Source: Spirosoma foliorum (lineage in GTDB: Bacteria > Bacteroidota > Bacteroidia > Cytophagales > Spirosomataceae). From it: 64,000 nucleotides of DNA. The notes beneath the pieces were generated by a model. It had not been told where the DNA came from. It did no database searches and worked only from the letters and a program-made list of their open reading frames with translations. The stretch spans positions 4,291,001 to 4,355,000 of the forward strand of contig NZ_CP059732.1 in NCBI RefSeq assembly GCF_014117325.1. Direction: 5' to 3'. This document shows positions 1-64,000 of the stretch, piece by piece. Each line of letters begins with the position of its first letter. Position 1 is the first letter of the stretch. The position numbers and the translations under genes are program-made.

Positions 1-88
1 CCCAGATACGGAGTTTCTCAGATGCCGTCACACGAACGCGAATAGTGAATTCCCGTTTGTCCGCATCGTCCTTTTGGGGTCGTGCCAT
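1..88 (-). CDS. MobC-like relaxosome accessory protein, N-terminal fragment
   Basis: This short reading frame starts with ATG at 88 on the minus strand and runs off the left edge of the window, so only 29 codons are visible. The translation begins MARPQKDDADKREFTIRVRV and continues TASEKLRIW. This is the usual opening of MobC/ribbon-helix-helix mobilization proteins: MARP, a basic linker, then a beta-strand of the type TIRVRVT followed by an amphipathic helix. Such proteins bind oriT next to the relaxase. The coupling protein and MobF relaxase in this window fit that role. The fragment is too short for a firm family call. Confidence 0.5.
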   Translation of the reverse strand, partial: MARPQKDDADKREFTIRVRVTASEKLRIW

Positions 89-377
89 ACGCGGTAGCGG
101 TTAGAGGGAGGGTTAAGGGAGGGAGCATCCCTGCCCTTACAAGCATGGTTTGGAAACTACAATTACGGAGTTTTTGTAGCTACAAACCACGTCTTGCAAC
201 ACTCATCAATTTCAGGTTCTACAACGTTCGCGATTTGAGTGCTAAGAAGCAAGGCCGCAGCTGATTTTTTTGCTGGTACGGTATTTACACGTTGCTGATG
301 CGAGCAAAAATGCAGGAAATGATTAATTTGCTAGCAAATGCTACAACGCTTCTAAACCCAATCCACAATTTTATAAA

Positions 378-1358
378 ATGAAGATTTTTATAGGCAGTTC
401 AAAAGAGCAATATAATACTCTGGTCGAGATAGCTAATATTGTAGAAAGTAATGGACATATACCAGTTAGATGGGATGAGCCAGGTCTATTCAGGCCCGGC
501 AGCTTTATTTTGAATCGACTTGTTGAAATTGCAAATGATGTTGATGCTTCCATCATAATTTTTGCTGAAGATGATAAAGTATGGTATCGTTATGATATAA
601 CTACACAGCCCAGAGATAATGTTATCTTTGAGCATGGTATATTTACAGGGGTCCTAGGTTCTGAAAATGCTATTATTTTAAAAGTAGGAAGCGCAAAAAT
701 TGCATCAGACTTAGGGGGAATAAATTATATTGATTTCTCTGAAGGCAAAAAACAACGGGGTCATCTTGAACTTATACAGTGGTTAAAAAATTTAAAAAAT
801 AAAAAAAGTTTATCCGAAATAAATCATACGATAAATGATTATTTCTACACACTTGATGATGCGTATAAAACCCATTCCACATTTGTTGATTTGATAGAAA
901 ATGCTAAAAAAGTATATGTTCTTGCTCGCACTGCTGTTAATTTACTCGGAAACTATGATAGAGAAATAATTCAAAGTGTTCGATCAGGAACAGATGTTAG
1001 GCTATTATTCGTTGGCCCAACTTCGGATGCAGTAAAATATATTTATGGGGATGACTCTAGTATTTATTTTAGCAATGCTAAAAAAATGGAATATCACTTA
1101 AAAAGAATTAGGCAAGAAACTGGGAAACAAATAACAGTCAAAACAATTAATCATGCTCCAACTCTAAGTATTATTTATATTAAAAAAAACAATGGGGAAT
1201 CTTTTGTTGTTATTCAATTTTATTTCTTGCATAGCCGAATATCAAGGGATAGACCGATGTTTCGTTTAAATGAAGGAGACATATGGTTTTCTGCATTTAA
1301 AGATGAATTTGACAAATTGTGGTCTAATGCTGATAATTGGTCGTTCAACGAAGATTGA
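378..1358 (+). CDS. TIR-like (CAP12/PF10137 type) nucleotide-binding protein with a C-terminal PLD-like sensor domain
   Basis: A 326-residue protein starting at ATG 378. Residues 1 to about 140 show the pattern of the TIR-like domain of predicted nucleotide-binding proteins (PF10137): an N-terminal strand KIFIGSSKE, the loop WDEPGLFRPGSF, the strand SIIIFAEDD and the motif RDNVIFEHGIF, whose glutamate is the expected NADase catalytic residue. Residues about 150-326 form a second domain (AKKVYVLARTAVNLL, later SGTDVRLLFVGP, ending FDEFDKLW-like) that resembles PLD-superfamily sensor domains found in bacterial immune proteins; I make that assignment from pattern only. The family is known to cleave NAD+ when activated. 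A HIT hydrolase gene follows after 24 bp, so the two probably form an operon. Base composition is much more AT-rich than the neighbouring transfer genes, which suggests separate acquisition. Confidence 0.75.
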   Translation: MKIFIGSSKEQYNTLVEIANIVESNGHIPVRWDEPGLFRPGSFILNRLVEIANDVDASIIIFAEDDKVWYRYDITTQPRDNVIFEHGIFTGVLGSENAIILKVGSAKIASDLGGINYIDFSEGKKQRGHLELIQWLKNLKNKKSLSEINHTINDYFYTLDDAYKTHSTFVDLIENAKKVYVLARTAVNLLGNYDREIIQSVRSGTDVRLLFVGPTSDAVKYIYGDDSSIYFSNAKKMEYHLKRIRQETGKQITVKTINHAPTLSIIYIKKNNGESFVVIQFYFLHSRISRDRPMFRLNEGDIWFSAFKDEFDKLWSNADNWSFNED

Positions 1359-1382
1359 TCATTACACTTACAGAAAATAACT

Positions 1383-1862
1383 ATGATTGACGCAGAAAAA
1401 ATAGAGATATGTCCTTTCTGTAGACTTGACATCTCAGATATTTCGTTTCTTGAAAACGAAAATTTCCTCGTAGTTTATAATATAGCACCTATTTTACCTG
1501 GGCATTCTTTAGTGATACCTAAGAAACATACATTGAGTTTATTTGAACTCAACCAAGAAGAATTAAAGGATTTCATGGTTTTAGGTCAGAAAGCAGGACG
1601 ACTATTATCAAAAGCATTTAATGTAGAATCGTTTAATTGGTCTATTCAAGAGCGTGCTCCTGCTGGTCAAAGCGTTCCTCATCTACACATGCATGTTATA
1701 CCCAGAAAAGAAGGAGATTTATCTGCTCCAGGTGATTGGTACCCAGAGCTTGAAGATAAATTCTATTCAAATCATATTGATAGCTCTGAAAGACCTAAAT
1801 TTAACAGGGAACAGCTAAAATCAATTGCTAAGAAATTGCGTGAGATCGGACAAAACCTTTAA
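1383..1862 (+). CDS. HIT-family nucleotide hydrolase/transferase
   Basis: A 159-residue HIT protein. The N-terminus has a CPFC zinc-type pair, followed by the family strand FLVVYNIAPILPGHSLVIPKKH. The catalytic histidine triad is QSVPHLHMHVIPRK, which fits H-x-H-x-H-x-x. Length and motif order are those of Fhit/HINT-like enzymes acting on dinucleoside polyphosphates or nucleoside phosphoramidates. It starts 24 bp after the TIR-like gene on the same strand and a 7-bp stem hairpin follows its stop, so a two-gene transcription unit is likely. Its role beside an NAD-active domain is unknown; it might process or remove a nucleotide product, but that is inference. Confidence 0.88.
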   Translation: MIDAEKIEICPFCRLDISDISFLENENFLVVYNIAPILPGHSLVIPKKHTLSLFELNQEELKDFMVLGQKAGRLLSKAFNVESFNWSIQERAPAGQSVPHLHMHVIPRKEGDLSAPGDWYPELEDKFYSNHIDSSERPKFNREQLKSIAKKLREIGQNL

Positions 1863-1881
1863 TCCATATTAAAACACTTTC

Positions 1882-1898
1882 CCTAAGCTGTGCTTAGG
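1882..1898 (+). terminator. Hairpin ending the TIR/HIT unit
   Basis: CCTAAGC and GCTTAGG form a perfect 7-bp stem with loop TGT, 20 bp after the HIT stop codon. A second imperfect hairpin with T and A runs follows around 1922-1944. No long T tract follows the first stem directly, so termination efficiency is uncertain. Confidence 0.45.
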
Positions 1899-1983
1899 AA
1901 TAGCTAAGCCTTGTCACAGCCCCTTGTTTTTAGCAAAAAACAGGAGACTGTTTTCATTCAACGCTTTTGTTGACTGTGCCAGA

Positions 1984-2110
1984 TAAGAAAATAGGCTAAC
2001 AAAGTCAGCCTATTTTCTTACGCTCATTGCGAAATCATTCAATCGGCACAGCCGTAAACTGCGCCTGTTGAAGCTTAACCTAACCAGTAACCCTCAATAT
2101 AAGAAATATT
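1984..2110 (-). ncRNA. Candidate structured RNA repeat, copy C (diverged)
   Basis: Read on the minus strand this copy ends in a hairpin with a perfect 14-bp stem (positions 1984-1997 and 2007-2020, loop of 9 nt) carrying the core AGGCTGACTTTGTTAGCCT. Upstream on that strand lie CTTCAA, then GCAGT, then CCGATTGAA, in the same order and at similar spacing as in the two better-conserved copies at 2326-2444 and 25363-25482. Similarity outside the hairpin is weak, so this could be an independent terminator. Confidence 0.35.
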
Positions 2111-2325
2111 TTTAGCCTGGCACCACTGCCATAACAGGCCTGTACAAAAAACGGAATCGCAATGCAGTTCCGTTTTGTATGTTTCCGCAATCGTTCATAA
2201 CCTTTTAGTTGTGCGCTGCACACCTAACCATAAAAGTCTTGACATTGAGTAAATCAATTGAGCTTATAAACGCATTAATGAACCCGTACGTTTAAAGTCA
2301 TACCTGCTTTACACGCTGCGAAAGG

Positions 2326-2444
2326 GAAAAAAGTCGGCCAACAGAGTCAGCCGACTTTCCGTTTCTATCCACACCATTCAGGATCAGAAGTGATAGACTG
2401 CCAACCTTGAAGTCATCCTTGTATAAGGATTGGCGACAAATATA
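2326..2444 (-). ncRNA. Candidate structured RNA repeat, copy A
   Basis: On the minus strand this element runs TATATTTG, a hairpin ATCCTT/AAGGAT (2415-2430), TCAAGGTTGGCAGT, GATCCTGAATGGTGTGGATA, and ends in the hairpin 2330-2358 followed by a T run. The plus-strand element at 25363-25482 has the same blocks in the same order. Where the two differ, both arms of a stem change together (ATCCTT/AAGGAT here, AAACCCC/GGGGTTT there; AAAGTCGGC/GCCGACTTT here, AAAAGTAGGC/GCCTATTTTT there). Compensatory change points to conserved RNA structure. I do not recognise the family. Confidence 0.5.
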
Positions 2445-3080
2445 GCTTTAAAAATAATTTAGGCGGATTGTTTTTCAGCCGCACGTCATGGGTGCGCCGT
2501 GCTTCTGCACTGGCACTGGTGTTATAGCTTTTGTGGATCAGTTGCACAGAGCGGCTATGGCCGCGTGCAATTAGATGACACGCTCTGCCTACTTTTCTGT
2601 CCAGTATTCATCGAGATCGTTGACCCCGCCATACGAATACCCGATTGTGACGATACAAAGTCTCTCCCTCAAATCGTTACAATTAACTGCGTTACGTGAT
2701 GGACCTCATCGTCATAGGGCTGCCAAGCCTCTCGCTTCCGGATCGTCTGCGCAGCTTTGACTGACAACTTCTCCTACTTTAAATCACTGCTCAATTATAA
2801 TTGACAAGCTCCCTAGCGATTGTCCAGGCGGACCAGAAAACCAAACGATTCTTCGACTATACTTCCATTCATGGCCTGTAGAGGCCGTTATGATCTATCT
2901 CGTCTTTGCAATACTTGACGGAAACCATTGGGTTTCAAGGCAAACTGCTTTTCTTTTTTGAGGCAATACTTTTTCAATACGTGTAAAAACCCGTTTCAAA
3001 TACGGGGAAAATCCCGTTGTAGAGCGCGTTTCTTTTTCCGTTTTTGCGGGTTGTTTCCACCCACCTTAACCTCCTCGTTG

Positions 3081-4883
3081 ATGAATCCCGCCCAACCCCA
3101 AATGGTAGACGCACCAAAACCAGCCACAAACGGGTTTGGTGTGACCTCAGATGAAATCAATCAGCTTTTCAATATCACCCCAAGCCCTTCGCTACAGAAT
3201 AGAATTATTCTGTTTCTGGTCGGTCTCTTCCTAACCCCTATCACGTTGGCAGGAGCCTTATTCGGCTATACGCAAGCCTACCTGCGCTTTATGAAGCCGT
3301 TGGCGGAATACCCCCTGCTCTATCCCCTGCGGCCCATCGTTAAGTTTGCGATGGTTGTCTGGGCGATACTGGGTTGGTTCGTCTTGTTTGGGCTTTTGTT
3401 CGTTCTCTGGTTCGTCGCATCACTGATGGGGATGCAGGGCTATGCGTTTCTTGTTTTCATGAGCTTCAATCTGTTTTTTTCACTCGTCGTATTTTTTATT
3501 TTCCGGCGCTGGCAGATTGGTGTTAACAACGAGCTGATCGAAGGCAACCGGTTTGGTACGGCGCGGTTTGCCAGACCCGACGAACTGAATCCGTACCGGC
3601 AAGGCCCAGGCATTTATATCGGAGGTGGATTTGTCTTCAAAGATAAAGGGCACATTCTAACAGTTGCCGGTACACGGGGTGGCAAAGGCACGAATTTAAT
3701 TATTCCGAACTTGCTCGGTCTTGGTGGCTATACCGGATCCTGGGTCGTCATTGACCCGAAAGGTGAGAATGCCGCAATCACAGCGCGGTATCAACGCGAG
3801 AGCGGACGACAGGTTGTTATTCTTAATCCGTGGGGTCTGCTGGAAGACCATATCGGCGAAGCGGAATCGTATAATCCATTAGACATACTGGCCGATACCA
3901 GCAGCATTCACTTAGTTGATGATGCGCACATGATCGCAGAAATGCTCGTCCCAGTCGAGCGCGACGATAAGAACCGCTTCTTCACCGATACAGCGCGTTC
4001 AGTCGTTACTGGTCTCATCATGCAAATTGCCACCACGCAGGAAGGCGATGATCGAACCCTTACTACGCTGTGGCGATGGGCACGATTGGCAGGTGATGAT
4101 TGGGATGAATTGATCGCCCGTATGCGGCTCAATAATGATCCAGTCAACGGAGAAATCATCCGCAATGCCGGCAATGAAATCGTCAAATTGATGGAAGCTG
4201 GTGAAGAGACATTTGGTAGTATTCTCTCTTCTGTCTTACAGGCAACAGATTTTCTCAAAAGTCCATCACTGCAAAAGGCATTACGCTCTGGCTATGATCC
4301 AGCCACCTTATCGGAAGGCGATACAGCACTCTATATCATCATCCCCGCCGACAAATTACAAAGTCATGCACGGTGGCTGCGGCTCATGGCCACAACGACA
4401 TTACGGGCCGTTGTCAGAAACCCGAATAAGCGTGTAACTTTTTTACTCGATGAATTTGCAGCTTTGGGCTACTTACCTGAAATTGAGACCGCATTAAGCA
4501 CCTATGCCGGATTTGAAATCACTATTTGGCCGATCTTGCAATCACTCATTCAGCTACAGGGTTTATATGGTGAGAATTGGGAAACATTCACGGCAAACAC
4601 CGCTATTCGGCAGTTCTTTACCATCAACGACAATTTTACCGCAAACTATGTGAGTGCGGCTATTGGTCAAACCTCACATGTGATTACAACACGTAACTGG
4701 TTTGGTGTTCAAGATGCTAATGCCAATCAAAGGCCGCTTGTAACACCGGATGAAGTACGGCGTGGTTCGGCTGAAAATATTTTTGCTTTTCTGGGTGGTA
4801 ACCCACCGACAACGTTCTCCAAAAGGGCTTATTATAAAATACCTGAAATACTGAATAGAGCAGATGATAATCCATATTATTAG
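3081..4883 (+). CDS. Type IV coupling protein, VirD4/TraG family
   Basis: The ATPase that brings the relaxase-DNA complex to a type IV secretion channel. The frame is open from 2928, but residues before the ATG at 3081 (MNPAQPQM) are low-quality and Cys/Phe/Arg-rich, so 3081 is preferred (600 codons). Hydrophobic segments lie near residues 30-140, as expected for the N-terminal membrane anchor. Walker A is GTRGGKGTN near residue 197 and Walker B is TFLLDEFAALG near residue 451. GWFV-type spans and the C-terminal ATPase core match TraG/TraD proteins. No mating-pore genes are seen in the window, so the element may be mobilizable rather than self-transmissible, or the pore genes may lie outside. 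A perfect 11-bp hairpin follows at 4932-4960. Confidence 0.93.
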   Translation: MNPAQPQMVDAPKPATNGFGVTSDEINQLFNITPSPSLQNRIILFLVGLFLTPITLAGALFGYTQAYLRFMKPLAEYPLLYPLRPIVKFAMVVWAILGWFVLFGLLFVLWFVASLMGMQGYAFLVFMSFNLFFSLVVFFIFRRWQIGVNNELIEGNRFGTARFARPDELNPYRQGPGIYIGGGFVFKDKGHILTVAGTRGGKGTNLIIPNLLGLGGYTGSWVVIDPKGENAAITARYQRESGRQVVILNPWGLLEDHIGEAESYNPLDILADTSSIHLVDDAHMIAEMLVPVERDDKNRFFTDTARSVVTGLIMQIATTQEGDDRTLTTLWRWARLAGDDWDELIARMRLNNDPVNGEIIRNAGNEIVKLMEAGEETFGSILSSVLQATDFLKSPSLQKALRSGYDPATLSEGDTALYIIIPADKLQSHARWLRLMATTTLRAVVRNPNKRVTFLLDEFAALGYLPEIETALSTYAGFEITIWPILQSLIQLQGLYGENWETFTANTAIRQFFTINDNFTANYVSAAIGQTSHVITTRNWFGVQDANANQRPLVTPDEVRRGSAENIFAFLGGNPPTTFSKRAYYKIPEILNRADDNPYY

Positions 4884-4931
4884 AAGTCAATGATTTTTCA
4901 AAAGCAATGTGAACTTTTTAGGATTTATATA

Positions 4932-4960
4932 TGATATATAGCCGAAAGAGCTATATATCA
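4932..4960 (+). terminator. Hairpin after the coupling-protein gene
   Basis: TGATATATAGC and GCTATATATCA form an 11-bp perfect stem around the loop CGAAAGA, about 50 bp after the stop codon at 4883. It lies between genes of different base composition. There is no long T tract. Confidence 0.5.
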
Positions 4961-5045
4961 AGAATTTGCAAGAAAATACATCTTAAATTTGCCAAGATGA
5001 AGAACGTATAGCAATTCCTATTTCAATTAAATACAACTTATAATA

Positions 5046-5789
5046 ATGGCTTTAACAGCGTCTTCTAAACGGATGAAAAACGACTTAATGAACATAGTAC
5101 AATTAAAGAGTATAATGTCTAAAAAAACATCAAATGATTTCTCTTGCCTGAGTAATTGCCTTTTACCAGAGATAAGCCAACCCTCATCTTTGATAAATAT
5201 ACTAGAATCTATAATGTGTGAGGAAAAGGAATTAGATCGAGTTGCCAAAAGTAGTTTTATACATAATTTAGGATTTATAAGAGTAAACATTATTGGATGG
5301 GATGTATCATCTTATATGCTCAAGCTGCATATATGGAATTTACCCAAAATCAACATTGATATAAAGAATGGCAATGAGTTTACAATCCATAATCACTTGT
5401 ATGATTTTTCCTCAAGTATTATTACAGGATGTTTAAATTTTGATATATATTCCGAAAGCGACAATGGAATTTCAATGGAAAAATATATTAACCCGTTAAA
5501 GGAAGACGAATATATCTTTGAATATATTGGCACCAGAGCATTAAAGAAGCAATTGCAAGTTAATTTAAGTTCAGGAAGCCAATATTTACTCGATCATCAG
5601 ACATTACATTTTGTATCAGCGCCACCAAATATATGCACATCAACTTTATGCCTACAAAGTCCAATATGCCAAAGAGAAACCTTAATTTATTCACAAAATA
5701 AATTAAGGGAAAGCTTACCGAAGTCGGTTAGATTTAATTCATCTAGCCTAAAAACAGTTATAAAAAATTACTTAAAAGTATTAGAATAA
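5046..5789 (+). CDS. Cupin-like protein, unknown function
   Basis: A 247-residue protein whose stop codon is directly followed by the next start (5790), so the pair is translationally linked. The middle has LKLHIWNLP, then IHNHLYDFSSSIITGCLNFDIY, a pattern like the first cupin motif (H-x-H followed by a strand and a G turn). Near residue 190, LLDHQTLHFVSAP looks like a second motif. This would give a metal-binding beta-barrel, but the call is by pattern alone. Very AT-rich, like the next two genes. With the HD protein and the membrane protein downstream it forms a three-gene cassette inside the transfer region; a defence or signalling role is inference. Confidence 0.5.
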   Translation: MALTASSKRMKNDLMNIVQLKSIMSKKTSNDFSCLSNCLLPEISQPSSLINILESIMCEEKELDRVAKSSFIHNLGFIRVNIIGWDVSSYMLKLHIWNLPKINIDIKNGNEFTIHNHLYDFSSSIITGCLNFDIYSESDNGISMEKYINPLKEDEYIFEYIGTRALKKQLQVNLSSGSQYLLDHQTLHFVSAPPNICTSTLCLQSPICQRETLIYSQNKLRESLPKSVRFNSSSLKTVIKNYLKVLE

Positions 5790-6407
5790 ATGCGAAAAGA
5801 TGAACTTATAATTCACATCAAAGAGGAAGTTGAACAAATATATAAATCAAGTGATGTAAGCCTCCCTTATCATGGATGGAAGCACATAATTTTTGTTTAC
5901 ACCAAAGCGAGAGATTTTGCTATAGAATTAAATGCAGATTTATTTTTCGTCTCAATTGCTGCGTTAACGCATGATATGAATTATTTGATTAACGTAAAAT
6001 CAAAGCCTAGCGAAGGGCAACAAATGAGAAGAGCGTTATTCAAGAAATATAAAATAAAATCTACTGACATCAGTAGGATAGAGGAAATAATTTTTGAAGC
6101 AGATACAAGCTATCGTCACGAAAATATATCAAGCGATGCAAAAGCGCTTAGCGATGCCGATACTCTATTTAAATCTCTACCTATTACTCCTATTCTATTT
6201 GCCAAGCAATACTGTATAGAGCAAGATATAACTATTCATGATACTGCAATAAAAATCATTAAATATCAAATTCCACTAATGGAAAAGGGAATATATTTTT
6301 ATAGTGATTCAGCAAAAAAATACATTAATTGGGCGCAAGCAAATTTATCACTTTGGCAGAATATACTTGATTATTACGGCAGCGAAGGGGAAGTATTTTC
6401 TCTATAA
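5790..6407 (+). CDS. HD-domain phosphohydrolase
   Basis: A 205-residue protein with the metal-binding pattern of HD phosphohydrolases: H in YHGWKHI near residue 29, HD in AALTHDMNYL near residue 60, a segment IEEIIFEADTSYRHE, and D in ALSDADTLFKSLP near residue 120. This spacing fits YfbR/HD superfamily enzymes that remove phosphates from nucleotides or cyclic nucleotides. Its ATG follows the previous stop with no gap and 29 bp separate it from the membrane-protein gene downstream. The substrate cannot be read from the sequence. HD proteins next to membrane effectors occur in phage-defence cassettes, but this combination is not one I can name. Confidence 0.72.
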   Translation: MRKDELIIHIKEEVEQIYKSSDVSLPYHGWKHIIFVYTKARDFAIELNADLFFVSIAALTHDMNYLINVKSKPSEGQQMRRALFKKYKIKSTDISRIEEIIFEADTSYRHENISSDAKALSDADTLFKSLPITPILFAKQYCIEQDITIHDTAIKIIKYQIPLMEKGIYFYSDSAKKYINWAQANLSLWQNILDYYGSEGEVFSL

Positions 6408-6436
6408 AAAATAAATCTTTATAAAATATATAATTT

Positions 6437-7420
6437 ATGTTTGACTTAGGCAATTTGAAAACATCAACGGCAAGAAGGGTATTCTTGTTTGTATCTATAT
6501 TAATTTTTATCATAGAAATAATTGCACTAGTGCTAACACATGAGCATTATAAAAATGTACCAGAGCCGTACTCCTCTATTGTAAAGGAAGTTCTAATTAA
6601 TTTGGTAGCTGCTACCATTTCAGCTGTGATACTTCTATCTATATTAATTTATTTAATACCTATTGAAAGGCATGTAGGCAGTATAGAAGCCCTTGATTCG
6701 CGAGCGACAAAATCTCTTCATAATCAAACTCTGAAAACAACCCATTTTTGGCTCCACAATGGACATTTTGGACGATGGGTTCGTACGGAAGCTATGCCTT
6801 ATTTAGCAACTTTATCAAAAGAAAACGGTATTACTACAGAGATAAAATTAATTATTTTAAATCCAACTGATAACGATGTTTGTACTTTATATATGAGGTA
6901 TAGAAAGCAAATCTCCCATATAGATATTGAAATTGACAATGTAAGGGACGTTCAAGCAGAGCTTTTTGCAACCATACTAGTAGCACAACGTTATAATCAA
7001 GCCACTGATCATGATCTAGTCGTAAAAATTTATTTAAATTCTCAGTTTAACTTAGTAAGAGAAGATATTAATGAAAGTGTAGTATTTAGAACTCAAGTAG
7101 ATCCAAAATGTTCGGCAGTAGTGTACTACAATAAAGATAGAGAACATGACGTATCTGAATTTTATTACAATGCAAAGAAAAACTTCAATTTTACAGCTAA
7201 GTTTTGCCAGCGCGTACCATTCGAGCCTCCCGTTCCAATGGGCGAATTAACTGTAGAAAATGTTAAAACATATTTAAATTCAATAAATCTTCTAAGTAAC
7301 TGCGATAGTGATGATGATTTCATTAAAAAGGTCATTAAGAAAGCACATTCAACTTATAATCCTTACGAGTCTCAAAACTTCTTTGGTAAATCAAAAAGGA
7401 AAATAGATGATTTTGGATAG
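6437..7420 (+). CDS. Membrane protein with two N-terminal TM helices and a soluble C-terminal domain
   Basis: A 327-residue protein. Residues about 14-34 (VFLFVSILIFIIEIIALVL) and 50-74 (VLINLVAATISAVILLSILI) are two membrane helices. The remaining roughly 250 residues are soluble, with strands such as EIKLIILNPTDNDVCTLYM and DLVVKIYLN followed by TQVDPKCSAVVYYN. That resembles the PLD-like sensor layout seen in the TIR-like protein at 378, but no family is recognised with confidence. Last gene of the 5046-7420 cassette; a membrane-acting effector is one possibility. The stop is followed by AT-rich DNA. Confidence 0.55.
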   Translation: MFDLGNLKTSTARRVFLFVSILIFIIEIIALVLTHEHYKNVPEPYSSIVKEVLINLVAATISAVILLSILIYLIPIERHVGSIEALDSRATKSLHNQTLKTTHFWLHNGHFGRWVRTEAMPYLATLSKENGITTEIKLIILNPTDNDVCTLYMRYRKQISHIDIEIDNVRDVQAELFATILVAQRYNQATDHDLVVKIYLNSQFNLVREDINESVVFRTQVDPKCSAVVYYNKDREHDVSEFYYNAKKNFNFTAKFCQRVPFEPPVPMGELTVENVKTYLNSINLLSNCDSDDDFIKKVIKKAHSTYNPYESQNFFGKSKRKIDDFG

Positions 7421-7481
7421 AACCATTGATTGAAGCTGTCAATTACGCCAATGAAAGGATATTAATTTCCTATGCGTTAAA

Positions 7482-7751
7482 TTAAAAGCTCAGTTTATTG
7501 CTTTTTGAACTTTTAGTTGCACTATTATTTATTGTTTTTTTGTTAACTGTAATTGTGTCTTTATTAATTAAGTATTTTGAATTCTTTGTATTTACAATAT
7601 GATCATCCAATAAATCAATCTTGTTTATTCCTCTATGTTCCAAATTCAAAATTGTGTTGAATAGAAAAGCAGTAGCAATAAAGCATGCACTCTTTAATAG
7701 TAAAAAATTTCTCTCAAATTGATTTCTTTTAAATATATCATTCATTGACAT
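7482..7751 (-). CDS. Possible small membrane protein
   Basis: An 89-codon frame with one hydrophobic segment near residues 16-36 (LLLKSACFIATAFLFNTILN) and a hydrophilic Asn/Lys/Ser-rich C-terminus. It lies opposite to the neighbouring cassette in very AT-rich DNA. There are no homologous motifs and the ribosome site is not evident. It may be a chance frame. Confidence 0.3.
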   Translation of the reverse strand: MSMNDIFKRNQFERNFLLLKSACFIATAFLFNTILNLEHRGINKIDLLDDHIVNTKNSKYLINKDTITVNKKTINNSATKSSKSNKLSF

Positions 7752-8119
7752 CTCCAGAACTTAATCTTAAATTATCTTGCCTAGAGGTTACGCAAATGTC
7801 AACATTTTATATAATATAAAAGATCTAATATTCATTAAGGCTAAATAGAATATTCTGTATACATAATGTGCACCTGAGCCATTTTGATTACTATTAAAAA
7901 ACTCTTCTTATAGTTAACTATTGCACTGAATAGGGAAGATGTCTGACGGGTTTTCTTTAATAGTAACATACTTTAGACGTTGGTTGTTACCTATCACAGA
8001 TGACCTGTATGGTAGTCTGTGTATTCTGACGCTATTATCAATCGGCTATTAATTTGACTATCAAAAATACCTTTACTGATGCACGAATTAGCCCATAAAG
8101 ATTGTTAAAACCAGATAGA
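7752..8119. other. AT-rich spacer without a gene
   Basis: No coding frame, hairpin or repeat of note was seen between the possible small membrane protein and the end hairpin of the IS200/IS605 relic. Confidence 0.5.
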
Positions 8120-8646
8120 AACCCACGGGTGAACCCGTGGTTCTATGGCTTTGCCGCCTGATCTTTGCAGGATCAGGCCGTTACAGCTCCTGACGGAGCT
8201 GACCTTCATCCTGTTGTTGTCCTTGATGTTCAACATAGCGTTTCACAGTTGCTTCATCCACCCCACGCTGCTGACGAAGTAACCCGGCGACCAGACGATG
8301 TTTTCCTTCTAGTACACTTTGGACAGCCACGTAAATTTTTTCCGCAACCGCGACGACGATTGGCTTTTTAACTGTCCGATCACGTCTGCTATCGCATATT
8401 TAGGCGGCATCACCATCACCATATGGACGTGATCGGACTCAAACCCGATCGTCTCCAACTCCACGGCTGGCAAACTTCGCAGAAGCCCAGCAACAGTTTA
8501 TGGAGATACACACGGATACCAGGCTTCAGGACCCGCCGCCGGTATTTACAAATCCAAACAACATGATATTGCAACCAATACGCACTGTGCCCTGATAACC
8601 GAACTTCCATGCAAACCAGCATACTGAGCGCGGGCTCATTATCCAC
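8120..8646 (-). pseudogene. tnpA: IS200/IS605-type TnpA relic with end hairpin
   Basis: Reading the minus strand, the start of a Y1 transposase is recognisable (HSAYWLQYHVVWICKYRRRVL) up to about 8460. The frame then shifts and continues with SDHVHMVMVMPPKYA, whose H-x-H is the Y1 metal-binding pair, then RKKFTWLSKVY, an in-frame TAG, KENIVWSPGYFVSSVG, another frameshift and DEATVKRYVEHQGQQ. At least two frameshifts and one stop make it inactive. At 8120-8142 an imperfect hairpin AACCCACGGGT/ACCCGTGGTT matches the subterminal hairpins of this IS group and marks one end. The other end is not obvious. Confidence 0.8.
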
Positions 8647-8685
8647 GGCTTTAGTCTTTGTATTCTGCCTCCGGCCGCATAAAAT

Positions 8686-8721
8686 ACAGAGAAATACGGG
8701 AAATTTCCCGTATTTCTCTGT
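8686..8721. repeat. Perfect 36-bp palindrome
   Basis: Two 18-base arms (starting ACAGAGAAATACGGGAAA) meet with no loop. It sits about 40 bp beyond the start of the TnpA relic. It could be a terminator, a protein-binding site or the stem of an IS end. T runs are short. Confidence 0.75.
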
Positions 8722-9032
8722 GCCTTTGATCTATATATTTGAATAATCTTAGCCGCATTTCCGCCTTTTAAAGGTAGCCCATATTTACAAGATGGACTAC
8801 CACGTCAGGATTAGGCAGTATTCTGAGTCAGTTCAAGGATTTGCGCATCATAAGAGACGCTAGCAGGCTGTACATAGCTCTGCTTAGCTCAGCATATATC
8901 GTCGATTGAGTCATCATTACGAGAAGACCAGTTCCTGGGCAGAAGCCTTCATTCGGATGGCGTATACAGATTTGATTCTTATAAGAAATTGAAAAAGCTA
9001 TTTCCAAATACAATCTTAATCTAATTATTTAT
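8722..9032. other. Gene-free spacer
   Basis: Nothing beyond a possible promoter region for the haloperoxidase-like gene was seen. A 61-codon frame on the minus strand has no support. Confidence 0.45.
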
Positions 9033-10689
9033 ATGAATGCTCTAAAACGTATTTCAGCGTTTTTCTTCTGCTACTTCTGCCTATTCAAGGTATACAGTCA
9101 AGAAACGTTAAGCCTAACCCAAAAAAGGGAGTTTGCGCGTATATATGGAGTTTCAGGTGCTCCCGTAGACAGGCAAGAATTTATCAAATCTCAATTAAAA
9201 AAGCAGGCGCTATCACCGGCAAAAAGGAAAAATTTTTTAGTCGATTCTACGACTGAAAAAGAAATTATTAAAAATTATCTTTTCTGGCATGACTATTCTT
9301 TAGATATATCAGCCACCGATCATCTGACCTCGGCAACACCAACCGATTTTTACGCGGAGCAATTAGGACCGCATAAAGCCAGTCGTGCATTTGCAATTAC
9401 TCATGTGGCGATCTTTGAAGCAATAAATTCAGTCATAAAGAAATATACGAGCTATCGTGCCATTCAGCAGAAAATTTTTGATATTTCTGGCCTTCCATCT
9501 ACTATTTCACTAGCACAGGTTAACCTCAATTATGCAATAGCGGAAGCCGCAAAACAAACTTTATTAAAATTGTACCCAAAGAAAGCAATACTGATCAATA
9601 ATCAATACACCAAATTTATACAAAGCTTACCAACCGAAGGGGCTTCGAAAGATACAAGCGGTGCTTTAATCGGAAGAGCATCCGCTGAAGCCGTTTGGAT
9701 GGATCGAAACGATGATCGTGCTAACTATCCTGAACCACCGGCATCTGCCGTTACCACTAATGATTTCAGAAACTGGACAAAAGATACTTTATCGAATATT
9801 AATACAGCACTAGGTGGAAACTGGTCGAAAGTAAGACCGTTTGTGCTCCTCTCCCAAGATGCATTCCGCCCCTGTCCACCACCCTCCTTCGACAGCACAG
9901 CTTTTGTTAAAGCATTTAACGATGTTAAAAATTTAGGAGGAGATCCTTTGGCTGAAACTTCAGCAATCCGACGTCCAACTCCCACAAGTAGAAAGGGTGA
10001 GGAATTGCAAGATTTAAATGATGCGAATGAAACATATAAAGGGATTCTCTGGGGATATGATGGCACCGGAAATTTATGCGCCCCCCCCAAGATTGTATAA
10101 TATGATTGCGAAAGACATTGCCATTCAAAGGAAAAATCCCAATGAACTCATTGAGCTTGCACGGTACTTTGCATTGATCAATCTTTCGCTAGCCGATGCC
10201 GGAATTTCAGCATGGGAGGCAAAATATTGGTATAACTACCCCAGACCAATTTCTCTTATTCGTAAAATTCCTGCAACGTTGAATCCACAAGCTCAACCTA
10301 ATAAGTTCTGGACACCGCTTGGTGCCCCAGTGACTAATTCCGTTGCCAGTAAAAATTTTACTCCCCCTTTTCCTGCATATCCTTCCGGACATGCCGTTTT
10401 TGGTGCTGCACTGTTTCAAACATTAAGGCGATTCTACAGCATAACAAATGATGCAGAATCTTCTTTTACATTTCATTCAGATGAATACAACGGCGAGAAT
10501 AAAAGTGCAAGACTTAATACTCGCAGGAGTTTAACAAGTCGCACCCTCACATTTGATACGTCAGAATGGGAAAATGCACAGAGTAGAATATGGCTAGGCA
10601 TTCACTGGCAATTCGACGCTGATAATGGAATTAAACAAGGTAGACAAGTGGGAAATTTTGTCTTTGATCATGTTTACACGAAACCTTAA
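9033..10689 (+). pseudogene. Vanadium-dependent haloperoxidase/PAP2-family protein, frameshifted at a C run
   Basis: The first frame (9033-10100) starts with a signal peptide (MNALKRISAFFFCYFCLFKVYS) and ends just after GYDGTGNLCAPP. The second frame, open from 10018 to 10689, continues the family sequence with PPRLYNMIAKDIA, the acid-phosphatase signature FPAYPSGHAVFGAALF and the last active-site block SRIWLGIHWQFDADNG. The break falls in a run of eight C at 10081-10088; with seven C the protein reads through as one enzyme of about 550 residues with the usual G-x-PPRLYN junction. The family is exported and either halogenates organic compounds or acts as a phosphatase. Either the gene is broken or phase-variable, or the run was miscounted in assembly. 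Confidence 0.82.
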
Positions 10690-10792
10690 ACATGATTATT
10701 GATACATATAGATACAGGTATTTTATCTTTAATCATGCACTAATAAAAGATTATAAGATAATTTATGCTGTATAAAATCATGCATGATCCGC

Positions 10793-13534
10793 ATGATTCA
10801 AAGCACCTCGGCTGGACAAGCCCAAGCGTATTTCAATGACTCTCTGCACCAATCCGACTATTACCTTAACGATCAAGAGCAGCCTGGCTGTTTCTATGGA
10901 CGTGTAGCCGCCCGTTTTGACATTACGGGCGTAGCGACAAAGAACACTTTTCATGCCCTTTGCGAAAACATCAATCCAATCACGGGGCAGGCACTCACAC
11001 CACGCAAAAAAGACAATCGCACAGTCGGCTATGATATTAATTTCCATTGCCCAAAATCTGTTTCGATCCTTCATGCGCTGACGACTGACAATCATATTCT
11101 GAATGCGTTTCAGGAAAGCGTTCAGCAGACCATGCTGGATATTGAAGTGGACGCCCAAACCCGCGTTCGTAAAAATGGCATGGATGAGGACCGATCAACA
11201 GGTGAACTGCTTTGGGCGGACTTCATTCACCAAACTGCAAGGCCCGTTGATAACGCTGTGCCTGATCCACACCTCCACTGTCATTCCTTTGTGTTCAATG
11301 TGACGTGGGATGGGGTTGAACAGCAGTTCAAGGCGGGGCAATTCCGGTCGATCAAACAGGACATGCCCTATTATCAGGCACGGTTTCACAAACGGCTAGC
11401 CGATAAACTGGTTGAATTAGGTTATTGCATTCGGCGCACCGACAAGGCGTTTGAAGTTGCTGGTGTGCCGGAGCATATCATCGACCTGTTTTCCAAACGC
11501 ACCAATGAAATCGGCCAGATTGCCAAGGAACTGGGCATTACAGATCAGGACGAGTTAGATCAATTAGGAGCCAGAACCCGCGCCAGGAAGCAAAAGGGTT
11601 TAACCATGAGCCAGCTGAAGGCTGAATGGCGTAAGCAGATATTCGCATTGGGGATGCGAGATAAAGGCGAAGGTGATCAACCGATACGCTTTGCCCCTGC
11701 CAAACCAGTCTCCTCTCCCTCGCCTAAACACTGCGTCGATCATGCGTTGGCGATGCGATTTGAACGGGTATCAGTCATGCAAGATCGGCGCATTTTGGAA
11801 GTGGCCTATCAGCAGGGATTGGGTCATCCAACGCTGACCGTCGATCAGATTACCGACCGCTTTGCCGACGATAAGCGGATTATCCGGGTCAAGGATGGCT
11901 CCCAAACACTCTGCACCACCAAAGAGGTTTTGCGTGAAGAACAGCGGATGGTGGCTCTGGCTGGGCAAAGCAGGGGCCTGCTGCTCCCGCTTTATCCGGT
12001 TACTCCTGAAATCTTACTGGAAGGCGAACAGCGTGAAGCCGTATCCCATGTACTGACCACCACCAATCGCGTGTCGATTATTCGCGGTCGGGCTGGAACG
12101 GGGAAAACCACATTGATGACAGAAGCCATTCGGCTGATCACGGAAGCAGGGTATCAAGTCACCGTTGTGGCACCCACGGCGCAAGCGGCACGGGGCGTGT
12201 TGCGAGAAGAAGGGTTTAGCGAAGCAGACACCGTGGCCAAACTGTTGTCCTCATCCGAATTACAAGCGGCTTTAGCCCATGGTGTGTTGTGGGTCGATGA
12301 AGCCGGACTGTTGAACACCAAGGACATGACCGCTCTGCTGCAATTGGTTACGGACAAAAACGCACGGTTGATTTTAAGTGGCGATACCCGGCAACACAGT
12401 AGCGTTATGCGTGGTGATGCGTTGCGGATTCTGAACACCGTGGCGAGTATAAAATCAGCCGAAGTCAGCCGCATCTATCGGCAACGTCATCTGGACTATC
12501 GCCAAGCCGTGCAAGCTTTAGCGGATCATAAAGTCGGCGAAGCATTGGCCGTACTGGATAGCATGGGAGCGATCAAGACCTTGAGTCCCGCCAATTCCTT
12601 TACCGCCTTAGCCAACGATTATCTAGCTGCCTTGAAAAAAGGAAAATCCGCCTTGGTGATTTCACCGACGCATAAGGAAGGCGAACAGGTCACCAAAGCC
12701 ATTCGCGAGACATTGCGCGAGACTGGACGAATTGCCAATGAGGAAACAACCGTTTCGCGGTTGGTTAACACCAATCTGACGATAGCGGAGAAAAGCGATT
12801 CCCGCAATTATCGCCCTGGGCAAGTCATCCAGTTCAACCAGAAGCTGGCAGGCATCGAGCGTGGTTCGCGATGGGCGGTTCATTCTGTGGCCGATGGCGT
12901 CGTCCGCATTCACGATGCCATCGGCACGCAAACATCCCTGCCCCTAGACCGTATACAGCAATTCGATGTGTACCGAGCGGGCGAAATCGCGCTGGCCAAA
13001 GGCGATACTGTACGCATTACCCGCAATGGATATGATGCGTATAAAAAACGGCTAACCAATGGGCAAATGCTGGAGGTTATCGCCATCGCGCCAGACGGGG
13101 CTTTGCGTCTGCACAACAAGGCAAGCAAAGCCACCTACACTGTTCCGGCTCATTTCGGCCATATCGCCCACGGTTATTGCCTGACCTCGCATGCCGCACA
13201 AGGCAAGACGGTGGATGAGGTCTTTATCGCGCAACCAGCCAGCACCTTTGCCGCTACCAATCTCAACCAGTTCTATGTGTCGGTGTCACGGGCGCGGGAT
13301 GGTGTGCATATCTACACCGATAATAAAGCCGCTTTGCTGGCTCATGCATCCGAATTAGGGGATCGCCTGTCTGCTTTGGAATTGGTACAGCGCAAGAAAA
13401 TAAACCGGAAAACAGCGGAACATCTGATAAGCACCAAGCCGCCTGTCACAACGATTATAAAAACTAAACGCGAACCAAAGCCAGTAGTAAAACTCGTTCA
13501 GCGAAAGCCGAATAATCATGCACTGCATCCATGA
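10793..13534 (+). CDS. MobF (TrwC/TraI-like) relaxase-helicase
   Basis: A roughly 914-residue bifunctional conjugation enzyme. The frame is open from ATG 10784, but the ATG at 10793 gives MIQSTSAGQAQAYF, the usual MobF opening, so it is preferred. Catalytic tyrosines are in DYYLN near residue 22. The metal-binding triad is DPHLHCHSFVFN near residue 158. The C-terminal RecD-like helicase has Walker A RGRAGTGKTTL near residue 429, Walker B LWVDEAGLL near 498 and a terminal SH3-like/helicase block ending HGYCLTSHAAQGKT and FYVSVSRARD. It nicks oriT and unwinds the transferred strand, working with the coupling protein at 3081. The end overlaps the next frame by 17 bp. Confidence 0.95.
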   Translation: MIQSTSAGQAQAYFNDSLHQSDYYLNDQEQPGCFYGRVAARFDITGVATKNTFHALCENINPITGQALTPRKKDNRTVGYDINFHCPKSVSILHALTTDNHILNAFQESVQQTMLDIEVDAQTRVRKNGMDEDRSTGELLWADFIHQTARPVDNAVPDPHLHCHSFVFNVTWDGVEQQFKAGQFRSIKQDMPYYQARFHKRLADKLVELGYCIRRTDKAFEVAGVPEHIIDLFSKRTNEIGQIAKELGITDQDELDQLGARTRARKQKGLTMSQLKAEWRKQIFALGMRDKGEGDQPIRFAPAKPVSSPSPKHCVDHALAMRFERVSVMQDRRILEVAYQQGLGHPTLTVDQITDRFADDKRIIRVKDGSQTLCTTKEVLREEQRMVALAGQSRGLLLPLYPVTPEILLEGEQREAVSHVLTTTNRVSIIRGRAGTGKTTLMTEAIRLITEAGYQVTVVAPTAQAARGVLREEGFSEADTVAKLLSSSELQAALAHGVLWVDEAGLLNTKDMTALLQLVTDKNARLILSGDTRQHSSVMRGDALRILNTVASIKSAEVSRIYRQRHLDYRQAVQALADHKVGEALAVLDSMGAIKTLSPANSFTALANDYLAALKKGKSALVISPTHKEGEQVTKAIRETLRETGRIANEETTVSRLVNTNLTIAEKSDSRNYRPGQVIQFNQKLAGIERGSRWAVHSVADGVVRIHDAIGTQTSLPLDRIQQFDVYRAGEIALAKGDTVRITRNGYDAYKKRLTNGQMLEVIAIAPDGALRLHNKASKATYTVPAHFGHIAHGYCLTSHAAQGKTVDEVFIAQPASTFAATNLNQFYVSVSRARDGVHIYTDNKAALLAHASELGDRLSALELVQRKKINRKTAEHLISTKPPVTTIIKTKREPKPVVKLVQRKPNNHALHP

Positions 13535-13916
13535 GTTCAGGGGGAATTTCGGCCAACCGGCGCAGGTGTCGCGGAGAACAGACGGGCAAACTGAACTCTG
13601 TGACAGTGGTGTAGAGGTGCACGATAGCAATAATTCAGTTCGTAATGTCTGTTTTGTTTGGGAAAATGGCCACAAAGCTTTTTTCAATTATGCCTATCTG
13701 GTATCGGTCGATCTGACCTTGATCGATGATCTGAACGTGATGATGCTTTATTTCAGTGGACAGGTTGTCACGCTGAAAGGCTATTGTTTGGGTGTATTGT
13801 TCGACATGTTGCTGAACCATACCCCTAAAACCATCATAGCCCGTAATCTACGATATTATACGCCCGAGCAAACAGAGAGCGATTTCGTCGCTGAAATTAC
13901 GGTGACAAGTGAATAA
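13518..13916 (+). CDS. Small unknown protein coupled to the relaxase gene
   Basis: A 132-codon frame beginning within the last codons of the relaxase gene. The first 45 residues look composition-poor and may not be translated; from about residue 50 (FFNYAYLVSVDLTLIDDLNVMML) the sequence reads like a compact alpha/beta domain ending IARNLRYYTPEQTESDFVAEITV. I recognise no family. Its overlap with the relaxase suggests a plasmid accessory gene. A later start is possible. Confidence 0.5.
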   Translation: MHCIHEFRGNFGQPAQVSRRTDGQTELCDSGVEVHDSNNSVRNVCFVWENGHKAFFNYAYLVSVDLTLIDDLNVMMLYFSGQVVTLKGYCLGVLFDMLLNHTPKTIIARNLRYYTPEQTESDFVAEITVTSE

Positions 13917-14198
13917 TAATGTGACCTTGTGAGTAAATAATTCTATGTTTTATCTTATTATACAATCGTTTTGTAATATAATACAGTTAAAGCATACTGT
14001 TGATCCATAAGTGAGTCTATGACTCTTGTAACCGCTCTGTGTGGTTTCTGAGAAAGTAAGTGAACTCTTATAATCCTACGACTTGACTGACTAATTCACG
14101 CATCAATAAACGAGTAGTAGCATGTACTAGTTTAGAATTTGATCCCGTTTTTTCGAATATTTATAAAAAGGTTCTATCGCACTAAATTTAAGAAGACA

Positions 14199-16280
14199 AT
14201 GAAACACATTAATTTCTTAGGAACTTCTGTTGAAATGCCACTCCATTTTAATGCAATGTTAAAATTTAGTGAGAAGGATAAGACGAATTTACCGTGGCTA
14301 TCACGTAATTCTAGGTATTATGGAGTCGAAAAAGAAATAGGAAAAGGTGGCAGAGCTATTGCTTATAAAGGGTTCGTTTGTGACGAATTAGGCGAGCGTC
14401 TTGCTGGTGTAAAGAAAAATGTTGTTCTCAAAATACCAAATCTTAAACTAGGTGATGATTCCGATAAGAACAAAGAATATTTAAGTCGTCAAAGTAGAGA
14501 AGGTGGTCGAGAATGGAAGCTGACTCGGGAACGATTAGACGGTTGTAAGTATGCAAATCCTATTTTCGATTTCACGAAAATTCAAATGTCTTATTATGAC
14601 GATATTGTTGATATACCAATTACAGTGCAATTTTTCTTAGATGATGCTAAATCCTTAGATAATTATTTACTAGATACTAAACAAAGAGCTGAACCGTACA
14701 AAAGTCGCCAAGGCGATCCGGTAGATAACTGGAATGGTATGAGCGATCCCGCAAAATGGTTGGAACTTGCTATTGGTTTGGCAACAGGCTTAGCAGACAT
14801 TCATCAAAGGCGTGTTGTACATGCTGATATTTGGCCACCAAATATCTTTATCAAAGTTGATAATGAAGGGAAGCCTTTTCCGATATTTATTGACTTTGGT
14901 GAGGCTTTTTCGATTGAGCCTACTGGTATACCAAGATCGCAAAGAGATCATGCATATAGAGCGCCGGAAAGAAAGGACGCACAGAGCATAGTCACACAGA
15001 TGGCAGACGTTTACTCGTTTGGGAAGCTCATGCTTCATTTATGTATAGGAGAAGAGCCAATTCTATCTTCGGACGATAGTGGGCATTTAAGACGTGAAAA
15101 AATCAGAAATAAGTTTATCGAAAGAAATCCCAATCTACTGGAAAGCAATCCCTTTATATTAGATATTATTTGTAAATGCGTCTCACTTGATCCAATTGAT
15201 AGACCAAATATGAACGAGGTCTTGAAAGCTTTGAAATCATATGTCAGACTTAATCTTGATCTTACTGCAACTCCTGAGAAAATTCCCGATATTAACAACA
15301 GACTATTATCTATCGCTAAAACATGGCGCGGAATAACTAGAGAATTAGCTGATCGAGAAATGAGTGTAATACCTTTTTTAGAAGAATTAGTTGAACATAG
15401 AATTCATGATATAGAAGATTTAGTTAAAGGTTTAGCCAATGATGTAGTAAATCTCAGCGATACAAGAGAAAAATTAATTGTAGATCTACTAATCTTGTTT
15501 CAACGATTAGGTTACGGAGATCGTTTTATTAGTTTGACGCACCCGAGAATGTGGCAGGGATCCGCTCTTGGATTAGATGGTAGATACTTTTCTGCTACAC
15601 AATCTGCCACAGTCCGAGGGGCATCAATCCAACGAGTGTTTCTATTTTCGATTCAAGAGCTTGGTCATGAATGGACCTCTAAATGGATTGATAACTTAAG
15701 AAAATTAGAAAAAAATGAAAAACACTTAGTAAGGAGACTGGCCAATATATTAGAAGTGGAAAAAAACAAATATTTGGCAGCAATTCAGCAAGCTGATGCT
15801 CAAAAATTACCCGAGAATCTTCAAAAAGAATCTCGGGAGCGATTGGCTCTAGTAATTAAGTCATACGTAATGGCGAACCAAACAATGTGTAGAGATAAAT
15901 TTGATAAGGCGGACCACTTTTCGTCATCAGCAGAATGTGAAGGATTGTTCTTAGGTATTCTTCCTGTCAGCACCTTAAAAGTTGTTAATGAATATAAATC
16001 GTCCCATCCAGCATCAATATTTTATTATAGTAAAGCTGCTGAACAAGATAAATATTTACTTATGATGACGGTATGCCTTGCTCGTAATTCATTTATCAGT
16101 ACTGAAGTTTCGACCGACATAGCTTACTTAAGCTCTAAACCTGAACTTAGAGGAATTATGGTATTTAAAAGTGTTTTTGGGGTTCCAGAAGACAGAATAA
16201 AAAAATTAGAACAGGTTTTAAAAAATTCTGTAAGTGTTGGAAAATGGATAAATAAGCTTTACGGCACTTTACCGAAATAG
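14199..16280 (+). CDS. Hanks-type Ser/Thr protein kinase with large unknown C-terminal region
   Basis: The ATG at 14199, after the purine-rich AAGAAGACA, gives 693 residues; a TTG start at 14139 is less likely. Kinase elements: glycine loop IGKGGRAIAYKG near residue 47, the lysine strand VVLKIPN near 76, catalytic loop HADIWPPNIFI near 207 (D and N present, but with IWPP instead of the usual LKPS/P), metal-binding FIDFGEAF near 231, and YRAPER. Residues from about 370 to the end are helical and match nothing I know. It stands alone in AT-rich DNA between the relaxase and the antirestriction genes, so it is a cargo gene. Stand-alone kinases with long unknown tails can be phage-defence effectors, but nothing here proves it. 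Confidence 0.78.
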   Translation: MKHINFLGTSVEMPLHFNAMLKFSEKDKTNLPWLSRNSRYYGVEKEIGKGGRAIAYKGFVCDELGERLAGVKKNVVLKIPNLKLGDDSDKNKEYLSRQSREGGREWKLTRERLDGCKYANPIFDFTKIQMSYYDDIVDIPITVQFFLDDAKSLDNYLLDTKQRAEPYKSRQGDPVDNWNGMSDPAKWLELAIGLATGLADIHQRRVVHADIWPPNIFIKVDNEGKPFPIFIDFGEAFSIEPTGIPRSQRDHAYRAPERKDAQSIVTQMADVYSFGKLMLHLCIGEEPILSSDDSGHLRREKIRNKFIERNPNLLESNPFILDIICKCVSLDPIDRPNMNEVLKALKSYVRLNLDLTATPEKIPDINNRLLSIAKTWRGITRELADREMSVIPFLEELVEHRIHDIEDLVKGLANDVVNLSDTREKLIVDLLILFQRLGYGDRFISLTHPRMWQGSALGLDGRYFSATQSATVRGASIQRVFLFSIQELGHEWTSKWIDNLRKLEKNEKHLVRRLANILEVEKNKYLAAIQQADAQKLPENLQKESRERLALVIKSYVMANQTMCRDKFDKADHFSSSAECEGLFLGILPVSTLKVVNEYKSSHPASIFYYSKAAEQDKYLLMMTVCLARNSFISTEVSTDIAYLSSKPELRGIMVFKSVFGVPEDRIKKLEQVLKNSVSVGKWINKLYGTLPK

Positions 16281-16427
16281 TAATCTACTGAGATTGTCAT
16301 GAAGAAGAGCTATAGCTTTAATTATTAGAGGGAAATTAGCACAACCAAGCAAGAGCCCAGAATAACAGTCTGTTCTAATATGATTTAAACTCATACTTGT
16401 ATCATCTTTATTCGGATTTGATAAAAC

Positions 16428-16459
16428 TAGAGCCGAAGAGGTAACCATCTCCGGCTCTA
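16428..16459. terminator. Hairpin between convergent genes
   Basis: TAGAGCCG and CGGCTCTA form an 8-bp outer stem with partial inner pairing, between the kinase stop (16280) and the end of the minus-strand gene at 16466. It can serve either strand. Confidence 0.5.
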
Positions 16460-16465
16460 TAGCAG

Positions 16466-16675
16466 TTAAGTTTTCGGTTTGTTCTTACGAACAACAACTG
16501 GAACGTTCTGGCCGAGAATATTCAAAGACAGGTTCAACCCGTCTTTATCGCCGTGTTCCCAGGCAGCACCTACTCTGATCCAGTCAGCTTGCTCGGTATC
16601 GGCTTGCGGTTTCAGAACGTAAACCGTGTGGGTTGGCTTGGTTGAACGGGTTTCGGTTTGAGAAGTCATCATCAA
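16466..16675 (-). CDS. Small DUF736-like mobile-element protein
   Basis: A 69-residue protein with an unusually clear ribosome site (AAGGAGATTTGATGATG) before a run of Met codons. The core DWIRVGAAWEHGDKDGLNLSLN followed by ILGQNVPVVVRKNK resembles small plasmid/ICE proteins of the DUF736 kind (RVGAAW, KDG, a beta-rich end). It precedes no close gene on its strand but lies between ArdC and the kinase. Function is unknown in the family; it is often found beside antirestriction and mobilization genes. Confidence 0.68.
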   Translation of the reverse strand: MMMTSQTETRSTKPTHTVYVLKPQADTEQADWIRVGAAWEHGDKDGLNLSLNILGQNVPVVVRKNKPKT

Positions 16676-16937
16676 ATCTCCTTTCTTGTGTGGTTGATGA
16701 TGGAAGCGAACAAAGCTCGATAGGCCGTATCAGCTCTCCAAGGTCAAAAATCGATGTGTAATGTCTATTTTTGACCGCAGTCGTAGATCGTTTTTACCTC
16801 GTAAAAATGAGGGATAAGCGCCATGACGGACAATTGGGCTAAGCTGACATGCTCTATCAACCGACCCCAAGAAAGGGATAGTTGACGAAACCGCCAAATC
16901 GTCCGTAAACCAGGGCATGGGGTTGTGCTTTCGAAAC

Positions 16938-17867
16938 TCAAGGACGAGGACTTTGCAACGCATGAATGTATTCAACCGCCTTTTGGGCATGGGATGCGGC
17001 CTGAAAGATAAAGCGTTTGTCATCCTTGAGCACGTGCAGCCAGGACTGGATATAAGCCGCATGATGTTCTTCCGGCTGCGGTTCAAAGCCCAGATCAGCC
17101 GCCAGAAAACAGGCTCCTAGTTCAGCAACGAGTTCTTCCTTACTATAGCCTTCATCACCGTATTGTTTTTTGCCGAAGTCACGGTTCAACCGGTGTGGAG
17201 GCTTCGTCCAATGACAAATTTCATGGGCTAAAATAGCGTAAAATCGCATCGCAGTTTCAAAGCTTTCGAACGGTGGCATTTGGATGCGGTCGGTGCTCTG
17301 CGTATAACACGCTTTGGTGCCGGTATAAATATCAGCTTTCGTTTGGGCAAAGAACTGTTCGAGTTTCGGATCACGCGCTTGTTGATGGATAACAACGGGT
17401 TCAGGGACTTTATAAAAACCGTCGGACAGTCCTTCGATTTGCGCGGCATTGAAGACAGTATAGCTTTTAAGAAAGGGAATCTGGCTGGATTTGAGGTCAC
17501 CATTGGCGTCTTCCTCTTCCTTGGTGAATTTATCGGCGTAGACAATTTGGGTTCCCTTCTCGCCTTTGCGGACAGACGCTTTCATGTCGGTCGCTTGCTT
17601 AAAAGTCATCCAATAGGGAGAGGTAAAGCCTTGATCGTTAGCGGCATTCCAGAGAATGAGCGTATTGATACCCGTGTAAGGAATATGATTCCAGCGCAGC
17701 GGACGCATGACCTGACCCGTCATCTGTTCGGAATTCCAGGGCTTACGCCACGAGAGATTGCCTTGTTCCAGATCGGCCAGAATTTTAGCCGTAACACGAG
17801 CATAGATATCCTGTTGAGACTGTTCGGCAGGGAGTGATGTGTCTTTGCGGGTAATCGGTTTGGTCAT
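16938..17867 (-). CDS. ardC: ArdC-like antirestriction protein
   Basis: A 309-residue protein with the two ArdC parts. The N-terminal ssDNA-binding domain (residues about 18-140) starts QDIYARVTAKILADLEQG and contains WRKPW and GINTLILW. The C-terminal zinc metallopeptidase domain has the motif ILAHEICHW near residue 212 (HExxH) and a downstream glutamate in EELVAELGACFL. Length is normal for the family. ArdC protects incoming plasmid DNA against host restriction during conjugation and can bind the transferred single strand. It lies in the plasmid backbone block with the primase and the HTH gene, all on the minus strand. Confidence 0.93.
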   Translation of the reverse strand: MTKPITRKDTSLPAEQSQQDIYARVTAKILADLEQGNLSWRKPWNSEQMTGQVMRPLRWNHIPYTGINTLILWNAANDQGFTSPYWMTFKQATDMKASVRKGEKGTQIVYADKFTKEEEDANGDLKSSQIPFLKSYTVFNAAQIEGLSDGFYKVPEPVVIHQQARDPKLEQFFAQTKADIYTGTKACYTQSTDRIQMPPFESFETAMRFYAILAHEICHWTKPPHRLNRDFGKKQYGDEGYSKEELVAELGACFLAADLGFEPQPEEHHAAYIQSWLHVLKDDKRFIFQAASHAQKAVEYIHALQSPRP

Positions 17868-18242
17868 GTATCATGCTCCAATGGTTGAGGTTACAGGGAA
17901 TGAAAAAAACACGACGGCTTAGCGAGAGAGCCAGCGAACGTCGCGCGGCCAGAATTTTGGTGGGGTGGGGAATGCGAAGCAGGAGAAAATTGTGGTTGGT
18001 AAACGAGTAGCGTCGGGTACAGTCCCATAGGCAACTCAAGCCTTGGCAACATGCAAACTAAACTGATGACCGTTAGCACGGCATACAGCCCTCGTCTTAA
18101 CAGGCCTAATTGGGATGCGATGCAACGATCCAGTAAGCGAGAATGGCACTATCCAGCCGTTTGCCACACCTGGATTATTGACGGATCAACGTTAAATCTG
18201 GCAGGCTGGGGCGACGTTTTGATGTCGGGTCATCCGAACCGC

Positions 18243-19136
18243 TTAAACTGCCAAACGATGTACATGGCGATACCAATCGTGAACACTGTGGTAACCAGCA
18301 TACAATTTGTTCATCGGTTGGTGACGAATGCCCACTTCTGTCTGCAAAAATTGACCCACAGAAGCCGTTGCCTGATCACCCTGCTCGGTATGATCCAGCC
18401 AGGTATACAGCGTCTGGTAACCATACTGATGGATGTAGGCAGGTACTTGTACCAGACAGCACCAGTCATGGAGAATAATCACATCCTCATCCAAAGTCGT
18501 GTGGTCAAGATGGCTCAGCACGGATAAAAAATCCAGAACTTCTTTGAAGAGGTGAATGCCCTTGGGCTTTGGCATTCGGCCACGAATAAACGATATCGCT
18601 GGCTGACCAATCGAGCGTTTCAAGTAGGCCGTGCGCAAGGCAAAACCACCATCAACCGTGGGCAAACCCAGTGCGATGAAATCCTTGCCCGTCTGGCGAT
18701 TACGCGCGTGGATCTCTTTCAGATACTGCCGGGCAAGCGGTAACGCGATGCCTTCCCGGTGCAGGTAATGCAGCAAGCCAGGATATTGAAGCGTCTTTTT
18801 ATGACGGAGGTCTACTTTAGGCTGCTGTGCAGGCGGAGTGGCTACAAGGCCCAATGAGCCGACACTCATGTTGGTGATCCAGCGTAAAGCGTCGCGTTCT
18901 GTGTGGGCTTCCCCGCGAAACCGCAGGTAGTGAACGACCCACTCCACCAAAGTACCATCTTGGGTGTGTAGATCAGACCAGCGATTGGTGATCGTATGAA
19001 CGGTCAGCGTCGCCTGCCGTTTTCGCCCCCACAGAGACGAATAATAAAGAACAGCCCCTTCACGCCTTAAGGGCTGAAGATCAAGCTTGCCTAGAATTTC
19101 GGAAATAGGTATCGTATTGGCATGTTCTAAATCCAT
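18243..19136 (-). CDS. CHC2/TOPRIM primase of a mobilizable element
   Basis: A 297-residue protein. The N-terminal part (SEILGKLDLQPLRREGAVLYY ... LWGRKRQATLTVHTITNRW) resembles the zinc-finger primase domain of DnaG-type proteins but without a clear cysteine set. The C-terminal half has a TOPRIM-like segment (HLFKEVLDFLSVLSHLD, DEDVIILHDW) with E and D residues in the expected places. Proteins of this size next to MobF/ArdC genes in Bacteroidota elements prime replication of the transferred strand. Two domain assignments by pattern; the family call is likely, the activity not proved. Confidence 0.72.
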   Translation of the reverse strand: MDLEHANTIPISEILGKLDLQPLRREGAVLYYSSLWGRKRQATLTVHTITNRWSDLHTQDGTLVEWVVHYLRFRGEAHTERDALRWITNMSVGSLGLVATPPAQQPKVDLRHKKTLQYPGLLHYLHREGIALPLARQYLKEIHARNRQTGKDFIALGLPTVDGGFALRTAYLKRSIGQPAISFIRGRMPKPKGIHLFKEVLDFLSVLSHLDHTTLDEDVIILHDWCCLVQVPAYIHQYGYQTLYTWLDHTEQGDQATASVGQFLQTEVGIRHQPMNKLYAGYHSVHDWYRHVHRLAV

Positions 19137-19180
19137 TGCCTGCTCCGTCGAAGGGGATGTGATGATGGGATCGGGGACTA

Positions 19181-19215
19181 GGAAAGGGAACGTTTTTGCC
19201 GAACGTTCCCTTTCC
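19181..19215. terminator. Perfect 14-bp stem hairpin
   Basis: GGAAAGGGAACGTT (19181-19194) pairs with AACGTTCCCTTTCC (19202-19215) over a 7-nt loop, followed on the plus strand by GCTTTTTAG. It lies between the HTH gene and the primase gene, both on the minus strand, so on that strand it may attenuate read-through. Confidence 0.6.
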
Positions 19216-19220
19216 GCTTT

Positions 19221-19415
19221 TTAGTCCATGAGCCGCTGGTCTAGAAACTGATCTAAATCGGCCAGCCGATAATGGATCAGTTTACCCACCAGAATGGGAT
19301 TGAGTGGTTTTTGTTTGGTACAATCCCACACGGCCAGCGTGCCGGGTGAAACGCCCAGATAAGCCGCGGCCTGCTTTCGATTTAGTAAGGGATTGAGCGT
19401 GTTTTTGTGGGCCAT
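19221..19415 (-). CDS. HTH_17/excisionase-type DNA-binding protein
   Basis: A 64-residue protein starting MAHKNTLNPLLNRKQAAAYLG; the longer frame from 19448 is not preferred because the ATG at 19415 fits the family start. The helix-turn-helix is RKQAAAYLGVSPGTLAVWD followed by the wing (LVGKLIHYRLADLDQFLDQR). Such proteins act as excisionases or regulators in integrative elements. It is the first gene of the minus-strand block with the primase. Confidence 0.8.
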   Translation of the reverse strand: MAHKNTLNPLLNRKQAAAYLGVSPGTLAVWDCTKQKPLNPILVGKLIHYRLADLDQFLDQRLMD

Positions 19416-19872
19416 TAATGAAAGCTCCTGGTTGCAAGACAAAAACAAAACGTCAGTTGTCGTTCTGACTCTGTTCGTAATGGAGAGTAGCTAAATACTT
19501 TTGCGAATGGCTGTCAATTGAATTGCGATTTCATTAATGGTCAATCAACTGACTTGGTGAAAACAAGACCCTTTTTAACGCACAGGATTTATTTTTGCCA
19601 TTCGTTTTGTGATGTTGCTGACGGCATCTAGCCAGACTCAATACATGATAATTTATTCATGTGTTGAGTCTTCCTCCTCGCTGCTGACACTGCAATGGCC
19701 TATCAAAAAGTATGGTTTGATGATTGAACGAGTGACACAAATTCATTAGGCAAGCCAGCCAACTCCCTAACCCAATTTATGCGACAAATCTTACCTGATT
19801 ATTTGATTTGTTTAGCAAAACACACGTTTGTATGAATAGCGAATAAACTGTTGCTCAACGTGGTCAGACAAT
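19416..19872. other. Gene-free regulatory spacer
   Basis: It contains the upstream region of the HTH gene and the downstream region of the BFN gene. An imperfect hairpin at about 19636-19671 (ACTCAATACATGATAA against TATTCATGTGTTGAGT, 13 of 16 pairs) is the only structure seen. Confidence 0.5.
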
Positions 19873-20499
19873 TCAGGATTTGTTCAACTCCAGATCTTGG
19901 TACGCCTTAAGAACACTTCTATAAATGTACATCGGAGCCTTATTTTTCAAGGCAATCACGAATGCGTCAGAAGGTCTTGTATCTAGCTCAAGTTCGCCAT
20001 CCTTGGTTTGCAAGACAACCGTGGCATAAAAGAGTTGGTTGATGATAGCGTCGACTACAATTTCTTTCACTGAGAAATTACCTGCCAGTAAGAGTGTTTG
20101 TAAAAGATCGAACGTCATTGGTCGGGCCGCCTTTAAAGCATTCATTTCTATGGCAATTGCTTGAGCCTCGAAATATCCCATAACCATACACAATCTCTGA
20201 CCATCTCCACACGACAAGTGCACGTTGAATTTTTTTTCCTGTTCCACTTCGATCAACTCAGCAATGCTCAATGGGATTTTTTCAGTCTCATCCTGTTTTC
20301 TTGGATTGATACCTCTTGTATGATTCTCTTTTCGCTCACTCGTTTTAGGGTCAAGCTGAAATTTAGAATCAGTGGATTGCTGATCAGTCGAGATTATCTG
20401 ATTGGGTGCTCGTCTTGTCAAAAAATCTCGAGTCAGCCATCCTGCGATTGCTGATAATACGATTACTAGGATATAGGTCATGGACGGTTGCAGGTTCAA
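19873..20499 (-). CDS. Membrane-anchored BFN-domain (bifunctional nuclease) protein
   Basis: A 208-residue protein. Residues 7-24 (MTYILVIVLSAIAGWLTR) form an N-terminal membrane anchor, then a polar linker, then a BFN domain (PF02577): MTFDLLQTLLLAGNFSVKEIVVDAI, LFYATVVLQTKDGELELDTRPSDAFVIALKNKAPMYI is the hallmark block (shown here by its positions, residues about 155-195, with LDTRPSDA as core). Chromosomal BFN proteins are usually soluble and about 150-200 residues; the anchor is unusual. Function in bacteria is poorly defined (DNase/RNase activity was reported for plant members). Confidence 0.8.
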   Translation of the reverse strand: MNLQPSMTYILVIVLSAIAGWLTRDFLTRRAPNQIISTDQQSTDSKFQLDPKTSERKENHTRGINPRKQDETEKIPLSIAELIEVEQEKKFNVHLSCGDGQRLCMVMGYFEAQAIAIEMNALKAARPMTFDLLQTLLLAGNFSVKEIVVDAIINQLFYATVVLQTKDGELELDTRPSDAFVIALKNKAPMYIYRSVLKAYQDLELNKS

Positions 20500-20632
20500 A
20501 CGAATTTAATTCGATTACACGTCTTACCAGAGTTATTTATCTACATCTGAGTTTAATACGCCATGTTTTTTTCAATACAGCCCAAATTCTGTGATAAATA
20601 AGCTAGCATTATTTCGTTATAGGAGGACTTAC

Positions 20633-20854
20633 ATGAACGAAACATTAGTCGCCAATCAACTTTCAGGATTTTTACGTTTAGAACAAGTTCTACAATTGAT
20701 TCCGGTTAGCAAAGCCACTTGGTGGAATGGGTGTCGCTCAGGACAATTTCCGAAGCCCTACAAGTTAGCGCCCCGAGTTACAGCCTGGAAGGCTAATGAC
20801 ATTCGGCAATGGATAGAGCGATTTGACAGTACTTATCCAACTACAGAGATCTAG
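20633..20854 (+). CDS. AlpA-like excisionase/regulator
   Basis: A 73-residue protein with a strong Shine-Dalgarno (ATAGGAGGACTTACATG), which decides the start over the longer open frame. The fold is AlpA/MerR-like: LRLEQVLQLIPVSKATWWNG, then FPKPYKLAPRVTAWKANDIRQW, where the second block is the family wing. These proteins control integrase expression or excision. It converges on the integrase gene with a 4-bp overlap of the ends. Confidence 0.82.
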   Translation: MNETLVANQLSGFLRLEQVLQLIPVSKATWWNGCRSGQFPKPYKLAPRVTAWKANDIRQWIERFDSTYPTTEI

Positions 20855-22089
20855 TCCTTTTTATGAGCAACGTGCAGCGGTTCACTTAATTTTACTGGCT
20901 TCGCCGAAGCCGGAAGCGCATCAATATAATCAGCCCACTCCTGCATCATTTTCGTACGTTCGGCCAGAAATTGTGCTCGGTCATAGGCCTTGTCCACTTT
21001 GCTTTTGGGCTGGTGAGCTAACTGCCGATCAACCACTTCGTGGCGATATCCCAATTTTTCCTTGATCGTACTCATGGCTAATGCTCGAAAGCCATGACCG
21101 GTCATCAGCTTGCCGTACTTTAATCGATCTAAAGCTTTTAAAATCGTGTTGTTGCTGATGGGCTTATTCTTCTGAAACGCGCTGGGTAAGATATACCCTT
21201 GTTTCCCAAATAATTCACCTAATTCCTCCAGGATCGAGATGACCTGATTGGACAAGGGAACAATATGCGCTTTACGCATTTTCATTCGCTCGGCCGGAAT
21301 ACTCCATACTTTATTCTCCAGATCAATTTCAACCCAGGTAGCATTGATCAGCTCGCTAGTACGAACGAAAGTCAATAAAATAAGCTTCAGTGCCATGACC
21401 GTTTGCTTGAAAAGTCGTGCGTCATTGCGCTCAATCGCTTTGATTAAATCAGGCAACTCGTCGATCTCAATAGCGGCAAAATGGCCTTTGACGTATTTTT
21501 TCAAGGCCCCTTTCATATCCGAGGTAATATCGCGGCTAGCGCGTTCCGTAATGACGGCATAACGCATGATTTGTCCCATCATTTGTAAGACACGATGGGC
21601 TAAGTCATGGCGGTTTCGATCTTCCACCTTTTGAAGACAAGCCAGTAATTGCTGAACGGTTAAGCTGGCAACTGGTAACTGACCAATGAAGGGGAATATG
21701 TTTTGCTGAAGACGACTAAACACATTTTTGGCGTAACTAGGCGACCAGGTTGGCAGATTACGATTGTACCACTCGGTAGCGACCAATTGGACGGTTTGTG
21801 CTTGCTTGAACTGAGCCAGCGCTTTTTCGTCTTTCTTTTGTTGGCTAGGATCAACGCCCGCTTCCAGCGTTTGTTTGGCGATATCCCTTTTTTCACGAGC
21901 CTTGATGAGCGTCACACCAGGATAGGTGCCCAATGTTAGGAGTTTCTCTTTGCCATAAAATCGGTATTTCAAGCGCCATACCCGTTTGCCGGTCGGCATC
22001 ACGTGCAAATACAGACCTGCCGAATCAAACAGTCGATAAGCTGACGTCGCCGGTTTGGCATGGCGACAATCCAAGTCGGATAATGACAT
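20851..22089 (-). CDS. int: P4-type tyrosine integrase
   Basis: A 412-residue site-specific recombinase. The N-terminal arm-binding domain (residues about 1-90) has YRLFDSAGLYLHVMPTGKR and LTLGTYPGVTLIKAR, typical of DUF4102 integrases. The catalytic domain shows R in LTFVRTSELI near 243, HGFRALAMS (H-x-x-R) near 337, a later H in QLAHQP near 362 and the nucleophile Y in KAYDRAQF near 375. It would integrate and excise the island carrying the mobilization genes. No tRNA or obvious att duplication is present in the window, so the integration target is unknown. Upstream DNA has repeated ACCCCC motifs that may bind it or its regulator. Confidence 0.92.
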   Translation of the reverse strand: MSLSDLDCRHAKPATSAYRLFDSAGLYLHVMPTGKRVWRLKYRFYGKEKLLTLGTYPGVTLIKAREKRDIAKQTLEAGVDPSQQKKDEKALAQFKQAQTVQLVATEWYNRNLPTWSPSYAKNVFSRLQQNIFPFIGQLPVASLTVQQLLACLQKVEDRNRHDLAHRVLQMMGQIMRYAVITERASRDITSDMKGALKKYVKGHFAAIEIDELPDLIKAIERNDARLFKQTVMALKLILLTFVRTSELINATWVEIDLENKVWSIPAERMKMRKAHIVPLSNQVISILEELGELFGKQGYILPSAFQKNKPISNNTILKALDRLKYGKLMTGHGFRALAMSTIKEKLGYRHEVVDRQLAHQPKSKVDKAYDRAQFLAERTKMMQEWADYIDALPASAKPVKLSEPLHVAHKKD

Positions 22090-22146
22090 CTCCCCCTCCT
22101 TTTTGCACTGGGGGTATGATTTTTCGTTACCCCAATTATACCCCGG

Positions 22147-22361
22147 AATTTACCCCCAAAATTGTCAGATTTGGTTATTCTCCGTTGGGTTGCTTTAGAG
22201 GATCATATCATTAAAAATGCCTGTATTTCAAGGGTTTTATAGGCTTTGTTAGATTGTATTGGAGAGTTAAATGGCTGGGGTGCTAGGATTCTAATCTGTC
22301 AATTTAATCTTTGATAAAACAAGATGTTTAATTGGGCGATTTGAAATTTACCCCCAAAATT
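22147..22361. repeat. 17-bp direct repeat pair upstream of the integrase
   Basis: AATTTACCCCCAAAATT occurs at 22147-22163 and again at 22345-22361, 198 bp apart. A similar element in the opposite sense (GGGGGTATGA, CCCCAATTATACCCC) lies between 22110 and 22145. These may be arm-type integrase sites, operators or the edges of an att region. Confidence 0.6.
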
Positions 22362-22422
22362 ACCTACTATGTTCCTAGATTTCTTTAGACAACCAAATTA
22401 CTTGGCTCGCATGTAGTCACTA

Positions 22423-22460
22423 AAATTGTCAAGTTTTTTGATCAAGAAACTTGACAATTT
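22423..22460. repeat. Near-perfect 38-bp palindrome
   Basis: Two 14-base arms AAATTGTCAAGTTT and AAACTTGACAATTT flank a centre containing TTGATCAA, so almost the whole 38 bp is symmetric. It lies between the integrase promoter region and an IS481-like element. Candidate operator, recombination core or bidirectional terminator. Confidence 0.65.
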
Positions 22461-22568
22461 AGCTCGCTACGATTGGAACACATCTTCTATTTCAATAGTC
22501 CAATCATCCTTTAAAGCTTGCTGTACGACCTAAAGCTATGTAGTGTATAGCGACATTTAGTTTAGTAT

Positions 22569-23790
22569 TTTTGTTCTTTGACAAGACGGTTAACATGTAT
22601 GGGACGCGCCATTGAAATGGGCCAGCGAGAGCAACTTATGGCCCTTAAACAAAAAGGACTTAGTCTGGCGACAATCGCTCAGCAACTCGACCTGCCTTTT
22701 GCTACAGTACGTAATCTGTCTGCTCGCTATAGGAGGCAGGGACATTTACAGGTTGGCTACGCCAACTGCGGCCCTAAACAACGGCGGAGCGAAGGACTTC
22801 TGGAGCGAGCTAGTCTGTGGCTCAAACGCCATCATCCTACCTGGGGAGCACCCCTGATTCACCAGCAACTGCTTCAACGCTACGGACCCCAGCGAACGCC
22901 TTCGGTACGTACCCTCCAGCGATGGTTTCGCCAGCAACACCTTACCAAGCCCCGCCAGCAGCCAGTCCAAGTTCATATTGGACAAGCGAAGGCGGTTCAT
23001 AATATTTGGCAGGTGGATGCCAAAGAGAACTTAACCCTGGTCGACGGGCAGCCAGCCTGTTACCTAACGATCACCGACGAACACAGCGGAGCCGGTCTGG
23101 AAGCGTTGGTTTTCCCCCCACAAACGCATTAGCCAAGTGCCCCTTGAGCAAGTCCGTCAACGACTCATTGAGACGTTTGCCCGCTGGGGTAAGCCGGGGG
23201 CCATGCGCGTCGATAATGGCTTACCGCTAGGTGCCCCTTCGGGCCAACTTACCCCTGTCTTGGCCCTATGGCTCATTGGGATTGATGTGGATATGATTTG
23301 GAACAAGCCCCACTGCCCCCAACAAAACGGGCGCGTCGAGAAAATGCAGGACACCACAGCTCGCTGGGCTGAGATCAATAAAGCCGCCGATCTGACTGAT
23401 TTGCAGCTACGCTTGCAAGCTAGCCTGGTTCTACAGCGAACTCGTTATCCCGTGCATCGGCTGGCAGGCAAAAGCCGACTGGCCGCTTATCCTACTTTGG
23501 AAACAAGTCGTCGAGCTTACAGCCCAGCCGACTTCTCCATTGAGCGTGTGTACTGTTTTCTGATGCCTAAACTTTATACACGAAAAGTCTCCGTGAGTGG
23601 GCAAATCGTCCATTTTGGCAAGGTTTACAGTGTGGGCTTATCCTTTGGCCATCAGTGGGTTCAGCTACGGCTGAGAGCTGATGGCCAAAGCTGGCAGGTT
23701 CTCTCTGACTACAAGGTGGTCAAAGAACTAGCGGCCACCACTCTGACTGAGCAATGCATCCAAAAGTTAACCGTCTTTCAAAGAACAAAA
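22569..23790 (+). mobile_element. IS481-like insertion sequence, about 1.2 kb
   Basis: The ends are imperfect inverted repeats: TTTTGTTCTTTG-ACAAGACGGTTAAC at 22569-22594 and its complement with one base fewer at 23766-23790. A DDE transposase fills the element. A clear target duplication was not seen. Confidence 0.8.
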
Positions 23791-23802
23791 CACCAAACTT
23801 AA
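22599..23802 (+). pseudogene. IS481-like DDE transposase, frameshifted at a C run
   Basis: The N-terminal part (ATG 22599) has a helix-turn-helix (LSLATIAQQLDLPFATVRN) and the first catalytic aspartate in NIWQVDAKENL. The first frame stops at 23132. The second frame (to 23802) carries MRVDNGLPLG with the second D and CPQQNGRVEKMQ with the catalytic E. The break is in the six-C run near 23114-23119; with five C the reading is LVFPHKRISQVPLEQVRQ without interruption. As with the haloperoxidase gene, one extra C explains the damage. Family assignment to IS481 rests on size and the DDE spacing. Confidence 0.85.
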
Positions 23803-23943
23803 TGGCGCGAGCTTTGATCAATCTTTATGGCGTACAGCAAGCTTTAAGAGACTGAACTAATTTCTCCGCTGGATTAGCTATAGTGGACCATTATTCGTTT
23901 TTCATTCTGCATCAAAATTAGTTTTTCATGTCAAGCGTAGGTG

Positions 23944-24225
23944 TTACTGTCTTTTTCTGAATGCAGCTATTCGCTCAGCCGCTAATACACCTACCAACTC
24001 CTCTAACCTTTCTTGAGAAAGGTTCAATACGTCCTCTATAGCCAAACAACCACTTTGATGAAGGGTTAGATATTGCCCACGCGTTAGCGGAATTGGAAGC
24101 TGTATTAGAATTAATGCAGATGTAGATAAACCGAATTCTAGTCTTACCAACAATTCGTCTAGTTCTGTTAAAAATTCTAGTCTGTTAAGATATAATGCCG
24201 TTAGAATTTGATGTGCAGATCTCAA
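23944..24225 (-). CDS. Small unknown helical protein
   Basis: A 93-codon frame. The C-terminal half (GQYLTLHQSGCLAIEDVLNL, then SQERLEELVGVLAAERIAAF) looks like a helix-hairpin-helix type module as found at the end of some helicases. No full domain is recognised. The gene may be a real orphan or a fragment. Confidence 0.4.
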   Translation of the reverse strand: MRSAHQILTALYLNRLEFLTELDELLVRLEFGLSTSALILIQLPIPLTRGQYLTLHQSGCLAIEDVLNLSQERLEELVGVLAAERIAAFRKRQ

Positions 24226-24343
24226 GGGAAATCTCGTATTTTTTGTGATCTTGACACTTGGGCGGCTTGCAGCGCAAAGTGGCGTCAGAATAGTAAGGAC
24301 TAAGCTTTGGACAGGAATTATCAGGCGGTCGCTGATCAGTCAT
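24185..24343 (-). CDS. Possible short Cys-containing protein
   Basis: A 52-codon frame from ATG 24343 (MTDQRPPDNSCPKLSPYYSD, then ATLRCKPPKCQDHKKYE). The spacing of three cysteines suggests a small metal-binding peptide, but it overlaps the previous frame by 41 bp and has no further support. Confidence 0.28.
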   Translation of the reverse strand: MTDQRPPDNSCPKLSPYYSDATLRCKPPKCQDHKKYEISLEICTSNSNGIIS

Positions 24344-24593
24344 GATTAATTTGTTACGGATTGCTAAGTAAAACAACAAGATTTCCAGAATCTCAAATAG
24401 TCACCGACAAATAATCTTCTCAATCTATAGTATATGTATATAGATTTAACTGCATCAGTAGATGGTAGAATAAAAACGATTTCGTTATGAATGTCATTGG
24501 GAAAAAATAGATCCATTCACTCAGATTTAGGACAAATTCGCCACATAAACATAAAGTGATACTAAGTGGTTTAGGCATAACAAATCATCGCAT

Positions 24594-24893
24594 ATGGCGC
24601 ACTCCCCTTTGTATCTAAATCCTACTTATCAAAGGCTTCATCAACGGGTCATTGAAATAGAAGACCATTTGCGTCAATTTGAAAACGGGTTAGCAATATC
24701 CCAGATCGATTATCAGCAGGCTCAGTCATTGCAAAACGATCCAGGTCGGAAATCGACTTTACTGGAAACCCATACGATCTGCCAAAATCGGCAAATGGAG
24801 GCCATCAAGAAGATGAAAGTCCTTTATCAAAAAGCACTTAATATACTGGCAGCGTTTGAAACAGATTGGAAAGCATCTCAACAGTCTGCTTAA
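24594..24893 (+). CDS. Small coiled-coil-like unknown protein
   Basis: A 99-residue, almost entirely helical protein (HQRVIEIEDHLRQFENGL, QMEAIKKMKVLYQKALNIL). The start is ATG 24594 after ATCGCAT. No family is recognised. It is on the same strand as the next gene, with a 70-bp gap. Confidence 0.45.
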   Translation: MAHSPLYLNPTYQRLHQRVIEIEDHLRQFENGLAISQIDYQQAQSLQNDPGRKSTLLETHTICQNRQMEAIKKMKVLYQKALNILAAFETDWKASQQSA

Positions 24894-24963
24894 ATGACTT
24901 TACAAATGTATTGCCTTGAAAATCGTTAAATGGCCCAATCAGCTGATCAAAACAAGAACTCTT

Positions 24964-25308
24964 ATGGATGAATATTTACGAAAGCTTATTCATGATCTTA
25001 GAGGCAATCTTGGCATTATTATTTACAGTCTAAATGTGCTAGATAGTAAGCCAACTGAGGTGGACCAAAACGTGTTTGAGCCAATGCTACTCCGCAACAT
25101 AGCTAGTGCTCAGTCACTTTTAATGAATTTGGTGTCCTCCCGATGGTCAGAGCAGGCTTTCGACAACTCTAATGAACTGTTTTTTGAATTAAGCAGCTTA
25201 ATTCATTCTTTACAGGTTAAAAGGCTACCAACCTCTTCAGCTAGAATAAAAAATCAAATGGATTTACTAGTTGATTTGCTAGTTTCTATGAGCGATTTAA
25301 ACAAATAA
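24964..25308 (+). CDS. Stand-alone histidine-kinase DHp-like domain
   Basis: A 114-residue protein from ATG 24964 (MDEYLRKLIHDLRGNLGIII); the TTG start at 24916 is less likely. The segment KLIHDLRGNLGIIIYSLNVL matches the H-box of HisKA-type dimerization domains (HDL/HEL-R-x-P/N-L). The second helix (LLRNIASAQSLLMNLVSSRW) follows. There is no ATPase domain, so it could be a remnant, a phosphotransfer partner or an inhibitor of a kinase. No ATPase reading frame follows. Confidence 0.5.
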   Translation: MDEYLRKLIHDLRGNLGIIIYSLNVLDSKPTEVDQNVFEPMLLRNIASAQSLLMNLVSSRWSEQAFDNSNELFFELSSLIHSLQVKRLPTSSARIKNQMDLLVDLLVSMSDLNK

Positions 25309-25362
25309 AAATATTGAAAGGGTACATGTGATTATACCTTTTAGGTAGATTAGAAACTTGGG

Positions 25363-25482
25363 TATATTTGCCAAAACCCCTTTGGGGTTTGACCTCAAGG
25401 TTTGCAGTTGATGACTGCCGATCTTGAAAGGTGTGGATAGAATAGGTAAAAGTAGGCTGACATGGTCGGCCTATTTTTCTGC
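25363..25482 (+). ncRNA. Candidate structured RNA repeat, copy B
   Basis: Blocks in order: TATATTTG (25363), hairpin AAACCCC/GGGGTTT (25374-25390), TCAAGGTTTGCAGT, hairpin GCAGT/ACTGC (25404-25418), GATCTTGAAAGGTGTGGATA, and a final stem AAAAGTAGGC/GCCTATTTTT (25448-25478) with a T tail. The minus-strand element at 2326-2444 shares these blocks with paired changes in the stems. The terminator-like 3' end suggests a transcript of about 120 nt. No protein frame is shared by the copies. Confidence 0.5.
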
Positions 25483-25535
25483 CTTATCATGCGGGCATAC
25501 ACATGATCTCTCCACACAGTAATGTAGAGGACTTT

Positions 25536-25567
25536 AAACGCCTGCTTTCGCCTGACGGCAGGCGTTT
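25536..25567. terminator. Hairpin with 10-bp stem
   Basis: AAACGCCTGC (25536-25545) pairs with GCAGGCGTTT (25558-25567), followed by TGTG on the plus strand and preceded by TTT. It works as a possible terminator on either strand. Confidence 0.5.
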
Positions 25568-25701
25568 TGTGTGATCAGAATTTCACTAACAGTGACCGAA
25601 CAACGCGCCTGAATTATTTTAGCGCTATCTTGGCACTCTTAGGTTGACGCTCAAGCAGGACAGTTTGCTTTTGCCGCTGTTGAACTGGTTGGGACAAGCA
25701 T

Positions 25702-25732
25702 AAAAATGGACCGGCATTGCCGGTCCATTTTT
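25702..25732. terminator. Strong bidirectional terminator
   Basis: AAAAATGGACCGGC and GCCGGTCCATTTTT form a perfect 14-bp stem with the 3-nt loop ATT, with T runs at the end on both strands. Confidence 0.75.
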
Positions 25733-25778
25733 TCCAGGCCGTGTTTAAGCCCCAGCTTTTATCATCGTTTTTGCATTT

Positions 25779-25817
25779 GAATTGGTTACTCCTTTGGGAT
25801 GAACGAGTAACCAATTC
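25779..25817. repeat. 13-bp inverted repeat
   Basis: GAATTGGTTACTC (25779-25791) and GAGTAACCAATTC (25805-25817) are perfectly complementary around a 13-nt loop. It could be a hairpin or a dyad operator. Confidence 0.5.
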
Positions 25818-26636
25818 ACCCGACATCATTCTCAGTCAACGCTGTTTTGATTTTGATCCGTTTAGAAGCCAGCAACTGACCGAAATCGACCATGCTCAAA
25901 TCAGTGGCCAAGTTGATCCGGGATCACAAAGCCCAAAAATTAGACATCGGGTATAAACTGCTTGTGTCTGGCCTGCCCGACAAACGGTGGGAATGTCGGA
26001 CAGTCAGGAGGTGGCCGCAGCCATGATTGGCAGGCTTGGAAAAGAGGTGGTAATGGAAAAGAGAAGGCAAAGATATATTCATGCCGCTTTACAATCAACT
26101 ATCCTTTGCCTTTTTCAGGTGGCTATACCCCCGACATCATCCTGACAAATCACCTGAGCGACCAAACAGCCCGTTTACGAACGCAACCATGCTACCGCAT
26201 GACTAGCCCAAAGAACAGCACCGCCCGATCTGCGAATGTGGTCATAGCTGTTTCAGCGGATAGGAGAAATGTATAAATTTGTTACCAATAATGAATTTTC
26301 AAAACTTAAACTACCATTTAGTATATTTTCAAAAAATAATGATTAAATAATGTTACTATTTTTCAACTACAACCAGCACGGCCCTGGTGAGAAATAATTC
26401 GCACGGCGTGTCAGGCTTTTTCTTTTTCTGACCATGTGCTGATTTGCTCCTATGAGTAATTCCCCTGACAATGATTATCAACTTCTGGACGACCTAAAAA
26501 CTGAAATCCGTTAATGCAGTTACTCGTTGCGCAATTACCCTATTCGCATCACATCCGTCTAATGGACTAGACAAAACAGCCTCAAGCACGGTTATTCTAT
26601 TCAGTCAAAGCCATTACAAATGGTCACGCCATAAGC

Positions 26637-26819
26637 CTACTTTACCGTATTAGGCGAGTTGTCTCGTTGCCGATTGGTCAGAGCCGTTTGACGATTGGCA
26701 CGGGCGATCAACTGTTCAGTCGCCATCATAATCTGCGGGTCAGTATCGTATTGGACTTGTACCTGTTTTAAATAATGTCGGTACAGCATAGCAAAATGGT
26801 CTTTGGTGCGGTTCGCCAT
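26637..26819 (-). CDS. Possible small helical protein
   Basis: A 60-codon frame (MANRTKDHFAMLYRHYLKQV ...) rich in Gln, Arg and Thr, predicted helical. No motif and no clear ribosome site. Kept at low confidence because the start context and composition are plausible. Confidence 0.35.
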   Translation of the reverse strand: MANRTKDHFAMLYRHYLKQVQVQYDTDPQIMMATEQLIARANRQTALTNRQRDNSPNTVK

Positions 26820-27031
26820 GAATGGTAATGGTAAGATAAAATGGTGCGGTTTTTAAGTAAAACTCTCGCAAAAATATCTGCATTTATACTCAAGTAAATT
26901 AAATTTCAATAAAAATGGCTATTACTACTCAACTCCCATATTGATCACTCTGTTTTTGCAGTTTACGAACTTTCGCACCGTGGTTGTGTTTATGAGAAAT
27001 TGCTCATTCATGCCAACTCGCATTTGTCGAT

Positions 27032-27322
27032 ATGGGATTAAACGAAGAAACGTGGACCTTACAACTCTATGTCGCCGGAAACACCCCCAAGTCTGCATTG
27101 GCTCGCCTGAACCTGAAAAAATACTGCGAACAATATTTACCGAACAGATATATCATTGACGAAATTGACCTGCGCATGCATCCACATCTGGCAGCAGATC
27201 ATGGGATTTTAGCAATCCCTACTTTGGTGCGAAAATCACCAGAGCCCATCCGGAAAGTTATCGGTGATCTGTCGAATGAAGAGAAATTTCTAGCGGCTTT
27301 GCACATTCCCAAAGGCCACTAA
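27032..27322 (+). CDS. kaiB: KaiB-like thioredoxin-fold protein
   Basis: A 96-residue protein that follows the KaiB family along its whole length: [21 protein letters not shown] (residues about 10-30), [16 protein letters not shown], then [20 protein letters not shown] and [14 protein letters not shown]. KaiB is the clock component that binds KaiC in cyanobacteria; outside cyanobacteria KaiB-like proteins work with KaiC-like ATPases or histidine kinases in stress responses. No kaiC is in the window. A broken second KaiB lies at 31751-31921. The ATG at 27032 fits the family start; a gene of another small family follows at 27376. Confidence 0.93.
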
Positions 27323-27375
27323 AAACGCCTTTATTTTACCTACCCAGACTGGTAAACAGCTTAATCTGATTGGCT

Positions 27376-27651
27376 ATGATCTTTTTAGTAATTGCCGTCA
27401 ATCGACAAGGGAATGTTCGGCACCTGCTCTTCAATCACTCGGAATTAGAAGCGGGCTTTGAGGTGTTGAATAGGCTTGTCGCCCGAGGGCATATGTTAGC
27501 CCAAGCAATTCTGGTTGACGATGAGAGCACTATTCATCTACCTGTAGAAGCCTTTGATGGACATTGGGGCCAATCCACCATTCAAGAACTAGAACATGCG
27601 TGGCGTGTCCTTTTAATGAACCCGCTCAATCGAAATAACAATAGCGATTGA
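27376..27651 (+). CDS. Small protein of the 'LP-x-x-AFDG' family, copy 1
   Basis: A 91-residue protein starting at ATG 27376 (the frame is open two codons earlier at a TTG). It runs MIFLVIAVNRQGNVRHLLF, then a helix (SELEAGFEVLNRLVARGHML), AILVDDESTIHLPVEAFDG, and a terminal helix ending ELEHAWRVLL. The protein at 31435-31683 shares this order and the block LP-x-x-AFDG plus a C-terminal helix with W. I do not know a name for the family. Both copies sit next to a KaiB or KaiB relic. Confidence 0.65.
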   Translation: MIFLVIAVNRQGNVRHLLFNHSELEAGFEVLNRLVARGHMLAQAILVDDESTIHLPVEAFDGHWGQSTIQELEHAWRVLLMNPLNRNNNSD

Positions 27652-27708
27652 GGCTAGTTATGCCGTTTAGTGTTTTACTTTTCAAAGTACGATACGCATT
27701 TTCGCCTG

Positions 27709-27984
27709 TTACTGAAGCCGATCCAGTATCCATTTACGGATTACATGAGCTTGCTTTAATTGAGCTTCATAACGTCTTACTATAGTCTGGTACCGATGTA
27801 TGACCACTTCACTTTTTGTTCTAAAGGGACCTCCCAGGTGTTCACAATGGCTATTTACCTCACTGATCATCAACTCTAGGCTAATAATACGCTGTTCGTA
27901 AAAACCCAATTTCTCTCTATACCAATGAGTGGCCTCAACATCTAGCTGTACTCTTAATGGGAAGGACTTTACCAAAATAGACAT
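27709..27984 (-). CDS. Small helical unknown protein
   Basis: A 91-residue, helical protein (FYEQRIISLELMISEVNSHC, HRYQTIVRRYEAQLKQAHVI). It is probably a coiled-coil hairpin. No family known. On the strand opposite its neighbours. Confidence 0.45.
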   Translation of the reverse strand: MSILVKSFPLRVQLDVEATHWYREKLGFYEQRIISLELMISEVNSHCEHLGGPFRTKSEVVIHRYQTIVRRYEAQLKQAHVIRKWILDRLQ

Positions 27985-28066
27985 CCATTTTAGTTCTAAT
28001 TGCTTACGAGACCCTAAAAATCATCTAATTGATCTGGTTAAACAATGATAATCAATTGGTAGCGCT

Positions 28067-28474
28067 ATGATGGATATCATTTACAAACGAATGTCCGCGC
28101 CAAGATGCTGTCTCGTACTTTACCTCCCAAAGTTTTTGTTTATGGCCCTATCCTACTCTAGTGATGGAGTTATGGACCAATGCCTTCAGTTTATCGTGAA
28201 CAATTCTGGCCTGTCCTGTAAACTGGTAGCGACTATCCAATCGAATAATGGCGTCCGGACCGTCAGTAAAACGGGCGTTGAATCCATTGAATCGGTTGCC
28301 TGCATTTTTAAAATCATCGGCAAGAATGATTTACAGACGAAGGCGGCCCTATATGGGTTGACTGTGTTTCCTAGAAAGAGAATTTTTTACCTAACAGAAA
28401 ATCACTTCTTACTTACGAATTTCAACTGCGTAGATAAGCTAGCCGTTTCAGAGATACTTTCGCTTGTCTTATAA
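28067..28474 (+). CDS. Unknown protein, 135 residues
   Basis: The frame has no recognisable domain. The N-terminus has a hydrophobic stretch (CLVLYLPKFLFMALSYSS) and the rest alternates strands and helices, including VACIFKIIGKNDLQTKAALYG. A start at ATG 28067 or an internal ATG (28142) is possible. Confidence 0.38.
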   Translation: MMDIIYKRMSAPRCCLVLYLPKFLFMALSYSSDGVMDQCLQFIVNNSGLSCKLVATIQSNNGVRTVSKTGVESIESVACIFKIIGKNDLQTKAALYGLTVFPRKRIFYLTENHFLLTNFNCVDKLAVSEILSLVL

Positions 28475-28631
28475 ATCGGCCGAAAATTCAAGCACTACCA
28501 TAAGTCTCGCTCGTCTTAGATAGGAGCGTTTTTGCAAGATTGAACAAATAATCCTGTTCTAATTTTAGAATAGCCATTTCTGGGAAAGTTCCGGCTTCAT
28601 TTGGTTATACCCAAAACTAATAAGTCTCGCT

Positions 28632-28850
28632 ATGGAAACGCTCAACTTTAAGACCAACATTCAAACTAGTGACGATGTGGCGGCTGTCACTCAGCCCATC
28701 AATGATTTTGAACAGGTGGATGGCTGGAACTTAGATACCACCGCTCCGGATCATCTACTAACGGTTCAGACCACCGATACCCGCATCGCGGACCAGCTGC
28801 AAGAGGCTATCCGGCAAGCGGGTTTTCAGGCCACTCTGGTAAAACGATAA
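28632..28850 (+). CDS. HMA-like ferredoxin-fold protein lacking the metal-binding cysteines
   Basis: A 72-residue protein with the layout of a heavy-metal-associated domain: METLNFKTNIQTSDDVAAVT, then INDFEQVDGWNLDTTAPDH, LLTVQTTDTRIADQLQEAIR and QAGFQATLV. The position that holds CxxC in metal chaperones reads TSDD, so it is unlikely to carry copper. Family relatives with the motif lost are known in Bacteroidota. Probably monocistronic. Confidence 0.7.
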   Translation: METLNFKTNIQTSDDVAAVTQPINDFEQVDGWNLDTTAPDHLLTVQTTDTRIADQLQEAIRQAGFQATLVKR

Positions 28851-28865
28851 GAGCCTAAAGGACGG

Positions 28866-29230
28866 CTGAACCGCATTGGGTTCGCTTAACTAGCCAGCCA
28901 TCTGCAAAGCGTAGCTGTCTCCTTCTCGACCAGCCTGACCAAGATAGACTTGGCTGTAGATCTCATGCGCGCCGGTCTTTACCAGTCCACCCGGCTGGCG
29001 GACTCCGCCGTGGCCGTGGAGCTTAGGCTTGACCACCGGTAAACTGGGTAGCCTACAGCCAACGGGGAGTAGGCTACTCGTGCGCCTTCGCTCACTAACA
29101 GAATTATTGGCCAAGCGTACAATATTCCGGAAAACGCCTTGTCTGCTTACCCAACGGAATCGACAAATTCGTTACTAGCTAGTCGTAGGGATGAAGCCCT
29201 ACGCAACATGCATTGCTAACTATCTTTTCC
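28866..29230. other. GC-rich spacer, possible structured remnant
   Basis: This stretch is more GC-rich than its surroundings and contains self-complementary segments, for example GGTAGCCTACAG-like pieces near 29045-29075 and the hairpin CGTAGGG/CCCTACG at 29183-29203. A minus-strand frame at 28890-29114 lacks protein character. A fragment of a group II intron or another structured RNA is possible, but I could not find a domain V. Confidence 0.3.
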
Positions 29231-29716
29231 ATGAATTCAAATCCAACCCGTCAGCAGCCGATGGCCAAAGGCAATTACACCAATTTTTTTTTAATGCTTG
29301 GGGTCTCCTTCGTGGTGATGCACCTGACCATGTACTTCAACACTGAAAAAGCGGACCATCTCTATTTGAGCACCAACCGGCTTTACATGACTACCCTGAT
29401 GATCAGCAGTATGGCCCTGATCATGCTCGGGTTTATGCGTTCGATGTATCCAAATAAGCGTATCAACCAACTGATCGTGGCTGGGAGCGTGGGAGTGTCT
29501 ATGGCCGCCTTGATCTGCGTTCGCCAGCAGGCTTTCATTGACGACAAGCTCTTTATGCACTCGATGATTCCTCATCATTCGATTGCCATCCTAGTCAGTA
29601 AGCGGGCCGATCTAAAAGACCCGGAAGTCAAAAAGCTAGCTAAGGACATCATTGCGGCTCAAGAGCGGGAGATTGCCCAAATGAAGCGGATTCTGAAACG
29701 AATCGAGAATCAGTAA
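29231..29716 (+). CDS. DUF305-family membrane protein
   Basis: A 161-residue protein from ATG 29231. Three hydrophobic segments: FFLMLGVSFVVMHLTMYF, MTTLMISSMALIMLGF, LIVAGSVGVSMAALICV. The C-terminus has the DUF305 signature FMHSMIPHHSIAILVSKRAD, with the paired H residues, followed by EVKKLAKDIIAAQEREIAQM. DUF305 proteins are often near copper or silver resistance genes; the HMA-like gene just upstream is in keeping with that. Confidence 0.85.
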   Translation: MNSNPTRQQPMAKGNYTNFFLMLGVSFVVMHLTMYFNTEKADHLYLSTNRLYMTTLMISSMALIMLGFMRSMYPNKRINQLIVAGSVGVSMAALICVRQQAFIDDKLFMHSMIPHHSIAILVSKRADLKDPEVKKLAKDIIAAQEREIAQMKRILKRIENQ

Positions 29717-30138
29717 GCTTGCTTGTTTACAAACGGACAATGGGAGATAAGCAGTCAATGGTTTTCAGAAATAGTGGATGATTAACTCACTCCGGCAACA
29801 GCCACTATTGTCCTGGCCGTTAGTGAAAAACTAAAGGATCAAGTCCTATGCAGAGGTCATTCAGCGATGAGAAAGGCTAGCTCCAAAACGAAGCAAGTCA
29901 GCTTTTTGTGAGAATGAGGCAAACAGTCTTTGTCTGGCAATAGGCTAACTATTTTTGAGACTTTACGTTCCAAAGTGCGCCTTGAATTCTTCACCAACGT
30001 GTTGCTTCGATTAGTTGTCCATCACAAACGAATGACGTTATTGATGGAAATAAGATCTGTTATTAAACAATACATATTAAACTCCTCTTTAAACTGTATC
30101 ACTTTTGTTCCACGCTTTGCAACCAAATAGGCCATTTG
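29717..30138. other. Gene-free spacer
   Basis: No gene is supported; a 66-codon frame at 29930 has no family resemblance. It leads into a degraded response regulator. Confidence 0.45.
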
Positions 30139-30522
30139 AAATCTTAGTGGATGATGATGAACCCCCTATTTGTTATTTGTTGATCAGAATTGCCAGCAAG
30201 CTATTCCCGAAAGCGACATTCATCAATACCCGATCCGCCCGGAAACCTTTGAGCTGCTGGATCAGCAATTAGGCAGACAACTCCAATTGGTTTTATTAGC
30301 TAGTGATTTGTACCAGGTAGTTGATGGATTAGACGTGTTACCTCAACTACAAAATCGATTTTAAGGCCAAGTCTCTATTGTAATGGTGACGACTTCTGAC
30401 GCTTCAGCTGATCGCCAAACGGCTACGGACCGAAGAGCAGTAGCTTTACTCAAAAACCCGATGAGTGGAAAGATTATGTGTTGACCCTGAGACCCAATTG
30501 GGACAGGGTCATTAAAGCGTAA
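30139..30522 (+). pseudogene. Response regulator (REC domain) pseudogene
   Basis: The beginning in one frame reads FEILVDDDEPPICYLLIRIASKLFPKATF, the first strand and acidic pocket of a receiver domain. After a frameshift near 30235 the other frame continues LQLVLLASDLYQVVDGLDVL, corresponding to the phosphoacceptor region, with the expected D replaced by sequence shifts. An in-frame TAA follows at 30362-30364, and then VSIVMVTTSDASADRQTATD and VALLKNPMS, the end of the domain with its Lys. Multiple lesions make it non-functional. A close intact relative lies at 30979. Confidence 0.8.
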
Positions 30523-30562
30523 TGAGCCAACCAAAAGGGCGGCATTTAGATCTACATTACCA

Positions 30563-30898
30563 ATGACTCAAACTAAATTTGAACAAAACTGCCTATTAAT
30601 CGGTCAGTTGGAATTTGTGGATACAGTGAGCATACCTACTAATGTGCCCCTGGTATTTGTCGAGTTATCACCTCGTTTAGTGTCTCTTGTGCCAATGAAT
30701 TTAGCTTACCTCTGGTTTAACTTAAATTCATTCACCGTGGCTCATGTGATGGATCGTTATGAACGTCATCTACAAAATTTAAAAAAACATGGATTCAATG
30801 AGGCCTACCAAGTAGGTAACGAGTTGTTTGATAAGGCTAAGCCACAGGTTAGTATCTTACTTTTATGTAAGCATACTGATGGATTAAACGGTGATTAA
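30563..30898 (+). CDS. Unknown protein, 111 residues
   Basis: No domain is recognised. The central part is hydrophobic (PLVFVELSPRLVSLVPMNLA) and the second half is amphipathic (VMDRYERHLQNLKKHGFNEA). It lies 80 bp before the response regulator on the same strand. Start ATG 30563. Confidence 0.45.
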   Translation: MTQTKFEQNCLLIGQLEFVDTVSIPTNVPLVFVELSPRLVSLVPMNLAYLWFNLNSFTVAHVMDRYERHLQNLKKHGFNEAYQVGNELFDKAKPQVSILLLCKHTDGLNGD

Positions 30899-30978
30899 AG
30901 TAATCAGAATATAACAATTTGTTGTATTTTAGCATAATATCACAAGCATACTTTTTAATTATTATCCGCCCTAATCAA

Positions 30979-31419
30979 ATGAAGACGACGTTTAATATAC
31001 TGATCGTTGACGACGATGAAGATGATCAGTATTTGATACAAGCCGCCTTTGAAAAGGATTCCGCTCGTTATAATCTGCAATTTGCGGCTGATGGGACCGA
31101 TGTATTAGAAAAAATTGATGCTCATCAGTTCTTGCCTGATTTGGTCTTATTGGATTTAAATATGCCTCGAATGCATGGCTTCGAGGTATTAAAACATCTG
31201 AAGGATTCCCCAGTTTATCGGCATGTCCCTGTCGTGATTTTGACTACATCCGATAATGAGAATGATATTAATCAAGCTTATCAATTAGGGGCCAATACAT
31301 TTCTAACCAAACCGCTTAATCATCAGGCTTTAGTGGATTTAGCTGAACAGGTTCGTTTATATTGGTTTACGCTGGCCAAGACCCCAACACGCCAGATGAA
31401 TTTCAAACCAGATAATTAA
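30979..31419 (+). CDS. Single-domain response regulator (Rcp1-like)
   Basis: A 146-residue receiver protein from ATG 30979. Acid pair in LIVDDDEDDQYLI, phosphoacceptor D in LVLLDLNMPRMHGFEVL, T in VVILTTSDNE and K in TFLTKPLNHQ. No output domain is present, so it signals by contact. Such regulators are partnered by hybrid or bacteriophytochrome-type kinases; the hybrid kinase at 33311 is a possible but unproven partner. Confidence 0.93.
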   Translation: MKTTFNILIVDDDEDDQYLIQAAFEKDSARYNLQFAADGTDVLEKIDAHQFLPDLVLLDLNMPRMHGFEVLKHLKDSPVYRHVPVVILTTSDNENDINQAYQLGANTFLTKPLNHQALVDLAEQVRLYWFTLAKTPTRQMNFKPDN

Positions 31420-31434
31420 ACGACTATAGATCGA

Positions 31435-31683
31435 TCAGGCTAATATCAGTTCCCATTCCTGGCGGAGTTTTTCTAAAGGCTTTTTTAGGGGTCTTCCGTC
31501 GAAAGCGTCAATCGGTAACAGAGTGTGTTGCCCATCATCAATCAATTCAATGTGAATCAGTTGCCAGCCCTTGTTGGGCAACATCGTTAAGGCTTCAAAA
31601 CACATTTCTATGTTAGGGGCTCCATAAGCCAAACTCCGATACTCACCTGTTGGGCTGATTGCTAGAAAGATTACCATCATCAT
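31435..31683 (-). CDS. Small protein of the 'LP-x-x-AFDG' family, copy 2
   Basis: An 82-residue paralogue of the protein at 27376: MVIFLAISPTGEYRSLAYG, a helix (NIEMCFEALTMLPNKGW), LIHIELIDDGQHTLLPIDAFDG, then LEKLRQEWELIL. The shared order and LP-x-x-AFDG core place it in the same family. It lies on the minus strand immediately beside the KaiB relic, while copy 1 is on the same strand as its KaiB. Confidence 0.65.
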   Translation of the reverse strand: MMMVIFLAISPTGEYRSLAYGAPNIEMCFEALTMLPNKGWQLIHIELIDDGQHTLLPIDAFDGRPLKKPLEKLRQEWELILA

Positions 31684-31750
31684 TGATTTAATCGATGTTT
31701 AATGGCTAACTAGCAGGTATGGTTTGTAGAGTGATTTTGTTGGATAAACC

Positions 31751-31921
31751 TATGCAACGGGCCAGATCGGTTACTTAATCAGGGCTAACCGCTGATCTTC
31801 ATCGTTTAGTGATCCCTACTCTAATGAGGAAAGAGCCGGAGCCCATACGAAAAGTAGTAATTGGCGATTTACCAATGAAGACAAGGTTCTAACGATTTTA
31901 CCAATCCCAGAGAGCTACTAA
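31751..31921 (+). pseudogene. kaiB: KaiB pseudogene
   Basis: The plus strand encodes in one frame LTADLHRLVIPTLMRKEPEP followed by IRKVV, and in the next frame, after a slip in the ATTGGCGATTTACC region, NEDKVLTILPIPESY and a stop at 31919-31921. This is the C-terminal two-thirds of KaiB (compare [20 protein letters not shown] in the intact gene). The upstream part has an in-frame stop and no start. So this is a remnant of a second copy. Confidence 0.8.
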
Positions 31922-31953
31922 AAGACGGGCCTGTTTTCTTCCTGGATCACGTT

Positions 31954-32570
31954 TCAAGCAATTACATGATAGTGATGAATGTTTTGCTTGATTTGCTGTC
32001 TTAACAGTTGTAAAGCCATCCGATAGCGTGTTTTGACCGTACCTAACGGCAAACAGAGTTGATTCGCGATTTCTTGTTTTGTGTAATCTCCGTAAAACGT
32101 CAGTTCAACTATGCGCCGATATTTTAGCTCTAGCTGAATAAGCATGAATTGATCCAATGGGCCATCCAAAAAACTAAGGTAGCATGATTGATCGTTGTGT
32201 TGGGCCAAGTACTCCTTGGCTGACCGGCGCACCTTTTGCTTTCTCAACTCATCTAATGCAATATTCGACGGTTAACAACCAGGTAAACAGACGGCCCTGC
32301 CGAGCATCATAGCTATCAATCGTTGACCCGATTTTGATAAAGACATCCTGAAGTAAATCTTCTGCTCGTGGCTGATCTTTCATCAATCACAAAAGCGTCC
32401 CTAACAGGACAGGTGAATAGGCGTCGTATAAAGTAGAAAATGCTGTTGGTGATTTAGCCTTGAGCGCTTGAACCAACTCGATTTCCGCTTGTAGGCAACC
32501 CTTCTCCAGATGAATGTAAAACGTCAGCAGCACAACCAGTTTCTCCCAATAAACGCATAGAAACCAGTGC
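31954..32570 (-). pseudogene. ECF sigma-factor pseudogene
   Basis: The N-terminal frame (from about 32570) has the region 2 sequence LVQALKAKSPTAFSTLYDAY and, after an in-frame TGA, KDQPRAEDLLQDVFIKI and GRLFTWLL. A frameshift near 32260 leads to NIALDELRKQKVRRSAKEYL, and the second frame carries region 4 (RIVELTFYGDYTKQEIANQL, CLPLGTVKTRYRMALQLLRQ). All sigma-70 ECF parts are present, but one stop and one frameshift break the gene. Confidence 0.82.
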
Positions 32571-32799
32571 ATGGTGAATTGGATTCCTCGATTTGTTCAA
32601 ATGTGTCAACCATACGGCTATCCAGAAGTAGGCTGGCCCTTTTGATTACAAATTTCAGCCCCAAATAAATACCTCTCAGCTCTAAGCGGCAGAACTCGTG
32701 TCCCCACCGACGGGGTAAGATACCAGGCAAGACAACTTCCGTTGCGATCAACGTTTTGATGTATTCTTCCAGTAGATAGATGTTTTTTGACTGCGACAT
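32524..32799 (-). CDS. Possible unknown protein upstream of the ECF relic
   Basis: A 91-codon frame from ATG 32799 (MSQSKNIYLLEEYIKTLIAT ...). Helical with no known motif. It overlaps the sigma-factor relic by 47 bp and may itself be decayed. Confidence 0.3.
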   Translation of the reverse strand: MSQSKNIYLLEEYIKTLIATEVVLPGILPRRWGHEFCRLELRGIYLGLKFVIKRASLLLDSRMVDTFEQIEESNSPCTGFYAFIGRNWLCC

Positions 32800-33310
32800 T
32801 GCAATACTATTCACCGAGAAACATCTTGCCAATATGCCGTTTAACCCTGAAGCTTTTGATGATTTAACCTTTAGGGATTATTCGTTGAAACGGCTTCACG
32901 AGGAATGAAAAAGCTTTATAAGTAGATAATCCGACATAAATTCCGTCAAATAAATCCTACCTGAAGGATCAGGCAAGTTCCTGGGTGGAAATCTGGCCCG
33001 GTCGCATCTGTCCACTTTTTGTTGACGACCTATAGTCGATACGACTCTACTTCACTTCGTTGACTCTTAAAACGTAATTGAGGGTATATACTCAATAGGT
33101 GAATTGAAATTAATTGTTTTTGTTTATAATTCCGATACATATATAAATTTAAAATATCTAAAAAGTTTCTTATTAGATATAATGGTAACTTTTGGAAAGC
33201 ATACATTATATTGGGTTTAAATTCAATAAAGAGTTTATTGTTACACGCTTCAAACTGGCAAGACTTATTACGCCACGTTGAGTTATATCCATTTGCACAC
33301 CTGTCTTGAT
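32800..33310. other. Promoter-side spacer of the hybrid kinase
   Basis: No gene. The last 200 bp are strongly AT-rich and probably hold the kinase promoter. No dyad or repeat stood out. Confidence 0.45.
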
Positions 33311-35902
33311 ATGAATCAGAACCGACGTATCTCCTTTATGGTAGCTCTAGGTTTGCTCATTACTATACTAATTGGTCTTAATGCTCGCCAGACCATCTAT
33401 CGATTAATTGGGGTGAATAATTGGGTAGTGCATACCTATCAGGTACTCAATAAAACCCAGCGGATGCTCGCTCTGCTAACCACCATGGATAATGATTTAC
33501 GCGGGTATTTACTAAGCAATAATCTCTATTTCAAAGCAGACTTTGAGAAGAATAGTCGTGAAATGAGCCAGCTGCTTAAACGCGTTCAGTCGTTGACAAG
33601 CGATAACCCCATTCAAACCAAACGGCTTCAATCTCTGAATGCACTTTTCCACACCAAGCTGGTTCGCAGTCATTCTTTATTTAAAACCGGCGTTATTAAA
33701 CAAGGAAAGGCTCACCTGGATTCAATCGACTATTTTTTAACTATCAGTAGCCAGTTCTATCAGGTACTCAAAGCCACAGAGAGTTACGAAAATGTATTAC
33801 TTGAAACCCGGGTTGCTCAGAGTGAACGATCCGCTTCTTATGCCACGCTCAGTAACCTGGTGGGGGCTATTGCGGCTTTAGTGATGATCTTGTGGGCTAT
33901 TTATGTCCTGTACCAATCCTTACAAAAAAGCAATCGACTGAATCAAAAACTGGCCGAAAGCGAACAACAAACTAAAAAATTGCTTGACGCGGTACCCGTT
34001 TCGGTGGTCATTGTTCAGCAGGATGGCCAGTTCTATTATGCCAATCAGGCAGCCAGGAAGTTAATGAATAATGGCAGGGAGACTGGTGAGGATACAGTTA
34101 TGATCGCTCCTGGTGAACTTTTTCGATTTCCTGACGGGGAGCCTTACCCGCTTGAGCAAAGACCGACTTACCGGGCTTTACAGGGGGAAGCTACCCAGGT
34201 GGATGATCTGGAACTTCGGGTGAACGGGAACGTGATTCAACTGCTAAGTACGGCTTCCCCCGTCTATGACATCGAAGGCAACTTACGATATGTCATTACA
34301 TCGAGCATCGACATTAGTGAGCGTGTCAAATCGCAAAAGCATTTACAGGAAGCCAAAAAGCTAGCGGAAAAAGCGGCCAAGATCAAAGAGGATTTTTTAG
34401 CCAATATGAGTCATGAAATTCGGACACCCCTGAATGCGATGCTTGGTTTTTCTGAGTTACTGGAGGGCACCGTTCTGAATCAGGACCAGCAGGAATTTAT
34501 CGGCCTGATCCGAACGGCGGGAAAGAATCTGTTGACCATTGTTAATGACATTCTGGATATATCCAAGCTGGAAGCCGGCATGATCAAGTTGGAATCAATT
34601 CCCTTCAGCATTCCCATGCTTACGGGCTCAATCTGGTCAATGTGTCAAGCTTCCGCTACCGACAAGGGTTTACAATTGATTGTCAAAGCCGATCCAGAAC
34701 TGCCACCTGTATTACTGGGTGATCCAACCCGGTTAACCCAAATTTTACTGAACCTGCTTAACAATGCCATCAAGTTTACCAAACAAGGGAGCGTCACCTT
34801 GCACGTTGAACTAGGAAGACAGGCAAGTACTGAATCTGTACGGGCCCGGTTTATAGTACAGGATACTGGTATTGGCATTGCCCCGACGGTCTTACCAACT
34901 ATTTTTGATCGCTTTCAACAAGCGGAAGATTTTACGACTCGCTACTATGGGGGAACAGGGCTTGGTCTCAGTATCGTCAAAGCACTGGTTGAACTACAGG
35001 GCGGTTCAGTGGCGGTAACCAGTACCCCCGGTGAAGGTTCCCAGTTTATCGTCGAGATACCTTACCTAATTGCCAAAGAACAAATGAGTGTCAATCCGCA
35101 GCCGGTTTCGACAACTACACCTATTGGCGAAAATGTACGTGTTCTAGTGGTCGAGGATAATTTGATGAATCAAAAACTAGCCCTTCAGGTGCTCAAGCGA
35201 TTAGGGTATGAGGCACAGGTTGCCGGAGACGGTCAACAAGCACTAGACTTACTGAAGGAAAACACAGTTGATATCATCTTGATGGATCTACAGATGCCGG
35301 TTATGGATGGCTACGAGACGACTCGCCAGATTCGATCAAGGCTGAACAGTGCCGTGCCAATCATTGCGATGACTGCCCACGCCCTGCCCAGTGAACAAGA
35401 AGAATGCCTTAAAGTAGGTATGAATGATTTTCTGCCCAAGCCCTTTCAACTTCATGAGCTCCAGACTTTACTGCGTAACTATCTATTTACTAAGGTTCCG
35501 ATCAGCACTACTTCTTCTGGATACAAACCCACCTCCCTATCCAACACGAACTTCTCTGTTGAGCCGCTTCTACAAGCGGTAGGCAATGATCGAAAGTTAG
35601 CCCTTGATTTATTGGAGATTTATTTAGAGGAGACTCCACCAACTATTGACCAACTTCAGCTGGCGCTCCATGAGCAGGATATAGCTGAAATAAAGCGAAT
35701 TATTCACACCCAGCAAGTGCATACAAAAATGCTCGGCCTGAGCGAAGCGACTCGCTTAATTCTGGCGACGGAAGCTCAGGTTAGAACAGAGAAAGGTATG
35801 ATGAGTATCACTCCGCTGGTTGAAGACTATATCAAAGAAGTGAATGCGGTACTCCCCCAAATTCGCCAGTATGTACAAACAGCTGGCCATGCTGCTGATT
35901 AG
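33311..35902 (+). CDS. CHASE3-PAS hybrid histidine kinase with REC and HPt domains
   Basis: The ATG at 33311 gives 863 residues starting MNQNRRISFMVALGLLITIL with a signal anchor. Domain order: TM1 (about 10-28), CHASE3 sensor (about 35-175, TMDNDLRGYLLSNNLYF), TM2 (about 183-205), PAS (about 225-350, AVPVSVVIVQQDGQFYYANQ), HisKA with FLANMSHEIRTPLNAML near 370, HATPase with G boxes near 510-570 (DTGIGI, GTGLGLSIV), REC with RVLVVEDNLMNQ and D in IILMDLQMPVMDGYE near 640, and a C-terminal HPt-like module (IIHTQQVHTKMLGL near 800). It autophosphorylates and relays the phosphate internally. The partner regulator is not identified. Confidence 0.93.
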   Translation: MNQNRRISFMVALGLLITILIGLNARQTIYRLIGVNNWVVHTYQVLNKTQRMLALLTTMDNDLRGYLLSNNLYFKADFEKNSREMSQLLKRVQSLTSDNPIQTKRLQSLNALFHTKLVRSHSLFKTGVIKQGKAHLDSIDYFLTISSQFYQVLKATESYENVLLETRVAQSERSASYATLSNLVGAIAALVMILWAIYVLYQSLQKSNRLNQKLAESEQQTKKLLDAVPVSVVIVQQDGQFYYANQAARKLMNNGRETGEDTVMIAPGELFRFPDGEPYPLEQRPTYRALQGEATQVDDLELRVNGNVIQLLSTASPVYDIEGNLRYVITSSIDISERVKSQKHLQEAKKLAEKAAKIKEDFLANMSHEIRTPLNAMLGFSELLEGTVLNQDQQEFIGLIRTAGKNLLTIVNDILDISKLEAGMIKLESIPFSIPMLTGSIWSMCQASATDKGLQLIVKADPELPPVLLGDPTRLTQILLNLLNNAIKFTKQGSVTLHVELGRQASTESVRARFIVQDTGIGIAPTVLPTIFDRFQQAEDFTTRYYGGTGLGLSIVKALVELQGGSVAVTSTPGEGSQFIVEIPYLIAKEQMSVNPQPVSTTTPIGENVRVLVVEDNLMNQKLALQVLKRLGYEAQVAGDGQQALDLLKENTVDIILMDLQMPVMDGYETTRQIRSRLNSAVPIIAMTAHALPSEQEECLKVGMNDFLPKPFQLHELQTLLRNYLFTKVPISTTSSGYKPTSLSNTNFSVEPLLQAVGNDRKLALDLLEIYLEETPPTIDQLQLALHEQDIAEIKRIIHTQQVHTKMLGLSEATRLILATEAQVRTEKGMMSITPLVEDYIKEVNAVLPQIRQYVQTAGHAAD

Positions 35903-36293
35903 CCATCTAACCTGTGGAAGCCCAATGCTGGAAGTAGGACACTTAGGCCGCCCGTTTTGGTATTAATTTGGAAGTTTCGGAGTCATTGAGCACCGAATTT
36001 CGGGATGTAGGGCTAAGTCATTTCGCTCCTAATTGACCAGCCTATTCTACTGATTATCTAATGATTGTGTTCCTCTGATAAAAAGCCTATTGATGGTCAA
36101 TTTGCCAAGTAATCATCTAATGAATGGCACCTAAACTTCCATCATCTTCTAGATAGCATTTTCCTACATGGTTTTCTGTAACCAAAGTACTGTTAATCAA
36201 TAATTTTAACTGAATTTTTGCATGAATTTTGAATTAATATTCTTGCATTTACGTTTCCTCTGAGCTATAATTACAACATAATCAGAGGTCATC
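35903..36293. other. Spacer with likely abiE promoter
   Basis: No gene. Near its right end a possible Bacteroidota-type promoter (TTTG at 36217-36220, TATTCTTG at 36238-36245, spacing 17 bp, slightly short) precedes an inverted repeat at 36257-36288. Confidence 0.4.
36257..36288. promoter_or_regulatory. Probable AbiEi operator
   Basis: CCTCTGA (36257-36263) and TCAGAGG (36282-36288) form a perfect 7-bp inverted repeat ending 6 bp before the abiEi start codon. AbiEi antitoxins bind inverted repeats upstream of their own operon and repress it, so position and symmetry fit. Confidence 0.55.
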
Positions 36294-36890
36294 ATGAAAA
36301 TAGACGAACTCAAAAGCCACCTCAAAAAGGGTGAAGTCTATCGGAGAGTCGATTTGGCCAAATGGTCAAAGTCGATTGATCGTCATTTAGATCAGCTTGT
36401 TGCCGACGGAACGCTACAAAAACTAGCCCCAGGAATGTATTACGTGCCGAAAGAAACCGTTTTTGGACAAACACCACCCAACGAAGAAATCCTGGTGCGT
36501 CGGTTTTTAAATGATGACCGTTTCCTGTTAACCTCTCCCAACAGCTATAATAGCTTGGGAGTCGGGACCACACAGCTTTATAATAAACGGATTGTCTACA
36601 ACCATAAGCGTCATGGCGAGTTCAAACTCGGCAATCGAAACTTTTCGTTCCGTAAAAAACCGCACTTCCCTAAAAAAGCCACCCAGGAGTTTCTATTAGT
36701 GGACCTACTCAATAATCTGAACACACTGGCCGAGGATCAAAATCATGTGTTAAAAAACGTATTTACAAAGGCCTTAACAATGGATACCAACAAGCTGAAA
36801 CAAGCGGTTTCAGAATACGGCCATGTGAAAACCAAGAAATTATTGGAACCCTTTATCCAAACTGGCGAACAATCCCACTATGCCCACTAG
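36294..36890 (+). CDS. abiEi: AbiEi-like antitoxin/transcriptional repressor
   Basis: A 198-residue protein. The N-terminal winged helix (residues about 1-60: LKKGEVYRRVDLAKWSKSID, LDQLVADGTLQKLAPGMYYV) is followed by the AbiEi antitoxin domain (LLTSPNSYNSLGVGTTQLYN, IVYNHKRHGEFKLGNRNF). It is the type IV antitoxin and autorepressor of the AbiE system. It overlaps abiEii by 11 bp, as usual for this pair, and an inverted repeat operator lies just upstream. Confidence 0.9.
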   Translation: MKIDELKSHLKKGEVYRRVDLAKWSKSIDRHLDQLVADGTLQKLAPGMYYVPKETVFGQTPPNEEILVRRFLNDDRFLLTSPNSYNSLGVGTTQLYNKRIVYNHKRHGEFKLGNRNFSFRKKPHFPKKATQEFLLVDLLNNLNTLAEDQNHVLKNVFTKALTMDTNKLKQAVSEYGHVKTKKLLEPFIQTGEQSHYAH

Positions 36891-37836
36891 TTATCTGCAC
36901 GAACGCAGGGATTTTCTAGATTTACTGCGTATCCTTGAAGAGGAAACAGGTATTCAAGCCGGTTTGATCGAAAAGGATTATTGGATCATGCATGCCCTGT
37001 ATGGGCTAAAAAAACAGCAATTCGACTTCGAGTTAAAAGGTGGAACATCCCTGTCGAAAGGCTATAAGATCATCGACCGTTTTTCCGAAGATATTGACAT
37101 CCATATCCAAGCTCCGGCTGCACTTGGGGTTAATGAAAACCCGAAGAACACCAAAAAACAGGCTGTAGAAGGCCGAAAAGCATTTTACGACTGGCTGGCC
37201 GCGACCATAAAAATAGAGGGCATTCTATCCGCCGAACGAGATACCAATTTTGATGACACAGAACATTATCGCAGTGGCGGTATACGATTAATATACAAAA
37301 GCCAAACCGAAACGATTGACGGCGTTAAAGAGGGGATATTGCTCGAAGCTGGATTTGACACCGTTCGTCCCAATCAAGCTCTAACGATTTCATCTTGGGC
37401 ATTCGACAAAGCGATTGCGAATCCCAAAATCAGTATCATCGACAATCGAGCCGCAGATATCCTTTGTTATCACCCTGGCTACACGTTCGTCGAAAAACTG
37501 CAAACTATTGCGACGAAGTTTCGCCAGGAGCAGCAGGGCGGAGAAGTTCGTGTTAATTTTATGAGGCAATATTATGACGTTGCCCAATTATTAGACAATG
37601 AACAAGTCCTCGCCTTTATTGGCACTGACGCCTACGAGCAACACAAACAAGCCAGATTTCCGAAAGCAGACTTGGCTGTTCCAATAGCCGAAAACGAGGC
37701 TTTTTTATTGAATGATCCTGCCATCAGAGCAACGTTTAAAAGTCGCTATGAAGGCACATCATCACTCTATTATAATGGCCAGCCAGCGTTTTTAGCTATT
37801 CTGGCCAAAATTCAGGGTTATCTACACAAGCTGTAA
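36880..37836 (+). CDS. abiEii: AbiEii nucleotidyltransferase toxin
   Basis: A 318-residue protein with the nucleotidyltransferase core FELKGGTSLSKGYKIIDRFS followed by EDIDIHI near residues 55-75, that is GGTSLSK and the D-x-D metal pair. A conserved later K/D-containing segment (YHPGYTFVEKLQTIATK) completes the AbiEii domain. The family transfers nucleotides to tRNA or other targets and arrests growth during phage infection; AbiEi counters it. All key motifs appear intact, so the pair is probably active. Confidence 0.92.
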   Translation: MPTSYLHERRDFLDLLRILEEETGIQAGLIEKDYWIMHALYGLKKQQFDFELKGGTSLSKGYKIIDRFSEDIDIHIQAPAALGVNENPKNTKKQAVEGRKAFYDWLAATIKIEGILSAERDTNFDDTEHYRSGGIRLIYKSQTETIDGVKEGILLEAGFDTVRPNQALTISSWAFDKAIANPKISIIDNRAADILCYHPGYTFVEKLQTIATKFRQEQQGGEVRVNFMRQYYDVAQLLDNEQVLAFIGTDAYEQHKQARFPKADLAVPIAENEAFLLNDPAIRATFKSRYEGTSSLYYNGQPAFLAILAKIQGYLHKL

Positions 37837-37858
37837 TTCTATGCTGATTACAGCTTTG

Positions 37859-38332
37859 CTATTTATTGGCATACCTTAGAAACCACTGAAAATCACGCTC
37901 AAGAGTCGTTTTGTTATCATAGATGTCACGGAACTCCACTTTTAAGGTGATCGGTGCCAGTTGCTCACGGGCATGTTCAATGGCCGCATCATCTTCATAC
38001 TCATCAAAGCGTGTTTCAAAAATCGTTAGCGATGAATTCGGCAGCACAACCCGCGTAACTGAGTCATTGGTTGGAGCAAACAGATAAGATTTGGGTGCAA
38101 GAGTAAGGCATTCTTCCAAATCGGCATGGACCACTCCATTCTTACTACAACTTAGCTTGTCGATGATTAAAGGCCCTAATCCGTTATTGCGCAAATGGAC
38201 AGCAAGTGTCTTTCGTTGGTCCTCCAATACAATCTGTCCCAGCGGCTTGAGCGACTTTTCATTATGAATCCGTTGCAGATACAATTGATAAAACGTGGCC
38301 AGCAATGCTAGCACTGAAATCAAAATTGCCAA
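37859..38332 (-). CDS. Membrane-anchored unknown protein, possibly 5'-truncated
   Basis: The visible frame starts only with TTG at 38332. Upstream the same frame reads AFASWEANLAILISVLALLA to a stop, with no ATG, although a natural protein of this type usually begins M-x(4-8)-W-E. This suggests a truncated start or a non-standard initiation. One TM helix (ILISVLALLATFYQLYL) is followed by a beta-rich soluble domain (LAVHLRNNGLGPLIIDKLSC ... ITLKVEFRDIYDN). The family is common in bacteria but has no known function. A strong hairpin separates it from the radical SAM gene. Confidence 0.5.
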   Translation of the reverse strand: MAILISVLALLATFYQLYLQRIHNEKSLKPLGQIVLEDQRKTLAVHLRNNGLGPLIIDKLSCSKNGVVHADLEECLTLAPKSYLFAPTNDSVTRVVLPNSSLTIFETRFDEYEDDAAIEHAREQLAPITLKVEFRDIYDNKTTLERDFQWFLRYANK

Positions 38333-38365
38333 GTTGGCCTCCCATGATGCAAACGCTTATGATGC

Positions 38366-38397
38366 AGAAAGCACCTTTTTACAAAAAGGTGCTTTCT
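38366..38397 (-). terminator. Terminator of the radical SAM gene
   Basis: AGAAAGCACCTTTTT and AAAAAGGTGCTTTCT form a perfect 15-bp stem with a 2-nt loop, 3 bp past the radical SAM stop codon (38400-38402). It is usable on both strands. Confidence 0.75.
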
Positions 38398-38399
38398 AG

Positions 38400-39737
38400 T
38401 TAGACTATCATTCTATAATCCTGCAATAATTTCAATCGCTCTCGTGCCTGTAATTCATAAATCAGGGGAATAAAGCGGTGGTACAAGCTGCATTGTGGGT
38501 CTTTACCATTTACCCGATACACCGGACAGCCACTGGTGCAAACTGACCGGTAACGACAGGACTGGCAATCTTGGGACTTCATATCTTCATAATGGTTGCC
38601 CTGCTGGATCATATCCACCAAATCCATATCCGTGTCGAAGAGGCTGTAGGAAAGCTGAGTGGCATCGCCAAAATGGACATGGCAATAATTGACCGTGCCA
38701 TCCACATAGATCGCTCCACCCGAAAAACCCGATGCGCAGGTTTGAAAGCCTAACTCACTCGGCTTGAGATCGCAGAATTGATGACGGTGAGAAAAACGCC
38801 AGCCCTGCCCGATAGCCACTTTCATCAACCTATAGGATTCTGAGAGGTATTTGTCCAGCAATTCTGAGTCAATGGCTTCACCTTTGACAATCGAATAACG
38901 AAACGGAACGTCCAGGTCGATTAAGTAACGCGTTAGACGCGGCAATCCCGTCAGGTTGTTGTTGGTCACCACCGTATTGGTCGATACCGGAATGTGATGA
39001 TCCAGCAACGTTCTTAGATTCCGATCAATGATGTTAAAACTCCCTGCGCCCGATTTGAACGTGCGAGTGCTGTCATGATCCACATCTAATCCATCCAGCG
39101 AAATCCCGTAGCTGATACCGTGTTCCTTTGAGAAGGCCATTATCTCGTCGGTTAAAATGGTCAGGTTGGTAATAAACGAACACTCCAACTGACAACCAAT
39201 GTTCTGCAAGGTTCTTTTGGCCTGTGGAATAAAGGTTTTCCAAGCTTTGAACTGGCTGAGGGGCTCTCCTCCGGCCAAGCGCAATTTGATAGACTTGAGA
39301 TCCCGTTTGTGAACCGTCTCCACCATCTTGTTCAACAACTGTTGACGGGTCGTATCCGACATGCCCGACGTGGTATTGAGCGTTGAGATGTAACAGTAGC
39401 TACAAGTCAGATTGCACCGATTGGTGGTGTGAATCCAGAAGTTGAGCGACTTAGGGCTATGTGGTTTTCGGGGTGTACTAAACTGCTGGTCAAACCGGAT
39501 AATTTCGGTTCGAGCCAACAGGCTTAAAAACTCCTCAACCACATCAGCTGCAATACCGAATTTCTCGCTCAGGGCTGCTACCGAGGTTTGATTGTCAATA
39601 ACCGCTAGAATGTCAGATTGCACCCGACTGAGAATCCGTAGCGAATTCGGGTAAGCACAGTTGACGGCAAAGGCATGTTGATCGTCAATAGCTCTAAGCA
39701 GCAGTTGTGGCGACTTGATCGGTACGAATGTCTTCAT
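38400..39737 (-). CDS. PqqD-fused radical SAM/SPASM peptide maturase
   Basis: The start chosen is ATG 39737 (MKTFVPIKSPQLLLRAIDDQ), giving 445 residues; an upstream start at 39779 would lie deep inside the preceding peptide frame. Residues about 5-80 form a PqqD-like RiPP recognition element (SDILAVIDNQTSVAALSEKF, ADVVEEFLSLLARTEIIRF). The radical SAM domain has the cluster motif CNLTCSYCY near residue 114 and the SAM-binding LAGGEPLSQF. The C-terminal SPASM part has CASGFSGGAIYVDGTVNYCH and CQSCRYRSVCTSGCP for auxiliary clusters. Such enzymes modify ribosomally made peptides (thioether or epimer formation). A candidate substrate is encoded directly upstream and overlaps this gene by 44 bp. 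Confidence 0.88.
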   Translation of the reverse strand: MKTFVPIKSPQLLLRAIDDQHAFAVNCAYPNSLRILSRVQSDILAVIDNQTSVAALSEKFGIAADVVEEFLSLLARTEIIRFDQQFSTPRKPHSPKSLNFWIHTTNRCNLTCSYCYISTLNTTSGMSDTTRQQLLNKMVETVHKRDLKSIKLRLAGGEPLSQFKAWKTFIPQAKRTLQNIGCQLECSFITNLTILTDEIMAFSKEHGISYGISLDGLDVDHDSTRTFKSGAGSFNIIDRNLRTLLDHHIPVSTNTVVTNNNLTGLPRLTRYLIDLDVPFRYSIVKGEAIDSELLDKYLSESYRLMKVAIGQGWRFSHRHQFCDLKPSELGFQTCASGFSGGAIYVDGTVNYCHVHFGDATQLSYSLFDTDMDLVDMIQQGNHYEDMKSQDCQSCRYRSVCTSGCPVYRVNGKDPQCSLYHRFIPLIYELQARERLKLLQDYRMIV

Positions 39738-39891
39738 CGTCTGCGGTTGAAGAATAGCTGATACAATCGCAATTGGCATTGGCGGAAGATACCTTTAAGA
39801 CCCTTTCGCCAAATGCTGCTTCCAGCAGTGAGCGATCATCAAAGAGAATGTTATTTTCATTCGATGCAATCATTACAGGTCGTGTTTTCAT
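39694..39891 (-). CDS. Candidate RiPP precursor peptide (65 aa), fused in frame to a recombinase
   Basis: Starting at ATG 39891 the frame encodes MKTRPVMIASNENNILFDDR, SLLEAAFGERVLKVSSANAN, CDCISYSSTADDEDIRTDQV and ATTAA. The first part is a leader-like helix; the second part has a C-D-C in a small Ser/Asn/Ala-rich core. It overlaps the maturase start. The Met is preceded by an A/C-rich run AAACCAAAACAACCAACAAC, typical of Bacteroidota starts. The same frame is read through from the serine recombinase, so the peptide is either its C-terminal 65 residues or an internally initiated gene. The RiPP role is inferred from the PqqD-radical SAM neighbour. Confidence 0.55.
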   Translation of the reverse strand: MKTRPVMIASNENNILFDDRSLLEAAFGERVLKVSSANANCDCISYSSTADDEDIRTDQVATTAA

Positions 39892-40545
39892 TGTTGTTGG
39901 TTGTTTTGGTTTTAATCGTTTCTGTAATTCACAAATCGTACTGGGGTGCCATTGGCTATCCCCCCGAAACGTCGGGATGCCTTGATTGTTGAGTGCCTGG
40001 GCCATGGCTCGTACGGTAGTGATGCCCAGTTTCTTCAAGGATTTGAGTACTGGTAAAAGCTGGTGGGCAAAGTCATCAGCCGCTTTTTTATTCCGCTTGG
40101 CCTGTATTTTCCCCTGTTTACCCAAAATAACTCCTCGTTTTCGAGCCGCTGCCAGAGCCGCTTTAGTGGTTTCACTAATGCGCTGTCGTTGCTCTTCATC
40201 CACAGCGGCTATAATATGAATGGTAAACCGGTTGGCGTGTGGATTATCGGTTACCACAATGTCCACATCCGATTTAACCAGTCGCGCAATTTTCTCAACA
40301 TCACGTCCTAGCCGATCCAATCGGGCGACCATGAGTGTGGCTTTGTTGAATCGACACCGCTCCATAGCCTCAAAAAGGCCATTCTGTTGTTTGCGCGTTG
40401 ATTTCACTTCAACCACCTCATCGACAAGCTCATACCCATTGAGCCGACAATAACTGGCCACGGCTACCTGTTGCGCTTCGAGCCCTAATCCACTTCGCCC
40501 TTGTCGGCGAGTGGAAACGCGGTAGTAAGCAATCGCCTGTTTCAT
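39694..40545 (-). CDS. Serine recombinase/resolvase with an unusual C-terminal extension
   Basis: A 283-residue frame. The N-terminal resolvase domain has the catalytic Ser in AYYRVSTRRQGRSGLGLEAQ (residues 6-25) and the family blocks MVARLDRLGRDVEKIARL and ANRFTIHIIAAVDEEQRQRI. The C-terminal helix-turn-helix ends near residue 212 with QWHPSTICELQKRLK, where most relatives stop. The remaining 65 residues after KPKQPTT correspond to the candidate peptide described separately. A lost stop codon or a true fusion would explain this. It may move or invert the neighbouring peptide cassette. Confidence 0.85.
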   Translation of the reverse strand: MKQAIAYYRVSTRRQGRSGLGLEAQQVAVASYCRLNGYELVDEVVEVKSTRKQQNGLFEAMERCRFNKATLMVARLDRLGRDVEKIARLVKSDVDIVVTDNPHANRFTIHIIAAVDEEQRQRISETTKAALAAARKRGVILGKQGKIQAKRNKKAADDFAHQLLPVLKSLKKLGITTVRAMAQALNNQGIPTFRGDSQWHPSTICELQKRLKPKQPTTMKTRPVMIASNENNILFDDRSLLEAAFGERVLKVSSANANCDCISYSSTADDEDIRTDQVATTAA

Positions 40546-40779
40546 AGCGGGTTAACCGTGATCTTGTTCCGATGTAAACGATGGATTACCTTTGAACAGA
40601 TTAGGATAAAAAATCGATTAGTTTTGTAGAAAGAGGCCCTGTTTCACAGGGATTTAGTGATGAAGAAAGATTGAAAAAGAGGCAGTGGTGTACGGGGGTT
40701 AACGATCGTTTACTGCCGAACAAATTTTTGAAAAGAAAATGGTAAAGCTGCTTCGTTATGCCGCATAACTTGTAAGCCT

Positions 40780-41346
40780 ATGGACTTTAAATTTGATAAG
40801 GCCTATCCCGGTGAATACGCTTATTTAGAAGATTTTATCGCTCGGGCGAATGATCAGCTCAAGAAAATGGATAAGGTCATTTTCCACGTATCGGATACGA
40901 TGAAGGAAGTCCCTTTTTCCTCGTCACGGACGGCGGAAGATCTTGAACGAAATGATAGACGAACCCGTGTTATTTCGTATTTGGAAGATAAACGAGCGGC
41001 TTATCGGCGGGAAGTCTTAGAGACGGTCTCTCAAGAGACGACCGGTACTGATCCAAAGGTTGCACACTGGGTCCGCCAAAGCTGCTCATTTGGACTAGAC
41101 GGATTTGATGAACAAACCCGACGTCATCATAGCCAAGACATTGACCTCCCGACGGAGAAGCTGCACAAGCTGTTTTCTGAAATCCCGTCAATTCGTCAAG
41201 AAGAGCCAATAGAGCAAAAGCGAGTGCCATCTGGAGACGAGATCACCGAAAGCTTAGGGAGGGCAGACGAAATCGCTAGACTGGTGGAGGAGACTAAAAA
41301 ACGCCGACAAGCTAGCCAACATAGGCGTGGTGGTCATCGACGGTAA
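40780..41346 (+). CDS. Unknown basic-tailed protein A
   Basis: A 188-residue hydrophilic, mostly helical protein (YAYLEDFIARANDQLKKMD ...). No known domain. The C-terminus ends ETKKRRQASQHRRGGHRR, very close to the ending of the next gene's product (REKREQKQQHRRGFRR). The genes are 69 bp apart on the same strand. ATG 40780. Confidence 0.6.
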   Translation: MDFKFDKAYPGEYAYLEDFIARANDQLKKMDKVIFHVSDTMKEVPFSSSRTAEDLERNDRRTRVISYLEDKRAAYRREVLETVSQETTGTDPKVAHWVRQSCSFGLDGFDEQTRRHHSQDIDLPTEKLHKLFSEIPSIRQEEPIEQKRVPSGDEITESLGRADEIARLVEETKKRRQASQHRRGGHRR

Positions 41347-41415
41347 AGTCCACAATGCCCATGATGTTTTATTACTGCAGAAGATTAAAGAGCTGATTTT
41401 TAGCATTATATACTT

Positions 41416-41889
41416 ATGACATACAGCGATCTGTTAGCCCAGCAAGACAAGGAGCTTGAACGGCTTAATCAGGAGTATTATGCAGACCAAGCCACAATCA
41501 GACGACTACAAAACGATCATTACGATAAAAGCCGATTTGATGGGCAGCTAGATCGGCTCAAAGTCCTCCACGAAAAGAAAGTCAAAGACGTACAAACCCG
41601 TTTTGCTCAGGAGCAGCTGGAGTATTTAGGAGAGCCAACACCGCCGGAGCCATCGCCCGATATTTCTCAAAGTCAAGACAAGGCGGCTGACATGATAAAG
41701 GCTTACCGACAACAACAAACCTCAACCCAAACCGGGGATCAACAAGGCACGGGCGGAGGTCAAGAAGTTAAACGATCTCAGCCTATGAAAGGCCAGCCTG
41801 TCGATGAAGATGAAGTCAAAAGGCTAGCTCAACAGACTCGTGAAAAACGGGAGCAAAAGCAACAACATAGGCGTGGATTCAGACGATAA
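41416..41889 (+). CDS. Unknown basic-tailed protein B
   Basis: A 157-residue protein: a coiled-coil N-terminus (LLAQQDKELERLNQEYYADQ ... FDGQLDRLKVLHEKKVKDV), then a low-complexity Gln/Pro/Gly linker, then RLAQQTREKREQKQQHRRGF and RR at the end. The matching tail with protein A suggests a shared function such as nucleic-acid binding or a C-terminal secretion signal. It ends 25 bp before the oldest repeat of the CRISPR array. Confidence 0.6.
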   Translation: MTYSDLLAQQDKELERLNQEYYADQATIRRLQNDHYDKSRFDGQLDRLKVLHEKKVKDVQTRFAQEQLEYLGEPTPPEPSPDISQSQDKAADMIKAYRQQQTSTQTGDQQGTGGGQEVKRSQPMKGQPVDEDEVKRLAQQTREKREQKQQHRRGFRR

Positions 41890-41914
41890 TAAAGCATCAT
41901 TATTTCTAGTAGTA

Positions 41915-44900
41915 TTCTCCATACCCGAAGGTGCGATTGATACCCCATTCAACAAAAGGCGACTGGGCAAGTGTTTCGCGCCTTTCAACACCCGAAGGTG
42001 CGATTGATACTCGCCTAAAAGGCTTTTAAATTGAAAATAAATGTCCTTCTTTCAATACCCGAAGGTGCGATTGATACACCCGGCGACTAGTTAAGCCGCA
42101 ACCGATTGACAACACTTTCAATACCCGAAGGTGCGATTGATACTCGAGCCAAGATACTGATTAACAGGCGGGGGATTGTTCTTTCAATACCTGAAGGTGC
42201 GATTGATACGCAATGAACGAGCGTCCTTGTGCTCCTGCGTGTTTCCTTTCAATACCCGAAGGTGCGATTGATACTTTCCCCAACCTGTTTACCAAACGCA
42301 GTCGCTGCGTCTTTCAATACCCGAAGGTGCGATTGATACCTCTTTCTTATTCAATCAGGTGAAAACACTCATATTCTTTCAATACCCGAAGGTGCGATTG
42401 ATACAATTGCTCCAGATGAGCAGCCAGTCGTAGTTCTGTAATCTTTCAATACCCGAAGGTGCGATTGATACTTTCAACCCAACGCTGACCAAAAACGCGA
42501 ACCTGACTTTCAATACCCGAAGGTGCGATTGATACCCGCAGTCAAAGACAATTACAAAGCGCCAACCGATCCTTTCAATACCCGAAGGTGCGATTGATAC
42601 CCAACACCTGGGAAACCGAAGAGGTTGACCATCTGATCTTTCAATACCCGAAGGTGCGATTGATACTTGCGCCGGGGTTGAAATCCATTGCAAACGAGAA
42701 CGTCTTTCAATACCCGAAGGTGCGATTGATACGAAATCTGCGAAAGAGCGTCCTTTAGATCGCTAACAGCTTTCAATACCCGAAGGTGCGATTGATACTG
42801 CCTGTATCCGCACGAAGACGAGCAATACGACAAGACTTTCAATACCCGAAGGTGCGATTGATACGAGTCCTAATATCTGGGCTTTCTGCGAGGGATCTTT
42901 TTCTTTCAATACCCGAAGGTGCGATTGATACCGGAGGGGGCCAGCAACCACATTGGCCTAAGCCTACTTCTTTCAATACCCGAAGGTGCGATTGATACCC
43001 ACTGGCGCCCTCACGTTGCAGCAGGTATTGCAGAACTTTCAATACCCGAAGGTGCGATTGATACGGCCGGCCGAAATCAGTCATGACCAGTGGCGAAGCT
43101 ACTTTCAATACCCGAAGGTGCGATTGATACCGGCGCAACCTACGAGGCCACTATTCCTTACTCAGCTTTCAATACCCGAAGGTGCGATTGATACGCAACG
43201 ATGCTTATTGATGGATAAGCCGGAGCCAACTTTCAATACCCGAAGGTGCGATTGATACTTCGGGCAAAGGTGTTCAGACTCCGTATGGCACCCACTTTCA
43301 ATACCCGAAGGTGCGATTGATACCACCCGCCAAAAGTGGAAACGAGCAACCGGTGGAATCTTTCAATACCCGAAGGTGCGATTGATACCACGCAAAGCGG
43401 ATTTCTTTACCGTGACTCTCTTGGCTTTCAATACCCGAAGGTGCGATTGATACGCTTTTGTTGATGATTGAGGAAATCGGCTGACTTACTTTCAATACCC
43501 GAAGGTGCGATTGATACAGGAGGGTGTGTTCAATATCAACGGTGAAGATCCAATCTTTCAATACCCGAAGGTGCGATTGATACTAGATACCTGTTCCTCC
43601 GCAGGCGTAGCACTTTTTACCTTTCAATACCCGAAGGTGCGATTGATACTAGAGTTACACCTTTTTTCTGTTGGTTCTTCTCCCTTTCAATACCCGAAGG
43701 TGCGATTGATACCTAGCGCCATCATAATAGTGAGTCTTGAGCTTATAGCCCTTTCAATACCCGAAGGTGCGATTGATACGTCGGTAGAGGTAACTTTAGT
43801 AGGCTTTTAGCCTAACTTTCAATACCCGAAGGTGCGATTGATACGTGTGCTTTCAGTCGAATAATCAAACTTCTGATTATGCTTTCAATACCCGAAGGTG
43901 CGATTGATACATTTTCTTTTGTTTGGAAGCCGCTGCGCGCACCGATCTTTCAATACCCGAAGGTGCGATTGATACTGGGCGGTACCTGCGCTGAGGATCG
44001 GGCGGCTTTTACTTTCAATACCCGAAGGTGCGATTGATACGAAGGGAAGCGTGTTGCAGGCCATACTGGATCATACCCTTTCAATACCCGAAGGTGCGAT
44101 TGATACGCCAGCATTAAGGTCCTGCCACGTCTTATCACCTCTTTCAATACCCGAAGGTGCGATTGATACAACTGCCTTTAACGTTCCATGAACAGCCCGA
44201 TAAGAACTTTCAATACCCGAAGGTGCGATTGATACATGACATAGTCTACCGCCATGTCACCCGAGTAGGTCAGCTTTCAATACCCGAAGGTGCGATTGAT
44301 ACGGCGGAATTGGCGATTCAAAAGGAAGCCAGTAAGCAACTTTCAATACCCGAAGGTGCGATTGATACTGCCTCTTGCTCGACACGGATGAGCCAGCCCT
44401 TTAGCTCTTTCAATACCCGAAGGTGCGATTGATACTTTTACGCTCTGGTTTTCTGAAATGCTCCGAATCGACGCTTTCAATACCCGAAGGTGCGATTGAT
44501 ACGTTCACGTGAAGAAGTGCGAACCTCAAACAACACACCTTTCAATACCCGAAGGTGCGATTGATACATCAATATTAGCTGTCGTAGTCAGCGTGCAGGT
44601 ATCCTTTCAATACCCGAAGGTGCGATTGATACCCAACATTTCGTCTAACAGCGATTACCTGTACAACACTTTCAATACCCGAAGGTGCGATTGATACAGC
44701 CCTGGCGAATCTGGCCAAGCAGGATCTGTCGACTTTCAATACCCGAAGGTGCGATTGATACAGCCATAATACGTTCCAGAAGACCAGGCAACGCCATCTT
44801 TCAATACCCGAAGGTGCGATTGATACTACCCATGTAGTAGTAGTGCTTGAGGTCCAACCCTTCTTTCAATACCCGAAGGTGCGATTGATACGCACCAGCA

Positions 44901-47900
44901 TCGGCGCGTTGGCGATAACGACGACAACTTTCAATACCCGAAGGTGCGATTGATACCGTTAGGCTTGCACCTGAATTATCATCCCGCGTAACTTTCAATA
45001 CCCGAAGGTGCGATTGATACTATTCACCCGACCACCATACCCTAATTTCGTCCAGATCTTTCAATACCCGAAGGTGCGATTGATACGCTACGTTTTACAG
45101 TATCGAGTCCGAGCGATTCGTAGCTTTCAATACCCGAAGGTGCGATTGATACACCTGTGCCTTCGTGTAGGTTTTCCCTTTGATCTTAACTTTCAATACC
45201 CGAAGGTGCGATTGATACATACAACAACTCAAAACTCGACTTGAATTGAGCTACTTTCAATACCCGAAGGTGCGATTGATACTGATCGTTTGCCGCCCGG
45301 AAGAAAATCAGTTGAAAACCTTTCAATACCCGAAGGTGCGATTGATACTAATACTATCCGTTGCGCCCGGATAATACTTGAAGGACTTTCAATACCCGAA
45401 GGTGCGATTGATACTTGTATTGATCGCGTAATACAGCACGCGCAGGGCAATCTTTCAATACCCGAAGGTGCGATTGATACCCCGCGTAGATTCCTCGGAA
45501 TGAAGTAATGTATATCCTTTCAATACCCGAAGGTGCGATTGATACAAGAAGGAGGAAGACTTGAAAGCTGCCCAAAAGAAAGCTTTCAATACCCGAAGGT
45601 GCGATTGATACAAGCGTGACACGGCCGCTTACATAGCTCTGGAGAAACCTTTCAATACCCGAAGGTGCGATTGATACGGTAACGCCAGTAACGTAGCATC
45701 CCGGATATTGAGTCCTTTCAATACCCGAAGGTGCGATTGATACTTGCCCCTGGATCGCTTGGTATCTGTGATTACGACCTCTTTCAATACCCGAAGGTGC
45801 GATTGATACATTACATTAAGCTTATTCAGGCTTATTGGGCGAAGCATCTTTCAATACCCGAAGGTGCGATTGATACCTACGAGTACCTCGGCCTAAAGGG
45901 CTATTCCAAAACTTTCAATACCCGAAGGTGCGATTGATACGGCTATTTTGCGACTAATGAGTTGAAGTAGTTCATCGCTTTCAATACCCGAAGGTGCGAT
46001 TGATACCTACGAAAAAACTGGCAGCGGGTACAGATGGGGGTATACTTTCAATACCCGAAGGTGCGATTGATACTACGCATCTGAAACCGCCTTATAATCA
46101 GTGATTAAAGCTTTCAATACCCGAAGGTGCGATTGATACAACTAAGCATGAAAACCGTACCAGTTGCTTTTAAACTTTCAATACCCGAAGGTGCGATTGA
46201 TACTTCGTAAGCCGCTCGGTTGGAGCCTTGGTGGGATAACCTTTCAATACCCGAAGGTGCGATTGATACATGCAACCAATTGGCCCCCCATCAAATACGA
46301 TATACCTTTCAATACCCGAAGGTGCGATTGATACCCTTTGGCCTGAAGCACTTCACGCAGTGATAGCCTACCTTTCAATACCCGAAGGTGCGATTGATAC
46401 GCAACGATGCTTATTGATGGATAAGCCGGAGCCAACTTTCAATACCCGAAGGTGCGATTGATACTTCGGGCAAAGGTGTTCAGACTCCGTATGGCACCCA
46501 CTTTCAATACCCGAAGGTGCGATTGATACCACCCGCCAAAAGTGGAAACGAGCAACCGGTGGAATCTTTCAATACCCGAAGGTGCGATTGATACCACGCA
46601 AAGCGGATTTCTTTACCGTGACTCTCTTGGCTTTCAATACCCGAAGGTGCGATTGATACGCTTTTGTTGATGATTGAGGAAATCGGCTGACTTACTTTCA
46701 ATACCCGAAGGTGCGATTGATACAGGAGGGTGTGTTCAATATCAACGGTGAAGATCCAATCTTTCAATACCCGAAGGTGCGATTGATACTAGATACCTGT
46801 TCCTCCGCAGGCGTAGCACTTTTTACCTTTCAATACCCGAAGGTGCGATTGATACTAGAGTTACACCTTTTTTCTGTTGGTTCTTCTCCCTTTCAATACC
46901 CGAAGGTGCGATTGATACATGGCTGGGTTCCAATCGGAAGGGAAAGGGGGCGGCCCTTTCAATACCCGAAGGTGCGATTGATACCGATGGGCAAAAACAG
47001 CATTGATGTCAATATCAAAGCTTTCAATACCCGAAGGTGCGATTGATACCTGGGTAGAAGATCACGCGATGAGCATGTACCTGCATTCTTTCAATACCCG
47101 AAGGTGCGATTGATACAGAACGGGCCGGTGGCAGATACAATGCCCTTTCTTAACTTTCAATACCCGAAGGTGCGATTGATACCTGGTCCATGCCGATACG
47201 GCAACTGCCTTTGGCAAAGGCTTTCAATACCCGAAGGTGCGATTGATACGTGCCCGGAGTCATACCGGTTTGGCCTTTCGGAATGGACACCTTTCAATAC
47301 CCGAAGGTGCGATTGATACCGTGTATAGTGCCCTGCACAATCCCCGAACGACACTGACTTTCAATACCCGAAGGTGCGATTGATACAAGAATGCCGCGAA
47401 TGGCAATCGGCTGTCGTTGATTCCTTTCAATACCCGAAGGTGCGATTGATACAAAAAGGAGGCACCCTACCCCCTGCCCCCGTCCCTCTTTCAATACCCG
47501 AAGGTGCGATTGATACGAGATTAAGTTCAGCCGGGGGTGGAGATGCTGTAAAACCTTTCAATACCCGAAGGTGCGATTGATACTGGAGCCAAAGGGCTGG
47601 CGAATGTGCTGGCAACGTTTACTTTCAATACCCGAAGGTGCGATTGATACTATTCCGGCCATTCCTTCATAAAGTCTTTGAAATCATCTTTCAATACCCG
47701 AAGGTGCGATTGATACCTCAAAGCGTGGTCTTATTCTGAACATCAACCGCCTTTCAATACCCGAAGGTGCGATTGATACCGATCAAAAAGGAAATCTATG
47801 CGCTGATGGATGAACTTTCAATACCCGAAGGTGCGATTGATACTCCTGTCGTCCTTGGTGTAACCTGCCTTCAGCCAACTTTCAATACCCGAAGGTGCGA

Positions 47901-50900
47901 TTGATACAATGGCCGCACGCTGAATCCTGAGTGGACAGAAGCAGACTTTCAATACCCGAAGGTGCGATTGATACCGCTACGTGATCGGTATTGACCCCGA
48001 CAAGGATAAGTCCTTTCAATACCCGAAGGTGCGATTGATACGAGCGGGTAACGCGCCAAAGATACCCCCGTTAAAAAACTTTCAATACCCGAAGGTGCGA
48101 TTGATACCAACCCGGAAAGACGGGTGCCTGGGGAGGTCTTTCAACTTTCAATACCCGAAGGTGCGATTGATACTTTGACGGCCAGCATCGTGATAAACTT
48201 GGCGGTCGTACCTTTCAATACCCGAAGGTGCGATTGATACACTTAGTTGTAGAACTTAAGTGATCCAGCCTACTCCCTTTCAATACCCGAAGGTGCGATT
48301 GATACGTGGGTTCTGACCTGGATGAAGTCGCGAAAACCTTCACTTTCAATACCCGAAGGTGCGATTGATACGCTCCTTTCAGCGCCCAGCCTACGTAAGA
48401 AACCCACTTTCAATACCCGAAGGTGCGATTGATACCTCGCGTTGATCGTGTTCATGTTGCCACCGCTTTTCACTTTCAATACCCGAAGGTGCGATTGATA
48501 CCAGCGCAATTCGATTACAGGTCGTAATGGTTTGGGCCTTTCAATACCCGAAGGTGCGATTGATACGCGTGTATGCACAGCGAAACTGGCGCAAATCACC
48601 CTTTCAATACCCGAAGGTGCGATTGATACTTAAAGGCCAATACTTCGCCGTGGGGTCGTGGTAATCTTTCAATACCCGAAGGTGCGATTGATACACCATT
48701 CGGGCGTCTGGGAGGTAAGTGCCCAGAATTCCTTTCAATACCCGAAGGTGCGATTGATACGCGATTGAAGGCTGGATTAAGCGAACCTTTGAAAAATACT
48801 TTCAATACCCGAAGGTGCGATTGATACGGTTCCGTCCCAATTCAGCGGCAAGGCACATACGAACTTTCAATACCCGAAGGTGCGATTGATACTTTTTCTG
48901 TATTGGCAGTGGCCAGCGCAGTAGTTAACCTTTCAATACCCGAAGGTGCGATTGATACACCCCGCCGACTGCGTGAATGATTTTATTCAGCACCTTTCAA
49001 TACCCGAAGGTGCGATTGATACCATTCAGGCCCTTATCAATCGGTACCCGGACTACTTCGCTTTCAATACCCGAAGGTGCGATTGATACCATTATCCTGC
49101 CCGATGCGTCGGAGGTTGTAGCTCCTTTCAATACCCGAAGGTGCGATTGATACTACCTGGATCACTCCGGGTAGGGCCTTTTTGCATTTTACTTTCAATA
49201 CCCGAAGGTGCGATTGATACTTCTGGTATGGGATAATTTTGATGAGGATATTAATACCTTTCAATACCCGAAGGTGCGATTGATACACCGGCTCAGCGAG
49301 TTACAATGCGACGGGTTATATCCCTTTCAATACCCGAAGGTGCGATTGATACGTATCGACATCGAAACTGGCAGATGCCTCTGTGACACCTTTCAATACC
49401 CGAAGGTGCGATTGATACATCTTGGGGCTTGGTTTCCTATACTATCTCGACACAACTTTCAATACCCGAAGGTGCGATTGATACTGGGCGGCTGTCGTAC
49501 CGTGTGGGTTCGAAGTATTGCCTTTCAATACCCGAAGGTGCGATTGATACACCAGGCTTTCGGTTTGCGAAAGGGCGTTGATTTTTCTTTCAATACCCGA
49601 AGGTGCGATTGATACAGTATCCATTCTGTATGGGGGGGATACGCCTACCAGCTTTCAATACCCGAAGGTGCGATTGATACCTATATGGAGTCAATGGGGT
49701 TTATCGGTATCGTCTACTTTCAATACCCGAAGGTGCGATTGATACAGGACTCAAGATGCCTAAAAGCCTGATGATCGAGGTTCTTTCAATACCCGAAGGT
49801 GCGATTGATACATAGTACAATTAAAGGGCGATAAATAGGATATTTCACTTTCAATACCCGAAGGTGCGATTGATACTACTGGCGACCCCCAACAGGAGCT
49901 GAGTTATGCAACTTTCAATACCCGAAGGTGCGATTGATACTTAACACCCGACCATGTTCAGCTCGTGCAGGGCCACCTTTCAATACCCGAAGGTGCGATT
50001 GATACCGATACGCCCCTGGATATCTGTTTCGACGTGCAAACTTTCAATACCCGAAGGTGCGATTGATACGAGAGCAACGAATTGCAAGACCCCAATGCCT
50101 GGTATCTTTCAATACCCGAAGGTGCGATTGATACTCGACGACAACTACCGATCCTGGCTCGCAGACCACCACTTTCAATACCCGAAGGTGCGATTGATAC
50201 CTCCATTTGGCTGACTCGGCTGTGTGCGTCCAGCCACTTTCAATACCCGAAGGTGCGATTGATACTCGATGTACTTACCATCCTTCATCGCGTCCGTCAC
50301 CTTTCAATACCCGAAGGTGCGATTGATACTATCCAACGACCCGCTTTTTCGTGGACGTTTGGAACCCTTTCAATACCCGAAGGTGCGATTGATACCGTTG
50401 CACCCGAAGTCCTGGTAAACGTCAACCCCTGCTTTCAATACCCGAAGGTGCGATTGATACCCAATTCCAGCCTCTTTATGCAGGCTCCACGTGTCTTCTT
50501 TCAATACCCGAAGGTGCGATTGATACCTCCATGGCTACCTGTTCAGCAAGGGCATAGAACTCTTTCAATACCCGAAGGTGCGATTGATACGAACGGGTGT
50601 AAAGGTCACTTGGACGGTGGCACCATCTTTCAATACCCGAAGGTGCGATTGATACATTGTCAATGGCTTGCGTTAATGATTCGTTGTGGAGACTTTCAAT
50701 ACCCGAAGGTGCGATTGATACGGTTTTCCAACACCAAACACGGGCATTGTTGTTTCGCCTTTCAATACCCGAAGGTGCGATTGATACAATAGATTTTTGG
50801 CTATAGGCATTCATTTGAGTTAACTTTCAATACCCGAAGGTGCGATTGATACGCGTGATTTATGAAAGCATCCTTAATGACCTTGTTATCTTTCAATACC

Positions 50901-53652
50901 CGAAGGTGCGATTGATACAAGTGTTATTTCAGGAAGTGCAGTAACCTATTACAACTTTCAATACCCGAAGGTGCGATTGATACACGATTCAGGACCTAGA
51001 AGCGTGGAGCAAATACCTCAACTTTCAATACCCGAAGGTGCGATTGATACCGTAAAGCCCTCAACCGTTAGTACGTTTGCTTCCTGCCTTTCAATACCCG
51101 AAGGTGCGATTGATACCGTGGAATGGTGCAGCTTGGGTCGAAGGAATTAACGCTTTCAATACCCGAAGGTGCGATTGATACCGATAGTTAATAAACTTGG
51201 TATCCCTGTTTTTCCAGTCTTTCAATACCCGAAGGTGCGATTGATACCTGTACTGGAGCCTAACAAGATCGATCTGTTACCCACTTTCAATACCCGAAGG
51301 TGCGATTGATACCCATCAGCGTCGGTGCGGTTGCTGTTGATGGTGGACCTTTCAATACCCGAAGGTGCGATTGATACGCGGTAGGGCCAAGTTTCATGCA
51401 GAATTGCATACCCTTTCAATACCCGAAGGTGCGATTGATACATTGGGAAGAAGCCTTTGAAACTTACCGCGAAAATCTTTCAATACCCGAAGGTGCGATT
51501 GATACGGATTTTCTTTTATGACACTGGCATCACCTGTTAGAACTTTCAATACCCGAAGGTGCGATTGATACAAGGCAAACCCGTCGCTAAATCTGTCCAC
51601 GTTTTAACTTTCAATACCCGAAGGTGCGATTGATACCAGGATTAAAGTAGGTAAGAAGCCAGTCGGTTATACTACTTTCAATACCCGAAGGTGCGATTGA
51701 TACCCGAGAAGAACATGATTTGTCGACCCAGATCATCTTTCAATACCCGAAGGTGCGATTGATACGCGGGTTCACCATAGTGATGTCCCCCTTGCACCAG
51801 CTTTCAATACCCGAAGGTGCGATTGATACCCGCGAAACTGATTGATTGTGGTGAGGAGATATTCTCCTTTCAATACCCGAAGGTGCGATTGATACCACTG
51901 TGGGCCATGCTCAGTGGCCATGCAAAGGCCAACTTTCAATACCCGAAGGTGCGATTGATACTATTCTTCCGACTGTTATTGAGGAGTCAAGACAGGAGCT
52001 TTCAATACCCGAAGGTGCGATTGATACAGCCGATTAGTTTAGGGGTTTTCATAGTTCAGCATCTTTCAATACCCGAAGGTGCGATTGATACTACTTCACC
52101 TAAATCCAAAACATACAAATCAAGATCTTTCAATACCCGAAGGTGCGATTGATACCCCGAACGTGCCTGCCAGGGACCTAGAATCACATACTTTCAATAC
52201 CCGAAGGTGCGATTGATACTACTTTATTTCTGATGGTGTTATCTCCTGGACTTTTACTTTCAATACCCGAAGGTGCGATTGATACAGTGCCTGAACCCGA
52301 ATAACCATCGTAAACCACTTCGCCTTTCAATACCCGAAGGTGCGATTGATACCAACTTCAATTGTGCCGTCCTGGACGCGCGCTGGTTACTTTCAATACC
52401 CGAAGGTGCGATTGATACTGATCAAGAAGCTGAATCTGCCCCCCTTTCCTCCATGCTTTCAATACCCGAAGGTGCGATTGATACGATCACCACGAGTACC
52501 CAGAAAATTGAGATTTCCACCTTTCAATACCCGAAGGTGCGATTGATACCCCCTCGAAACCACTGCCATCGCACTGCTTACAACTTTCAATACCCGAAGG
52601 TGCGATTGATACTGAATTTGCCGCGTTTGATGGCGACCTCTTTGGCAACTTTCAATACCCGAAGGTGCGATTGATACCGTGTATAATATTTTGCGTTGGC
52701 GGCTGGTTGTACTTTCAATACCCGAAGGTGCGATTGATACCTTGATTTGGATGAACAATACAGTAATCACACCATTTCTTTCAATACCCGAAGGTGCGAT
52801 TGATACTGCCACCTGCTCCACCATTGCCGAGGTGATTCAAACTTTCAATACCCGAAGGTGCGATTGATACATGAACAGATAGCGGCTATTGAAGCCGTGG
52901 CGGTTGACTTTCAATACCCGAAGGTGCGATTGATACAAAAGTAGAATACCGATCATACCGGGCTTTACCAGTTCTTTCAATACCCGAAGGTGCGATTGAT
53001 ACGTTAATCTGAAAAATGTCGCGGCTAATAATACTCCCTTTCAATACCCGAAGGTGCGATTGATACGTTCCAAGATCAATGAGTTGATTTGTCATGCCAT
53101 CCTTTCAATACCCGAAGGTGCGATTGATACCAAGCAAATTGGCTGCGTCGATTGCTCCTTGAATAGCTTTCAATACCCGAAGGTGCGATTGATACCAGTG
53201 CCTGAGAAAGTGTGACCTCATGCCAGGATTCTTTCAATACCCGAAGGTGCGATTGATACTACTTGGAGCACCCGCACTTTGAACTAGTTGATCCTGACTT
53301 TCAATACCCGAAGGTGCGATTGATACATTCAAACTTAAATAACACTGAATCTTACCCGATACGACTTTCAATACCCGAAGGTGCGATTGATACTGGCTGC
53401 ATAGGTTACGTAGGTCCCTGATTGGAACCTTTCAATACCCGAAGGTGCGATTGATACGGTTTTTGAGCAATGTTCCTGACTGGAATGAAAATTTCTTTCA
53501 ATACCCGAAGGTGCGATTGATACCTGTATCGAAGTATTTGAGGGGCAGGGGTTAAAACCTTTCAATACCCGAAGGTGCGATTGATACGGTAAGGCTCGTT
53601 GACCCGGTTGAGGGTCATGTATTCTTTCAATACCCGAAGGTGCGATTGATAC
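41915..53652 (-). CRISPR. CRISPR array, 180 repeats (hand count), 179 spacers
   Basis: The repeat is 29 bp; on the plus strand it begins CTTTCAATACCCG and ends GCGATTGATAC. On the minus strand it starts GTATCAATCGCACC, has a TTCG tetraloop hairpin (ACC/GGT, with outer CAAT/ATTG pairing) and ends ATTGAAAG, the typical 8-nt handle, so transcription is leftwards. Spacers are about 34-38 nt (mean 36.4 from my count). The left end is the old end: the repeat at 41915 has several mismatches, that at 41982 has one (T to C at position 8), and that at 42181 one (C to T at position 12). The right end touches the leader next to cas2. I counted repeat by repeat; the total fits the 11,738-bp span. Translated frames seen here are artefacts of the repeat. 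Confidence 0.98.
46372..46918. repeat. Duplicated block of eight spacers (copy of 43166-43712)
   Basis: From repeat 43166 to repeat 43684 and from repeat 46372 to repeat 46890 the array is the same: eight successive spacers in the same order, 547 bp each, copies 3,206 bp apart. The first duplicated spacer starts GCAACGATGCTTATT and the last starts TAGAGTTACACC. Flanking spacers differ, so this is a segmental duplication inside the array, not independent acquisition. Confidence 0.95.
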
Positions 53653-53871
53653 CAAGCCCTAAAAAAGCACTGTACGTGCCTTTTAAGAAGGTTTTCAGTC
53701 TTAAAAATAACACAAAAAAGCGTCAGCCTATAGTACTGCAAAAAAAGCAGGAAGCTGACGACTTGATAAAAAGGCCGTTATTAATCAGTATGGCCCGATT
53801 TCGATAGGTATGCCTTCTAGAACAGGCATTATTCATGCCGAAATAATCTCGCAACTCGACGGGCTGACGAC
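53653..53871 (-). promoter_or_regulatory. CRISPR leader
   Basis: The region between cas2 and the newest repeat, AT-rich on the side of the array. Close to the first repeat lie a short hairpin GCAC/GTGC with T run (53661-53680) and an inverted repeat TTTTAAGA/TCTTAAAA (53681-53706). It must contain the array promoter and integration signals, though no consensus promoter was recognised. Confidence 0.8.
53714..53760 (-). terminator. Probable terminator of the cas operon
   Basis: On the minus strand CGTCAGC (53754-53760) and GCTGACG (53721-53727) pair around an inner CTGC/GCAG stem, followed by C and six T (53714-53719). Position after cas2 and before the array suggests that cas genes and array are separate transcripts. 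Confidence 0.65.
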
Positions 53872-54135
53872 TTATAAAAACCGCGTTCGGTTTACCTCAT
53901 CAGTACCGAGGGCAATACGTTCGACATAGCGTTCGTCGCGAAACTGATAAAACACCACGCCGTCATTGTCCTGCAAAAGCGCATCCGCTTCCAATTGTAA
54001 TTGCTTTAACTGACCAACGGTTAGGTCACCTTCAAAGACGGAATTCTGCACCCATGTTAGGTAACGCCGGAATAATTTGAGCATTTTACCCACTCGCTTC
54101 TGCTTCACATCATAAACGGCAATACAAAACGGCAT
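53872..54135 (-). CDS. cas2: Cas2
   Basis: An 87-residue protein: FCIAVYDVKQKRVGKMLKLF with the Y-D metal site, then YLTWVQNSVFEGDLT, typical of Cas2. It forms the spacer-integration complex with Cas1. It is the last cas gene before the leader; 27 bp separate it from cas1. Confidence 0.96.
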   Translation of the reverse strand: MPFCIAVYDVKQKRVGKMLKLFRRYLTWVQNSVFEGDLTVGQLKQLQLEADALLQDNDGVVFYQFRDERYVERIALGTDEVNRTRFL

Positions 54136-54162
54136 AGTTATAACGGTTTAGTATAAACGTTT

Positions 54163-55248
54163 TTACCACCACATATGAAAACCCTGATATGGATCGCCGA
54201 CCGGATCGCACAAGTGACGCACAAGTTTGTAGCACTCGTGGCGAATCAGCCGCTCGTAGGATACTTTCTTGTTCATGGTGCGGTGCTGGACGGTCTGGCT
54301 TAGGCGCTCATCCCAATGGCTAACCACAATTTTACGTCCGGCCTCGGTTAAATAACAGCCGCCCAGGTATTTCTCAAAATGCCGTGGATTCAGCTCGCCC
54401 GTTTTTAGGAGCCGAAAAATCATCCGATCCACCAGCAGGGGTTTAAAGACTTCAGCCAAGTCTAAGGCCAACGAGAATCGTCGGTCGCCAGGTTCATGCA
54501 GGTAGGCAATGGTCGGATCGAGAGCTGTCCGGTAAATCTGCCGCAGTACGGTCGAATAGCAGAGCGAGTTGCCAAACGAAATCAGGGCGTTCAACTCATT
54601 CGAAGGTGGTCGTCGTTCACGTTTGTTGAAGGGAAACCGGGCCGCTACTTCCGGCCCCAGAAAGTGGGGCCAAAGTCGATAGTACCGATCCCGAATACGC
54701 CCTTCAACCGCCATTAGCGTGGGAATATCAACCGTCAGCGGTAGGGCATCTCGGTCTTTTTTCAGTTCCAGTAAGGTAGCTTGCACGGCTGCTTGCTTCT
54801 CCCCTGCTAACCGAGGTTGGTAGTATTTGATAACGCGCTCAATGTTGAACAGAGCCGCTTCTACAAAGGCGCGGGCCAATACCAGCCGCCGTTTCGCACT
54901 CAGATAATGCCGGGCCTGATCAACGCGCAACCGCCCCGACAACTGCCCCTCCCGAGGGAACAGCGTGGCCGTATAATTGCCATAGTAGTCGTAGAAAAAC
55001 GTCGGAATACCCTGCTGCCCTAGGAACGTGACGAGTTTGCTGTTGATGTCGATTTCGCCGAACAGGTACAGACTGTCGACGGCTTCGACGGGAAACGGGG
55101 ATCGGGCACCGTCGGCCTCGGCGGAAGGCAATCCCTCGTCGTCGGGGGCATCATCAGGCAATCGCTCGCCCGTTGTGCGCTCTAGGCATAGGGTATTGTG
55201 CTGGCGACGCAATCGGCCGCTTGAAAAAAGGTAGTGTGGTCGTTTCAT
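54163..55248 (-). CDS. cas1: Cas1 integrase
   Basis: A 361-residue protein. The N-terminal beta domain (residues about 1-110) includes LYLFGEIDINSKLVTFLGQQ. The catalytic domain has E in LMAVEGRIRDRYY near 179, the block NALISFGNSLCYSTVLRQIY near 220, H in AYLHEPGDRRF near 249 and the acidic D-L-A-E block near 261, all expected for the metal site. It carries out spacer integration. A 25-residue acidic insertion (ERTTGERLPDDAPDDEGLPS) sits near residue 25, longer than in many relatives. Confidence 0.96.
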   Translation of the reverse strand: MKRPHYLFSSGRLRRQHNTLCLERTTGERLPDDAPDDEGLPSAEADGARSPFPVEAVDSLYLFGEIDINSKLVTFLGQQGIPTFFYDYYGNYTATLFPREGQLSGRLRVDQARHYLSAKRRLVLARAFVEAALFNIERVIKYYQPRLAGEKQAAVQATLLELKKDRDALPLTVDIPTLMAVEGRIRDRYYRLWPHFLGPEVAARFPFNKRERRPPSNELNALISFGNSLCYSTVLRQIYRTALDPTIAYLHEPGDRRFSLALDLAEVFKPLLVDRMIFRLLKTGELNPRHFEKYLGGCYLTEAGRKIVVSHWDERLSQTVQHRTMNKKVSYERLIRHECYKLVRHLCDPVGDPYQGFHMWW

Positions 55249-55315
55249 AGTAGTGAATGAGTGATGATGAACGCGTTACTTTATCCGCCCTCTCGCTTCA
55301 CTACGGCAGTTTGGC

Positions 55316-55864
55316 TCATCCATAGCAGAGTTCTTCGAAGGCGCATTTGGTGCAGAATACCCGCTTGGTTAGTCGGGGCGGTGGCGTTTCCTGAGCCGCT
55401 ATGGACCGGATTGCCGACACGGTAGTGGCTAGTTCCGTGATGTGTTCAGCATCCAGCGTGACAGGTTCTGTCCGGCGCAGCAACGGGTAATCTATTTGAC
55501 CGGTAAACGGCTGTCCATTGAAACGAGTTACTCCGTTGAGATAAAGTAGCCAGAGGTAGAACCGTAGCTGCCAGCGGTGCGAATCCTCGCAGGCGCGGCC
55601 TTTCTTGGTTTCGTGCAAGACACCGTTTTTAAGGTTCGTCCGGTCGATCTTACCGACCAGTTCCGTGCCATCAGGAGCTTCGGCGTCAATGGAGAGGTGC
55701 TTCTCGTCGCGGCTGTAGCTGTGGTCATCGAGTAGTCGTCCGAGCGCCACCGCGTCCGACTCCTGCTCCATCCACAACCCCCGCATCGACAGCCACGCTT
55801 TGCGGGGACATAACCGATAGTAGCCTACTAGCATCCCACCGATGCGAGGGTTAAGGGTGGTCAT
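55316..55864 (-). CDS. cas4: Cas4 exonuclease
   Basis: A 182-residue RecB-like nuclease. Cysteine C near 19 (RLCPRKAW) and three at the end (FCTKCAFEELCYG) bind an iron-sulfur cluster. Nuclease motifs: D in GKIDRT, E-T-K in LHETKKG and Q-x-x-x-Y in QLRFYLWLLY. In type I systems Cas4 defines PAM and length of new spacers. Its ATG overlaps the cas7 stop by 1 bp. Confidence 0.95.
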   Translation of the reverse strand: MTTLNPRIGGMLVGYYRLCPRKAWLSMRGLWMEQESDAVALGRLLDDHSYSRDEKHLSIDAEAPDGTELVGKIDRTNLKNGVLHETKKGRACEDSHRWQLRFYLWLLYLNGVTRFNGQPFTGQIDYPLLRRTEPVTLDAEHITELATTVSAIRSIAAQETPPPRLTKRVFCTKCAFEELCYG

Positions 55865-56916
55865 CAGTTTTCGTACTTATAAGCTGACAACAATTCGATT
55901 AGCCGTTGTTCCGCCTGTTCCATCGCATCGACCGAACCGCTAACACCCGGCACATACCCTTTGCAAGCCAGAGAAGTAAATAAATCAACTCCCTCAATAG
56001 GCTCAACAACTGGAATCGCCCGGTAGCTGTTGTCCCTATTTTGTTCAGAGTCCAGGTCGGCTCGAATAGCTCCAGCAATCCGACTGGCATTGTCGCTAAT
56101 AGTAATAGCCAACATCGTTTGCGGACTGTAAGTACGCGCCTGATTACTAGTGATATGCCAGTTAACTAGTGCCGACGCCAAAGCTGGAATAATTTCCGTT
56201 CGACGCTCAGCGGGAGCAATCAGCCGTTCGCCATCAGCGGAGGCTACCCAGCCAGCATCTCGCAGATTTTGTAATGAATCCGCTGTTAGTTCCGGTTCAT
56301 GTTGATTAACGGAAACACTAAATAACCGATTTAGATCGATGGCAACATCGAAGACAAACAAGCCCGTTGTTCGGGAATTATCTGGAATCCAGTGCCGACG
56401 CGGTAACGTGCGTTGTTTTCTGGTTAGATAATCATTAATCTGCTCCTCAGAAAGTGCTTCTCCGGCAGCGTTGATAACGCGTATTGGATTATTGTCCGGT
56501 CGGTCACTCCGGTCGAATGTCAAATTTTCGTTTGTCATGCTAACCAGCAATGGGTGCAATGGACGCATAGCCGAAATAGACAGTGGACTACGTCGTTTCA
56601 AGGTTACCACGCCCGGACGCGCCCGCATCCAGCCCCCAATCAACTGATCGGCGTACGTTGGATCACAGGGTGACCATGGCTCTTTATTTCCTAACTCGTC
56701 TTTGTTATTGATCTCGTAATTGAACGTCACAGGTGCCCGATTCTCTTCCAGCGTTTCGGAGAGCATATCAAGCAACGAGCGTTTTACCTGCTGGCCGCTT
56801 GAGTAAGAAACTCGTTTATTAAACGTTGGATCATAGTAGTTTTTCTGTCCATCCTGAACAGCAAAAACAGTATGTTCGGCTATTTTTAAGCCGCGTAGAT
56901 AAAGGTAAGGTTTCAT
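55864..56916 (-). CDS. cas7: Cas7 backbone subunit of Cascade
   Basis: A 350-residue protein with the Cas7 opening YLYLRGLKIAEHTVF and the block RVSYSSGQQVKRSLLDML near residues 35-52, the RNA-binding helix of the family. A later RRM-like core includes GLFVFDVAIDLNRLF. It forms the helical filament on crRNA. It ends overlapping cas4 and starts 7 bp after cas8. Confidence 0.85.
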   Translation of the reverse strand: MKPYLYLRGLKIAEHTVFAVQDGQKNYYDPTFNKRVSYSSGQQVKRSLLDMLSETLEENRAPVTFNYEINNKDELGNKEPWSPCDPTYADQLIGGWMRARPGVVTLKRRSPLSISAMRPLHPLLVSMTNENLTFDRSDRPDNNPIRVINAAGEALSEEQINDYLTRKQRTLPRRHWIPDNSRTTGLFVFDVAIDLNRLFSVSVNQHEPELTADSLQNLRDAGWVASADGERLIAPAERRTEIIPALASALVNWHITSNQARTYSPQTMLAITISDNASRIAGAIRADLDSEQNRDNSYRAIPVVEPIEGVDLFTSLACKGYVPGVSGSVDAMEQAEQRLIELLSAYKYEN

Positions 56917-56923
56917 TTTTCGA

Positions 56924-58273
56924 TTAGTTAGCTTTTGATGTACTGGTGATTAATTTGGCCTCTTCGACTGCGTATTTTAGTTTCAGAAGGGCAATAAAGA
57001 GCGGAATATCCGTTAGAGGCATGACCGCAATCATACTGGCTATTTCATTCAGCATTGGGTGCTGATCTGGTATTTTATCAATTAACCTGGCAAAGCGCTC
57101 GATCAATTGATTGCGATTAGTAGAGTTCGTTAATTCATTGACTAGATTACTTCCCCCTTTTTTGCCTCGTTGAGTAGGGTCTGACACTTGAATAAGTATG
57201 GCAGCTACTTTTTCGCTGAGTTCCAATAATTTCCTGTTGTTTAGCATGGCAGTGATCCAGGTTTCATAAATTTTGTAAGTGATCCATAATGAGTCTTCTT
57301 TGTTCTTTGGCGTTTTAAACAGCTTGCTATTCCCACGCGCTCCGGGCATGTATTCGCGCAGGCTTTCTGGCTCAATTGCCTGGACACCGATAGCACCTAA
57401 TTCGCAGGCTTTTTGAAACCCCATTTCGGTTTCATACAAACTGGCTACTTTTTCATAAGACAAGCCTTCTCGCAAGAGAAAAAGCTGCCGATGAAGTTCA
57501 CGTAACACCTCAACTATGTCACGCAATTGAATCTGAATGAATCCGACTGTTGTGTTCATCTGGCTGAGCGAATACACATACGCTGTTAGCGGACGTGGAA
57601 TTTTGTGAGCCAGCGCAAAAATGACACCTACCCACTTCTGCGTTTCCAGACTTGCAATCCCCGAAGCTTTATCTATTTTTACATCAGGCTGATGGCTAAA
57701 CGGTTCATCGGTCGGTTCGAAATCATCCCGAAATGCATTGGTAATCCACCAACCATTCCAGGTATTAATCTGGTGTGGTTTCAGGTTATGCATCTGCTTC
57801 ATGAAGGCCCGATAATATTGCCAGCCATCATACAGAGTCAGTAAGACAAGATCATCGTCAACCAGTACGTTTAGTCCGCCACTTACCCCAATTCCTAAAG
57901 CTGCTCCAATCCACGAAGCATACACTTCTTCGGGTGAGATGGGTAACAGAATGTCGGTTACCTGCCCCGACGTACCGGCCGTCGCTTCGGCTGCGGCACC
58001 GCCCAAAAAGAAGGAACCATCAGGGGTGTCGTGTTGGATTCGCTGATGCTGAGCCGCCAAAACATTCGTCCGCACCACTTCCGTAAGTGGTGTTTTTCCT
58101 TTCTGCTTATAGGCTTGATCGAACTTCGAATTATTGACGTGTTGCAAGAATCGTTCGTCGTTGAAGAACAACGTAAAATACTCATTCGAGAAAAAATCCT
58201 GCACCGTTCGTTGGGTATGGTCGCGAGTGTTGAGTAATTCAACAAGCCGACGCCCTAGGTAAGCTGTGTACAT
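56924..58273 (-). CDS. cas8: Cas8 large subunit (type I, divergent)
   Basis: A 449-residue protein in the position of the large subunit, between cas3 and cas7. I see no strongly conserved motif; the N-terminus (MYTAYLGRRLVELLNTRDHT), a Gly-rich stretch (GGAAAEATAGTSGQV) and a helical C-terminal third fit Cas8b-like proteins, where the C-terminal helices replace Cas11. The identification rests on locus context and size. It recognises the PAM in known systems. Confidence 0.75.
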   Translation of the reverse strand: MYTAYLGRRLVELLNTRDHTQRTVQDFFSNEYFTLFFNDERFLQHVNNSKFDQAYKQKGKTPLTEVVRTNVLAAQHQRIQHDTPDGSFFLGGAAAEATAGTSGQVTDILLPISPEEVYASWIGAALGIGVSGGLNVLVDDDLVLLTLYDGWQYYRAFMKQMHNLKPHQINTWNGWWITNAFRDDFEPTDEPFSHQPDVKIDKASGIASLETQKWVGVIFALAHKIPRPLTAYVYSLSQMNTTVGFIQIQLRDIVEVLRELHRQLFLLREGLSYEKVASLYETEMGFQKACELGAIGVQAIEPESLREYMPGARGNSKLFKTPKNKEDSLWITYKIYETWITAMLNNRKLLELSEKVAAILIQVSDPTQRGKKGGSNLVNELTNSTNRNQLIERFARLIDKIPDQHPMLNEIASMIAVMPLTDIPLFIALLKLKYAVEEAKLITSTSKAN

Positions 58274-58274
58274 A

Positions 58275-60515
58275 TCAGATCATTCGTTTAGCTGTAGTTG
58301 AGGAAGCTCCCGCGCGCACCGATTCTGGTTTATCGGGCAATACCAGTCCTAGTGTAATACCTTCTGGGTCATATTGATACAAATTATCTGGAATAACGTA
58401 TGGATAATTACCTGCTTCGAGTGGAGGAAAGGTTTTGGCAGCAACGAAAGCGGCAATACTCTTCCAGGGAACGGGTATCTCTAATTCTTGGCGGTTTATA
58501 CCCTTCGGTTTTAAGTACGTTTCCCGATCCTTTGCCAGAATGCAAACGGCTCCATCTATTTCAAGAGCAGCAATCAGGTATGACTTCGGACGATGACACA
58601 GTTCCCAAATAGGAGCGGTGTGAACATCAATCGGTGGAACAGTAATTTTATCGTATACCTGATTTATGAGTTGCTGCAACTCCGTCTCACGTAGTAATCC
58701 ATCGGGCAACAAATCAAAACTGCGTCGCACCACATCCGCATCATAAGGCTGGATGTCTTTGTCTGTAGTAGCTGGTGCGATTACGTGAACCGGCTTGTAT
58801 GTACCAATCGTATCGGAAGTGCGTCGACGGTGAATACGCCCGAAACGCTGAATCAAGCTATCCAATGGAGCGGCATCCGTTACTAGTCGGTCAAACGAAA
58901 TATCTAAACTTACTTCGACAACCTGTGTAGCAATGACCACGCATGGCCCCTCTGACTTGTCAAATACATCAATCAGGCTTTCCAAATCAGCTCTGTCACA
59001 CCGTCGGAAACGACTATGAACCAACAATACAGGCACGTTCGGCAATTCTTTTTGCGCCCATTGGTACCGTTCCTGAGCAAGTTTAACCCGATTAGCGACA
59101 AACAAGACACGCTCCTTATTTTCACCCGTAACTACTTTTTTCACCAGCGCACGAGCAGATGTTTCATCAAGCAACTTGCTCACTTCATGTCGGTTAAATT
59201 TGGTAAGCGCTCGCTTCTTTAACTGAACCTGGTAAACACGTCGGCTACCGCCCAGTGCATTAATGAAATGTTGTTTTAGATCATCAGGAATAGTAGCTGT
59301 GCCAATATGCACCCGGCATCCTAACCGTACCAGTTCCTTGACCAACTCAAGTGTCATTGCCCGAGCCAGATTGTCGTATACATGCACCTCATCTAAAATC
59401 ACGTCGCAGTCAGCAACATCGAGTGCTGCCGCTTCATGACCACTAGTCTTAAATACAATACTAGCCAACTGGTGCGGAGTTGTTACTTTAATACTAGCTC
59501 CTGGATTTCGCTGCCGGAATTGTTCTTCTTCAATCTGCTTACCTTTTTCGTCTCGAAGCCTGATCTGTGACGATGCGTGCGCCCGCCGAACATCCGTTTG
59601 CTCGTTGCGAGGCAGCCATTTACCATCTTTCTTGTTTAAATTTTCGTTTACTCGAAGGTACATGGCATTGATTGAAGCCTGAAACGGCAACGTATATACG
59701 ACTCGCCCTAGACAACGGCGTAGCAAAAAGTCTGTCTTTCCAGCCCCCGTCGGCGCAATAACCAGCGTGTGCCGGTTTCGGCGATCCGTTGGCAATAATG
59801 AAAGAGGGTGTAAATCAGACTGTCGACTGTAATAAGTGAGATTAGGCCGCTTATAGTAGCTATTAAGAAGTGATTTAGCCTCGTGCATGTGCTCGGAGGC
59901 AAAATGGTCAGCACTCATCAGCAAACCTCGCCATCGCGACCGACCAGTAGGTCGACTTTTACAGTACTCAATGGCGTAATCAAACGCTTCTCGGGCCTCT
60001 TCGCGGCTGATTAAACGGTAGTTTACCTTGAATGCTTTTACTACAGGTTCTACCCGCGCCGACCAGACTTCCCACACTTCATGGCAACCGCTGTAGGTAT
60101 AATCGGCGTGCCGGAGAAATACATCATTGGGCCCAAAATCACGTTTCAAATCATTGAGTCCGCGTCTGGATGCGTTATTATTCTGTAATGACTTTAATGA
60201 TTTATGGTGAGCAACAACCGTATCAATTAGAATAGGCCAATCCCTTCGGTCGAATAAGGGTAGAAAAAGCAGCGACGAAATCTCGTGCCGGTGTGGATCA
60301 GATTCATCATTCTCTATTTTGCCAATCTTTCCCTGTAACACGCGCTGAAAATAAGGATGAGCTTTGCCTAGGTCATGCAGTACAGCACCCAATCGAGCTA
60401 ATCTCGTGTTAAAGCCGTATTCCCGTGCCATTTTCAAAATACAGTCGACCACGTGCTGCGTGTGCTGCAACAGCGTCAATCCTCCCTGTTCGGGACTTTT
60501 TGCTAAGAGTTCCAT
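58275..60515 (-). CDS. cas3: Cas3 HD nuclease-helicase
   Basis: A 746-residue single-chain Cas3. HD domain: LLQHTQHVVDCILKMA near 15, GAVLHDLGKAHPYF near 45 and VVAHHKSLKS near 105. Helicase: Walker A IAPTGAGKTDFL near 252, DEVH box VILDEVHVYDN near 372, and motif VI IQRFGRIHRR near 568. Cascade recruits it to degrade target DNA. All catalytic residues are present. It overlaps cas5 by 1 bp and is followed by cas8 after 1 bp. Confidence 0.95.
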   Translation of the reverse strand: MELLAKSPEQGGLTLLQHTQHVVDCILKMAREYGFNTRLARLGAVLHDLGKAHPYFQRVLQGKIGKIENDESDPHRHEISSLLFLPLFDRRDWPILIDTVVAHHKSLKSLQNNNASRRGLNDLKRDFGPNDVFLRHADYTYSGCHEVWEVWSARVEPVVKAFKVNYRLISREEAREAFDYAIEYCKSRPTGRSRWRGLLMSADHFASEHMHEAKSLLNSYYKRPNLTYYSRQSDLHPLSLLPTDRRNRHTLVIAPTGAGKTDFLLRRCLGRVVYTLPFQASINAMYLRVNENLNKKDGKWLPRNEQTDVRRAHASSQIRLRDEKGKQIEEEQFRQRNPGASIKVTTPHQLASIVFKTSGHEAAALDVADCDVILDEVHVYDNLARAMTLELVKELVRLGCRVHIGTATIPDDLKQHFINALGGSRRVYQVQLKKRALTKFNRHEVSKLLDETSARALVKKVVTGENKERVLFVANRVKLAQERYQWAQKELPNVPVLLVHSRFRRCDRADLESLIDVFDKSEGPCVVIATQVVEVSLDISFDRLVTDAAPLDSLIQRFGRIHRRRTSDTIGTYKPVHVIAPATTDKDIQPYDADVVRRSFDLLPDGLLRETELQQLINQVYDKITVPPIDVHTAPIWELCHRPKSYLIAALEIDGAVCILAKDRETYLKPKGINRQELEIPVPWKSIAAFVAAKTFPPLEAGNYPYVIPDNLYQYDPEGITLGLVLPDKPESVRAGASSTTAKRMI

Positions 60516-61081
60516 TATTCGAGGGGATCAGCGCCAACGGGTCTACCAATAATCCTCACGGTGCCATACATCGGTTGATTCGCCTGAAAGCGGTCATATC
60601 CGACCATAACCGCCGATGAGCCTTCACCAAACAAAAGTTCGAAGCCAGGAATTTGGTCAAACTCGTCAGCGGACATAGTCAGTACCAAACCATCTGGTAG
60701 CAATACATCCTCATTTCGACATAAACAGACATGTTGCTCAGCTGCCAGTTCGGCATCTTCAGGGGTCGAAAAAGCCAGATGCAAGACTGGATTCAGCATA
60801 ACACCCCGTATCAGAATTGATTGCTCCCGCGTTGCCCGTTTCCGTTTGGCTTCGATAACAAACGCCCTTGATTGCGTCCGTTCCTGTTGCTGATCAATTT
60901 TGGCATACGACAATCGATGCCGCAGAATTACCTCTACCCCCAGTTTTTGCCGAATACCTTCAACAATACTTGGCGTCAGAAACTGCTGGCTGAATGTTCG
61001 TTCATCGCGCACAGCGGTCCAAGGTTTGATGTAGCCGAAGGGTCCGGTATAGCGGACGACATAGTAAAGTTCTTGGCTCAT
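60515..61081 (-). CDS. cas5: Cas5
   Basis: A 188-residue protein with the Cas5 features: a beta-strand start (YYVVRYTGPFGYIKPWTAVR), the block SQQFLTPSIVEGIRQKLGVE and a middle strand pair with arginines (RKRATREQSILIRGVML). It caps the 5' handle of crRNA in Cascade. The gene lies between cas6 and cas3, not beside cas7, which differs from typical I-B order. Confidence 0.8.
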   Translation of the reverse strand: MSQELYYVVRYTGPFGYIKPWTAVRDERTFSQQFLTPSIVEGIRQKLGVEVILRHRLSYAKIDQQQERTQSRAFVIEAKRKRATREQSILIRGVMLNPVLHLAFSTPEDAELAAEQHVCLCRNEDVLLPDGLVLTMSADEFDQIPGFELLFGEGSSAVMVGYDRFQANQPMYGTVRIIGRPVGADPLE

Positions 61082-61095
61082 AATGGGTTATCGGA

Positions 61096-61764
61096 TTAAC
61101 GTAATGCGCCAAAACCACTGCCTGTTAATTCACCAAGTCCCACCGTCCAGGCAAAATGTAGTGCATCGGGAGTTCCCTCAACAATCACCGGGCATTCACT
61201 TCCCCGATGATTAGTACCTTTAATAGCGATCTTTCGAGTGCGGGCAGTTTGGTAGGTACGATCGAACGAAACTGTAACGCCGAGATCGGCTCCAGAAAAG
61301 CCAGCCGCTATAAGTTTGCGCTGAAATGACTGGGTTAGCGCCTGATCAGTAGCTGGATCATCCCAGAGTAGATAGGCTCGCGAGCCATCGGGCCGTTTTT
61401 GGCGAATGACAATCGAGGAGCCGTCTGTCAGGAAATAATGCTGGGCTTGAAACGGTGGTGGGGCTACCTCACGAATCTCATAAATCTGCATACCAAAGCC
61501 CAACTCAGGTTGGTCCAATATACCTTTTAGTAGTTGCCGAGCTTTCTCGTCATCAAAAAAAGATATGTTCCAATTGGCTCCTTTGGGGAAACGTAAGGAA
61601 GCATTGCGACTTTCGCCCCCTCGTAACCAGCCGAAGCTATATAAACTCAAGCCATCGTGAATATCGTTTCGGCCTAGCCATTTGTGCAAAGCACCAGTAA
61701 GCTGGTGTAAATGGTCGTAGGGAACCGGTTGGGTATTGGGCGTTAGTTGTAGTTGAAGACGCAT
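61096..61764 (-). CDS. cas6: Cas6 CRISPR RNA endonuclease
   Basis: A 222-residue protein with two ferredoxin-like domains and the C-terminal Gly-rich loop VGLGELTGSGFGALR. A probable catalytic His is in the N-terminal segment (HLHQLTGALHKWLG). It cuts the repeat at the base of the ACC(UUCG)GGU hairpin to leave the handle AUUGAAAG. First gene of the cas operon, 14 bp before cas5; its upstream region contains the crRNA-like unit. Confidence 0.9.
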   Translation of the reverse strand: MRLQLQLTPNTQPVPYDHLHQLTGALHKWLGRNDIHDGLSLYSFGWLRGGESRNASLRFPKGANWNISFFDDEKARQLLKGILDQPELGFGMQIYEIREVAPPPFQAQHYFLTDGSSIVIRQKRPDGSRAYLLWDDPATDQALTQSFQRKLIAAGFSGADLGVTVSFDRTYQTARTRKIAIKGTNHRGSECPVIVEGTPDALHFAWTVGLGELTGSGFGALR

Positions 61765-61857
61765 AGGTGGTTTAGAAGGTTGTTATTTGCCGTTAATAAG
61801 CGATGTGGGTCAAAGGTGAATGACCATTCCGCCAGAAATTGACGGTTTACAGAAAAA

Positions 61858-61944
61858 AATACCCGAAGGTGCGATTGATGATTGGGGTGAATTAATATCC
61901 CCTATGCACTACTAATTTCAATACCCGTAACGGGTGCGATTAAT
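61858..61944 (-). ncRNA. crRNA-like guide unit: pseudo-repeat, spacer, pseudo-repeat
   Basis: On the minus strand the first pseudo-repeat (61916-61947) has the canonical start altered, a lengthened hairpin ACCCG-TTA-CGGGT in place of ACC-TTCG-GGT and the intact handle ATTGAAA. The spacer (61880-61914, 35 nt) follows. The second pseudo-repeat (61858-61879) matches 22 bases of the array repeat exactly, keeps the hairpin and replaces the handle by ATTTTTTT, so it also looks like a terminator. The unit is on the cas strand, 94-185 bp before the cas6 start. Its spacer matches 18 of 23 positions at 63425-63447. Probably processed by Cas6 and loaded into Cascade; role as regulator is inference. Confidence 0.7.
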
Positions 61945-62137
61945 TACATTGTGAATAGTTTGGCACTAGAAGCTATGAAAGCACTGATATCCAGGGCATT
62001 TGATAAAAAGATGCGATCACAGCTTGGCTGACAATCCCTCAATAATATGACTTTAGGGCACCCTAGAAGGTTAATGCAAATACTAGCCAAATCTTTGTCT
62101 TGAGTAATAACCAATGATGGTGAAAATTCTATAATTT

Positions 62138-63189
62138 TAGGACTTACGCAAAGGCAACTGAAGGATTCGCCAACTCTTGACGAAGGTAAGCATCTAATAA
62201 GCCTTGTTTGAGTTGGTAAACCGTTTTCTTAGTCTGATAAGCCAACTGTTTAAAACGTAACCAAGTCAGAGCCGCTAAGCCAATGTGATTGCGTTGACTA
62301 CGAGCTAATCGACATTGACAACATTCCAGACCCGTGATCTGCTTATCTTCTCGATGAAACTGCTCAATTGTCCAACGAATACCACTTTTTTCTTCAGCGG
62401 CACTCGTCTCATTTTGAGCTAAATCGTTGGTGACGATATAGTCCGTCCGGTGGGTAGACACCAGTACGCGGAACAGTTTAAGATAGGTGTTTTGAGGCAT
62501 CTTGTGTACTTTAACCAGCTTACCCTGCTGCACCTGTTGAGCTGACCAGCTCAGATAGCTGACAGGTTGATACGATTCTTTGCCACCTGAATCATCGACC
62601 TTACGGTTGCTCTTGATAGGACAGTAAAACAGTTTTTCATTGGTAATGAGCCACTTGAAGAGGTCGGTCACAGCATACCAACTGTCCATTAAGACGATTC
62701 GATAACTGATCTGGCGGGGTGCTAGTTGGTTAAGCATGTCCAACACATGATCCAACTTGCTTTTTCCATCCTCATCGGGATTAAAAATACGGTAGTCAAT
62801 GAGCCAGAACTGATTAATTTTAGGATTGAAGTAGACACAATTAACCACACCGATGCCTTTGATGATTCCATGAGCATTTCCACTGTATTGCCGACGAACC
62901 AGTTCAATTTTATGACTATGTTCTTTATTGAGCACGGTATCATCAAAGAGGATATAGCCATCGGTATCCAGTTGAATTTGGTGGCGGACATGTTGCCAGA
63001 CCTGGCGAGGTGCCACTCGGCTAGCTTTGAGAAAGTACTGCACATTGTCATGGGTGATCCCTTCCAGGTGATCAGCCAAGTAGGTAGCCGTATAGTTGAT
63101 CTGGCTACTCAGTAGAAACTGTCCGTAAAGTTGTGCGGTGACCTTCAAGCTATTTTTTATTTCAATTTACCACTTTTGCGTAAGTCCTA
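62138..63189 (-). mobile_element. IS701-like insertion sequence, 1,052 bp
   Basis: Perfect 15-bp terminal inverted repeats TAGGACTTACGCAAA at 62138-62152 and the complement at 63175-63189, flanked by the 5-bp duplication AATTT (62133-62137 and 63190-63194). One transposase gene fills the element. The insertion disrupts the 111-codon ORF. Ends are intact, so the insertion may be recent. Confidence 0.92.
62144..63148 (-). CDS. IS701-like (IS4 superfamily) DDE transposase
   Basis: A 334-residue transposase with TTG start at 63148. Motifs: YILFDDTVLNKEHSHKIELV with the first D, VLMDSWYAVTDLFKWLI with the second D, and IRWTIEQFHREDKQITGLEC with the catalytic E (Y-R-E/W-x-I-E-x-F-H type). The stop codon lies inside the left terminal repeat. 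Intact, so probably functional. Confidence 0.9.
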   Translation of the reverse strand: MKVTAQLYGQFLLSSQINYTATYLADHLEGITHDNVQYFLKASRVAPRQVWQHVRHQIQLDTDGYILFDDTVLNKEHSHKIELVRRQYSGNAHGIIKGIGVVNCVYFNPKINQFWLIDYRIFNPDEDGKSKLDHVLDMLNQLAPRQISYRIVLMDSWYAVTDLFKWLITNEKLFYCPIKSNRKVDDSGGKESYQPVSYLSWSAQQVQQGKLVKVHKMPQNTYLKLFRVLVSTHRTDYIVTNDLAQNETSAAEEKSGIRWTIEQFHREDKQITGLECCQCRLARSQRNHIGLAALTWLRFKQLAYQTKKTVYQLKQGLLDAYLRQELANPSVAFA

Positions 63190-63374
63190 AATTTGCTGAA
63201 TCACTTCTTCATTGTCATATTTTTTGCTCTGGTTTTCAGAAATTATTATCAACTCACTCTTATCAAAGAATGTGAGCGTCCGGAGCGTCCGTCGAAAAAT
63301 AGGTTGGATTTCTGGAGTAACTACTACTAGCTTCATAGTATCTTGAGTTTATTTCCTGATTTTCACAACTATAA

Positions 63375-63406
63375 CAAAAGTAATTTTGTTCAGCCTTACA
63401 CAGAAA
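63375..63406 (-). promoter_or_regulatory. Promoter for the split ORF and guide unit
   Basis: On the minus strand TACTTTTG (63375-63382) fits the Bacteroidota −7 box TAnnTTTG exactly; TTTC at 63403-63406, 20 bp upstream, is one base off the −33 TTTG. Transcription would begin near 63365, 30 bp before the ORF start at 63336. Confidence 0.5.
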
Positions 63407-63411
63407 ATAAA

Positions 63412-63447
63412 TCCAAATTTTTCGTTAATTTCTACTTTGCATTACTA
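63412..63447 (-). promoter_or_regulatory. Candidate Cascade-binding site for the crRNA-like guide
   Basis: Read on the minus strand from 63447, the sequence matches the guide spacer at positions 1-5, 7-10, 12-13, 16-17 and 19-23. Mismatches at 6 and 18 fall where type I crRNAs do not pair. The three bases before the site are CCG, a possible PAM. The site ends 5 bp before the −33 element. See findings. Confidence 0.55.
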
Positions 63448-63474
63448 CGGTATGTTATGACTATAATAAGATAA

Positions 63475-64000
63475 TCAAAAGTATTTCTTTGTCATCATTT
63501 CTACACGCGCAGCCATTTTCTCTCGCAGTTCAGCTGGTTCCATCACTTCGACCAGTTCGCCAAAAGCCAGAATTTCACGTTCAAGTTCGTGGTTGAGAAT
63601 GACGGTCAATTCGAGATCAACAAAATCGGGGGTTTCCTGAATCAGCCGCTGACTACTGTGCAACGGTAGTGAACGGACGTAGTTGGCTTCGCTGGTCTGG
63701 AAGCGCAGGATCACCCGTTGAGGTTCGAGGTCAGGCGGACAGGTTACTCCGATAGCGTGTCGGCGGTCGGTTCGACGCTGGCCAGTATGGGCGGTGGAAA
63801 TAGGCTGATCGGTTAGTGTAAGTCCGTGTAACCGATCTAGGCCGAAGGTGCGTGGCCGATTGGCTTCCAGATCAAAACAATCCAGATAAAATCGATTACG
63901 GTACTCCAGCAGTAAATCCGGTTCTACCCGCCGGAGCTTTCCTTCGTCGGCCTCTTTTTCAAACTTTCGGTAGACAAACTCCACACAGCGACCTGTTTGT
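63475..64000 (-). CDS. WYL-domain transcriptional regulator, C-terminal part
   Basis: The frame is open to the right edge of the window and the visible part (about 175 residues) starts inside the WYL domain: CVEFVYRKFEKEADEGKLRR, VEPDLLLEYRNRFYLDCFDL, and RTFGLDRLHGLTLTDQPIS, the last being the family's F-x-L-D-R-I-like block. The C-terminal WCX part follows. The N-terminal winged helix must lie outside. WYL regulators often control CRISPR or phage-defence operons and this one precedes the cas locus on the same strand. Confidence 0.88.
   Translation of the reverse strand, partial: QTGRCVEFVYRKFEKEADEGKLRRVEPDLLLEYRNRFYLDCFDLEANRPRTFGLDRLHGLTLTDQPISTAHTGQRRTDRRHAIGVTCPPDLEPQRVILRFQTSEANYVRSLPLHSSQRLIQETPDFVDLELTVILNHELEREILAFGELVEVMEPAELREKMAARVEMMTKKYF

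What the first reader, a model, noticed from the sequence alone, without database searches (positions are those of the whole stretch)
63412..63447. The guide's spacer matches the promoter region of the adjacent split ORF
Aligning the guide spacer to the minus strand from 63447 gives 18 matches in the first 23 positions, with the seed intact (1-5, 7-10). The mismatches at 6 and 18 are at positions that type I crRNAs do not pair. My rough estimate of this level of match by chance is about 1 in 10 million per position at equal base frequencies; the AT-rich DNA makes the true chance higher. The site lies directly upstream of the −33 element for the ORF. A guide that binds without cutting (partial match) and represses its neighbour is the mechanism of CreTA-like addiction modules.
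Basis: partly seen in the sequence, partly recalled or inferred. Interest (0 to 1): 0.9.

Follow-up and report, generated by a model that had tools for sequence, protein, structure and literature searches.

The report
CRISPR guide controlling a nuclease-like toxin
Next to its CRISPR genes this bacterium carries a built-in guide RNA gene that matches, imperfectly but in the way such guides pair, the switch region of a neighbouring gene that may be a toxin, which suggests the immune machinery keeps a toxin silent; here that gene has been split by a jumping gene, while two related species keep it whole.

Summary
The match is real. The guide (61882-61914, minus strand, between two degenerate repeats upstream of cas6) matches 63447-63425 at 18 of 23 positions, behind CCG. 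Over the 20 positions that type I guides pair, it is the only site in the 8.85 Mb genome within 3 mismatches, apart from the guide itself. Six further cas6 loci (two homologous to this one, four with unrelated guides) show the same design: PAM CCG, seed 1-5 intact, few matches at 6, 12, 18, 24. Direct covariation between homologues is thin: one joint change (position 9).

The targeted gene encodes about 110 aa and was found whole only in Spirosoma sp. SC4-14 and Fibrisoma limi. It is remotely similar to DUF5615 nuclease-like toxins; a more distant locus has the target between DUF433 and DUF5615 genes. In two other loci of the same genus a tRNA/tmRNA-like RNA takes the gene's place.

Best explanation: a CreTA/CrePA-like module in which Cascade with the guide represses a toxin. 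In this genome it is broken, because a probably recent IS copy splits the gene. It is a new variant of a known kind. Toxicity and repression are inferred, not shown.

The parts
63448..63450 (-). PAM-like triplet CCG
   Evidence: the same triplet in 7 of 7 loci of the pairing table; an eighth candidate, L012, has CCC or CCA depending on register
63413..63447 (-). target (pseudo-protospacer) of the guide, upstream of the ORF; 18 of its first 23 positions match
63375..63382 (-). -7 box-like TACTTTTG (Bacteroidota-type TANNTTTG, consensus recalled) in the block ACAAAATTACTTTTGT, also present in L003 and, as TGCTTTTG, in L008
63187..63336 (-). N-terminal piece (49 codons and stop) of the targeted, remotely DUF5615-like ORF
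62138..63189 (.). insertion sequence (transposase 62144-63148, minus strand; ends TAGGACTTACGCAAA; 5-bp duplication AATTT at 62133-62137 and 63190-63194) that splits the ORF
61944..62132 (-). C-terminal piece of the targeted ORF; its stop codon lies inside the first degenerate repeat
61915..61947 (-). degenerate repeat psiR1 (last 8 nt, the 5' handle, 7 of 8 as in the array repeat)
61882..61914 (-). guide spacer (psiS, creA-like)
61853..61881 (-). degenerate repeat psiR2 (last 8 nt 3 of 8 as in the array repeat; ends in a T run)
61096..61764 (-). cas6b
60515..61081 (-). cas5b
58275..60515 (-). cas3
56924..58273 (-). cas8b
55864..56916 (-). cas7b
55316..55864 (-). cas4
54163..55248 (-). cas1
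53872..54135 (-). cas2
41916..53652 (-). main CRISPR array, 180 repeats found (minus-strand reading GTATCAATCGCACCTTCGGGTATTGAAAG)
63475..64000 (-). WYL/WCX regulator (runs out of the window; continues in L049)

Best explanation
A CRISPR-regulated toxin-antitoxin module of the CreTA/CrePA kind sits immediately upstream of a type I-B cas operon. A creA-like gene (degenerate repeat - spacer - degenerate repeat) would be cut by Cas6 into a crRNA-like guide. Loaded into Cascade, the guide would bind the CCG-flanked, imperfectly matching site in the promoter region of the neighbouring gene and block its transcription without cutting. The neighbouring gene encodes a remote DUF5615 (PIN-like, predicted nuclease) relative, here inferred to be a toxin released when Cascade fails. 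In this genome an IS copy has split that gene, so guide and target survive but the toxin is presumably dead. Shown by sequence: the guide gene, the target, the shared CCG, the repeated pairing pattern and the IS insertion. Inferred: Cas6 processing, repression, toxicity.
For: (1) Over 20 paired positions the site is unique in the 8.85 Mb genome at <=3 mismatches; control 0. (2) Two relatives keep the ORF whole with guide and target in place: L003 = Spirosoma sp. SC4-14 and L008 = Fibrisoma limi. Position 9 is C in guide and target in the window, T in both in L008. (3) Five independent guide-target lineages share the design: window/L003/L008, L004, L007, L009, L059. All seven loci have CCG; positions 1-5 match at 35 of 35, 1-5 and 7-11 at 65 of 70, 6/12/18/24 at 3 of 28 (the scans selected for the paired positions). 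Guides of L004, L007, L009 and L012 tried on the window's locus reach only 12-14 of 20. (4) Blind scan of 48 cas6 locus entries (44 places, 309 possible handles): 32 hits at >=15/20 over all entries, 6 of them with CCG, and those 6 are exactly the ones behind degenerate repeats, each 99-475 nt upstream on the same strand. Of 20,000 random guides, 161 have any such match within 700 nt upstream and 2 have one with CCG. (5) Repeat decay like published creA: against the window's array repeat, psiR1 handle 7-8 of 8 and psiR2 3-5 of 8 in 6 of 6 loci compared (PMC8501985, Discussion read). (6) Effector genes complete and type I-B: Cas3, Cas5b, Cas6b, Cas7b, Cas8b. (7) Toxin-likeness: ORF profile against DUF5615, hhalign E 0.0011, 0 of 300 column shuffles reach the score. 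In L059 the target lies between DUF433 (E 7.6e-25) and DUF5615 (E 6e-21) genes, beside a mini-array and cas6. (8) Published H. [quoted passage not shown]
Against: No expression, repression or toxicity data. The ORF has no match in Pfam, NCBIfam, PADLOC or PDB sequences (PHROGs not searched), and the DUF5615 link is remote (hhalign probability only 21%). A codon test of L003 against L008 gives 13 synonymous and 12 non-synonymous codons of 108, weak evidence that the protein sequence is under selection. The predicted fold gave generic alpha/beta matches, none with Foldseek E <= 0.001. Between homologues there is one joint guide-target change only, and L003's target does not pair at seed positions 8 and 9. 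Alone, L004 and L012 are weak: 60 and 130 of 2000 shuffled guides do as well. The PAM of the main array could not be tested: no array match in the phage or plasmid collections, and one imperfect protospacer in L024 is preceded by TGT. In L009 and L012 the regulated product is not clear, and L012's register is ambiguous. Only 7 (8 with L012) of 56 cas6 places examined carry such a module by this scan. In this genome the toxin-like gene is broken.
Confidence: 0.72

Rival explanations
1. CreR-like self-regulation: the guide represses a promoter that also feeds the cas operon, so the target gene is incidental and the purpose is to tune Cas levels.
For: The toxin-like gene, guide gene and cas6 are on one strand in that order, so read-through from the targeted promoter could reach cas6. 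CreR guides of type I-B systems among others pair partially with promoters (PMC13131331, passage). L012 has only a short stretch between target and guide gene, and no ORF of at least 25 aa was found between its WYL gene and mini-array.
Against: A promoter-like stretch directly upstream of cas6, downstream of the guide gene, is seen in loci with and without the module (read by eye). The target lies about 1.7 kb upstream of cas6 in the window and about 620 nt upstream in L003. In 6 of 8 mini-array loci (window, L003, L008, L004, L007, L059) a toxin-like ORF or structured RNA lies between target and guide gene.
Confidence: 0.14
2. The mini-array is a CRISPR remnant and the match is a chance resemblance in AT-rich DNA.
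For: A raw 18/23 match is expected about twice per genome, and at least one equal raw match exists elsewhere.
Against: Unique over paired positions; same geometry and CCG in 7 of 7 loci; random-guide control 2 of 20,000.
Confidence: 0.02
3. The guide represses the neighbour, but the neighbour is not a toxin: for example a small regulator or a defence protein switched on when Cascade is inhibited.
For: The ORF is an orphan (2 proteins in the 5.8-billion collection) with only remote DUF5615 similarity. The best structural matches are mostly receiver-like alpha/beta proteins, none significant by Foldseek.
Against: The L059 locus has a clear DUF433/DUF5615 pair in the same arrangement. The ORF is split in the window, and L002, L005 and L006 have cas6 without a mini-array, as expected if losing the gene is easy or favoured.
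Confidence: 0.12

Closest known systems
CreTA (CRISPR-regulated toxin-antitoxin RNA pair), H. hubeiense type
   Same: Type I-B Cascade; guide gene with two diverged degenerate repeats; [quoted passage not shown] pairing in the seed with a PAM-flanked site upstream of the partner gene (PMC8501985)
   Different: Partner in the window lineage is a protein gene of about 110 aa, not a small RNA with a rare-codon mini-ORF; a different phylum (Bacteroidota, by recall of the genus); PAM-like CCG rather than TTC; toxin-like gene broken in this genome. L004 and L007 carry structured RNAs instead
CrePA (CreA RNA plus protein toxin CreP)
   Same: A crRNA-like RNA represses a protein-coding partner through the CRISPR effector (PMC12737573, section 3.3 read)
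   Different: CreP typically has a KilA-N domain; the window ORF has no Pfam match and resembles DUF5615 remotely
CreR (Cas-regulating RNA)
   Same: crRNA-like guide with partial promoter match, in type I-B among others (PMC13131331, passage)
   Different: CreR represses cas genes; here the target is the promoter region of a separate upstream gene
DUF433/DUF5615 toxin-antitoxin pairs
   Same: L059 has both genes; window ORF profile resembles DUF5615
   Different: In the window lineage the stretch between the WYL gene and the ORF is only about 140 nt and holds no DUF433 gene (L003 ORF list); the antitoxin role would be taken by the guide RNA (inference)

Membership tests
CreTA | guide gene with repeat-derived ends linked to a cas locus | tested here: met
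   psiR1-psiS-psiR2 at 61947-61853 next to cas6
CreTA | psiR1 keeps the 5' handle better than psiR2 | tested here: met
   7-8 of 8 against 3-5 of 8 in 6 of 6 loci compared, all against the window's array repeat; the other genomes' own repeats, L059 and L012 were not compared
CreTA | partial pairing with a PAM-flanked site in the promoter of the partner | tested here: met
   that CCG is this system's PAM is inferred from recurrence only, and the promoter is inferred from a motif
CreTA | partner is a small toxic RNA | tested here: not met
   window lineage has a protein ORF: 89% protein identity between L003 and L008, relatives only at this spot. Synonymous and non-synonymous changes are about equal, so an RNA role is not excluded. 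L004/L007 have structured RNAs, toxicity untested
CreTA | Cascade-dependent repression and toxicity on loss of Cascade | not testable with these tools
   needs experiment
CrePA | partner is a protein toxin repressed by CreA and the CRISPR effector | tested here: inconclusive
   protein partner likely; toxin and repression not tested
CrePA | CreP typically with a KilA-N domain | tested here: not met
   no Pfam match for the L003 and L008 ORFs even at E 10
CreR | guide pairs with a cas promoter | tested here: not met
   best match in the locus and genome is upstream of the split ORF, not at the cas6 promoter region
DUF5615 | match to the family profile | tested here: inconclusive
   no Pfam match; hhalign E 0.0011, probability 21%, 0 of 300 shuffles reach it, D61, D63, K76, V77, I78, R81 shared with 8 DUF5615 proteins

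The most novel reading that the evidence does not exclude
The stretch between the WYL regulator and cas6 in these type I-B loci is a plug-in site. In it Cascade with a creA-type guide silences interchangeable toxins: DUF5615-like nucleases taken from DUF433/DUF5615 pairs, whose protein antitoxin has been replaced by a CRISPR guide, or tRNA/tmRNA-like RNAs that may poison translation by mimicry. A type II toxin has thereby been rewired into a CRISPR addiction module.
Probability: 0.45. Interest if true: 0.85.

Novelty: new variant of a known kind. Interest (0 to 1): 0.72.

Why it matters
If true, CRISPR-controlled toxins extend to a nuclease-like toxin family known from protein-neutralised pairs, and the L059 locus would show a possible step in the change from protein antitoxin to guide RNA. 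The window would also show how such an addiction module can end: the toxin gene is split by a jumping gene, while guide, target and the whole cas operon stay. The set of natural guide-target pairs, with their repeated blanks at 6, 12, 18 and 24, gives direct test material for repression without cutting.

Full report
What is there. The window belongs to an 8.85 Mb genome (G000) whose same-genus relatives include Spirosoma sp. SC4-14 and Spirosoma terrae (names by matching contig lengths and places). On the minus strand run a WYL/WCX regulator (63475 and beyond), an intergenic stretch, an ORF split by an insertion sequence, a mini-array, then cas6b, cas5b, cas3, cas8b, cas7b, cas4, cas1, cas2 and a main array of 180 repeats. 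The effector proteins match type I-B models.

The observation. The mini-array is psiR1 (61947-61915), spacer (61914-61882), psiR2 (61881-61853). Its spacer matches 63447-63425 at 18 of 23 positions, with mismatches at 6, 11, 14, 15 and 18, behind CCG. By raw count about two such matches are expected per genome, and at least one equal one exists, at G000:C1:2744277, with a mismatch at position 2 and GAA in front (the list was capped). Over the 20 positions that type I guides pair, the target is the only site within 3 mismatches besides the guide itself, control 0. In the local 4 kb, 1 of 2000 shuffled guides reaches the score.

Relatives. The window's Cas6 finds relatives in 6 of 36 genomes of the genus (own genome included) and 22 of 222 of the family; an alignment finds 40 of 390 genomes drawn from the order. 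L003 (Spirosoma sp. SC4-14) and L008 (Fibrisoma limi) carry the ORF whole, with mini-array and target in place. The ORF family occurs in 3 of 222 family genomes, always at this spot, and in 2 proteins of the 5.8-billion collection. L004, L007 and L009 have mini-arrays with unrelated guides, each with its best match in the locus upstream on the same strand behind CCG. L002 (Spirosoma terrae), L005 and L006 have no mini-array in the stretch held.

Blind test. In 48 cas6 locus entries (44 distinct places; four fetched twice), every TGAAAN was taken as a possible handle (352 in all, 309 in distinct places) and the next 24 nt as a guide. Of 32 matches at >=15 of 20 positions on either strand, 6 had CCG in front, and those 6 are exactly the ones at degenerate repeats: L003, L004, L007, L008, L009 and the new L059 from another family. 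Twelve more places gave no CCG hit (same strand only). With guides from random positions, 161 of 20,000 had any such match in 700 nt upstream and 2 had one with CCG, so about 0.03 would be expected among 309 handles. The window's own entry (L001) ends before the target and could not count in this scan. The scan sees only modules within 1.5 kb of cas6 and with that handle.

Pairing pattern. Over seven loci (window, L003, L008, L004, L007, L009, L059) matches per position 1-24 are 7,7,7,7,7,1,7,5,6,7,5,1,6,5,5,5,5,0,5,4,4,5,4,1. Seed 1-5 and 7-11: 65 of 70. Positions 6, 12, 18, 24: 3 of 28. The scans ignored those four positions and selected for the others, so the contrast is partly built in; the ignored positions are at or below chance (7 of 28 expected). 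Three of the seven loci are homologous, so there are five independent lineages. In window, L003 and L008 the CCG and positions 1-5 and 19-23 are conserved in DNA that varies around them. One joint change with pairing kept is seen, position 9 between window and L008; none between window and L003 or L003 and L008, and L003 does not pair at 8 and 9. So upkeep is loose, and the main support is the recurrence in unrelated guides.

Shuffle tests of the single loci are uneven: shuffles reaching the observed score were 1 (window), 0 (L003), 2 (L008), 60 (L004), 5 (L007), 6 (L009) and 130 (L012) of 2000. L004 and L012 are thus weak alone. L012 has an ambiguous register (CCC or CCA) and is not in the pairing table.

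The partner. The ORF starts at 63336. An IS of 1052 bp (62138-63189), flanked by the 5-bp duplication AATTT, splits it; 13 near-identical full-length copies of the IS lie in the genome, this one included, so the insertion is probably recent. Both pieces were handled apart. The ORF's stop codon lies inside psiR1, so toxin-like gene and guide gene may be one transcript, as reported for the auto-repressed H. hubeiense creTA operon (PMC8501985, passages). A promoter-like element TACTTTTG (63382-63375) is conserved; the target lies upstream of it. In four relatives (L003, L008, L004, L007) other such boxes lie 29-37 nt from the target start. The start of transcription is unknown.

Is it a toxin? 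No library searched matches it. Its two-sequence profile against 19 DUF5615 proteins gives hhalign E 0.0011, probability 21%, and 0 of 300 column shuffles reach the score; D61, D63, K76, V77, I78 and F101 are invariant in the joint alignment. In L059 the target lies between a DUF433 gene and a DUF5615 gene, relatives of which one source names 'predicted nuclease of predicted toxin-antitoxin system'. In that assembly the DUF5615 gene carries an in-frame stop near its start. So in both this window and L059 the toxin-like gene is damaged while guide and cas6 remain, which fits release from addiction; for L059 a sequence error is also possible. The codon test is not strong (13 synonymous against 12 non-synonymous codons of 108), and the structure search did not help.

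RNA partners. In L004 and L007 a hairpin followed by a tRNA-like element (acceptor-like stem and TTCGACT arm) lies between target and guide gene. With the hairpin the folds are more stable than shuffles (z -2.65 and -3.15), but the tRNA-like part alone is not clearly so (z -0.03 and -1.82). Its 3' end resembles the 3' ends of tmRNAs from genomes of the family. Rfam's tmRNA model matches L007 at 18.6 bits, below its cut-off of 47 and below the 27 bits it gives a tRNA-Phe. These are candidate RNA toxins; mimicry of tmRNA or tRNA is an idea, not a result.

Comparison with the known. Published creA genes more commonly have two repeats, of which in most psiR1 keeps the 5' handle and psiR2 the 3' handle; H. 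[quoted passage not shown] Here the 5' handle and the place agree; the 3' handle part does not separate psiR1 from psiR2 clearly (17-20 against 17-20 identities of 21). CrePA pairs CreA with a protein toxin, typically KilA-N (PMC12737573 section 3.3). CreR guides repress cas genes (PMC13131331 passage). The window module works like CreTA/CrePA, but its partner is neither a small RNA nor KilA-N, so I call it a new variant rather than a member of either.

Verdict. Guide-target relation: very likely real. Module with a protein toxin: likely (0.72). Functional addiction in this genome: unlikely now, because the gene is split.

Noticed in passing
L004 oriented 1160-1275 and L007 oriented 1115-1225: Hairpin plus tRNA/tmRNA-like element between target and guide gene, in place of the protein ORF; candidate RNA toxins, not found by ARAGORN.
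   Followed up: partly
L059 oriented 704-1343: DUF433/DUF5615 pair with the guide's target between the two genes; the DUF5615 gene has an in-frame stop near its start in this assembly.
   Followed up: partly
window 62138-63189: IS with 13 near-identical full-length copies in the genome (this one included), inserted in the toxin-like ORF with a 5-bp duplication.
   Followed up: yes
window around 63375-63390 and L003/L008 equivalents: Conserved block ACAAAATTACTTTTGT is also an inverted repeat by eye, a possible operator overlapping the -7 box.
   Followed up: no
L003 oriented 855-885: Inverted repeat ATCTTG/CAAGAT directly upstream of the PAM by eye, weaker in window and L008; possible regulator site.
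   Followed up: no
window 41916-53652: Very long array (180 repeats) with no match in the phage or plasmid collections; one spacer matches L024 430-461 (G147) over 32 nt at 94%.
   Followed up: partly
L009 oriented 1104-800: Divergent ORF of 101 aa without Pfam or NCBIfam match whose start region faces the guide's target; the regulated product at that locus is unclear.
   Followed up: partly
L012 oriented 1286-1415: Mini-array with diverged repeats and a target only about 50 nt upstream; perhaps self-control of the guide or of the cas genes.
   Followed up: no
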